A stretch of 38,871 bases of DNA from an uncultured Thiotrichaceae bacterium (GTDB taxonomy: Bacteria > Pseudomonadota > Gammaproteobacteria > Thiotrichales > Thiotrichaceae): the NCBI GenBank assembly GCA_902727985.1, contig CACVAY010000039.1:1-38871 (forward strand). The letters are read 5' to 3'. Under the pieces are notes generated by a model. That model searched no databases. It worked only from the letters and a program-made list of their open reading frames with translations, and was not told the DNA's origin. Position numbers and translations under genes: made by a program. This document shows positions 1-38,871 of this stretch, piece after piece; position 1 is the stretch's first letter; each line of letters starts with the position of its first letter.

Positions 1-921
1 TTCCATGAAGCGTTCGCGTTTTGCGTCTGGTAATTCAGGAAGCGTTGCACGAATTTCTTCAATCCAGCTTTCTTCAATAACAACAGGCAGCAGATCAGGG
101 CAGGGGAAGTAGCGATAATCATTGGCTTCTTCTTTCGATCGCATCGATCTCGTTTCATCTTTGTCTGGATCAAACAAGCGTGTTTCTTGCACGACGGTGC
201 CGCCTGATTCAATCAGATCAATCTGACGTTCGACTTCAAAGTTGATGGCGCGCTCAAGGAAGCGGAAAGAATTCAGGTTTTTGACTTCTGCGCGTGTGCC
301 AAGTTCATCACCATACTTTCGAACCGAAACATTCGCATCGCAACGAAATGAGCCTTCAGCCATGTTGCCATCGCAGATTTCTAGATATTGCACCAGTTCA
401 TGAATCTTTTTCATGTAAGAAACGGCTTCTTTAGCGTTGCTTACATCAGGTTCAGAAACTATTTCTAATAGCGGAGTGCCTGCACGATTTAAATCAATGC
501 CTGTTAGCCCGTGGAAGTCTTCATGCAAAGATTTACCTGCATCTTGTTCCAGATGCGCGCGAGTGATGCCGATGCGCTTCGTTGAGCCATCTTCTAACTC
601 GATATCCAAAAAGCCTGTTTCAACGATGGGTTTGTCGAATTGGCTGATTTGGTAGCCCTGCGGCAAATCAGGATAGAAGTAGTTCTTTCGTGCAAAAATA
701 GAGTCGCGAGATACAGGTGCTTTAATGGCAAGGCCAAACTTGGCAGCCATGCGTACAGCTTCTTTATTCAACACGGGCAAAACACCAGGTAGTGCCAAAT
801 CAACGGCACAGGCTTGTGTGTTTGGTTCTGCACCATAAGCGGTTGATGCGCCAGAAAAGATTTTTGTCTTGGTAGCGAGTTGCGCGTGAATTTCAAGACC
901 AATAACGGTTTCCCAAGTCAT
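1..921 (-). CDS. gatB: Aspartyl/glutamyl-tRNA amidotransferase subunit B, 3' end missing
   Basis: GatB is the kinase/tRNA-binding subunit of GatCAB, which converts Glu-tRNA(Gln) or Asp-tRNA(Asn) to the amidated form in the cytoplasm. The reverse frame from the ATG at 919-921 stays open for 307 codons to the window edge. It begins [15 protein letters not shown] and continues with the family motifs [14 protein letters not shown] and [10 protein letters not shown]. The usual length is about 475-480 residues, so roughly the last 170 residues (helical and tail domains) lie outside. It starts 14 bp after the gatA stop, as the last gene of gatC-gatA-gatB. Truncation is due only to the window edge. 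Confidence 0.97.
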
Positions 922-935
922 GATAACGTCCTCGG

Positions 936-2393
936 CTATGCCTGATACGCTGCTGGCATTTGAAGGTGCCAGTCAGTGTTTTGTTGATATTGATGAGCAA
1001 CATTTAAGATTTTTGCTTCATCGAAGTAGTTGCCAATGATCTGTAAGCCAGCAGGCAGTTTATCGGCCATGCCAACTGGCACCGATATGCCTGGCAAGCC
1101 CGCAAGATTGACCGCAATGGTGTAAATATCGGAGAGATACATGGTTACTGGATCATCTGTTTTCTCGCCAATCTTGAAGGCGGTAGTCGGTGCAGTAGGC
1201 CCCATAATGACATCAACTTGTTCGAATGCTTTGGTGAAGTCTTCTGAGATTAGGCGACGAATTTTTTGTGCTTGTAAGTAATACGCATCATAGTAGCCTG
1301 CAGAAAGTGCGTAAGTGCCAACCATAATGCGGCGTAGAACTTCTTCACCGAAGGCTTCACCGCGTGAGCGCATGTACATGTCGGTAAGGTCTTTTGGATC
1401 TTCACAGCGATAGCCATAACGCACGCCATCATAACGCGATAAGTTTGAAGAGCATTCCGCTGGGGCGATAACGTAATAAGCGGGAATAGAAAGGTGGCTA
1501 TTTGGTAAGCTGATTTCAATAACTTCAGCGCCTAGCTTTTTGTATTCAGCAATTGCTTCATCGATAAGTTTCTCGATGTTCCCATCAATCCCATTGCTAA
1601 AGTATTCTTTTGGTAGACCAATCTTCAAACCTTGCAAGGAGTCATTCAGGTTTGCCGCATAGTTAGGCACGGGCTTGTCGATACAGGTTGAATCTTTCTC
1701 ATCAAAGCCAGCCATTGGCTCAAGCAACATCGCGCAATCTTCAGCGCTGCGTCCGAATACGCCAGCCTGATCGAGGCTTGATGCATAAGAGACGATGCCA
1801 AAGCGAGATACGCGTCCGTAAGTGGGTTTTATACCCGTGATGCCGCACATGGAGGCTGGTTGGCGAATCGAGCCACCTGTATCTGTGCCTGTAGCAACTG
1901 GAGCTAAGCGTGCAGCAACACAAGCTGCACTTCCGCCTGATGAACCACCAGGTACGCGATCAGTATCCCATGGGTTTTTTACTGCGCCGTAAAAACTGTT
2001 TTCATTCGATGACCCCATAGCAAACTCGTCCATGTTGAGTTTGCCCAGCATGGGCATGCCTGCTGCATTTAAATTGCTTACCACTGTGGCATCATAAGGG
2101 GCGGTAAAATTATCGAGCATTTTTGAGCCGCAAGAGGTACGTACACCATTCGTGCAGAAAATATCTTTCTGCGCGAGTGGGATGCCCGTTAATGCTCCAG
2201 CACTCCCGTTGGCAATGGATGCATCGGCAACTTTAGCTGCCTCTAAGGCAAGATCCGGTGTTTGTGTAATGAAGCTGTTGAGGTCGTTGTCGTATTTTTT
2301 GATACGCTCAATAAAGTGTTGAGTAAGCTCAACACTTGAAATGTCTTTAGATTGTAATGCTGCAGATAATTCAGCAATGGATTTGTTATGCAT
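936..2393 (-). CDS. gatA: Aspartyl/glutamyl-tRNA amidotransferase subunit A
   Basis: GatA is the glutaminase subunit of GatCAB; it releases ammonia that is channelled to GatB. At 485 residues it is full length. The amidase-signature triad is visible: Lys76 in PLAQKD, Ser151 in the GGSSGGS loop and Ser175 in [10 protein letters not shown], each three residues earlier than Lys79/Ser154/Ser178 of Staphylococcus aureus GatA. The ATG start gives the standard N-terminus (SIAELSAAL). It lies 25 bp after gatC and 14 bp before gatB, so the three are probably one transcript. Nothing looks degraded. Confidence 0.98.
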
Positions 2394-2418
2394 GATTGAT
2401 GTCTTTTATGAGTGAGTA

Positions 2419-2706
2419 TCACTCGATCACTTTAGGAACGAGAAAAAGTCCTGCTTCTGTAGCAGGTGCATTTTCCATGAAATGCTCACGTTGGTTTTCT
2501 TCTGTAATTGTGTCAGCACGAAGGCGTTGGCTCATATCTTGAGGGTGAGCCATGGGCGCTATAGCGCTGGTGTCGACATTGTTCATTTGTTCGACCAAAT
2601 CGAGAATGCCTGATAAATTATCGGCGTAGGTATGCATTCTATCTTCTTCGATAGATAGACGTGCTAAATAAGCAATATTTTTTATTTCATCAGTGGTCAA
2701 TGACAT
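2419..2706 (-). CDS. gatC: Aspartyl/glutamyl-tRNA amidotransferase subunit C
   Basis: GatC is the small subunit that wraps the GatA-GatB interface and stabilises the amidotransferase. Its 95 residues match the usual 95-100. The N-terminal SLTTDEIKNIAYLARLSI and the central region ending near APMAHPQDMSQRLR are family features. It is the first gene of the gat operon and is divergent from mreB across 319 bp. The presence of GatCAB implies that this organism makes Gln-tRNA(Gln) and/or Asn-tRNA(Asn) indirectly; which one cannot be decided from this window. Confidence 0.96.
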   Translation of the reverse strand: MSLTTDEIKNIAYLARLSIEEDRMHTYADNLSGILDLVEQMNNVDTSAIAPMAHPQDMSQRLRADTITEENQREHFMENAPATEAGLFLVPKVIE

Positions 2707-2910
2707 GGATATTTCCCTGAAAAATTAAGCGCACAAACTTACCACAGGACACCTTTTCAAGAAACAATGCAAGAGAATTCTTTGTGCTTTCTATGAAAAA
2801 AGGCTACTAACAGTGATTTATGAGGATATTTTGTTGTAAAAAGTGGATAATTTTAGGCCATTGGTCGTATATCAATGGGTCCTTGCGTTTGTCACTTGCC
2901 GAATGCGGCA

Positions 2911-2938
2911 TTGATTGGTACATTAGCTCCGATATTTT
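2911..2938 (+). promoter_or_regulatory. Candidate sigma-70 promoter of mreBCD
   Basis: TTGATT (2911-2916), a 16-bp spacer and TATTTT (2933-2938). A start near 2945 would give an 80-nt leader before mreB. The perfect palindrome AATTGCC-A-GGCAATT lies right at the expected transcript start. Confidence 0.5.
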
Positions 2939-2946
2939 TCACAAGA

Positions 2947-2961
2947 AATTGCCAGGCAATT
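2947..2961. promoter_or_regulatory. 15-bp perfect palindrome in the mreB leader
   Basis: AATTGCC A GGCAATT reads the same on both strands around a single central base, directly after the candidate -10 box. It could be an operator or a short 5' hairpin. No regulator is identified. Confidence 0.35.
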
Positions 2962-3007
2962 CTTAAGAGTTTTCTCAATATCGCTGGGCTGCTCTCATCT
3001 CTGGTAA

Positions 3008-4072
<1,065 letters not shown>

Positions 4073-4117
4073 TTAGGTCATTTTTTACGTCAAATCACTT
4101 TTTAAATAGACAAAATA

Positions 4118-4969
4118 ATGCAATCTAGTGAAGCGATTAAGTACCATACCTACAAATTTTTAATTGTGGTATTTGTCTCGATTTTACTGTTAATAGCAGA
4201 TCATCGAGTTGATCTAACGCATTTGCGTACCGCATTATCTATTGTCATTTACCCTATTCAGTATGTGGTCGATGTCCCTGCTCGTGTTACCCACGCGGTG
4301 GGCGGGTATTTCCAATCACACAGCAGGTTACTTAAGGAAAATAAAGAGCTGAACCGGATCGTGATGGTTTATTCAGCAAAAGACCAGAGCTACCGCTCCA
4401 TTTTTGCTGAAAATGCGCGTTTACGTGACACTTTGGCAATGGGGGTCAAGTCAGAAAGACTCTTTATGATTTCGCACGTCTTGAGCCTGCAAGCAGAGCG
4501 TTTCCGAAGAGCCAGTACGTTAAATCAAGGTACCAATGCGGGGGTTTTCGATGGTCAGGTAGCGCTCTCTGGTAGTGGTATTTATGGGCAAGTGATTGAG
4601 ACAACACCACAAACATCCGTTATTCTCCAATTGGCAGATCCTAAGCATACAATCCCGGTAAGAAATTCACGAACCGGCGCAACAGCATTAGCCGTTGGAA
4701 CGGGGGATGTCAATACAGTCAGGTTAACGAGTATTGATGATGTGGAGCATGTTGAGATTGGTGATTTATATCTTAGCTCCGGACTTGGGCAAGTATTTCC
4801 AAGTGATTACCCTGTCGCGCGTGTTCAGCAAAAACGCTATAACCCATCAGATTCGATGACGATTGTCACTGCAAATACAGTGACTAATTACGGTAAGGTT
4901 CGTGAGGTGCTGCTCACTTGGCGGTCACAGGCTAATGTTTCATCAAAGACGACAGAAGCGGAACAATAG
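4118..4969 (+). CDS. mreC: Rod-shape-determining protein MreC
   Basis: MreC is a bitopic inner-membrane protein whose periplasmic beta-barrels link MreB to the PBP2/RodA elongation machinery. The 283 residues comprise a short cytoplasmic start, one membrane helix near residues 12-30 (FLIVVFVSILLLIADHRV), a coiled-coil region near 70-110, and the periplasmic domain with the family segment GIYGQVIETTPQTS. It sits between mreB and mreD, with only 2 bp before the mreD ATG, so translational coupling is likely. Confidence 0.96.
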   Translation: MQSSEAIKYHTYKFLIVVFVSILLLIADHRVDLTHLRTALSIVIYPIQYVVDVPARVTHAVGGYFQSHSRLLKENKELNRIVMVYSAKDQSYRSIFAENARLRDTLAMGVKSERLFMISHVLSLQAERFRRASTLNQGTNAGVFDGQVALSGSGIYGQVIETTPQTSVILQLADPKHTIPVRNSRTGATALAVGTGDVNTVRLTSIDDVEHVEIGDLYLSSGLGQVFPSDYPVARVQQKRYNPSDSMTIVTANTVTNYGKVREVLLTWRSQANVSSKTTEAEQ

Positions 4970-4971
4970 GC

Positions 4972-5460
4972 ATGGAAAATCTGAGTCTAAAATTTTCAGG
5001 GGCAATATTGCTTTCATTGCTTGGAGCGTTTGTCTTAACGTTGGCGCCTGTTAATGGTGTTTTTGGGCTGTGGCGCCCTGAATGGCTGGTGTTGGTGATA
5101 ATTCATTGGGCTATCTATTTTCCCGACCGTATTAGCTATGTTTTAGTGGGTTTTTTGGGGCTCATGCTAGATGCTGCCTGGCAATTGTCCTTGGGGCAAC
5201 ATTCTTTATCTTTTGTAGTTTTGCTCTATGTTGTTATTCGCTTGAGTGAGCGACTTTCACCTAATTCTTTGCTTCAGCATTTATTTATGGTGTTGGTGGC
5301 AACAAGCGTTTATATGCTGACGAATTTGTGGGTGCTAACAGCAACAGATAATAACCCGGCTAACTGGGGGTATTGGTACCCAGTGTTTACTAGTTTGCTT
5401 ATTTGGCCATTTGTTACCGGATTGCTCAAAAGAATGCATATGGAGAATCAAGGACGTTAG
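4972..5460 (+). CDS. mreD: Rod-shape-determining protein MreD
   Basis: MreD is a small polytopic inner-membrane partner of MreC in the elongasome. The 162 residues are mostly hydrophobic with about five membrane segments; the motif LWRPEWLVLVIIHWAIYFP near residues 33-51 is typical of gammaproteobacterial MreD. It is the last gene of mreBCD. In many relatives maf and rng (cafA) follow mreD; here they do not, and the next genes are a response regulator and fabI. Confidence 0.93.
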   Translation: MENLSLKFSGAILLSLLGAFVLTLAPVNGVFGLWRPEWLVLVIIHWAIYFPDRISYVLVGFLGLMLDAAWQLSLGQHSLSFVVLLYVVIRLSERLSPNSLLQHLFMVLVATSVYMLTNLWVLTATDNNPANWGYWYPVFTSLLIWPFVTGLLKRMHMENQGR

Positions 5461-5494
5461 GGTTTTCTATGTTGTAGAAAAGCAAATTTTAGGG

Positions 5495-5523
5495 TTGACC
5501 CTAGTTTTTCATTTCTGTATTAT
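5495..5523 (+). promoter_or_regulatory. Strong sigma-70 promoter after mreD
   Basis: TTGACC (5495-5500), a 17-bp spacer and TATTAT (5518-5523) form one of the best promoter matches in the window. Transcription would start near 5530, inside a small inverted repeat, about 15 nt before the terminator-like hairpin at 5544-5578. The next start codon on this strand is at 5677. Confidence 0.6.
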
Positions 5524-5580
5524 AGGAGACCTCCTAGCGTAAGGGCGGATTCTGTTAATCAGTTTTCGCCTTTTTTTTCG
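5524..5580 (+). ncRNA. Candidate short leader RNA or attenuator
   Basis: The predicted transcript from the 5495-5523 promoter would run only about 50 nt before a hairpin and T tract. It begins in an inverted repeat (TAGGAG-AC-CTCCTA, starting around the -10 box). Either a tiny RNA is released here or the element attenuates the response-regulator gene at 5677. This is inference from promoter and terminator spacing only; no known RNA family is recognised. Confidence 0.3.
5544..5578 (+). terminator. Rho-independent terminator candidate
   Basis: GGCG (5544-5547) pairs with CGCC (5567-5570). An inner CTG/CAG stem (5552-5554 with 5560-5562) closes a TTAAT loop across a small internal mismatch. Eight T residues (5571-5578) follow. 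The stem is modest in strength. It could end the mreBCD transcript as well as the short RNA from 5495. Confidence 0.55.
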
Positions 5581-5676
5581 TCTGAAATAATGACTAATAA
5601 TTCTTAGAAGTTAATCTATATCGGGTGAGCTGCATTTTAAGGGGCGTTTCTGTGGCGCCACGGAACATTAGAATTC

Positions 5677-6294
5677 ATGATTGAAAAACCAACAATTCAC
5701 ATTATCGATGATGACTCAGCAATTTGTGCTTCTTTGGAGGCTTTATTCTCATCCATTGGGCTTGGTAGCAAGTCCTATCATACAGGTGAGATATTCTTAG
5801 AAGGTTATACTATTCATAGAGTCGGCTGTGTTTTATTGGATGTTAGAATGCCGGGGATGAGTGGCTTACAGGTGCAGCGTGAAATTAATGTCGTTAAGTA
5901 TGCAATGCCAGTGATTATGATGACGGGGCATGCTGATGTTCAGATGGCTGTTGAATCGATGAAAATGGGTGCCTTGAATTTCATTGAAAAGCCGTTTAAT
6001 GAACAGTCCATGATTGACTTGGTTCAAGAGGGGCTTTCAATGGATCAGCAGGGGCGTGAAAAACGTTTGGAGTACAGCGCTTTCAGTGCGCGGATTGCTA
6101 ATCTGACAGACCGTGAACGACAAGTACTTTCATTGGTCATTAAAGAGTTCTCGAACAAGAGTATTGCTGAACAGTTAGGTGTGAGTATCAAGACTGTTGA
6201 ATATCACCGTTCGCACATGATGGAAAAAATGCATGCTAAAAAAATCGTGCATTTGCTTGAAATGTTAAGGGAGTATGAATTTTCTTTTGGTTAG
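5677..6294 (+). CDS. FixJ/NarL-type response regulator, no adjacent kinase
   Basis: A two-component regulator of 205 residues. The N-terminal receiver domain (1-120) has the acidic cluster Asp11-13, phospho-acceptor Asp55 in LLDVRMPG, Thr83 and Lys105 in EKPF. The C-terminal LuxR-type helix-turn-helix (about 135-200) contains LTDRERQVLSLVIKEFSNKS and IAEQLGVSIKTVEYHR. This matches the FixJ/TtrR/StyR subgroup. No histidine kinase is encoded next to it, so its signal is unknown. It is downstream of the promoter/hairpin element at 5495-5578 and upstream of fabI, which has its own promoter. Confidence 0.9.
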   Translation: MIEKPTIHIIDDDSAICASLEALFSSIGLGSKSYHTGEIFLEGYTIHRVGCVLLDVRMPGMSGLQVQREINVVKYAMPVIMMTGHADVQMAVESMKMGALNFIEKPFNEQSMIDLVQEGLSMDQQGREKRLEYSAFSARIANLTDRERQVLSLVIKEFSNKSIAEQLGVSIKTVEYHRSHMMEKMHAKKIVHLLEMLREYEFSFG

Positions 6295-6441
6295 TGTCAC
6301 CTTTCAAAGTGTTGCTTGCATAAATAAGTATGATGGCGTCTGACCTCACTTTACTCCAGCAACGATTCTCTTTAACTTTCCCTTTTTATAATCAACCTAA
6401 CACGGCTTTTTGAGCTGTCTGCATCTGTGTTCCTAATTCAG

Positions 6442-6470
6442 GTGAAATTCCCTTTGAGGGTTGTTATTAT
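6442..6470 (+). promoter_or_regulatory. Candidate fabI promoter
   Basis: GTGAAA (6442-6447), a 17-bp spacer and TATTAT (6465-6470) lie about 38 bp before the fabI ATG, which is preceded by a GAGG ribosome-binding site. Confidence 0.45.
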
Positions 6471-6507
6471 CGCGGTTTGATCTAATTCATCGATTTGAGG
6501 TAAAGAC

Positions 6508-7296
6508 ATGGGATTTCTTTCTGGTAAACGCGCACTAATTGTTGGTATTGCGAGCAACCGATCTATTGCTTATGGGATTGCGAAAGCAATGCATCGTGAA
6601 GGTGCTGAGCTTGCTTTTACCTATCAGAATGAGAAACTCAAATCACGTGTTGAGAAGATCGCTGAAGAGTGTGGCTCATCTATTATTATGCCTTGTGATG
6701 TTTCAACAGATGAAAACATCGAAGCAACCTTTAATGAATTAAAAGAATCCTGGGATACCTTGGATTGCCTGGTTCATGCGGTTGCTTTTGCACCAAAAGA
6801 GCAGCTGAAGGGCAGTATCGTTGATAACACGACCAAAGAAGGCTCAATGATTGCTCATGATATCAGTGCCTATAGTTTGTTAGCTATGGCACGTTATGCG
6901 CGTCCTATGTTGACAGATACTGCTTCTATTATGACCTTAAGTTACTTGGGAGCGGTATCTTCTATCCCAAATTACAACGTTATGGGTATGGCCAAGGCGA
7001 GTCTGGAAGCTGCGGTACGTTTGATGGCTGCGGATCTAGGGCCTGATGGTATCCGCGTTAATGGTATTTCAGCTGGCCCCATTCGTACGCTTGCGGCGGC
7101 GGGTATCGGAGACTTCCGTAAGATGTTGGATCATGTTGCAGACAATGCACCGCTACGTCGTAATGTGACGATTGAGGAGGTGGGTAACGCAGCGGCATTC
7201 CTATGTTCTGATTTGGCAAGCGGTATTACAGGTGAAATCACTTATGTAGACTCTGGATATAGTACTATCGGTATGAGTGGCTACGGTAGCGACTAA
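6508..7296 (+). CDS. fabI: Enoyl-[acyl-carrier-protein] reductase (NADH)
   Basis: FabI performs the last, NADH-dependent reduction of each fatty-acid elongation cycle in the cytoplasm. The 262 residues equal E. coli FabI in length. Visible features: the nucleotide-binding start [20 protein letters not shown], and the catalytic residues Tyr146 (LSYLGA), Tyr156 (PNYNVMG) and Lys163 in the Y-x6-K arrangement. The position equal to E. coli Gly93, part of the triclosan site, is Ala93 (HAVAFAP), while Met159 is kept. GAGGTAAAGAC precedes the ATG. It is convergent with the Met-rich gene. Confidence 0.97.
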
Positions 7297-7313
7297 TTTC
7301 ATTGCTTCTATGA

Positions 7314-7342
7314 AATGATGCGCCTAATAATAGCGCATCATT
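7314..7342. terminator. Convergent-gene hairpin, possible bidirectional terminator
   Basis: A perfect 10-bp inverted repeat, AATGATGCGC (7314-7323) and GCGCATCATT (7333-7342), with a 9-nt loop lies between the 3' ends of fabI and the Met-rich gene and overlaps the last codons of the latter. No long T run follows on either strand, so the terminator call rests on stem and position. Confidence 0.45.
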
Positions 7343-8196
7343 CCACTATTAAAGGGATTCATGGAGGAGCTGTTGCTTAAAGGGCTTCTGTTAAACGGAC
7401 TCATGCCGCCCCTCATAGGTGAGCCACTAAACGACGATCCCATAGGATTCATTCCAGCGTTCATAGGGTTCATTCCCATGCCCATTGGGCTCATACTTCC
7501 CATAGGATTCATTCCATTGCCCATTGGGCTCATACTTCCCATAGGATTCATTCCATTGCCCATTGGGCTCATACTTCCCATAGGATTCATTCCATTGCCC
7601 ATTGGGCTCATACCTCCCATCGGGTTCATTCCCATGCCCATAGGGCTCATGCCTCCCATAGGATTCATTCCATTGCCCATAGGGTTCATGCCTCCCATAG
7701 GATTCATTCCATTGCCCATAGGGTTCATGCCTCCCATAGGATTCACCCCCATGCCCATTGGGTTCATATTGTTACCCATCATTGGGAGGCTGTTGTTTCC
7801 GCGAAAATTTGTGAAGCGTCCCTGATTACCCCACATTGAAAATTGATTCTGATAAGGATTAAATGAACGGTTCTGCTGATAGGGGTTGCGCGTATTCATG
7901 AAAGCTTGTTGTTGCGAATAATAGGGGTTGGCTTGTTGATAGGGAGAGCCGTAAGGTGTTGAAGGCATTCGTGAGTAGTTGCTCTTATAAGGTGATTGGT
8001 AGCCTTGCATACCTGCATATGGAGGAAGATAAGAGGCACCATAAACGTCATTACAATCTTCTCCAAGCATTTCCTGCATCCAATACATAGGCGTCCATTC
8101 GGGCCAATCTGTACAGCCGAAACGATTGTTACCAAATGCGTTTGCTATAGTCGTAGTCGATAGCAAAAGTGTCCCAATGAGTAATGCTGCTTTCAT
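7324..8196 (-). CDS. Secreted methionine-rich tandem-repeat protein
   Basis: No family assigned. The 290 residues begin with a clear signal peptide (MKAALLIGTLLLSTTTIANA, cleavage expected after ANA). A short ordered-looking stretch follows, with two Cys and several Trp (CTDWPEWTPMYWMQEM, near residues 28-43), then a Tyr/Pro/Gln-rich region. From about residue 140 there are thirteen-residue repeats of the form MNPMGxM(N/S)PMGxG. Such an extracytoplasmic Met-rich chain could bind Cu(I) or be structural; purple-bacterial sulfur-globule envelope proteins are also small, secreted and low in complexity. Both are guesses. The start lies 1 bp after the upstream Nudix/ThiE gene, so it is probably co-transcribed with argJ and that gene. 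Confidence 0.8.
   Translation of the reverse strand: MKAALLIGTLLLSTTTIANAFGNNRFGCTDWPEWTPMYWMQEMLGEDCNDVYGASYLPPYAGMQGYQSPYKSNYSRMPSTPYGSPYQQANPYYSQQQAFMNTRNPYQQNRSFNPYQNQFSMWGNQGRFTNFRGNNSLPMMGNNMNPMGMGVNPMGGMNPMGNGMNPMGGMNPMGNGMNPMGGMSPMGMGMNPMGGMSPMGNGMNPMGSMSPMGNGMNPMGSMSPMGNGMNPMGSMSPMGMGMNPMNAGMNPMGSSFSGSPMRGGMSPFNRSPLSNSSSMNPFNSGMMRYY
7501..7773 (-). repeat. 39-bp tandem repeat, seven units
   Basis: The motif CATAGGATTCATTCC or a close variant recurs at 7501, 7540, 7579, 7618, 7657, 7696 and 7735, an exact 39-bp period. Each unit encodes thirteen residues of the Met-rich protein. The copies at 7501-7617 are almost identical, which suggests recent expansion; later copies differ at a few codons. 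A partial, less regular unit extends back to about 7441. Confidence 0.9.
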
Positions 8197-8197
8197 A

Positions 8198-9139
8198 TTA
8201 GCTCTCCCAGAAGCCTGAAATGGCGGCTACACCCTGTGCGCCGTGTTGTTTTGCGGTCGTTATCTCATCATTACCTAGCCCGCCAAGGGCATAAACAGGC
8301 GTATTAACGTTAGAGACCAGCGTCTGAAAATCCTTCCATCCCATCGGTTTGTTATCTGGATGAGATTGGGTTTTTAAGACGGGTGATAAGAATGCAAACT
8401 CGACTCCTATTTCCTCAGCTCGCTTAAGTTCTTTTACATTATGACAAGATGCTGAGGTGATAATAGCAGATAACCCACCTGCTCGTGGAAGGTCTTGCAT
8501 CAATTGATGACTGGTAAGATGATTACCGTGCTCTCCAGCAACAAAAGCAGGTGGGCTATTTAGTGTAACTATAGCTCCATATTGGCCGGCTTGCTCGATA
8601 ACTTTTTCAGCCATGTCGATATAGCTCGTTGCATCAGCGTTTTTTGCACGAAAGCAAATGAGTTTAATACCGTTTTGCAGAGTCTTATCCAGCTTGCTTA
8701 GGAAGTCTGGTGTTTCACTAAAATCTGGTGTAATTAAACAGCGGGAAGGTTGTTTGATGGCTTTGAGGATTGGGACATTTGCAGCGGGAAAGGTGTAAGC
8801 ATCAATGTTTGAACGAGTCGCCCATTCGGTGAACTGGCCTTCCTTGCCATGGGCATTTCCAGAGAATTGATGAACTTCCCAAACATCCAGCAAGATATGT
8901 TTGTCTGGATAGTCATAACGTATCTGTATGAGAGGTGTGTAATGAGTTGCTTGAATGCCAATCTCCTCAAACAGTTCACGTTTTAGTGCCTGTTCTGCAG
9001 ATTCTCCAGTTTCAACCTTTCCACCAGGAAACTCCCATTTTCCCCCTTGATGTTTGTCGCTCGGGCGTTTTGCCAGAAAGATTTTGTGTTGAGTTTGATC
9101 ATAAATGACGGCAGCTACTACGTGGATTCGCTTCTGCAC
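8198..9139 (-). CDS. Nudix hydrolase fused to a thiamine-phosphate-synthase-like domain
   Basis: A 313-residue two-domain protein. The N-terminal MutT-type domain has a perfect Nudix box: Gly40, Glu46, then REL-x-EE-x-G at 54-61; MutT-type enzymes hydrolyse oxidised dGTP. The C-terminal domain (about 140-313) resembles ThiE/TenI barrels, ending with ALGGLGNDEITTAKQHGAQG. This fusion is known in gammaproteobacteria beside argJ and secA; the role of the ThiE-like half is unsettled. The start is GTG at 9139, preceded by AGGAG inside the argJ 3' end and 6 bp after the argJ stop. Confidence 0.9.
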   Translation of the reverse strand: MQKRIHVVAAVIYDQTQHKIFLAKRPSDKHQGGKWEFPGGKVETGESAEQALKRELFEEIGIQATHYTPLIQIRYDYPDKHILLDVWEVHQFSGNAHGKEGQFTEWATRSNIDAYTFPAANVPILKAIKQPSRCLITPDFSETPDFLSKLDKTLQNGIKLICFRAKNADATSYIDMAEKVIEQAGQYGAIVTLNSPPAFVAGEHGNHLTSHQLMQDLPRAGGLSAIITSASCHNVKELKRAEEIGVEFAFLSPVLKTQSHPDNKPMGWKDFQTLVSNVNTPVYALGGLGNDEITTAKQHGAQGVAAISGFWES

Positions 9140-9145
9140 TTCAGC

Positions 9146-10372
9146 TTAGCTCCTGTATTCAGCATTGATACGCACATATTCATGTGATAAATCAGATGTC
9201 CACACTTTGGTATTCGCAGAGCCACGTGCAAGATTAATACGGATAGTAATTTCTTCTTTTGCCATTTCCAGCTGGCCTAGTGCTTCCGTGTAGTTTGCAG
9301 CAGGTTCGCCAGATTCTAATAATTGCGTTTTACCTAGCCACAAACTGATCTTGTTTACATCCAAATCAACAATATCTGTTTTACCCACAGCCATGAGTAA
9401 ACGCCCCCAGTTCGGGTCGCTGGCAAACAAAGCTGTTTTAACGAGAGGAGAGTGTGCGACAGAATAAGCAATCGTTTTGGCTTCTGCTTCATCTTTAGCT
9501 TCTGTAACGTCAATTGTCACAAACTTGGTAGCACCTTCGCCGTCTCTAATGATTGCCTGAGCTAAATGCAGACAGACTTCATTGATTGCCTGTTGAAATT
9601 CAGCAATATTGCTATCAGTAATCATAGCGCCTGATTGCCCTGTCGCCATTAGAATAAGAGAGTCATTAGTCGACGTGTCGCTATCTACGGTAATTGCGTT
9701 AAACGACATATCAGTGGCTTGTTCAATAACATTCTGAAGCAGCTTACTTTCTACTTTTGCATCAGTAGCAACATAGGCGAGCATGGTGGCCATATTCGGG
9801 TTGATCATCCCGGAGCCTTTCGATATTCCAGTAATGGTGATGGTTTGTCCACCAATATTCATCTGTTTGCTGATACCTTTTGCAATCGTATCTGTAGTAA
9901 TGATCGTCTCGGCTGCATCGTTCCAGTTGTCAGCTGACAGACTTGTAGCTGCTTGAGGAATCGCAGCTTCGAATTTATCCATTGGCAATTGCTCACCAAT
10001 AACGCCGGTAGAAAAGGGTAGAACCTGGTTGGCTTCACAAGCGGTTTGCTCGGCGACCATCTGACAGCAAAGACGGGCATTATCCATGCCTTGGCTACCT
10101 GTTCCTGCATTGGCATTGCCAGCATTAATCAATAAATAGCGACTGCCTGTTTCTTGTAAATGCGCTTTGCAAAGCGTTACAGGAGCAGCACAGAAGGCGT
10201 TTTTGGTGAAGACGCCTGCGACGGTACTTCCTTCTGCAAGTCCAATTAGCACTAGATCACGACGGTCTTTATAAATACCCGCAGCGAGACAAGCAAGATA
10301 TGTTCCAGGGACTGGCAGTAATTTATCGGGGGGAGCTAAGTTGACAGGCATGGCTAATTGCAACATTGACAA
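9146..10372 (-). CDS. argJ: Bifunctional ornithine acetyltransferase / N-acetylglutamate synthase
   Basis: ArgJ transfers the acetyl group from N-acetylornithine to glutamate in the cyclic arginine pathway. The 408 residues are full length. The autoproteolytic site is present in SGMINPNMATML, with nucleophile Thr196 after Ala195, which would give alpha and beta chains. Further family motifs are NAGNANAGTG (about 83-92) and DPNWGR near residue 320. The start may be Met1, Met3 or Met8; Met8 (MPVNLAPP) best fits relatives. It is followed at 6 bp by the Nudix/ThiE gene. Part of this gene is duplicated in decayed form at 11278-11376. Confidence 0.96.
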   Translation of the reverse strand: MSMLQLAMPVNLAPPDKLLPVPGTYLACLAAGIYKDRRDLVLIGLAEGSTVAGVFTKNAFCAAPVTLCKAHLQETGSRYLLINAGNANAGTGSQGMDNARLCCQMVAEQTACEANQVLPFSTGVIGEQLPMDKFEAAIPQAATSLSADNWNDAAETIITTDTIAKGISKQMNIGGQTITITGISKGSGMINPNMATMLAYVATDAKVESKLLQNVIEQATDMSFNAITVDSDTSTNDSLILMATGQSGAMITDSNIAEFQQAINEVCLHLAQAIIRDGEGATKFVTIDVTEAKDEAEAKTIAYSVAHSPLVKTALFASDPNWGRLLMAVGKTDIVDLDVNKISLWLGKTQLLESGEPAANYTEALGQLEMAKEEITIRINLARGSANTKVWTSDLSHEYVRINAEYRS

Positions 10373-10462
10373 AAAGACATCTTAACTAAGAAAGCTCTAT
10401 GGATAAATATTTTTTGCCAATCAAAGTAAAGAGGGGGGGCTTAGTTTGGTCGATTTCCTTGG

Positions 10463-10590
10463 GGAACCTCTGATCAAGTCCAAACAATATTAGAACCGAG
10501 GCTTTAGCCTCGCCTAACGTATTGAAAATAAAATACGAAGGGCGGGACTGAAGTCTCGATTCCAAAAAAATAGACTTAATCAGAGCTTCC
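10463..10590. repeat. REP/MITE-like palindromic element
   Basis: This non-coding block of 128 bp is bounded by 18-bp inverted repeats, GGAACCTCTGATCAAGTC (10463-10480) and GACTTAATCAGAGCTTCC (10573-10590), which differ at two positions. Inside are two further stem-loops: a perfect CGAGGC-TTTA-GCCTCG (10497-10512) and CGGGACT-GA-AGTCTCG (10543-10558), with one G-T pair. Nested palindromes with terminal inverted repeats are typical of REP doublets and MITEs. No transposase is encoded here. It lies between argJ and the methyltransferase and could also act as a transcription terminator. Confidence 0.6.
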
Positions 10591-10600
10591 TTAAGTAGTA

Positions 10601-11272
10601 TTAGATGCTGTGTGCTATTTCTAAATGCCCTGAAAAGCAGTCGATGAGATATTCTTTTGTTTCCTGGTTTTGTGTCCAGAAAAAAACATAATCTTGAGTG
10701 CCTGTGATTTCGTCGGATGCTTTTACGCAAATCATGTAAATGCTGGGTGTTACGGCTTGAAAATATTCGATTAAATCTAAACCATAATGTCGATAATGCC
10801 CATGAAAATCTTCTTTAGGATACCCCCAGTCTTCGGTGGTTTGACGCATGATAGGGTTTGGCACTGTCATCTGCAAAAAACCGTTAGGTTTAAGGATACG
10901 CATGAGTTCAGCGAAAGCAGTTTTATCGTCAGCAACATGTTCTAGTATTTGGTTGCATATGACAATGTCATAATGGGCATCTTTGCGGTCTATGTTTTGG
11001 ATGTCAATACTGTTTTTATATCCATAAGTAGAAATTTCCAATTCTCGAAACCATGTTTTATCTACGCTGGGGTCTGAACTAAATTGCAGCGCTTTTTTCT
11101 TCCTAAGGTGGTTTATGGAGATAAGGCTCCACGCGGTTCGTAGGATACGATGTCTTTCTAATGAGCCACAGGATGTGCAGGTAGGCTTTTTCCCAGATAG
11201 TGAAAGTCGACCTAAGGGGCCTTCTGTGAAGTCATTTCCATTGCAAATATTGCATGTTGATTGGGTTGTCAT
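10601..11272 (-). CDS. Class I SAM-dependent methyltransferase with N-terminal zinc ribbon
   Basis: The 223-residue protein starts at the ATG of 11270-11272; a longer reading from 11329 runs into argJ-derived sequence and is rejected. Cys7/Cys10 and Cys32/Cys35 form a probable zinc ribbon. The rest is a Methyltransf_11-type Rossmann fold with YDIVICNQILEHV (post-motif I/II) and LKPNGFLQMTVPNP. The glycine-rich SAM loop is not obvious and is replaced by LQFSSDPS, as in some surface-glycan cluster methyltransferases. The substrate is unknown. It is a lone gene between a palindromic element and an argJ remnant, which suggests acquisition by insertion. Confidence 0.8.
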   Translation of the reverse strand: MTTQSTCNICNGNDFTEGPLGRLSLSGKKPTCTSCGSLERHRILRTAWSLISINHLRKKKALQFSSDPSVDKTWFRELEISTYGYKNSIDIQNIDRKDAHYDIVICNQILEHVADDKTAFAELMRILKPNGFLQMTVPNPIMRQTTEDWGYPKEDFHGHYRHYGLDLIEYFQAVTPSIYMICVKASDEITGTQDYVFFWTQNQETKEYLIDCFSGHLEIAHSI

Positions 11273-11277
11273 ATATT

Positions 11278-11376
11278 TGTTTCTTACAAATGCACTCTGC
11301 AAAGTGTTACAGGAGCTGCACAGAAGCAATTGTTGGTGAAAACGCCTGCGACGGTGCTCCCTTCGGCAAGCTCAAT
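11278..11376 (-). pseudogene. Decayed duplicate fragment of argJ
   Basis: This stretch aligns without gaps to argJ at 10148-10246 (constant offset 1130 bp) at roughly 84% identity by eye. On the minus strand it reads [13 protein letters not shown], then [16 protein letters not shown] and a TAA stop, against ELAEGST-like argJ sequence ending [14 protein letters not shown]. Many differences are silent, so it comes from a diverged argJ copy rather than a very recent duplication. No argJ similarity is seen on either side. It overlaps the leader of the methyltransferase gene. Confidence 0.8.
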
Positions 11377-11620
11377 GATATAGATGCTATCGAAATACTT
11401 CTAAGGCGTCAAAATGCTTGTCGGACTGTCAGCTAAGTATGATGTAGAATAGGGTTGGAAGGCTGGTGTATAAAAGACATGGACTTCGGGGTTACACCTG
11501 AAGCACGGTATGCAATACAAAGAAAGTGCATTGGCTTTGAGGAATCTATGCACACACCACGTTTCAATATAAACTGGCAGACGAAAATACATAACCTCAT
11601 TTTATCATTGAAGACACCTA
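11377..11620. other. Non-coding stretch upstream of the Crp/Fnr gene
   Basis: About 245 bp (350 bp counting the argJ remnant) between the methyltransferase start and the regulator start. Short open frames exist on both strands, but none has a ribosome-binding site or recognisable product. No clear FNR dyad or promoter was found. Confidence 0.5.
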
Positions 11621-12328
11621 ATGAATTCAACATTACTTAAACAAGCTTGGCAAGGTGTTGCTAATTGTAGTCAGTGCAGTATACGTAATTCAGTCTTATT
11701 TGCAGGATTGACAGAGCAGGATTTTGCACAAATACACAAACCAATCGATCAGTTTCAGATAAAAAAGGGCGCTAAGATTTATAGTATCGGAGACGATGCA
11801 AGCAGTATGTTTACGATTCGAAGTGGTTTGGTAAAGCTAGTTCAATACCTCCCCGATGGGACAAAAAAAATTGTTAGATTGTTGGGCACCGCAGATGTTA
11901 TGGGATTGGAAGCTGTTTTCAATTCAAATTATAGACATGATGCTATCGCATTACATGACACTGAAATATGTCGTTATCCTGGTAATGCGGCGAAAGAACT
12001 TTCAAAAACCAATCCTACACTTCACCATGAACTCATGTATCGCTGGGAGTGTGCATTAGACGAGGCTGATAAGTGGGCAACTGAATTCTCCACAGGCTCC
12101 TCCAAACAACGGGTTTCCAGATTGTTTTTAAAGCTAGTCAAAGAGGATCATCCTGCGAATACTTGTACGCTTTTTAGTCGTGATGATCTTGGTGCCATTT
12201 TAGGGCTGACCACTGAAACGGCTAGTCGAGCGATTGCAGATTTTAAACGCCAAGGGGTCATTGTCGAATTATCTGCTAATACCTTTACTTGTGATATCGT
12301 AAAGCTTAAACAGCTAGCCTTTGAATAA
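11621..12328 (+). CDS. Crp/Fnr-family transcription regulator
   Basis: The 235 residues comprise an N-terminal Cys pair (Cys16-x2-Cys19), a cyclic-nucleotide-like beta-roll (about 35-130), a dimer helix and a C-terminal winged helix (about 175-225). Cys117 aligns with the fourth cluster cysteine of E. coli FNR (Cys122), but the third cluster cysteine is missing (Val25 in its place), so only three of four iron-sulfur ligands are present. The recognition helix LTTETASRAI keeps the Glu-x2-Ser-Arg residues that read TTGA in FNR. It is convergent with the oxidase operon and is a good candidate regulator of the FNR-like dyads at 20904-20946. Confidence 0.9.
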   Translation: MNSTLLKQAWQGVANCSQCSIRNSVLFAGLTEQDFAQIHKPIDQFQIKKGAKIYSIGDDASSMFTIRSGLVKLVQYLPDGTKKIVRLLGTADVMGLEAVFNSNYRHDAIALHDTEICRYPGNAAKELSKTNPTLHHELMYRWECALDEADKWATEFSTGSSKQRVSRLFLKLVKEDHPANTCTLFSRDDLGAILGLTTETASRAIADFKRQGVIVELSANTFTCDIVKLKQLAFE

Positions 12329-12397
12329 AAAATACCTCACTACCATCTTCAACATCTCTACCTGGATGATGCTAGCCATGTGTCTGATCATCCTTCG

Positions 12398-13432
12398 CTA
12401 CAGACGTCTAATGTGATGTGTGGCTAATAAAATCAGCGTCAACAATATTAATGCCCCCGCTTGATGACTGGAAGCCAAAGCGACGGGCACGTGAAGTAGT
12501 AGTGTCGAAATACCTAAAGAGACCTGCACGAGTAGCATGGCAAGCATAAGATGTAACACAACTTTTAGTTGAGCTGGAGGCTTCCTGCGCATAGCTTTGA
12601 TATAAAAAATAATAACAGCTAGAAATAAAAGGGTGGCTAGAACACGGTGATCAAATTGTACCGTAGTGATATTTTCAAAGAAATTTAACCATACTGGTTG
12701 AATCGTGAAAAGCCCGTCGGGAATCCATTTTCCGTCCATTAGCGGAAATGTGTTATACGTGTGGCCTGCTTTAAGCCCTGCTACAAAACCACCCGACAAG
12801 AGTACGATAAAAGTGAAAATGCCTAGAAAGGAAGCGTATCGTTTCAGTCCTCCCGCATTAAAGGTTTTGGTGGATGGCGTTTTTTGTTCGTAAAACAAAT
12901 CCAGAGCTATCCACAAGATATAAGCATAGACAAATACGGCTAGGCCAAGATGTGCAACCAGGCGATATTGACTCACATGCGGGTTATCCACTAAACCACT
13001 TTTTACCATGTACCAACCGAGTAAACCTTGTAAGCCACCCAAGATAAACATGGCAATCAACTTGGGCTTTAACGATGATTTCACCCATCCTTTGATAAAG
13101 AAAAAGACCATTGGGAAGAAGAAGAGAATACCGATAAATCGTCCTAAAAGACGATGCGAATATTCAAACCAGAATATGAATTGGAAGCCACTCAGGGTCA
13201 TATCAGGGTTCTTGATTTTATATTCCGGATATTGCTGATACAGCTGAAAAGCCTCAAGCCATTCAGCGTGAGTCATCGGTGGAATGACCCCCATGATGGG
13301 AGCCCACTCCACCATGGATAAGCCAGAGCCAGTCAGGCGAGTTGCACCACCAAGCACCACCATAAAATAAATAGTGGCGCAGCAAATAAACAGCCAGATG
13401 GCAATGATTCGATTGTTGTTTGACGATGTCAT
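12398..13432 (-). CDS. ctaA: Heme A synthase (COX15/CtaA)
   Basis: CtaA/COX15 oxidises heme O to heme A in the inner membrane. At 344 residues with about eight membrane helices it is full length. Four conserved histidines are present: His93 (EYSHRLLGR), His161 (RLVAHLGL), His262 (QFDHRVLA) and His323 (SSHQAGA). The long first loop with WAPIMGVIPP and NPDMTLSGFQFIFWFEY places it in the COX15-like class without the Bacillus loop cysteines. It is the last gene of the oxidase operon. Together with CyoE it predicts that the oxidase contains heme A. Confidence 0.95.
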   Translation of the reverse strand: MTSSNNNRIIAIWLFICCATIYFMVVLGGATRLTGSGLSMVEWAPIMGVIPPMTHAEWLEAFQLYQQYPEYKIKNPDMTLSGFQFIFWFEYSHRLLGRFIGILFFFPMVFFFIKGWVKSSLKPKLIAMFILGGLQGLLGWYMVKSGLVDNPHVSQYRLVAHLGLAVFVYAYILWIALDLFYEQKTPSTKTFNAGGLKRYASFLGIFTFIVLLSGGFVAGLKAGHTYNTFPLMDGKWIPDGLFTIQPVWLNFFENITTVQFDHRVLATLLFLAVIIFYIKAMRRKPPAQLKVVLHLMLAMLLVQVSLGISTLLLHVPVALASSHQAGALILLTLILLATHHIRRL

Positions 13433-13448
13433 GGTCTGTTAACGTCCT

Positions 13449-13994
13449 TTATTGGGTAAGGATTTTTTTGTAATCTAAGCTGCTTGATGGGTTCAAGCGT
13501 GCTGTTTCAGTGTCATACCACAGCCTCAATGCTTTTTGTTCACGATACAAGTCCAGCATAGATCTGACGGTTTTGGTTTTAAATATGAGAGGGGAGACAA
13601 ATTGCCATTGATTGTCATAATAAAAAAACCAATGGGGAATGAGGTTTATCTCGCCAGCTTGATTGCTTTCAATAATGGATATTCCCCATCGGCCGGCTTG
13701 TTTGCTGGACAGCATGCGCAGCGTGAGTTTTTTCTGGCTTATTTGTTCATGATCTTGGCTGAACTGTTGATAGAGTTTTTGTTTATACCGCCAGTGCAAG
13801 GGGATAAAGAAAAGTTTATCCACCTGTTTTAGATCCCCTGTTTGTAATGCATCAAGGTAGGCTGATGAGGCAAGTTCTACATTGGGCGGTGTTACTTCCG
13901 GTCGTGAACAGCCTGCTAATAACAAGCTAGCGATTAGAAAAAGTAATATCAGGAAATGAGGACTGATGCGGGGCATGGAAAATTGAGTCTGCAT
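13449..13994 (-). CDS. Predicted lipoprotein of the oxidase operon
   Basis: No family recognised. The 181 residues start with a hydrophobic signal and lipobox LLLAGC, so lipid attachment at Cys29 is expected; a shorter start at Met7 (MPRISPHF) would suit the signal peptide better. The mature part has aromatic-rich segments such as HWFFYYDNQWQFVSP and no Cys or metal motif. It starts 2 bp after the PCuAC stop and ends 16 bp before ctaA, so it belongs to the oxidase-assembly operon; a role there is inferred from position only. Confidence 0.75.
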   Translation of the reverse strand: MQTQFSMPRISPHFLILLFLIASLLLAGCSRPEVTPPNVELASSAYLDALQTGDLKQVDKLFFIPLHWRYKQKLYQQFSQDHEQISQKKLTLRMLSSKQAGRWGISIIESNQAGEINLIPHWFFYYDNQWQFVSPLIFKTKTVRSMLDLYREQKALRLWYDTETARLNPSSSLDYKKILTQ

Positions 13995-13996
13995 CC

Positions 13997-14437
13997 TTAG
14001 TCCTTAACCAGAAAAGAAACATCTTTTTCACGGGTATTATCAAAGATGAGAGTGACGGGGATCTGGTCGCCCGGCTTAATGTCTCGATTGATTCCCATAA
14101 ACATAATGTGATAACTGCCGTGTTGAAACCTGACTGCGCTGTTTGCAGGAATAACCAAGTTTCCGGCATGTTCCATTTTATGCGTGCCATTTTCATTGAT
14201 GCTTTGATGAATCATGACATGGTTAAACCCCTCAGCTTTTGCCTGAAGTAGTGTCACAGGCGCATCCGTATTGTTCTCAATCAGCATGTATCCTGCTAAG
14301 GCTTGTGCATTCGGTGCAGGGGTTCTTATCCAAGGCTCATGAATATCAAGCGTCGATGAACCAGAATTGCATGCTGGGAGGAGAAATATAAGCAATAGCG
14401 CAAACGTATTGCGAAAATAATTATTGTCAATAAACAC
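13997..14437 (-). CDS. PCuAC-type periplasmic copper chaperone (first copy)
   Basis: PCuAC proteins carry Cu(I) in the periplasm to the CuA or CuB centres of oxidases. The 146 residues show a lipobox ending at Cys23 (LLPAC) and the exact family ligand pattern His77-x10-Met88-x21-His110-x-Met112. The gene follows sco with 2 bp between stop and start, in the order copper ATPase, sco, pcuAC. A second copy is encoded at 28264-28731 with a similar ligand pattern but different sequence. Confidence 0.95.
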   Translation of the reverse strand: MFIDNNYFRNTFALLLIFLLPACNSGSSTLDIHEPWIRTPAPNAQALAGYMLIENNTDAPVTLLQAKAEGFNHVMIHQSINENGTHKMEHAGNLVIPANSAVRFQHGSYHIMFMGINRDIKPGDQIPVTLIFDNTREKDVSFLVKD

Positions 14438-14439
14438 GT

Positions 14440-15153
14440 TTAATTTTTCTCTGTTTGTATGGCGATTTGATAAGCTTTTGCCATGTCTTTGGCCGAATGT
14501 GGCGGTGTAAATAACCCTGTTACCTGAGCCTTGGGGTTGCTCAGAATGATGGCAGTAGAATGTGTCACCAGATAGTTTTCCTTATCAACTTTTCCAGTAG
14601 CATCTATTGTTTGTTCTTTCTTCCATGAAATGCCAAGAGGCATAGTCAATGCTTGCAGGTCCGTTTTCTTGCCCGTCATACCAATAAAATCCGCATCGAA
14701 ATGTTTAACGTATGCTTCCATGCGTTCAGGGGTATCTCGATCGGGGTCAATAGAAACAAAAACAACTTGCGGCAATGCTTCAGGCGGAAGCTCTTTGCGT
14801 AATGCGTCCATCATTTGATGCAAGTTGCTGAGTTCTACAGGACAAACATCAGGACAAAACGTATAGCCAAAAAGGAACATATGCCATTTATCGGTTAATG
14901 CAGTTGTGGATATTTCCCCTTTAACAGCCTGTTCAAGAGTGACGTGAGGCAATGGTTTTCTATCGGGTAGCTCTATATAAGTATTAGGATTGACTGCTTG
15001 ATCTGCGTTATCCGATGGAATGATTTGACTCGCAAGCGTCAATAACGCTATCAGTAGTAGTACGATGAAAATGATTTTGGTTGTTAATGTGTTTTTAGGT
15101 TTATGCGCATTCGTTCCAGAATGACTTTTCTGTGTTTTATTTGTCATAAACAT
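14440..15153 (-). CDS. SCO1/SenC copper-metallochaperone (first copy)
   Basis: SCO proteins are thioredoxin-fold, membrane-anchored copper chaperones and thiol reductases for the CuA site of oxidase subunit II. The 237 residues have one membrane helix near 24-45 and the copper ligands Cys100 and Cys104 (FCPDVC) plus His198 (VTHSTAII). The start is 24 bp after the copper ATPase stop. It is adjacent to PCuAC; the two are known to cooperate in CuA assembly. Another SCO gene lies at 27162-27782. Confidence 0.95.
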   Translation of the reverse strand: MFMTNKTQKSHSGTNAHKPKNTLTTKIIFIVLLLIALLTLASQIIPSDNADQAVNPNTYIELPDRKPLPHVTLEQAVKGEISTTALTDKWHMFLFGYTFCPDVCPVELSNLHQMMDALRKELPPEALPQVVFVSIDPDRDTPERMEAYVKHFDADFIGMTGKKTDLQALTMPLGISWKKEQTIDATGKVDKENYLVTHSTAIILSNPKAQVTGLFTPPHSAKDMAKAYQIAIQTEKN

Positions 15154-15177
15154 TTCCCTTGTTGGTCGCTTATTGTC

Positions 15178-17649
15178 TCAGAGTTCACTGTTTCTGAGTC
15201 TCAGCGAATTAGAAATAACAATAAAAGAGCTGAGTGACATCCCTATTGCTGCGCCCCATGGTGGAATCCACCCCATCACTGCGAAAGGGACGGCCAAAAA
15301 ATTATAGGCGGCTGCCCAGCTCAAGTTCTGAATAATAATGCGGCGCGTTTTTTGAGATAATGTGCGAAGCTTTGGAATGACATTAATAGGCTTACCCATA
15401 ATGATAAAGTCGCTATTAATCTGAGCAAGATCTGTTGCACTGGTAAATGAAATAGAGACATCTGCAGCCGCCAATGTTGGCGCATCATTAATGCCATCAC
15501 CGACCATCACTATATGATGGCCTTGTGCTTGTTGTTGCTGTATCCAAGCGAGTTTATCTTGGGGCTGCATATGCCCATAGTATTCTGTGATACCGAGTTT
15601 TTTAGCGACTTTGGAAACGCTATCGGGGTGATCGCCACTCAGAATGGCAATGTTTCTGACTCCCTGTGCTTTCAGCGCTTCTATCATTGATTGTCCGCCT
15701 GCTCTTAATGGGTCATGGAGTATAAAGACACCTTGTAGTTGCTGGTTCCTAGAGAGGCCTATCACAATCCCCGTTTCTTGGCGGGCTTGATGGATCAGGT
15801 CTTTTAGCGGTGGTTTCAATGAAGACTCATCGGTACAGAAAGATAACTTGCCAATCTGCCATGGTTGTCCATCAATCTCGCCAGCGATACCCGAGCCTGG
15901 GTGGTTTTTTAGCTCGTCTACCAAAAATGCTGGTTCGTTACCGTTTTTGAATGCATGAGCAATAGGATGTTCTGATAACCATTCCAGGGAGGAGGCTATT
16001 TGCTGTAGTTGGGCTTCGTTAAATTCCGAGTCATTGTAAACAAGGGTTTTTGTTAGTGTAGGTTGTCCCTCTGTTAAGGTTCCTGTTTTATCAAACACTA
16101 CTGTGTCACTCTGTGACAAGCCCTCAATCATTGACATTTTGATGGGTAAGACGCCCATTTTGGCAAATAAGCCTGAACTTAGGGCAAGTGCTACCGGGGT
16201 TGCCAAGGCTAATGCACAGGGACAGGTGACGATTAATACTGAAACAGTAATCGGTAAGGCCATTTCTGGATCGTTAACGAGCCAATATATGGCTGTCAGT
16301 GAGGCGATGATTAGAATCGCCAGAACGAACCACTTGGCAACTATTTCAGCCATCAGGCTGTAGTGGGTTTTAGATTCAAGGCCCCTTTCCAGCAGGGCAT
16401 GAATATCGGTTAAGGTCGATTCCATGTAGGTGCGTGTGACTTCCATGACGACGGGTTGTTCAATATTACAACTTCCACTCACCAAGTTAGCGCCACTGGA
16501 GTAGGTAACGGGCATCATTTCCCCCGTTAGCAGTGATTCATCAAAACTACTGTTTCCTTCTACCAAACAGCCATCTACTGGTACGGTTTCACCAGGGTTG
16601 ATAAGTACGTGATCCCCTAGTGCTAATTCTGTAATTAATACGGTTTCTAAATCGTTTTTCTGCCCTTTGCTTGTTAAGCGCTGGCTGGTTTTTGGGATTA
16701 CTTTGAGTAAGCGGTCTAGTGATGTAGCAGCTAGAAGGCGCCCTTTAAATTCATAATAACGTGCTGCCAGCATAAAGAAGATAAACATGGCAATGGAATC
16801 ATAATAAACATCATGAGCTTGTTGCACGGTTGCGGCGACACTGCCGATATAGGCTGTGGTTAAACCAATGACAATGGGTAGATCCATTCCCAAGTGGCGA
16901 TTTTTTAAGTCTCTCCATGCAGAAACATAAAATTCAGAACCTGAGTAAACCAGCATAATGGAAACAAGAATAAAGTCTGTCCAGCGTCCTAGGATTTCCC
17001 ACAATGCCAGGTTTCCCTGTGCATCTACACCGCCCATCCAGTAACCCGCAGTGGCACGCGCCATCACTTCCATGCCCAGGAGTCCTGAAAAGAGCAGGCG
17101 TGTAAATCCTTTACGTTTTTGTTCCTCTATCAGCTTTTCACGTTGGGTTGGGTCAAAGGGGTGCGCTTTATAGCCGACGGAGGCAATGGCTTGGAGAATA
17201 TCAGATAGTTGTATGCGTTGTGGATCCCAACACACTCTTGCCTGATGGCTGGTATAGTCCATATTGACGCTTAGGACACCCTCTGTACTTCTTAACTGTT
17301 GTTCATTAAGCCAGACGCAAGCCGCACAACGAATATCATCCAGGATTAAAAAGGCTTCTTTGACGCCATCACTTTGTTGGCGTACGAAGGTTTTTTGTAC
17401 GTCCGGATTATCATAAACCAGTAACTCATCAAGAAAGTCGGGGAGGGCGGCAGGTTTAGCATTATCATCCAGCGCTTCCCGATAACGGTAATAATCCTCA
17501 TTTCCCGTTTCGACAATCGTTTTAGCGACCGCTAGGCAACCAAAACAGCAAAAATGTCGGTCTGACCCAAGAACGGGCGTGGTCAGTTTGCTGTTTTTGG
17601 GGTTTTCAAGGCCGCAGTGGTAGCAGGAATCGTTAGGTTTCTTGGTAAT
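15178..17649 (-). CDS. fixI: FixI/CcoI-type Cu(+)-exporting P-type ATPase, no canonical start codon
   Basis: This P1B ATPase would export copper for oxidase assembly. The catalytic part has TGEMMPV, TCPCALALATP, DKTGT, SEHPIAHAF and GDGINDAP. An ATG at 17262 cuts off conserved sequence. Upstream in the same frame are the metal site RCAACVWL and the N-terminal Cys-rich module CYHCGL with CCFGC, as in FixI proteins. The frame is open back to the TAG of the preceding cytochrome gene (17668-17670) but holds no ATG, GTG or TTG before CYHCGL. The ATT at 17647-17649 is the least unlikely start, giving 823 residues, a normal FixI length. A sequencing error or TAG readthrough is possible. Confidence 0.85.
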   Translation of the reverse strand: MTKKPNDSCYHCGLENPKNSKLTTPVLGSDRHFCCFGCLAVAKTIVETGNEDYYRYREALDDNAKPAALPDFLDELLVYDNPDVQKTFVRQQSDGVKEAFLILDDIRCAACVWLNEQQLRSTEGVLSVNMDYTSHQARVCWDPQRIQLSDILQAIASVGYKAHPFDPTQREKLIEEQKRKGFTRLLFSGLLGMEVMARATAGYWMGGVDAQGNLALWEILGRWTDFILVSIMLVYSGSEFYVSAWRDLKNRHLGMDLPIVIGLTTAYIGSVAATVQQAHDVYYDSIAMFIFFMLAARYYEFKGRLLAATSLDRLLKVIPKTSQRLTSKGQKNDLETVLITELALGDHVLINPGETVPVDGCLVEGNSSFDESLLTGEMMPVTYSSGANLVSGSCNIEQPVVMEVTRTYMESTLTDIHALLERGLESKTHYSLMAEIVAKWFVLAILIIASLTAIYWLVNDPEMALPITVSVLIVTCPCALALATPVALALSSGLFAKMGVLPIKMSMIEGLSQSDTVVFDKTGTLTEGQPTLTKTLVYNDSEFNEAQLQQIASSLEWLSEHPIAHAFKNGNEPAFLVDELKNHPGSGIAGEIDGQPWQIGKLSFCTDESSLKPPLKDLIHQARQETGIVIGLSRNQQLQGVFILHDPLRAGGQSMIEALKAQGVRNIAILSGDHPDSVSKVAKKLGITEYYGHMQPQDKLAWIQQQQAQGHHIVMVGDGINDAPTLAAADVSISFTSATDLAQINSDFIIMGKPINVIPKLRTLSQKTRRIIIQNLSWAAAYNFLAVPFAVMGWIPPWGAAIGMSLSSFIVISNSLRLRNSEL

Positions 17650-17667
17650 GTGGAGGTTCTCTACTGG

Positions 17668-18390
17668 CTAATTTCCATTTTCAGCGAAATATTGAGCCAT
17701 GGCATTAATTTCCTCATCCGTTAAGACTTTAGCGATATGCCGCATACGTGCATAAATATCATTATGGCGAGTGCCATCCTTGTACTCTTGCATGGTCTTA
17801 CGGAAATATTCTGCGCGTTGACCTTCTAGTGCAGGAGTATCTCTTTCGACGCCCTTAGCCCCTTTCTCATGACACAAAAGGCAAGGTGGTAACATACGTT
17901 TGCCATCCCCTTCTGTCAGTAAAGGGAGTATGCTTTCTACCTCTTCTTTGGTCGCCAATTTGGCTGCTGAAGGAGGAGGTAAAGGAAGGCTCTCATAATA
18001 AACTGCGATATCTGCCATTTGTTGTTCGGTCATGGTTTTTGCTAATCGAACCATCAAGGTCGCTGTCTCAGTACCCACCCGCTTTTCGTCTCGATAATCA
18101 ATAAGCATCTTATAGGTATAATTCGCTTTTTGACCAGCCATGTTAGGCCAGTTCTTTGCGGTGGCGATACCTTCTTTACCATGACAGGCACTGCACATCA
18201 TTTCTGTATTGATTTGCTTGCCGCGTTCCGGATCCCCATTTTTGACAAAAAGAATTTGTGGCACATCCCAGGCAATGTTGGAAGACGGGCCAGAGTGCTT
18301 ATTCGCATTATTCTCACTGGCGAACACGCTTCCTGCTACCAGTCCAGATAATGCTAAGCCAAGGAGTGTTTTCGTGAATATGTTCTTCAT
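17668..18390 (-). CDS. Diheme cytochrome c (c4-like)
   Basis: A periplasmic diheme cytochrome that probably feeds electrons to the adjacent ba3 oxidase. From the ATG at 18388-18390, preceded by GGGGGT, the protein has 240 residues. A signal peptide runs to about residue 25 (SVFAS), and hemes attach at CSACH (66-70) and CLLCH (170-174). Candidate axial Met residues occur in LMVRLAKTM and ARMRHIAK. The start lies 1 bp after the coxA stop; a longer start at 18456 would overlap coxA and spoil the signal peptide. Its TAG stop is in frame with the following ATPase gene. Confidence 0.93.
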   Translation of the reverse strand: MKNIFTKTLLGLALSGLVAGSVFASENNANKHSGPSSNIAWDVPQILFVKNGDPERGKQINTEMMCSACHGKEGIATAKNWPNMAGQKANYTYKMLIDYRDEKRVGTETATLMVRLAKTMTEQQMADIAVYYESLPLPPPSAAKLATKEEVESILPLLTEGDGKRMLPPCLLCHEKGAKGVERDTPALEGQRAEYFRKTMQEYKDGTRHNDIYARMRHIAKVLTDEEINAMAQYFAENGN

Positions 18391-18391
18391 A

Positions 18392-20071
18392 TTAATACCC
18401 CCACGCTGGTGATTCTGGCGTACCGATAAACCAAAACTGCAAAACAGGATAACCATAACTTGCCACTAAATAAATCAACATGGCCCAATTCCAGAAGGAC
18501 AAACTGTTAAGTAGGTGAGGGACTTGTAAAGGGGGGTGAATAGCTTCTGAATAACTGACCACCCGTTCAGAGTCACTGACCATTGGCTGACGCGATGTCA
18601 TAAACAAGATGTAGACGAAAAGTAAACCTGATACGAGCAGTGTTAAGGCACCAAAATTCATAATCAGCATGGAGAAATCCCATGATCTCACGAGTTCTTC
18701 GGATTGTTGATAGGCTTGGAGCGTATCGACACGTCTCGGTTGTCCGATAATGCCCAGGTAATGCCACGGTATTGTCGTAATCCACATACCAACAAACCAA
18801 AGCCATAACTGAGTAATGACCAGCTTATTGGAGAATAACTGATGCCCTGTGATTTTAGGCCACAGCCAATAAGCTGCCGCGAAGTACATAATAATGGTTG
18901 TGCCACCATAAATCAGATGGAAGTGTCCTGGTACCCACTGCGTGTTATGCACTAAGGCATTTAAGGAATACGAGGCATTGATGACGCCACCCCAGCCACC
19001 CACGGTTAACATCAATAATGAAAAGACAGATGCAAGAACAACCGGGTTTTGATAATCCAGTGTTTTAAGCCAGCCAAAAAGTCCCTTGCCCCCTCGTAAA
19101 CGCCCTGCTATTTCAAGCGTGGCGATAATCGTAAAGCCGGTAATGAGAGTGGGTACGGCGACCATAAAGGTTCCGAACATGTGCAATAGTTTCCAGCCCG
19201 CTGCTACGATTGGATCCATATACAAATGGTGCATGCCGATTGGTACTGAGAAGATAAATAGCATGACAAAGGCTACACGGGCAATTTCATCGCTGAATAG
19301 TTTTCCGCCAGCCTCTTTAGGCAAAATGGCGTACATCACTAAATAACAGGGAAATAACCAGAAATAAACAATGGCGTGTAAGGTTTCAGAGAACAGAACT
19401 CGTGAAAGCCCTGGATCCAAGCTATCTGCCCATCCCATAGAGACAGGAATGAGTTGGAATAACACCTCCGAAGCAACGCCTATAGAAGTCCAGAGCCACA
19501 GCATGGCATTTAACACCGTACCATACATGACCAGAGGAACTGGTTTGCCCGGATTTGCCCTCTTCCATGTGACGGTTGAAACAACCATATCAATACACCA
19601 GAACCAGGATCCAACCACCAATAAGGCGGCACCTATGTAGAAACTCGGGTGAGCGATTTCAGGTGGGTAAAAGGTATAAAGAACAGAGGCGTGTCCAGTT
19701 AGCAAAGGGATGGCAGCAAGTACTACACCAATTGCCGCTATCCAGAAGCCTGCCCAGGCAAAAGTAGGAGACCACAGCTTTTGTTTCAGGCTATGTACGG
19801 CCGTATGATAGCCGAACCCCATAATAAAAAAGGTACTCAACACATACGCCATCAAAACCCCGTGGGTAGATGTTGAGGCATAGTAGACGGCAGCATTTTC
19901 AATAGCGGGAACCATGCCGCTGCGCTCAAGTACCTGATAAGCACCCATTGGCAAGGCTAATGCAAAGGCAGCAAAAGCAATAAAAAAATTCCAGAATGCC
20001 AGTTTGTTGGTCGTGTTCGTTGACTCTTCGGATAACGCAATATCGCGAGACGAAAGTGTGGATTCTGTCAT
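18392..20071 (-). CDS. cbaA: ba3-type (B-family) heme-copper oxidase subunit I
   Basis: The catalytic subunit that reduces O2 in the inner membrane. It has 559 residues and about 13 helices. All core ligands are seen: His70 (STHGVLMAY) and His385 for the low-spin heme, His383 for the high-spin heme, and His232, His281 and His282 for CuB, with Tyr236 placed for the His-Tyr cross-link. The family segments IAGRLRGGKGLFGW and HNTQWVPGHFHL match Thermus CbaA closely. The CuB loop is odd: the usual GHPxVY is LHAIVY here. It overlaps the subunit II stop by one base (TAATG). Confidence 0.94.
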   Translation of the reverse strand: MTESTLSSRDIALSEESTNTTNKLAFWNFFIAFAAFALALPMGAYQVLERSGMVPAIENAAVYYASTSTHGVLMAYVLSTFFIMGFGYHTAVHSLKQKLWSPTFAWAGFWIAAIGVVLAAIPLLTGHASVLYTFYPPEIAHPSFYIGAALLVVGSWFWCIDMVVSTVTWKRANPGKPVPLVMYGTVLNAMLWLWTSIGVASEVLFQLIPVSMGWADSLDPGLSRVLFSETLHAIVYFWLFPCYLVMYAILPKEAGGKLFSDEIARVAFVMLFIFSVPIGMHHLYMDPIVAAGWKLLHMFGTFMVAVPTLITGFTIIATLEIAGRLRGGKGLFGWLKTLDYQNPVVLASVFSLLMLTVGGWGGVINASYSLNALVHNTQWVPGHFHLIYGGTTIIMYFAAAYWLWPKITGHQLFSNKLVITQLWLWFVGMWITTIPWHYLGIIGQPRRVDTLQAYQQSEELVRSWDFSMLIMNFGALTLLVSGLLFVYILFMTSRQPMVSDSERVVSYSEAIHPPLQVPHLLNSLSFWNWAMLIYLVASYGYPVLQFWFIGTPESPAWGY

Positions 20072-20601
20072 TAGTTCGCCCTCGCGATTAGTTTAAATTC
20101 ATCTTTTGGAACTATTTTTATCATGCCGTACATATAGGCATGGGCTAGCCCACAATACTCTTGACAGATCACAGGAAAGTCTCCCAGTTGAGTAAAACTG
20201 GATGTGACTTCAGCGATATACCCAGGGACGATCATGGTGTTCATATTACTAAATGGAATTAATACACCGTGAAGTACATCAAATGAGGCCATTCTGAATT
20301 TTACGGGGGTATCAACAGGAACTTCGACATGTTGTGGATAAAAACCATATCGGGCTGCTACTATCGTGACAACGATGGTGCCATCAGGGTCTTGTCGAAC
20401 ACCTAGTTTGTCTTCAGCAAACTCACCCCCTCCTATACCGGAATCAAGATGTAAACGCGCAGAATCAATAACTTCTACATTACTCGGGGGATGAACGTCT
20501 TTTACTGCTGCAAAATACAGGATAATTAACCATGCTAGAAGAACCATGGCTGCGCTCATGATTATCCATTTTTTCTCAAGCGGATCTATATGAATTGCCA
20601 T
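20071..20601 (-). CDS. cbaB: ba3-type cytochrome c oxidase subunit II (CuA)
   Basis: Subunit II accepts electrons from cytochrome c at the dinuclear CuA site. The 176 residues comprise one N-terminal membrane helix (about 12-32) and a periplasmic cupredoxin domain. The CuA ligands are complete: His111, then Cys146-x-Glu148-x-Cys150-x3-His154-x2-Met157 in CQEYCGLAHAYM. The short form with one helix is typical of ba3-type oxidases. It lies 12 bp after the 50-residue gene and overlaps subunit I by one base. It is the expected client of the SCO and PCuAC proteins. Confidence 0.95.
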   Translation of the reverse strand: MAIHIDPLEKKWIIMSAAMVLLAWLIILYFAAVKDVHPPSNVEVIDSARLHLDSGIGGGEFAEDKLGVRQDPDGTIVVTIVAARYGFYPQHVEVPVDTPVKFRMASFDVLHGVLIPFSNMNTMIVPGYIAEVTSSFTQLGDFPVICQEYCGLAHAYMYGMIKIVPKDEFKLIARAN

Positions 20602-20613
20602 AGTTTTCTCTCT

Positions 20614-20766
20614 TTATTTGACTGGGCCACGGGCGACGAAAAGCTCGAACCAAAAGTAGAGAAAACCCAGGGTGAACAATACCCCATAAATGAACATGAT
20701 CACCCATGTGCCTTTGGGTGAACTTTCAAGAATTTTTTTCTGTTCTTCTTCAGGCAGTTCTTTCAT
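20614..20766 (-). CDS. Small membrane subunit (IIa-like) of ba3-type oxidase, 50 residues
   Basis: This short gene reads MKELPEEEQKKILESS, then one membrane helix (about residues 20-44, WVIMFIYGVL and following) and ends ARGPVK. The acidic, charged N-terminus before a single aromatic-rich helix matches the small IIa subunit (CbaD) of ba3 oxidases in size and placement, although sequence similarity in such peptides is weak. It is first in the operon, 12 bp before subunit II. The start ATG is at 20764-20766. Confidence 0.75.
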   Translation of the reverse strand: MKELPEEEQKKILESSPKGTWVIMFIYGVLFTLGFLYFWFELFVARGPVK

Positions 20767-20903
20767 ATTATTTCCTGTATGACTAAAAAGTTGGCAGGGT
20801 GTAAAACCACTATGTATCGAGGTGTATTCTGTAGTTATTTAATGTGAATACTTGAGGTGTCTAGTGACACATATCGCTAATATGCTAGATTTGAGATTTA
20901 TGC

Positions 20904-20946
20904 TCAATGACAATTGTCAATCAATGCCATTGACAATTGTCATTGA
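20904..20946. promoter_or_regulatory. Double FNR-like operator, perfect 18-bp inverted repeat
   Basis: TCAATGACAATTGTCAAT (20904-20921) is repeated as its exact reverse complement at 20929-20946 across a 7-bp gap. Each arm contains the perfect palindrome TGACAATTGTCA (20908-20919 and 20931-20942), so two dyads lie 23 bp apart centre to centre. TTGAC-N4-GTCAA has the geometry of the FNR site TTGAT-N4-ATCAA. If the dyads act at -41.5, starts would fall near 20872 (minus) and 20978 (plus), allowing control of both divergent operons. The Crp/Fnr protein at 11621-12328 is the obvious local candidate. Confidence 0.7.
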
Positions 20947-21143
20947 AGGCTCGTATTTGTGGGTGCTATCTTAAAATGTCATGATGTATGTCAGAAGTCT
21001 GGTATTTACTGTCCTGTCTATGAATAGCAGCAAAATACTTAAGTCGTTTCTTATATTATGAAATGCTAAATATTTTTTATTTCAGTACATTATGAGCCTA
21101 ATTTACATTTTATTTTCTTGTTTCCTATGAATAGTTAGCGGGA

Positions 21144-21172
21144 TTGACTGGGCGATAGTTGTTACGTTTATT
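21144..21172 (+). promoter_or_regulatory. Candidate proximal promoter of fccA
   Basis: TTGACT (21144-21149), a 17-bp spacer and TTTATT (21167-21172). A start near 21179 would leave a leader of about 25 nt before fccA. Confidence 0.4.
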
Positions 21173-21203
21173 TTCGTTTTTATGTCACGCAAAGGATTAA
21201 CTA

Positions 21204-21662
21204 ATGAAGAAGTTTTTGCTTTCTTTTTTACTTATCATAAGTAGTTTGGTTTTTTTTAATGTTCAAGCTTCTGATGACATTATTGGGGGGTTAACACTTG
21301 AAGAGAATTTCCAGCTTGCAAAAAAGTTTCCAATGCCTTCTCCATGGCTGTTAGCTGCCCAATGTTCGGCCTGTCATGGTACGTTGGGTGCTGAATATAA
21401 CGAAATTATTCCACCGCTTGCAGGAATGAATAAAGAAGAATTTATTGAAAGAATGCAGGAATACAAAACGGGCGAAGCCAATGATTTTATTGTAATGGGT
21501 ATTATCACTCAACCCATCACTGATGAGGAAATTATTGCAATGGCAGAGTTCTTTGCTGAACAAAAGCCCGTGCCTTGGAGTAAAGAGAAAGGGCATAAAG
21601 ATGTCGTTGTTCCTGAGTGGGCGAAAATGGAAGTGAATAAACATGATAAAGGAGTTGAGTAA
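21204..21662 (+). CDS. fccA: Monoheme cytochrome c, probable FccA subunit of sulfide dehydrogenase
   Basis: A periplasmic class I cytochrome c of 152 residues. A signal peptide runs to about Ala22, heme attaches at CSACH (54-58), and Met98 (FIVMGI) is the probable sixth ligand. Helical segments such as MAEFFAEQKP resemble half of a c4-type cytochrome. It is directly upstream of the flavoprotein FccB (5-bp gap), the usual arrangement of flavocytochrome c sulfide dehydrogenase, whose heme subunit takes electrons from the flavin. Some FccA proteins are diheme; this one is monoheme. Confidence 0.88.
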   Translation: MKKFLLSFLLIISSLVFFNVQASDDIIGGLTLEENFQLAKKFPMPSPWLLAAQCSACHGTLGAEYNEIIPPLAGMNKEEFIERMQEYKTGEANDFIVMGIITQPITDEEIIAMAEFFAEQKPVPWSKEKGHKDVVVPEWAKMEVNKHDKGVE

Positions 21663-21667
21663 TTGAT

Positions 21668-22990
21668 ATGAATAACCAGAATCATAATAAAAAAGATGGT
21701 CTTTCTCGACGTCAAATGCTCAAGCTACTGGGAGCAAGTGCGCTTACATATGGCCTGCTGGGTGCATCAACGAAGGCTTTTTCTAACACTGCACCGCATA
21801 TCGTTATTGTGGGTGGTGGGATAGGGGGTGCAGCTGCCGCAAAGTATCTTCGATTATTGAATGCAGAGGTAAAAATCACGGTTATCGAGCCTAACTCTCA
21901 ATATATTTTTTGTCCGGGAAGTAATGAAGTTATTCCTGGCTGGGTCACCTTAGAAGACCTGATGGTTACCTATACCACATTAAAAACGCGGTATAAGGTA
22001 AATGTCATACACGATAAGGCGACAACAATTGATTACGATAAAAAGCAGGTAAAACTGGAGAAAGGTGATGTGCTTAGTTACCACAAACTCATTGTGTCTC
22101 CGGGGCCTACACATGGTTATCATGCAATAGAGGGGTTCAGCAAGGAGCTTGCAGATGGCGATTTTCCTGCTGCGTACGATGCTGGCAGGCAAACCATGAA
22201 TCTACGTAATCAGATTCTTGCGATGAAAAAAGGCGGTACAGTGATCATCGCTCCGCCTGAAAATGACTATCGCTGTCCACCTGCACCCTATGAGCGAGCA
22301 TCATTTGTTGCTGCGATGTTAAAAGAAAACAACCCGACGGGTAAAATACTTATTCTTGACGCCAAGGATGAATTTGTTCTTTCCAATAATTACATACCTT
22401 ATTGGGAGAAAACATTTGGCTATGGAACAGACAACAGCATGATTGAATGGGTACAGAAAAAAAAGGGTGGTGAAGTGGTAAAATTAGATGCCAGTAATCA
22501 TGCGGTCGTCACCGCCGATGGCCAAACCCACAAAGGAGATGTTATCAACATCATACCGCCAGAGGCTGCGGGGCAGTTTGCATTGAAAAATGATCTGGCT
22601 GATGACCGTTGGTGTCCTGTTGAATTCCAGGATTTCAGCTCAACAAGACACAAAGATGTTTATGTCATTGGTGACAGTGTTGATGGTTCGCCGATGCCCA
22701 AGACGGGTTATATCGCCAGTAACCAAGCGCGTGTTGTTGTGCAGGCAATTAATGATGAGTTACACGGTAGAGAGGTGGGAACACCGTTTATTGTCAACGA
22801 CTGTGTTGCGATGGCAGGGCATGATTATGGAATGGCGCTATCCACAACCTTTCGCTACGCAGGCAAAGGAGAGCGCCTAAAAGATTTGTATTATGTACAG
22901 GGGCTTGAGACAAATCCCGCGAAACAGCTTATTCGTCAGCAAGTGGCTGAGAACTGGCAGCGGACTTTCCGAAAAGATATCTTTGAATAA
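21668..22990 (+). CDS. fccB: Flavocytochrome c sulfide dehydrogenase, flavoprotein subunit
   Basis: FccB oxidises sulfide in the periplasm and passes electrons to FccA. The 440 residues begin with a twin-arginine signal (SRRQMLKLLGAS, near 13-24), then the FAD loop VIVGGGIGGAAAAKY (46-60). Comparison with the Allochromatium enzyme places Cys82 (FCPGSNEVI) at the covalent flavin position, and Cys203 (RCPPAPYERA) with Cys379 (NDCVAM) at the redox disulfide; all three are present. Tat export suggests it folds with FAD in the cytoplasm. It is followed by cyoE. Confidence 0.93.
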   Translation: MNNQNHNKKDGLSRRQMLKLLGASALTYGLLGASTKAFSNTAPHIVIVGGGIGGAAAAKYLRLLNAEVKITVIEPNSQYIFCPGSNEVIPGWVTLEDLMVTYTTLKTRYKVNVIHDKATTIDYDKKQVKLEKGDVLSYHKLIVSPGPTHGYHAIEGFSKELADGDFPAAYDAGRQTMNLRNQILAMKKGGTVIIAPPENDYRCPPAPYERASFVAAMLKENNPTGKILILDAKDEFVLSNNYIPYWEKTFGYGTDNSMIEWVQKKKGGEVVKLDASNHAVVTADGQTHKGDVINIIPPEAAGQFALKNDLADDRWCPVEFQDFSSTRHKDVYVIGDSVDGSPMPKTGYIASNQARVVVQAINDELHGREVGTPFIVNDCVAMAGHDYGMALSTTFRYAGKGERLKDLYYVQGLETNPAKQLIRQQVAENWQRTFRKDIFE

Positions 22991-23014
22991 GGCTTGCGAA
23001 GTGTATTATTCTCA

Positions 23015-23941
23015 ATGAAGACCCACGTAATTAATAGTGTGTACGCTGATACTCGATCTGCAGATTACATCGCAAAAGTAAAAGCGGTTTACGAGCTTGG
23101 AAAACCCAAAGTGGTCATGCTTATCATGTTTACCGCTGTTGTTGGAATGATCCTTGCACTTCCTTATCATCCCTATGATCTTCCCTGGATCAAAATATTC
23201 TGGAGCACGCTAGGGATTGGTCTTCTGTCGTCAGCTGGCGCGGTGATCAATCATATTGTTGATCGCCACGCAGATGCCAAGATGTTTCGTACCCTCAATC
23301 GGCCTTTACCTAAGGGGCGATTAAACAAAGTCACGGCTTTATTCGTTGCTTTTACTTGGACGACACTGGGGCTTATCATCCTGCTTTGGCAAGCAAATCT
23401 CTTGGTGACAATACTCACTCTTATGGCGATGATTGGTTACGCTATTATTTATACGATGTTTCTAAAGCGCACAACTCCACAAAATATTGTTTGGGGTGGA
23501 GCGGCTGGAGCTGCGCCGCCTTTATTAGGCTGGGTGGCGATGACAGGGGAACTGAGTCTTGAACCTGTGGTTTTATTTCTAATTATTTTTTTCTGGACCC
23601 CCGCACATTTTTGGCCGCTCGCTATTCAACGAGTAGAAGAATATCGAAAAGCTAAATTTCCAATGCTGCCTGTAACTCACGGTATTGCTTACACCAAAAA
23701 ACAAATTGTTTTATATTCCGGACTACTCTTTGCAACAACTCTCTTACCCTTAGTGATTGGGATGAGTGGTGTGGCATATTTTATTTCAGCACTAGGCTTA
23801 AATGCTATGTTTGGGTTTTATGTCTATCGTTTATATATGAGTGCTGAAAATGATGGTGCGATGCGTTTATTTGCCTACTCAATTATCTATTTGATGTTGC
23901 TGTTTGCCTTCCTGTTAGCAGATCATTTTTTATATCTCTAG
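23015..23941 (+). CDS. cyoE: Protoheme IX farnesyltransferase (heme O synthase)
   Basis: CyoE farnesylates heme B to heme O in the inner membrane, the step before CtaA makes heme A. The 308 residues have about nine helices and the prenyl-diphosphate motif NHIVDRHADAKMFRT near residue 79; YTMFLKRTTPQNIVWGG and WTPAHFWPLAI are family motifs. I prefer the ATG at 23015; an in-frame TTG at 22994 would add seven residues. It follows fccB closely, so it is probably co-transcribed with fccAB, which ties heme A supply to the sulfide-dehydrogenase operon. Confidence 0.95.
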   Translation: MKTHVINSVYADTRSADYIAKVKAVYELGKPKVVMLIMFTAVVGMILALPYHPYDLPWIKIFWSTLGIGLLSSAGAVINHIVDRHADAKMFRTLNRPLPKGRLNKVTALFVAFTWTTLGLIILLWQANLLVTILTLMAMIGYAIIYTMFLKRTTPQNIVWGGAAGAAPPLLGWVAMTGELSLEPVVLFLIIFFWTPAHFWPLAIQRVEEYRKAKFPMLPVTHGIAYTKKQIVLYSGLLFATTLLPLVIGMSGVAYFISALGLNAMFGFYVYRLYMSAENDGAMRLFAYSIIYLMLLFAFLLADHFLYL

Positions 23942-24155
23942 CGTTGTCCTATGAGAAGCAGGGTGCTTACTAAAGTCAATTAACCGCCTTATTTGCGAAG
24001 TCCCTTGTTAATCAGTGGGAAAGCAACGGTTTTCTTTCAGGGCTATGACCATGGCAAATGCATCTGAGAAAAACTACTTCGTGCTTAGTATCTTGCAGGA
24101 ATGTCGTTGATTTTCTCATACTGATGCATGGTTTTCGTTGGTAGTATTTCTCGCT

Positions 24156-26894
24156 CTAGCTAAGCTTGCCGTGACATTGCTTGTATTTTTTACCTGATCC
24201 ACAAGGACAGGGGTCATTGCGCCCCACTTTTTTACCTTCGCGCTGATAGGTTTGAGTGACTTTTTCACGTTCTTCCTGAGAAATGAATGGCTCTGACTCA
24301 CGAGGTTCCAGGTTGAAGTCAGTATTACTAGGGTGGTTGAATTCCATTTCCTGGTCAGGGTGATCAGCGAATTGTTCTTGAGCGTCGTCGGCTTTCGCCA
24401 CTTCGATTTTAAGAATAAAGCTAACCACTTCTTCTTTAATCTTATCAAGTAATGCGGTGAAGAGTTCAAAGCCTTCTTTCTTGTACTCTTGCTTAGGGTT
24501 CTTTTGCGCATAGCCACGTAAACCGACGCTTTGGCGAAGATGATCCATTGCTGCAAGGTGTTCTTTCCAATGTTGGTCGAGGAAGTGCAACATGATATTG
24601 CGTTCTAGCTGACGCATACCTTCTTCACCAACAAGTTCTTCTTTCTCTTCAAGAATAGTGGCAGCCGCAGCATGGATTTTCTGGCGTAATGGTTCTTCAT
24701 GAAGGTCATCGTCAGCCTCTAACATAGCTGTTACATTCATGTCGATGTTGAATTCTTTGGCTAGCGTGGTTGTAAGTCCATCGGTATCCCACTGCTCGTC
24801 AATGCTGCCTGGCGGGATAAAGCGGCTGATGGTGTTTTCAACAACGTCAAAGACGAATGAATCGATATTGTCTTTGACATCTTCAGATTCAAGAAGGTCA
24901 ACGCGCTGTTCGTAAACCACTTTACGCTGGTCGTTGGCAACGTCATCGTATTCAAGAAGGTTTTTACGAATATCGAAGTTGTGAGCTTCAACTTTACGTT
25001 GTGCATTCTCGATAGATTTACTGACAAGTCCAGCCTCAATCGCTTGGCCTTTTTCCATGCCAAGTTTCTGCATAATGCCTTTTACGCGATCGGAAGCGAA
25101 GATGCGCATTAAGCTGTCTTCTAATGACAGGAAGAAACGTGATGACCCTGGGTCACCTTGGCGGCCTGCGCGACCACGTAACTGGTTATCAATCCGGCGA
25201 GATTCATGGCGTTCTGTACCGATAATGTGTAAGCCACCTGCTGCAAGTACCTCATCATGGCGCTTTCTCCACTCTGTTTTAACTTTCTCAACAGTTGCTG
25301 GGGTTGCATTCTCTCCCAAAGCTTGTAGTTCAGCGTCAAGACTGCCGCCAAGTACAATGTCCGTACCACGGCCAGCCATATTGGTGGCGATGGTTACAGC
25401 GCCTGGAAGGCCTGCGTTTTCGATGATGTTTGCTTCACGTTCGTGTTGTTTTGCATTCAGTACTTCGTGTTTTATTTTGTTTTTCTTTAGCTCATTAGAA
25501 ATAATTTCCGAAGTTTCAATGGAAGCTGTTCCTACGAGAGCGGGGCGTTTGTGTTCTTGCGAATACGCGATTTCCTTAACAATCGCGGCATATTTCTCAC
25601 TTTCGGTCATGAAGACCAAGTCATTCGCGTCTTCACGCACCATCGGTGTATTTGTTGGTATAACGACGACTTCTAGCCCGTAAATTTCCTGGAACTCGAA
25701 AGCTTCAGTATCCGCAGTACCTGTCATGCCGGATAATTTGTTGTAAAGGCGGAAGTAGTTCTGGAAAGTAATGGATGCGAGTGTCTGGTTTTCAGGCTGA
25801 ATTTCTACGCCTTCTTTTGCTTCAACGGCTTGATGCAAGCCTTCAGACCAGCGACGACCAGGCATGGTACGCCCTGTAAATTCGTCAACAATAACGATCT
25901 CATCGCCTTGAACGATGTAGTCCACATTTTTTTGGAAGAGGGCGTGTGCACGCAGTGCGGCGTTTAAGTGGTGCAGGATAGTGATATTCTCGGTGTCATA
26001 GAGATTGCCACCCTCTTCAAGAATTCCGGCTTCGATCAGTAAGTTTTCAGCATTTTCCATGCCATCTTCACTGAAGTGAACCTGTTTACCCTTTTCATCG
26101 ACGTTGAAATCGCCAGGGCCGAATTCATCCGGCTCTGGAGTGGGTTCCTGGCGACTCAGTTTTGGGATGATTTTGTTGATAGTCGCGTAGAGTTCTGGCG
26201 AACTTTGAGTAGGACCAGAGATGATAAGTGGTGTTCTTGCTTCATCAATCAGGATAGAGTCTACTTCGTCCACAATGGCAAAGTTAAGGCCGCGTTGTAC
26301 GCGCTCTTCTTGTTGGAAAGCCATATTGTCACGAAGGTAATCGAAACCAAATTCGTTATTGGTACCGTAAGTGACATCGGCCGCATAGGCTTTCTGACGT
26401 TCATCATGGTTTAATCCACCGACAATAACGCCAGTGCTTAAGCCTAAGAAGCCATAGAGACGCGACATGAACTCAGAGTCACGTGTGGCAAGATAGTCAT
26501 TGACGGTAATAACATGTACGCCGTCGCCTGAAAGTGCGTTCAAATATACGGCCAAAGTAGCAACCAGTGTTTTACCCTCACCCGTCTTCATTTCAGCGAT
26601 ATTGCCATCATTCAGCACCATCGCTCCAACAAGCTGCACATCATAATGACGCATCTCAAGAACACGCTTACTAGCCTCGCGAACAACGGCAAAAGCTTCT
26701 GCCTGAATATCTTTTAAGGTTTTTCCATCAGCAAGTTGCTGTTTGAATTCTGCTGTTTTGGCTTGTAATTCATCGTCGCTGAGATTTTCGATGGTTGCTT
26801 CAAGGTTGGTTATTTCTTGTGCAGTTTTTAGGTATTTTTTTACCAGTCGATCATTTCTGCTACCGAATATTTTCTTTGCTACGGCTCCAAGCAT
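24156..26894 (-). CDS. secA: Preprotein translocase ATPase SecA
   Basis: SecA drives post-translational export through SecYEG. At 912 residues it is full length. Seen in order: Walker A MKTGEGKT (102-109), Walker B and following [16 protein letters not shown], the preprotein cross-linking region, the second nucleotide-binding fold with [17 protein letters not shown], and the C-terminal zinc-binding [14 protein letters not shown]. No secM-like gene lies upstream. In Pseudomonas-type genomes argJ and a Nudix/ThiE gene follow secA; here they lie 14 kb away beyond the oxidase and fcc block. Confidence 0.98.
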
Positions 26895-26944
26895 GATTTT
26901 TCATTCTCTTCTGAGGCATTCCTTCTTTGAGCAATGCGAGTTAG

Positions 26945-26981
26945 GGAATACTACTGATATTTACTGTGTACTGAGTATTCC
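26945..26981. repeat. Inverted repeat upstream of secA
   Basis: GGAATACT (26945-26952) and AGTATTCC (26974-26981) form a perfect 8-bp stem with a 21-nt loop, about 50 bp before the secA start. It may be a leader hairpin of the secA transcript or an operator. Confidence 0.35.
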
Positions 26982-27050
26982 TTAGGTGTTTGGTATAACG
27001 GTAGAACATGTAGCCATTTGCTATAAAAGCAAGGCCAATCTCGTAAGTCT

Positions 27051-27071
27051 CTTTAAGGAGAATCCTTAAAG
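27051..27071. repeat. Compact 9-bp hairpin between sco and secA
   Basis: CTTTAAGGA-GAA-TCCTTAAAG is a perfect stem with a 3-nt loop, 90 bp after the end of the second sco gene. No T tract follows on either strand, so it may be an operator or a weak terminator for the upstream copper cassette. Confidence 0.35.
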
Positions 27072-27161
27072 GATCAAATAGAGAATGATGATGTGTTACC
27101 AGCGTTAAATATGGGTCGATTATAGACAAGCTAACTTTTAATTACCTTAACCATTACGCAA

Positions 27162-27782
27162 TTATGATGCAGGTGGAGTTGTTATGCTCGATTTTTCAGC
27201 AATATACTTGCGAATTACACTGGTGACGCCATTCACTGAAGTAGCATGTGGTAAAAACTCACGTATTTTGCCGTCTGTATCCAAGACAAAGATCAGTGCG
27301 GTATGGTCAATAAGGTAAGCGCTTTCACTATGTTTTTGCGTGATTTTATATGAAGCTCCATAGTTGCCACTAACACGATCTATTTCATCTTTTCCCCCCG
27401 TTAGGCCAATGATATTAGGGTGGAAATACTGGGTATAGGCTTTCAGTTTTTCTGGAGTATCACGTTTAGGATCTACGCTGATAAAGACCCCCTTTGTTTG
27501 GGCTAATTCTTCTTCTGAAAGCTGCTTAAATGCTTCGCTAATTCTTGCTAGAGAGGTTGGGCAAACATCTGGGCAATAGGTGTAGCCAAAAAAAACAAGA
27601 GCTACTTTGCCAGTGAGGTCATGCAAGCTGACATCACCATCCATGCTGTGCAGAGTGAAGTCTCCACCCATGGGTTCGCCGGAGTTCGTTGCTGGTGCTG
27701 TAGGTTTTTTTAGTAATAAATTGCTACTAATAACGCCTAGTAATAAGGTAATAAGCAGAATGGGGATGTATTTATTGTTCAT
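27162..27782 (-). CDS. SCO1/SenC copper-metallochaperone (second copy)
   Basis: The 206 residues carry an N-terminal membrane anchor (about 5-24), then a thioredoxin fold with copper ligands Cys70 and Cys74 (YCPDVC) and His160 (LIDHTALI). It is shorter than, and clearly different from, the SCO at 14440-15153, so it is not a recent duplicate. The start overlaps the stop of the preceding gene by four bases (ATGA). It is the last gene of a three-gene copper cassette. Its client could be a different oxidase, or it could act mainly as a thiol reductase. Confidence 0.95.
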   Translation of the reverse strand: MNNKYIPILLITLLLGVISSNLLLKKPTAPATNSGEPMGGDFTLHSMDGDVSLHDLTGKVALVFFGYTYCPDVCPTSLARISEAFKQLSEEELAQTKGVFISVDPKRDTPEKLKAYTQYFHPNIIGLTGGKDEIDRVSGNYGASYKITQKHSESAYLIDHTALIFVLDTDGKIREFLPHATSVNGVTSVIRKYIAEKSSITTPPAS

Positions 27783-28264
27783 GGTTTTGCAATAGAATTA
27801 GTGGTTTCTAAAGGAAAGTCAGCGACAAAATGTTGACCCTGGGCAGTTGTAAAAATCGCACGTATCTGCCATAACATGGTGCTTTGTGTGCAGATTGGCA
27901 ATATTCCTTCTCCTATGAACTGTTGCGCGGCTGTTTTAGGAATAGGGAACTGCGTATTGCCCATGTCCATATTGATGCCAGTGACTTGAATCGCTAGTTT
28001 TGAAAATACATCATTTGAGGTCTTGATATCAAAACTCAGAGGAATCAGGGCGCTAATTGGCTTGGGTGTAATGTCCAGTGTTATTTCATTGCCATCTGAA
28101 AAGCGTAGGGAGCATGGGGTCGTTTGAAGATGACAGTCAGGTGTTGCGATTTGTATTTCCGCAAAACCAGCTTCTGCTTGCTGATTGAGATATTGCTTGC
28201 CGAATAACCCAACCGTAATTAGGAGTAACGCGCTAACGATGTACCAGAGATGACGTGTTTGCAT
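27779..28264 (-). CDS. Membrane-anchored protein of the copper cassette, unknown family
   Basis: The 161 residues have one N-terminal membrane helix (about 7-22) and a periplasmic domain with three Cys (IATPDCHLQTTPCS and LPICTQSTMLW) and the Met-containing stretch GINMDMGNTQF. This composition, and its position between PCuAC and SCO, suggest copper handling, but I do not recognise the family. It overlaps both neighbours (TAATG with pcuAC, ATGA with sco), so the three proteins are probably made together. Confidence 0.8.
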   Translation of the reverse strand: MQTRHLWYIVSALLLITVGLFGKQYLNQQAEAGFAEIQIATPDCHLQTTPCSLRFSDGNEITLDITPKPISALIPLSFDIKTSNDVFSKLAIQVTGINMDMGNTQFPIPKTAAQQFIGEGILPICTQSTMLWQIRAIFTTAQGQHFVADFPLETTNSIAKP

Positions 28265-28731
28265 TAAGAATGTGGGTTAATTTTTTTAACTTCTGCGGTA
28301 ATGCTGGTTTGACTGCCGTCTTTGAATTGTAAATCAAAAGAGATCTTTTCGCCTACTTGCAGGTCTTTTTTGAGACCAATCAACATGATGTGGTAGCCAC
28401 CTGGTTTTAGTTCAGCTTTACTTTGCTTGGGAATAGTGATTTCTGGAACTTCGCGCATTTTCATCATGCCATCTGCGTGCGTATGTTCGTGTAATTCAAT
28501 TTTTTCACTTACATCACCTTTTGCACTAACCAAGAATCGGTCTTTGTCGCTACTGTTTTGTAAAGTCAGAAACATAGCCGTTACCGCTTGGCCTGGTGGC
28601 ATAGCTCGAATGTAAGGCGCATCAACGGAAATAGCATCAGCAGATTTAGAACCTGTTTGTGCTTTGTCGTCGGAATTACATGCGCTTAATAGAGCAAGAG
28701 AAATGAGGAAAACTTTCGATAGGATATGCAT
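28264..28731 (-). CDS. PCuAC-type periplasmic copper chaperone (second copy)
   Basis: The 155 residues are a predicted lipoprotein (lipobox LLSAC, Cys18) with the complete ligand pattern His81-x10-Met92-x21-His114-x-Met116. The stretch HEHTHADGMMKM adds extra His and Met beside the site, which the first copy lacks. It is first of the pcuAC, unknown, sco cassette and overlaps the next gene by one base. A separate promoter is expected in 28732-28944, but none was convincing. Confidence 0.95.
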   Translation of the reverse strand: MHILSKVFLISLALLSACNSDDKAQTGSKSADAISVDAPYIRAMPPGQAVTAMFLTLQNSSDKDRFLVSAKGDVSEKIELHEHTHADGMMKMREVPEITIPKQSKAELKPGGYHIMLIGLKKDLQVGEKISFDLQFKDGSQTSITAEVKKINPHS

Positions 28732-28944
28732 ATTCCACCTTCTATGAGTTAATTGCGTAATACACGGTTTTAGTGTTGAACTAGCTTCGATTCATGCTAA
28801 GCCAGCGAGGTGTAAGCCAAGCATCATAAGCGCATCAAAAGATGCTAGCTTTGTTTTTTGTCAATTTTATGATGATCTATTGCAACACTTCGACTGAGAG
28901 GAGGCTCTCTACTGTTTGAAGTGGTCGAGGTGTTGGTTTGTTGC

Positions 28945-29460
28945 TTAGAAGTTTTCTGTGCTGGTAAAGAGGCCTACACGTAAATCTTTTGCTGTGTAGA
29001 TCTCACGACCATCAACTTCCATGGTAGCGTCTGCAATGCCCATGACTAATTTACGCGAAATAACGCGTTTCAGGTCAATACGGTAGGTGACTTTCTTAGC
29101 AGTAGGTAGAACCTGACCGGTAAATTTAACTTCGCCACAACCTAGTGCGCGTCCTTTACCTTTGTTTCCAAGCCATCCAAGATAGAAACCAACGATTTGC
29201 CACATTGCATCTAGGCCAAGACAACCCGGCATAACAGGATCCGTTGGAAAATGGCATTCGAAGAACCATAATTCTGGGTCAATATCCAGCTCAGCAATAA
29301 TACTCCCTTTTTCATGAGCGCCGTCGGTATCATTGATGTGAATGATGCGATCCATCATCAGCATGTTGCCAACAGGAAGGCGGGCGTTGCCTTCTCCGAA
29401 CATTTTGCCATAACCGCAATCGAGTAGTTCTTCTTTGTTAAATGAGCTTTGTCTGGACAT
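28945..29460 (-). CDS. fabA: 3-hydroxydecanoyl-ACP dehydratase/isomerase
   Basis: FabA dehydrates 3-hydroxydecanoyl-ACP and isomerises the product to the cis-3 form, starting unsaturated fatty-acid synthesis. From the ATG at 29460 the protein has 171 residues, against 172 in E. coli, with catalytic His70 (FECHFP) and Asp84 (GLDAMWQ). The motif [20 protein letters not shown] is almost invariant. A longer reading from 29538 overlaps ubiA and is rejected. It starts 11 bp after the ubiA stop. FabA normally works with FabB, which is not in this window. Confidence 0.96.
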
Positions 29461-29471
29461 AAAATTTATTT

Positions 29472-30344
29472 CTATAAAGTAAGTGTATTGAATTGGAAGT
29501 GCATGAATATACCTAAAAATACGATGAATCCAAACCAATTATTGTTCAGAAAGGCGCGTAAGCCTGCCTTATCCCCATGTTTTTGTATAAGCCAATGTTG
29601 GTAAACAAAGAATACACTACCTATTAGTAGGCTGGTGTAATAAATCCAACCGAGTTGTGTTAACCAACCCACGCTAAATAGTGTGGCCACGGTGAGTAGT
29701 TGTAAGATCGCAATGATCAAACGGTCGTGTTTGCCAAATAAAATAGCCGTTGATTTAACACCAATTTTTAAGTCGTCTACTCTGTCGGTGATGGCATAGA
29801 GAGTGTCATAGGCAATAGTCCATAATAAGGTGGCAGCGAAGAGTAACCAGCCTGCGAGCGGAGGAAGTTCTCCCGTTACGGCGGTGTATGACATGGGTAC
29901 AGACCAACCAAAAGCTGCACCTAAGTGCACTTGTGGCATGGAATGGTAGCGTTTCATAAACGGATAACTAGCGGCGAGTAGGATGGCTATCGTTGATAAA
30001 GCAATGGTTTGTATGTTGAGTTGTAGCACTAATAAAAAGGCTATCAAGCTGAGTATCACGAAAATACCGAGCGCTTCTTTAGTCGATATTTTTCCTGATG
30101 TTAGAGGGCGGTCTTGTGTTCGCGCAACGTGCTTGTCAATATCACGATCGGCAAAGTCATTGATGGCACACCCAGCAGAACGCATGACCGTTACACCTGT
30201 AATAAAGAGAAACAGGATCAGTAGGCTGGGTGCTCCATTGCTAGCGATCCATAATGCCCACAAGGTTGGCCATAATAGCAGATAGATGCCAATGGGGCGG
30301 TCAAGGCGGATAAATAGTGCGTAGAGCTTGAGTTTTTCTATCAT
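29472..30344 (-). CDS. ubiA: 4-hydroxybenzoate polyprenyltransferase
   Basis: UbiA attaches the polyprenyl tail to 4-hydroxybenzoate in the inner membrane during ubiquinone synthesis. The 290 residues form about eight to nine helices. Both aspartate-rich prenyl-diphosphate motifs are present: NDFADRDID (about 62-70) and DRVDDLKIG (about 186-194). The N-terminal [19 protein letters not shown] is diagnostic. It precedes fabA by 11 bp and follows the ferredoxin gene by 18 bp, so the three may be one transcript. Confidence 0.95.
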
Positions 30345-30362
30345 ACTAGAAGTTGGTGCGGC

Positions 30363-30695
30363 CTAGTCCTTGGCTTTGTCAGCATCTTTGATGATAAGGC
30401 GTTCGACAGGGGTGTCATTGATGAGGTGTTGATCAATAATCTCGTCAATATCCTCCTGATCTACCCATTGGTACCAGATCCCTTCGGGATAAACCACTGC
30501 AACAGGGCCGTGTTCGCAGCGATTTAAGCAGCCAGCAGTGTTAATTCTCACCTTGCCTGAGCTAACTAAGCCTTCTTCTTTGCTGCGTTTTTTGGCATAG
30601 TCACGCATTGTTTTAGATTTGAACTGTTCGCAACAGGATGAACCATCTTCTCGCAGGTTTGTGCAGAAGAAAACATGATATTTATAATAGGACAT
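30363..30695 (-). CDS. Thioredoxin-like [2Fe-2S] ferredoxin
   Basis: A 110-residue thioredoxin-like ferredoxin of the Shethna/NuoE type. The cluster ligands are expected from Cys11, Cys21 or Cys22, Cys56 and Cys60 (FFCTNLREDGSSCC and TAGCLNRCEHGP). The ending GIWYQWVDQEDIDEIIDQHL is characteristic of this bacterial family. The start is the ATG at 30693-30695; the longer frame to 30731 lacks support. Its electron partners are unknown. Its start codon nearly coincides with that of the divergent gene. Confidence 0.9.
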   Translation of the reverse strand: MSYYKYHVFFCTNLREDGSSCCEQFKSKTMRDYAKKRSKEEGLVSSGKVRINTAGCLNRCEHGPVAVVYPEGIWYQWVDQEDIDEIIDQHLINDTPVERLIIKDADKAKD

Positions 30696-30705
30696 GGCAA
30701 AGATT

Positions 30706-31770
30706 ATGACTGACAGTGTAACGATTGACAATATTAGCCGGTTTTTTGAAATTGGAAAATATCATCATAGAGTTTTCGATATGAGTCGGCGTGTCCAGCG
30801 ATTTTCCAATCAGCGTTTTAAACGTATTGAAATACAAGAAGAAATTTACCCAGTGCCATTCCAGCAACATGCGTCTTTGGGGTTACTTTTTTGGAAGCCT
30901 GAAAGTCCACAGGAACCTGTTATTTGGTTTCTTAAATTTCCTTTGGATGAGCTAGGTTTTTTGAAGTTGGAAACGCGTGATGCCTTTATTCAGCAGTTGC
31001 TAGAGCAAGTTGGTGAGAAGATAAAGTCTGATCAGGGAATGGATGCTGATGATTCTGATATGAAAGAGAGTGAATTCGCCTTTAAACCCGGTCAGGAAAA
31101 AATGGCAATATTTAATGCCTTTGCCACGGCTGAGTTACATCAACCTCCCTCAAACTTTTATACCTATGCGCAAGAATACATGCATGGTGATGTTGGTTAT
31201 GATCAGTGGAATTTTATTGGCTTGCAGGGGATTGCAGATATGGTTGCACGACTGAGTGAGGATGGTAATGAGGCGGCTTTGATCCAAGCTGTTCCGAATC
31301 TGCCTGATGTGCCATTGGTCTTATTGGCACAATTGCTTGAGAATGTCGAGGTGTCTGTTCTGCTATCACAAGCTCTTTCAGAGAGGCTTCGTCAGGAATT
31401 GGAAAATCCTTTAATAGAAGAAACGAATATAGCGGTTGTTGCTGCAATTTTACGAGGCTTATCTGTTTCAGTAAATAAAAAGCTTCGGAAGCAGGTTGTG
31501 TTAGATGTACTTGCGACAGAGCATGTTCAAAGTATTGAAGTGATTGCTGCAATATCAAGTCGAGTTTGGAGGGTGTTACTAGATGCTTCTGTTATGTTGC
31601 CGTTTATGGAGGTTTTGGCAAAACACGAACAGGAGCAGTTCAATGCTGTCTTGTTGGATTTATTGCCTATACCAGAGATGCGTCAGGAAATAATGAGTGG
31701 TTTCCGCCATGCGGATCGATCGGAAAATTTATCACTTAAGATTGGTGGGTTTATGGGGATGTTTCGTTAG
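30706..31770 (+). CDS. DUF3549-like protein
   Basis: This conserved gammaproteobacterial protein of unknown function has 354 residues from the ATG at 30706; a further ATG at 30694 would overlap the divergent ferredoxin start codon. The N-terminal half has FRVFDM-like YHHRVFDMSRRV, the segment PYPFQQ-like YPVPFQQHASLGLLFW and WFLKFPLDELG, which I associate with DUF3549. The C-terminal half is helical and repeat-like. No membrane segment or signal is seen, so it is cytoplasmic. It has no obvious functional link to its neighbours. Confidence 0.8.
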   Translation: MTDSVTIDNISRFFEIGKYHHRVFDMSRRVQRFSNQRFKRIEIQEEIYPVPFQQHASLGLLFWKPESPQEPVIWFLKFPLDELGFLKLETRDAFIQQLLEQVGEKIKSDQGMDADDSDMKESEFAFKPGQEKMAIFNAFATAELHQPPSNFYTYAQEYMHGDVGYDQWNFIGLQGIADMVARLSEDGNEAALIQAVPNLPDVPLVLLAQLLENVEVSVLLSQALSERLRQELENPLIEETNIAVVAAILRGLSVSVNKKLRKQVVLDVLATEHVQSIEVIAAISSRVWRVLLDASVMLPFMEVLAKHEQEQFNAVLLDLLPIPEMRQEIMSGFRHADRSENLSLKIGGFMGMFR

Positions 31771-31790
31771 AATGAGGTGGGGAACCACTG

Positions 31791-31830
31791 ACTAAACACT
31801 GCCGAATTCAGTCGAGCGACAGTGTTTAGT
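31791..31830. terminator. Bidirectional terminator between convergent genes
   Basis: A perfect 11-bp inverted repeat, ACTAAACACTG (31791-31801) and CAGTGTTTAGT (31820-31830), with an 18-nt loop, lies between the DUF3549-like gene and the Ala-rich lipoprotein gene. Only a short T run follows, but the stem is long and the position fits. Confidence 0.6.
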
Positions 31831-31843
31831 TTGATGCGTACTA

Positions 31844-32137
31844 CTACTTTGTAGGAGCAACTGCTTCTTTAGCAGCGTCTACAGCACCTGTGGCTGCTTC
31901 TTTCGTTGCATCAGCAGCAGATTCAACAGCGCCACCAGCAGCATCAGCTACGTCTGAAGCAGCACCAGCTGCGGCATCAACTGCGCCAGTAGCAGCGTCT
32001 TTAGTTGCAGTAGCTGCACTTTCAACAGCACCAGCAGTTGCATCCTTAGTAGCTGTAGCAGCCTCTTTAGCGTCTTCTCCACAAGCTGTTAGTGCAAGTG
32101 ATACGAAAGCTGTAGCAAGTAAAAGTTTGAAATTCAT
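31844..32137 (-). CDS. Small Ala-rich lipoprotein with helical repeats
   Basis: From the ATG at 32137, preceded by GGAGAAA, the protein has 97 residues. The signal ends in a lipobox LALTAC, with lipidated Cys19. The mature part is almost only Ala, Thr, Lys, Asp, Glu and Val in imperfect repeats (ATKDAATGAVDAA and similar), which predicts one long amphipathic helix as in LEA-like or apolipoprotein-like proteins. It may be a periplasmic envelope spacer or stress protein; no function is established. It is a single gene with its own leader. Confidence 0.8.
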   Translation of the reverse strand: MNFKLLLATAFVSLALTACGEDAKEAATATKDATAGAVESAATATKDAATGAVDAAAGAASDVADAAGGAVESAADATKEAATGAVDAAKEAVAPTK

Positions 32138-32381
32138 TATTATTTCTCCATAAAAAAATGTTGGTGTTCTTAATCCTTTACACCAAAAAAGCAAGGAAAC
32201 TTATGAGAGGGGTTTAGAGGGTCAATAAAATCATGAGTCGTTAAAAAATAATGATTCAAAATGAATATTGGTATCCATATCTTCGAAGCGTCCTTGATAT
32301 CAGTAAATACTGATGGAAGGGGATTTTAGGATAGATTTGACAGAAGTGCTAATGATATAAGTTATAAAACAGGTAAACTGT

Positions 32382-32747
32382 TCATTGTTTGCCCATTGCA
32401 ACCAGCAAACCATTGATACTAGCTCCTTGCTCCATTTCTAGAGATCCATAGTGGATATCACCTTCTATTTGTGCTGAGCTGGCTATGGATAAACGTTTAG
32501 TTGCAAAGATATTTCCAATAATTTTTCCTGTGACGATTACGTAAGGTGCTCGTACTTCACCGGTAATCACGCCGCCTTCTTGCACCATGACTTTGCCATC
32601 GGAGTCAAGTGGTGCGAGTACGTTTCCTGTAATTCTGCCTCGAACTAAAATATCTTGAGAAAAGGAAATATCTCCCATTAATTCAACATCTTGTTCAATT
32701 ATTGAGCGTTTTGTGCCAAGTGATTGGTTTGTTATATTGTCATTCAT
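32382..32747 (-). CDS. Bactofilin
   Basis: Bactofilins are beta-helical proteins that polymerise without nucleotide and scaffold polar or curved-envelope structures. The 121 residues show the central repeat core with regular short beta turns (GDISFSQDILVRGRITGNV, then KVMVQEGGVITGEV, then YVIVTGKIIGNIF). A short disordered N-terminus contains no membrane helix. It is divergent from the GTPase/roadblock/FimV cluster. In Myxococcus, bactofilins work with a small GTPase at the poles, which makes this neighbourhood suggestive; the functional link is inference. Confidence 0.92.
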   Translation of the reverse strand: MNDNITNQSLGTKRSIIEQDVELMGDISFSQDILVRGRITGNVLAPLDSDGKVMVQEGGVITGEVRAPYVIVTGKIIGNIFATKRLSIASSAQIEGDIHYGSLEMEQGASINGLLVAMGKQ

Positions 32748-32950
32748 AAATCATACGGCGCTATATTATGTTTGAATTTAGTGTACGTGGAGAACGGGGT
32801 TGAAGCAATCGCAATAGCATTAACTGAGTTTATTAAAATAATATGTGTAATTATTGTGCATTATGCTACCTTTTATTCTGATATTTGGACACTTTGTAGA
32901 AGGCTCTGTATAGTTATTTTCATTGTTTCAAGTGACGTAAATCAAGTTGC

Positions 32951-32979
32951 TTGAAGATTCTCATGAAAAATTGTTTTAT
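32951..32979 (+). promoter_or_regulatory. Candidate promoter of the GTPase/FimV cluster
   Basis: TTGAAG (32951-32956), a 17-bp spacer and TTTTAT (32974-32979). The -35 box overlaps the palindrome TCAAGTTGCTTGA. A start near 32986 would place the 33017 leader frame about 30 nt into the transcript. Confidence 0.4.
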
Positions 32980-33016
32980 AACAGCGAGATGCTTGTTTAT
33001 GACAAGGAGATGTTCC

Positions 33017-33052
33017 ATGGAATCTGGGTTTCAACAGAATAAGAACAAATAA
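33017..33052 (+). CDS. Possible 11-residue leader peptide
   Basis: ATG at 33017, preceded by AAGGAG at good spacing, encodes MESGFQQNKNK and stops at 33052, ten bases before the ATG of the next gene, in a different frame. It could couple translation of that gene, or mark a frameshifted true N-terminus. Confidence 0.25.
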   Translation: MESGFQQNKNK

Positions 33053-33062
33053 CGACTGGTAT

Positions 33063-33779
33063 ATGATGCGTGAAAAAATGAGTGCTTTAGGGGCGTCTGA
33101 TGCCATGGTTTCAGCGTCTCGGTTACATATGACCTTAGATAAGAGGTTGCGATTGAATGGACATTACGATTCATTAACGGCATGGAGAATGCTGTCTAGG
33201 CATGTTGCTCGACATCCAAATAATTTACGTACGCATGCACAACGGATTTTTTTAGCAGAAGATTCTATGTTGCAACATTGTCTCAAGGGAGCGCTTGTTG
33301 ATCTTTCTCTGTCTTTGAATGGTAAGGGTGAGTATTTCAGTCGCCAGCTCCTCGAAATGGTCAAAGATTCTCTTTCTGATGAAGATTATAGATATTTCAA
33401 AAAATCTTTTAGTGACGATCCTGGTGAGCGTAAAAAGTACCAAAACTGGGTTAATGGCTCCGTAATGGCTAACGGTGCTGATGATGGTCAATTATTGGTC
33501 GAATTTACGCGTGGAGAACAGGAAGCCTTTGTATCCAAACTGGAAGAGGCTCGTTCTTGTATGGAATATGGACAGTTAGATGAGGCTATCAATATTCTGG
33601 AAACAGAAATGCTGAGTACGCCTGGTGATATAGAGATTGAAGCTGAGTTACTAAACCTTTACCAATACATGCGAGATAAAGGGCGTTTTGATAATCTATC
33701 CAATAAGCTGACAGAGAAAGGTGTTGAGTTTTCGGAGGCTTGGCATGCTACAGCAGTAGAAGCTAAAGAGTGGATCTAA
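33063..33779 (+). CDS. FimV-like TPR protein, first gene of the GTPase cluster
   Basis: The 238 residues have no signal or membrane helix, so the protein is probably cytoplasmic. The C-terminal part (about 165-235) has TPR-like helices; LEEARSCMEYGQLDEAINILETEMLS, given here only as a region near 160-185, resembles the EADVYLAYGRYEQAEELL repeat in the cytoplasmic half of FimV. The N-terminal half has Arg-rich helices (AWRMLSRHVARHP). The gene lacks a good ribosome-binding site of its own. It overlaps the GTG of the next frame and starts the cluster, so it may be a soluble partner of the FimV-like protein at 37068. Confidence 0.65.
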   Translation: MMREKMSALGASDAMVSASRLHMTLDKRLRLNGHYDSLTAWRMLSRHVARHPNNLRTHAQRIFLAEDSMLQHCLKGALVDLSLSLNGKGEYFSRQLLEMVKDSLSDEDYRYFKKSFSDDPGERKKYQNWVNGSVMANGADDGQLLVEFTRGEQEAFVSKLEEARSCMEYGQLDEAINILETEMLSTPGDIEIEAELLNLYQYMRDKGRFDNLSNKLTEKGVEFSEAWHATAVEAKEWI

Positions 33780-33793
33780 ATAATAACAATAAA

Positions 33794-35410
33794 ATGATAA
33801 TGTCAAATCAGCAATCACCATTAAAACTATATCTCTTGGATATTAATTCACAGAATAAGGCTATTTTGGAATTCTTCGTTGCGGGTGCGGGAAGAGAGTT
33901 CTACACGTTGGTGAATAATATCGATCACGCAGAGGTTTTCATCACAGATTTCGATTTTCCTGACGCTCGACAAAATTGGGAAGAGTTAAATCTTGGAGGT
34001 AAACCATCATTAATACTTGCGATGACCGACCCAGAAGTATCAGAGGGTGAGTGGCTGAGTAAGCCGATGACATCGGATGCATTGATCGATGCAGCCAAAA
34101 AGTATATGCCTCGTGTGAACGAGCTTCGTCAGTCAGATAAGGACGTGAATCAATCAATATCAAATAAAAATGTCACATCACAATCCGCACCACTCTCTCA
34201 TCATCGTATTGGTAGTCGAGTAGCATCATCCTCTCCGCCTTTTGGTGCGTCTAGAGCTATGCCTGATGTTGCAACTAGTACTCCAGCTACTCCAGCCACT
34301 GTTTTACCTCAGGAGATGGTTGGCTTGCAGGGGCGACCACTTGTTAATGTGGATGAAGGCGGGGCAATTACTTTAGAGCGTCCGCTAGAAAAAACTGATA
34401 GTCCATCAGAGGTTTTTGAAGAAGCGAAAGAAACTGCCACGGAAGCGCTTGCTGTCGCAGATAACTCCGTATCTGAGAGTGTTTCTCTCTTGAAAGGTGA
34501 CACAGGTTCTGCAGAGTTATCAAAAGCTAATGCGTTTGCATCACTCAATAAAAAAGAGATTCCAACTACATTTGAGAGTGTTGAAGGTGATCAAGAGGTG
34601 TCGCTAACAGAAGAGGAGATTCTCGATGAGCAGCGGCGTCATTCACCTGTCTATACTAGAGACAAACTTTCACCTGAACAGGCGCGAGTGCGTTGGCAAG
34701 AACTATGCGGTTCACGTGCGAGTTACATGCGCTCTGAATTGAAAGATATCAGGAATACTGGATATAACCGTGAAAGTCATTTGCAGGGAAGTTTGATAGC
34801 GGCTTTGCGTTTATCAAAACAAACACAACAAGTGGTTCAGATGAAATATGAACCTTATAAGTTTTTTGTGATTTATGAGGATAGTCTAATCGTTAGCCCT
34901 CTTGATCCGAAAGCACCTGAGTTTACCATGCTATGTTCAAATGCAGTGCGTCCAGGTCAGATTAATCTGCATATTTTAGATTCTGTGCAATCTAAAGAGA
35001 TGTTAGATAGTCTTGAGAAAAATAGAGAGTTCGCATTTGAGCTTGAGTCATTTATCTGGACGACTTGTTTAGTCAGTTCGCAGGGGCGGTTGCCAACGGA
35101 TTTTGAAAGTGAGAATCAGTATTTACTCAAGCATTGGCCAAATTTTACCAGAATGGAAAATTTTCCGTTTGCGATGAGAATTGCAGCTCTTTGGCATTAC
35201 GAGCCAAATAGGTTGTGTGATGTGGCGGAAAAATTAGAAATCCCTCAGCGTTATATTATTGCCTTTTTTAATGCCGCTATGGGCCTGTCCTTATTTGAGC
35301 AAGACCTTGATAAGGTACAAAGTAAATTGATAGAACCACCGAAGAAAAAACGTAGTGGAATTATAGCCCGGTTATTTAGCCGTTTGGCTGGAGGGATGAG
35401 TAACACATGA
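33794..35410 (+). CDS. Receiver-like domain protein with C-terminal winged helix
   Basis: No named family. From the ATG at 33794 it has 538 residues; GTG 33770 and ATG 33800 are alternatives. Residues 1-100 look like a response-regulator receiver: LYLLDINSQNK, then VFITDFDFPD at the phospho-acceptor strand and LSKPMTSDALIDAAK at the Lys switch. The first acidic pair is reduced to one Asp, so it may be degenerate. A Ser/Thr/Ala-rich linker (about 105-270) precedes a conserved C-terminal part with a winged-helix-like FAMRIAALWHYEPNRL and a basic tail. Its stop overlaps the GTPase start (ATGA), which implies coupled synthesis. Confidence 0.75.
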   Translation: MIMSNQQSPLKLYLLDINSQNKAILEFFVAGAGREFYTLVNNIDHAEVFITDFDFPDARQNWEELNLGGKPSLILAMTDPEVSEGEWLSKPMTSDALIDAAKKYMPRVNELRQSDKDVNQSISNKNVTSQSAPLSHHRIGSRVASSSPPFGASRAMPDVATSTPATPATVLPQEMVGLQGRPLVNVDEGGAITLERPLEKTDSPSEVFEEAKETATEALAVADNSVSESVSLLKGDTGSAELSKANAFASLNKKEIPTTFESVEGDQEVSLTEEEILDEQRRHSPVYTRDKLSPEQARVRWQELCGSRASYMRSELKDIRNTGYNRESHLQGSLIAALRLSKQTQQVVQMKYEPYKFFVIYEDSLIVSPLDPKAPEFTMLCSNAVRPGQINLHILDSVQSKEMLDSLEKNREFAFELESFIWTTCLVSSQGRLPTDFESENQYLLKHWPNFTRMENFPFAMRIAALWHYEPNRLCDVAEKLEIPQRYIIAFFNAAMGLSLFEQDLDKVQSKLIEPPKKKRSGIIARLFSRLAGGMSNT

Positions 35411-35949
35411 GTCTGGTAAACAGAAAAATCATCTTTACAGGGCCAGTCGGCTCTGGGAAAACAACAGCGATTCAGTCAATCAGTGATATTGATATTGTAT
35501 CGACCAACAAAGATGCCTCCGATATGACAACCAAACGGAAGAAAGAAACCACGGTTGCTATGGATTACGGGGTTATTACTATTGGTAAAGCGGAAAAGGT
35601 ACATCTTTATGGAACTCCTGGTCAGGAGCGTTTCGACTTTATGTGGGACATCCTTACTAAAGGCGGCCTAGGTCTTATCTTGTTATTAGATAATACGCGC
35701 AAAGACCCTTTTCAGGATATGAAGTTTTATACCAACGCGTTTAAAGACTTTATTGCCGAAAAACAATTAATTGTAGGTATAACGCAAACGGACTTACGGA
35801 AGAGTCCAACCATTTACCAATATCGGGAATGGCTGGATGAATTAGGCTTGGATGCCCCAGTTTTTGAAGTTGATGCACGTTCGAGAGATGATGTGTCTTT
35901 AATGCTTCAAGGTTTATTACTTTCTCTTGATCCCGGAGTTACCGTGTGA
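35407..35949 (+). CDS. Ras-like small GTPase, MglA/CvnD-like
   Basis: The 180 residues hold a P-loop GPVGSGKT (12-19), Thr49/50 in the switch I region before MDYG, G3 GTPGQERF (69-76) in place of DxxG, a degenerate G4 TQTD (126-129) where NKxD is usual, and G5-like VDARSRDD. The FMWDILTKGGLG region after G3 is close to the GTPases of Streptomyces conservons (CvnD) and related to Myxococcus MglA, which are controlled by Roadblock proteins. It overlaps both neighbours by four bases. It is the predicted switch of this cluster. Confidence 0.9.
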   Translation: MSLVNRKIIFTGPVGSGKTTAIQSISDIDIVSTNKDASDMTTKRKKETTVAMDYGVITIGKAEKVHLYGTPGQERFDFMWDILTKGGLGLILLLDNTRKDPFQDMKFYTNAFKDFIAEKQLIVGITQTDLRKSPTIYQYREWLDELGLDAPVFEVDARSRDDVSLMLQGLLLSLDPGVTV

Positions 35950-36587
35950 GTGAATATTTGCTTCAGGAAGATCTATTCCTGGGGGTTACCCCTGCGGGTG
36001 CCTATTATGCTGTGCAAGACAAGTCTAGTGAGCCTGCTCGAGCGTTTCTGCAGCGTTTAATGCGTTTACCCGAAACCCCGAGTTTTAGTTTGGATGTGGC
36101 TTGTGAATTTACCGGTCATGATCAGGCCAATGCACTGGAGTTTGTGCATTGGCTACAGGATGCGGGCTTAATCTTTGGCTTGGAGCGTCAGGAAGAAGCG
36201 CTCCAGGAACGCTTGGAAGATATTTTACCGGGTTTGTTAGCACCTTTATCGGATGTGGGGAAAGTTGTCCTGTCTGAGTCACAAGGTCTTTATCTTGGAG
36301 TGGCGGGCTATCCGCATGAAGCAGCAGAGGAACTGGCTGCGATGAGTACTGAATTAACTTATGCTTATAATCGCCATAGGTCTCTATTGCATGGCAATCT
36401 GCGCTTAAAAGAAAGGGCCTGGGGCTTGATAGATGGCGTTGGAAATAGCGAAATCGGCTTTTGGCCTATGTACATAGGTGATGAAACTTTTACATTGATT
36501 ATTGAAGGAATGCCGCAGCTGAATCAGCCTGTGTTGAAGCAGTTGATCTGGGCATTGTCTATTCGATATGACAGTCACCAATTTTAA
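35946..36587 (+). CDS. Winged-helix plus degenerate roadblock-like protein
   Basis: The 213 residues start at GTG 35946, overlapping the GTPase stop (GTGA). The N-terminal half contains a winged-helix-like part (FSLDVACEFTGHDQANALEF, then VHWLQDAGLIFGL). The C-terminal half (about 100-213) reads like a diverged Roadblock fold: KVVLSESQGLYLGVAGYPHE, then a helix AAEELAAMSTEL and strands ending FTLIIEG. The family is unassigned. Placed between GTPase and Roadblock, it could be a second regulatory subunit, comparable in position to CvnC; this is inference. Confidence 0.65.
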   Translation: MSEYLLQEDLFLGVTPAGAYYAVQDKSSEPARAFLQRLMRLPETPSFSLDVACEFTGHDQANALEFVHWLQDAGLIFGLERQEEALQERLEDILPGLLAPLSDVGKVVLSESQGLYLGVAGYPHEAAEELAAMSTELTYAYNRHRSLLHGNLRLKERAWGLIDGVGNSEIGFWPMYIGDETFTLIIEGMPQLNQPVLKQLIWALSIRYDSHQF

Positions 36588-36617
36588 TTAAAAACCCTGT
36601 TCGAAGGAGAAAAGTAT

Positions 36618-36980
36618 ATGCGTTCAGAAATGTTGAACTCTATTTTGAGTGATCTGAATGGTTCTAGTGTTGATATTGAAGCATCAGCAGTACTGTCTAC
36701 AGATGGTCTGATTATGGCTTCGATGCTACAAGCTGGAATGGATGAAGATCGTGTCGGTGCTATGAGTGCTGCCATGTTGTCGTTGGGGGATAGAACCGCC
36801 GAAGAGCTTCATCGCGGTACGCTAGAGCAGGTCCTCATTAAAGGCGATAATGGGTATATTTTAATGACACATGCTGGACATGAAGCAGTCGTTACTGTGC
36901 TAGCTAAACCAAATGCTCGTCTTGGGCTCATTTTTCTCGATGTGAGAAGAGCTGCAGATAATATTACCAAACTATTATAA
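36618..36980 (+). CDS. Roadblock/LC7 protein, MglB/CvnB-like
   Basis: The 120 residues match the Roadblock/LC7 fold: an N-terminal helix (MLNSILSDLNGSSVDIEAS), strand ASAVLSTDGLIMAS, the long helix RVGAMSAAMLSLGDRTAEEL, and strands EQVLIKGDNGYILMTH and EAVVTVLAK ending with a C-terminal helix. These proteins dimerise and act as GTPase-activating proteins or exchange partners for MglA-like GTPases. It has a good ribosome-binding site (GGAG), 30 bp after the previous gene. Confidence 0.93.
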   Translation: MRSEMLNSILSDLNGSSVDIEASAVLSTDGLIMASMLQAGMDEDRVGAMSAAMLSLGDRTAEELHRGTLEQVLIKGDNGYILMTHAGHEAVVTVLAKPNARLGLIFLDVRRAADNITKLL

Positions 36981-37067
36981 ATTTATTTCTAATTCAATGT
37001 CTTATATTAATATGGTGGTTGAATAAAAAATGTTTGGTTTACGAATTACCTTGGTAGTTTCCTAAAA

Positions 37068-38462
37068 ATGAATAAAACACATTCCTATATTGTTTTTTTG
37101 CTTTTTAGCTTAAGTATGCTCATTAGTACGATAAGTACTGCTGATAGGTCGTATGGCCCTGTCAAAAATAATGATTACTTAAGCAAGATTGTTAATAAAA
37201 ACTATCCTAATTCTGCACTCTCCCGTGATCAATTAATGATTGGTATCCTTCGAGCTAATCATGATTCATTTCGTGGAGGAAATGTGCATTTCCTCAAAGT
37301 TGGTGAAATTCTTACTTTGCCTGATGAGGATGTTGTCAGTCTGATTGATAAAGATGAGGCGAAGAAAACAGTTAAAGAACATTTAGTCTTTTTCAAAAGA
37401 GGCAGACCGGGGAAGTTTCCGGCGATTCCTTTGCCAACGATTAAAGCATCAGAATCTACAGATGCAGCCGTTAATGAAAAAGTCAATATTGACGAAGAAA
37501 ATACTAAGGAAGGTGTATCCTCCAATGCAAAGTCGTATTCTGCACAAGAAAATAAGAAATCGGATGAAAGCCAACTAGAACCTGTCCAAGAATCAGTGGC
37601 TAATGCTGCAAAAGAGACTGTGGAAAGTCGGACTAAACTACAGTCTCTTGAAAGTGAAAAAACTCAGCAGGATGAAGTATTACAATCATTAGAAATGCAG
37701 ATTCAGAAGCTTGAAGAGGAACTTGAATCAACTGCGTCTGATGAGAAGCAAGCTGAAGAGAATATAACTTCATCAGAAGAAGAATCTGATTCTTCAAGTT
37801 TTGTTAGTGACAATGATGCTCTGGAAGAGTCAACAATTAACGCACTAGAGAACAATTTATCTTCACAGAAAGAGAGCGAAGTTGTTGTTGTACAAGAGGT
37901 CGAAGAAGTATCTAAAACTGAAACTGTTGGATCGGCATCAAAGGATACTGCTGTAGAAGAGAAGAAGGAAGGGGAAAAAGTTGTATCTAAAGAGATAGCA
38001 GAAACACCAGAGACAAAGTCTTCTTTTATGGATTCTAATATTCCATGGTGGGTATGGATTATTCCTCTGTTTTTACTTCCTTTGTTGATCTTGGCTTTGG
38101 TTTTTAAATCGAAAAATCGGGTTTCTAGTACTGATCTTCCTCAAATTAAGGAGCCAAAGAAAAAAGCAGCTGTTAAGGATGTGCTGCATGTTGATGCTTC
38201 TGAGCCAGTCATTAAAACATCGTCCACCGTTATAGAAAGTGATGATGCCCATAAGAAGCCAGCTCCTCAGATTGTAGCTAAAGCTACTGTAGAACCAGGT
38301 TCAAAATCTGAGCAAGAGGTATCCTTAAAGATTGATATGGCGCGAGCATATTTAGATATGGACTATCATGATGCTGCAATAGAAATTCTGAATGAAATAG
38401 ATGCCGAGGGTAATGCTGTTCAAGTAGAAAGAGCTAAAGAGATACGGGCTAGGATATTATAG
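37068..38462 (+). CDS. FimV/HubP-like polar membrane protein
   Basis: FimV/HubP proteins are polar landmarks for type IV pili, chemosensory arrays and chromosome origins. The 464 residues comprise a signal peptide (1-25), a FimV N-terminal periplasmic module (YGPVKNNDYLSKIVNKNYP; ILRANHDSFRGGNVHFLKVG; 29-84), a long acidic coiled coil (about 180-290), one membrane helix (about 325-346, PWWVWIIPLFLLPLLILALV) and a C-terminal FimV domain (SLKIDMARAYLDMDYHDAAIE; about 415-464). At 464 residues it is shorter than most FimV proteins (about 700-1000), because it lacks the large acidic cytoplasmic TPR region. It follows the roadblock gene by 87 bp. Confidence 0.88.
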   Translation: MNKTHSYIVFLLFSLSMLISTISTADRSYGPVKNNDYLSKIVNKNYPNSALSRDQLMIGILRANHDSFRGGNVHFLKVGEILTLPDEDVVSLIDKDEAKKTVKEHLVFFKRGRPGKFPAIPLPTIKASESTDAAVNEKVNIDEENTKEGVSSNAKSYSAQENKKSDESQLEPVQESVANAAKETVESRTKLQSLESEKTQQDEVLQSLEMQIQKLEEELESTASDEKQAEENITSSEEESDSSSFVSDNDALEESTINALENNLSSQKESEVVVVQEVEEVSKTETVGSASKDTAVEEKKEGEKVVSKEIAETPETKSSFMDSNIPWWVWIIPLFLLPLLILALVFKSKNRVSSTDLPQIKEPKKKAAVKDVLHVDASEPVIKTSSTVIESDDAHKKPAPQIVAKATVEPGSKSEQEVSLKIDMARAYLDMDYHDAAIEILNEIDAEGNAVQVERAKEIRARIL

Positions 38463-38607
38463 GTTGATGTCTTCTTCTTTTAGCTATATTTCACTATGAT
38501 AAGAGATTTTCCTCTACCATGTAAAATCTCTAGTGGTTATTAATATCGAATGAAAGAAGCAGTTTGGGCGATTTTACATGAAGGTTTTGATTAGAGAGGA
38601 GTAGGAA

Positions 38608-38871
38608 TTATATATAGTAAGCTACCATCCGATCCCCTGTCATATAGTTAAATCCATCATCAAAATGTGAGACAAGGGTGCTATTCATATACTTTGAGAA
38701 GCCTTGCTGCTTAAGGTCAAAGCGTGTAATAAGATCAATCATCCATGTAGGAACCTCTCCAACATTACATTTTAGTTCCAAAATCACAGAGTCTCCCTCT
38801 GGTAGCATATTACCGACATAAATGGTTTCGTTATCATAGTGTGTCATTGTATCGTCAGGAGAAAGCGAGTA
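38608..38871 (-). CDS. VTC-domain protein, 5' part beyond the window
   Basis: The reverse frame is open to the window edge for 87 residues, entering with YSLSPDDTMTHYD and ending YMTGDRMVAYYI. The segment SVILELKCNVGEVPTWMIDL followed by QQGFSKYMNSTL is typical of the C-terminal end of VTC domains, which in yeast Vtc4 synthesise polyphosphate from ATP and in bacteria are of unclear role. An internal ATG at 38847 is not the real start. Catalytic residues of the tunnel are outside, so activity cannot be judged. Confidence 0.75.
   Translation of the reverse strand, partial: YSLSPDDTMTHYDNETIYVGNMLPEGDSVILELKCNVGEVPTWMIDLITRFDLKQQGFSKYMNSTLVSHFDDGFNYMTGDRMVAYYI

Follow-up and report, generated by a model that had tools for sequence, protein, structure and literature searches.

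The genes for a sulfide-oxidising enzyme and for a terminal oxidase lie back to back in the genome of an uncultured Thiotrichaceae bacterium, with a long inverted repeat between them. We asked whether this repeat could be a shared control site through which one regulator switches both operons. The DNA analysed, hereafter the window, is a stretch of 38,871 nucleotides.

Divergent operons for a ba3-type oxidase and a sulfide dehydrogenase

The best solved relatives of the two oxidase subunits were Thermus-type ba3 chains such as 1ehk, and the flavin subunit encoded on the other side of the repeat matched 1fcd_A. These matches bear out the original prediction, which had named the pair as a ba3-type oxidase (now matched to 4n4y_A and the 1ehk chains) and a flavocytochrome c sulfide dehydrogenase. 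The genes are as follows.

11621-12328, plus strand: Crp/Fnr-family regulator, candidate activator (PF00027, PF13545 and PF00325 above cut-off); faces ctaA at the far end of the cluster
12398-13432, minus strand: ctaA (PF02628)
15178-17262, minus strand: copper-type P-type ATPase (TIGR01511 above cut-off)
17668-18456, minus strand: two-domain cytochrome c
18392-20071, minus strand: ba3-type oxidase subunit I (4n4y_A and 1ehk_A, E about 1e-105)
20071-20601, minus strand: ba3-type oxidase subunit II (best solved relatives include 1ehk_B)
20614-20766, minus strand: ORF of 50 codons that probably opens the ba3 operon (similar small ORFs precede cox2 in relatives, by eye)
21204-21662, plus strand: fccA-like cytochrome c (PF00034, weak)
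21668-22990, plus strand: fccB, flavin subunit of flavocytochrome c sulfide dehydrogenase (1fcd_A, E 2.8e-91; PF21706 above cut-off, PF09242 under it)
22994-23941, plus strand: cyoE, heme o synthase (TIGR01473 above cut-off)

By eye, the smaller minus-strand genes of the ba3 cluster looked Sco-like and copper-chaperone-like. The 50-codon ORF, which falls under the cut-offs of the ORF lists, had no Pfam match; if it is the first gene of the ba3 operon, the intergenic gap runs from 20767 to 21203. The assembly gave six FccB matches at E up to 0.001, some with about 40% identity over nearly the full length, so the genome holds several fcc-like genes, the fccB of the window among them.

A perfect 18-bp inverted repeat between the operons

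Within the gap, the 12-mer TGACAATTGTCA occurs twice, at 20908-20919 and 20931-20942, with 23 bp from start to start, and the arms that hold the two copies are 100% complementary over 18 bp. Both the spacing of the palindromes and the perfect inverted repeat were therefore as originally claimed.

20904-20946, no strand: whole dyad, with 18-bp perfect arms at 20904-20921 and 20929-20946 and a 7-nt gap
20907-20920, minus strand: Crp/Fnr-type site 1, TTGACAATTGTCAT, putatively serving the ba3 operon
20930-20943, plus strand: Crp/Fnr-type site 2, TTGACAATTGTCAT, putatively serving fccAB-cyoE

From the 435 bp of 20769-21203 we generated 2000 first-order Markov sequences; with a repeat gap of up to 10 allowed, none of them contained a perfect inverted repeat longer than 11 bp, and the 18-bp repeat is thus not a product of chance. 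The dyad had been described as centred between the operons; its centre, at 20925, is off the middle of the gap. The proposed fit to the Crp/Fnr family held in part, in that the halves and the 4-bp gap are of Crp/Fnr type, but each 14-mer is one mismatch off TTGAC-N4-GTCAA. An Rfam scan of the dyad returned just three miRNA models, with scores far under their thresholds.

A genome search for the same dyad, proposed earlier as a check, found exact TGACAATTGTCA at only two places in the 3,538,353-base (3.54 Mb) assembly, both within the dyad, which rules out a genome-wide set of the exact palindrome. With one mismatch allowed there were seven further places, nine in total against seven for the reversed control, so the relaxed palindrome does not form such a set either. 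TTGACN4GTCAA with one mismatch gave 118 hits where its reversed control gave 91, a background too high for use, and was dropped.

Conservation of the dyad in relatives

An FccB scan across 84,980 species, each represented by a single genome, and sensitive to close relatives only, gave three loci, two in Cocleimonas MAGs (83% and 86% identity) and one in a Lysobacterales MAG (66%). The Cocleimonas loci, L040 (genome G017, contig C131) and L041 (G411, contig C2), have the same divergent ba3/fcc layout as the window. The Lysobacterales locus (L042) carries the same genes rearranged, with fccAB and the oxidase operon convergent, and its contig starts right before fccA.

In the three-way alignment of the window, L040 and L041, identical columns made up 29 of 43 in the dyad, 8 of 9 in a block around a candidate minus-strand -10 element, 10 of 12 in the corresponding plus-strand block, and 114 of 371 in the rest. 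The best-conserved 40-base stretch of the intergenic alignment begins at 20908. The outer half-site, ATGAC in the window, is TTGCG in both relatives, and the perfect 12-bp palindrome is therefore not the conserved unit; the genome holds no further exact copy of it. What is conserved is TTGAY-AATT-(CGCAA or GTCAT), present twice and pointing outward. Among the six sites of the three genomes, the inner half is TTGAC in five and TTGAT in one, and the central AATT is retained in all six. The arms are separated by 7 nt in the window and by 8 nt in both relatives.

Thirteen of the 17 arm pairs are invariant, three have changed on both sides, and one is broken (TTGAC to TTGAT in L041). This covariation was reached in 19 of 500 shuffles and, coming from three related sequences, amounts to modest evidence. 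The broken pair leaves a tolerated half-site and would suit a protein site better than a hairpin.

A dyad profile, built from these three genomes and matching them by construction, was run with strict filters against 63 genomes of the order. It gave E below 1e-6 in the same three, all of one family, and 0.009 for the next best match. At the distant ba3/fcc loci (L042, L075-L077 and L088-L091), no match to the dyad model was found at E up to 5.

Candidate promoters at class II distance

The two conserved blocks beside the dyad contain the following candidate promoter elements.

20879-20884, minus strand: candidate -10 CATATT of the ba3 operon (predicted start near 20872; block identical in 8/9 columns; the TTG of site 1 lies 36 nt away in 3/3 genomes)
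20964-20972, plus strand: candidate extended -10 TGcTATCTT of fccAB-cyoE (predicted start near 20979; block identical in 10/12 columns; the TTG of site 2 lies 37 nt away in 3/3 genomes)

The plus-strand hexamers of the three genomes are TATCTT, TATCTT and TATGTT, with TG one base upstream in every case. Each dyad had been placed about 41.5 bp from a candidate start of its operon. When starts were predicted 7 nt beyond the -10 hexamers, the site centres lay at about -41.5 on the minus strand, as claimed, and at about -42.5 on the plus strand, both values depending on candidate -10 elements. The distance from site to conserved -10 candidate fits class II in all six sites, with starts as predicted. 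With the two site centres so placed relative to their respective candidate promoters, each dimer would serve one operon.

The -10 candidates agree with TATAAT at four of six positions, and neither promoter has a consensus -35, suggesting that both should need an activator. A consensus promoter scan of 20500-21300 found one promoter-like site, at neither -10 candidate; such a miss is expected for activator-dependent promoters, yet it is also a caution for the predicted starts. The predicted fcc leader (20980-21203) is about 225 nt long, and the leaders of the relatives are of similar length and poorly conserved.

Comparison with known sites and systems

In E. coli the class II position of FNR is -41.5 (PMC4886647). 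As far as the available text of that source goes, the dyad sites resemble class II Crp/Fnr promoters: they are 14-bp two-fold sites with TTGA-type half-sites, would lie about 41.5 bp before a candidate start, and are accompanied by no consensus -35. They differ in that the window and its relatives have two sites back to back, 23-24 bp apart, between divergent operons. Whereas the E. coli FNR-type site has TTGAT twice, the halves of the dyad are TTGAC with ATGAC or TTGCG, and none of the dyad sites has the two TTGAT halves of the canonical Fnr/Dnr box TTGATN4ATCAA.

The HcpR box is given as wyTTGACnnnnGTCAArw and the NnrR box as ctTTGcgnnnncgCAAag, with the consensus forms TTGAC-N4-GTCAA and TTGCG-N4-CGCAA (PMC1274295). 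Both kinds of half, TTGAC and TTGCG, occur in the dyad loci. Unlike those boxes, however, the dyad sites have mixed halves (one of each in the relatives, TTGAC with ATGAC in the window), and their targets are genes of sulfide and oxygen respiration. None of them has both halves TTGCG, as in an NnrR box, or both TTGAC, as in an HcpR box. The sequences reported as bound by R. sphaeroides FnrL include TTGAC, TTGAT, ATGAC and TTGCG halves (PMC2908626), and TTGCG sites also appear in PMC6710368. RedB was considered as a match and dropped, its reported motif being non-palindromic (PMC9603854).

A parallel for the gene pair is Methylacidiphilum fumariolicum SolV, in which SQR and a ba3-type oxidase, proposed to be sulfide-insensitive, are reported to rise together with H2S (PMC10205796). 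There, as here, a sulfide-oxidising enzyme is paired with a ba3-type oxidase; but SolV belongs to another phylum and uses SQR rather than Fcc, and the text available for SolV names no shared control site. As an analogy, the co-induction in SolV would make co-control of Fcc and ba3 in the Thiotrichaceae genome sensible. The open-access literature searched, as far as its text was available, yielded no description of a common control site for fcc and ba3 genes. To our knowledge, none of the sulfide-response regulators SqrR/BigR, CstR and FisR is a Crp/Fnr protein.

The neighbouring Crp-family protein

The protein encoded at 11621-12328 belongs to the Crp/Fnr family, with a cNMP-binding fold and a Crp-type HTH. 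It did not reach the NCBIfam cut-offs of the named regulators Fnr, FnrL, FixK, FtrB and CRP (best 74.7 bits, against 228 for Fnr). Its Cys16, Cys19 and Cys117 align with FNR cysteines and are retained in 14 of 14 aligned orthologues, while the remaining N-terminal FNR cysteine is replaced by Val. We therefore rejected a canonical FNR ([4Fe-4S] oxygen sensor) identity, for which the four ligand cysteines are not all present.

In the recognition helix, Thr occupies the position of CRP Arg180, and residue 181 is Glu. A published helix code predicts the reading of TTGA for a helix of this Thr180/Glu181 type (PMC1274295), and by this code the protein should read TTGA. The code does not single it out: the same genome has eight Crp HTH matches above cut-off, and four paralogues (L046, L047, L049 and L052) have Glu181 without Arg180, which places them in the same helix class and makes them predicted TTGA readers too.

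Full-length crp orthologues (at least 58% identity) occur in 15 of the 63 genomes of the order, or in 17 if two with partial genes only are included. Most carriers lack the dyad, so this Crp subfamily must have other targets. The crp gene faces ctaA at the end of the cluster both in the window and in G017; the contig of L041 stops within ctaA. The tree joins the G017 crp to the window copy with a support of 0.994 and separates it from the four aligned copies that belong to the genus of G017, a pattern that would fit transfer of the gene together with the cluster. In G411, the genome of L041 (84% complete), the only crp copy found is of the genus type, and the sole match at 1e-20 was a window-type Crp. 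The set used for cysteines, helix and tree left out the G033 orthologue (L204) and the incomplete or disrupted genes in G410, G012 and G405; the G405 gene concerned is its second copy (C48:545-1247), a window-type crp broken by stop codons. Autoregulation of crp in the window was discarded, as the region upstream of the gene has no box. We regard the 11621-12328 Crp as a plausible regulator of the dyad.

Similar boxes elsewhere in the genomes

A TTGAY-N4-CGCAA box precedes orthologous SLAC1 genes (69% identity) in two genomes: TTGATAGTTCGCAA in the Thiotrichaceae genome itself (G000), and TTGATAGATCGCAATG in G004, where a crp orthologue follows about 110 bp further on the same strand. For the form TTGAYNNNNCGCAA, of this TTGAY-N4-CGCAA type, chance predicts 0.0014 occurrences in 300 bp. 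A count over other stretches totalling 255,489 bases, with L080 and L110 (which carry the two SLAC1 boxes) set aside, found it at no place but the four dyad sites of L040 and L041. At the G004 gene, a spacing of 36 nt separates the TTG of the box from TATAGT, which corresponds to -41.5; at the SLAC1 box of G000, no good -10 was found at class II distance. Among the 16 crp-orthologue loci scanned, the exact 16-mer box was present in one.

Allowing one mismatch, TTGAYAATTSKCAW gave 36 matches against 23 for the control in G000 and 33 against 21 in G017. We mapped 27 loci of the former and 28 of the latter, excluding sites deep within ORFs, and compared the flanking genes by BLASTP; only the fcc/ba3 sites precede orthologous genes in both genomes. 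Nine additional TTGAYAATTSKCAW-type places were inspected without orthologue comparison. Fnr/Dnr-like boxes precede genes for a di-haem cytochrome c peroxidase (L092, G000 C13:45746), a bacterial globin (L127, G017 C39:24280) and a 4Fe-4S ferredoxin (L100, G000 C19:2786), suggesting that other Crp/Fnr regulation using similar boxes is likely in these two genomes. Two membrane proteins that look related (L128:240-1439 and L171:10801-12006; 400 and 402 aa) have no Pfam match, and the G017 gene of this pair is preceded, at a distance of some 70 bp, by a perfect TTGATAATTATCAA box.

A proposed mechanism and its alternatives

The sites, their symmetry, conservation and spacing, and the linkage to crp are there in the DNA itself. 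The reading of them that we favour, and hold to be fairly probable, is that two class II Crp/Fnr sites co-activate the divergent operons, with the neighbouring Crp as the likeliest activator. The dyad would offer two back-to-back sites, 23 bp apart, to dimers of one Crp/Fnr-family activator. In class II fashion, the dimer on the minus-strand site would bring RNA polymerase to the ba3 oxidase genes and the one on the plus-strand site would do so for fccAB-cyoE, so that a single signal would increase both sulfide oxidation and the oxygen-reducing system that partners it. The 11621-12328 Crp may also act on the SLAC1 anion-channel gene elsewhere in the genome. We infer the binding, activation rather than repression, the identity of the regulator and the signal. 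The class II architecture is of a known kind; what appears new is the pairing of sulfide and oxidase genes under a Crp, and this pair of targets and the uncharacterised three-cysteine regulator give the site its interest. The central AATT, conserved in 6/6 sites, is not required by a Crp/Fnr site and speaks against the class II reading. Further points against the proposal are the presence of the dyad in three genomes only, the 16-mer box in 1/16 loci and the missing box before the crp of the window. To these add the imperfect -10 candidates passed over by the consensus scan, the genus-type crp of G411, the many crp carriers that lack the dyad, and the SLAC1 box of G000, which has no good -10 at the class II distance.

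The same class II layout might instead be bound by another Crp/Fnr paralogue (of the L046/L149 type, or Fnr/Dnr-like), a lesser possibility that nevertheless has to be taken seriously. The eight Crp HTH matches and the four paralogues with the shared helix class leave room for it, and an L046-type gene is present in G000 and G017, with none seen in G001 or G004; the TTGAY-N4-RTCAA-like sites before the cytochrome c peroxidase, globin and ferredoxin genes would suit other Fnr/Dnr-type regulators. G411, however, has the dyad, yet only the window-type Crp matched there at 1e-20 (in a genome 84% complete), and the linkage of crp and the SLAC1-crp box favour the neighbouring Crp.

It is improbable, in our judgement, that the dyad is the operator of a TetR, MarR or GntR type repressor that blocks both promoters from the middle. 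Such an operator would account for the high symmetry, still seen in the TTGNNAATTNNCAA of the relatives, and for the conserved AATT, but it would make the constant class II distance to both -10 elements a coincidence, and no regulator of those families was noticed beside the cluster among the window ORFs scanned, which were part of the total. Least credible of all is that the repeat is an RNA hairpin or a DNA cruciform, or that its arms are kept alike by template-switch mutation. The 18-bp perfect arms and the three arm pairs changed on both sides would agree with this, and template switching at quasi-palindromes could also yield like changes in both arms. Against it, the one broken pair, in L041, is a change tolerated by Crp/Fnr sites, the Rfam miRNA matches are far under threshold, and the conservation of both -10 blocks at a fixed distance would be left unexplained. 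The dyad lies upstream of both candidate -10 elements and so would be in neither transcript.

If the site works as a pair of class II activator sites, one activator would couple a sulfide-oxidising enzyme to an oxidase type reported as sulfide-resistant (PMC10205796, in the text available), and this, if true, would help explain how such bacteria continue to respire in sulfide. The dyad also offers a reporter-testable target for the uncharacterised three-cysteine Crp subfamily of 17/63 genomes of the order (two with partial genes only). A wider scheme, which we put forward as speculative and rather doubtful, is that this subfamily senses sulfide, persulfide or redox state and, by means of two dimers 23-24 bp apart, switches on a single regulon made up of Fcc, the ba3 oxidase and the SLAC1-type channel for anions, possibly sulfite. 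The two neighbouring dimers would then function jointly: each would be the class II activator at one promoter and would assist at the opposite promoter from further upstream. The crp-oxidase-fcc block itself would pass from genus to genus as a self-regulated module.

Other features of the window

A second copper-handling pair, SCO1/SenC and PCu(A)C, lies on the minus strand at 27162-28731, past secA and separate from the ba3 cluster. At 32382-36980, beside neighbours without a Pfam match, a bactofilin, a small Ras-like GTPase and a Roadblock/LC7 protein are encoded together, a group that we take to resemble polarity modules.
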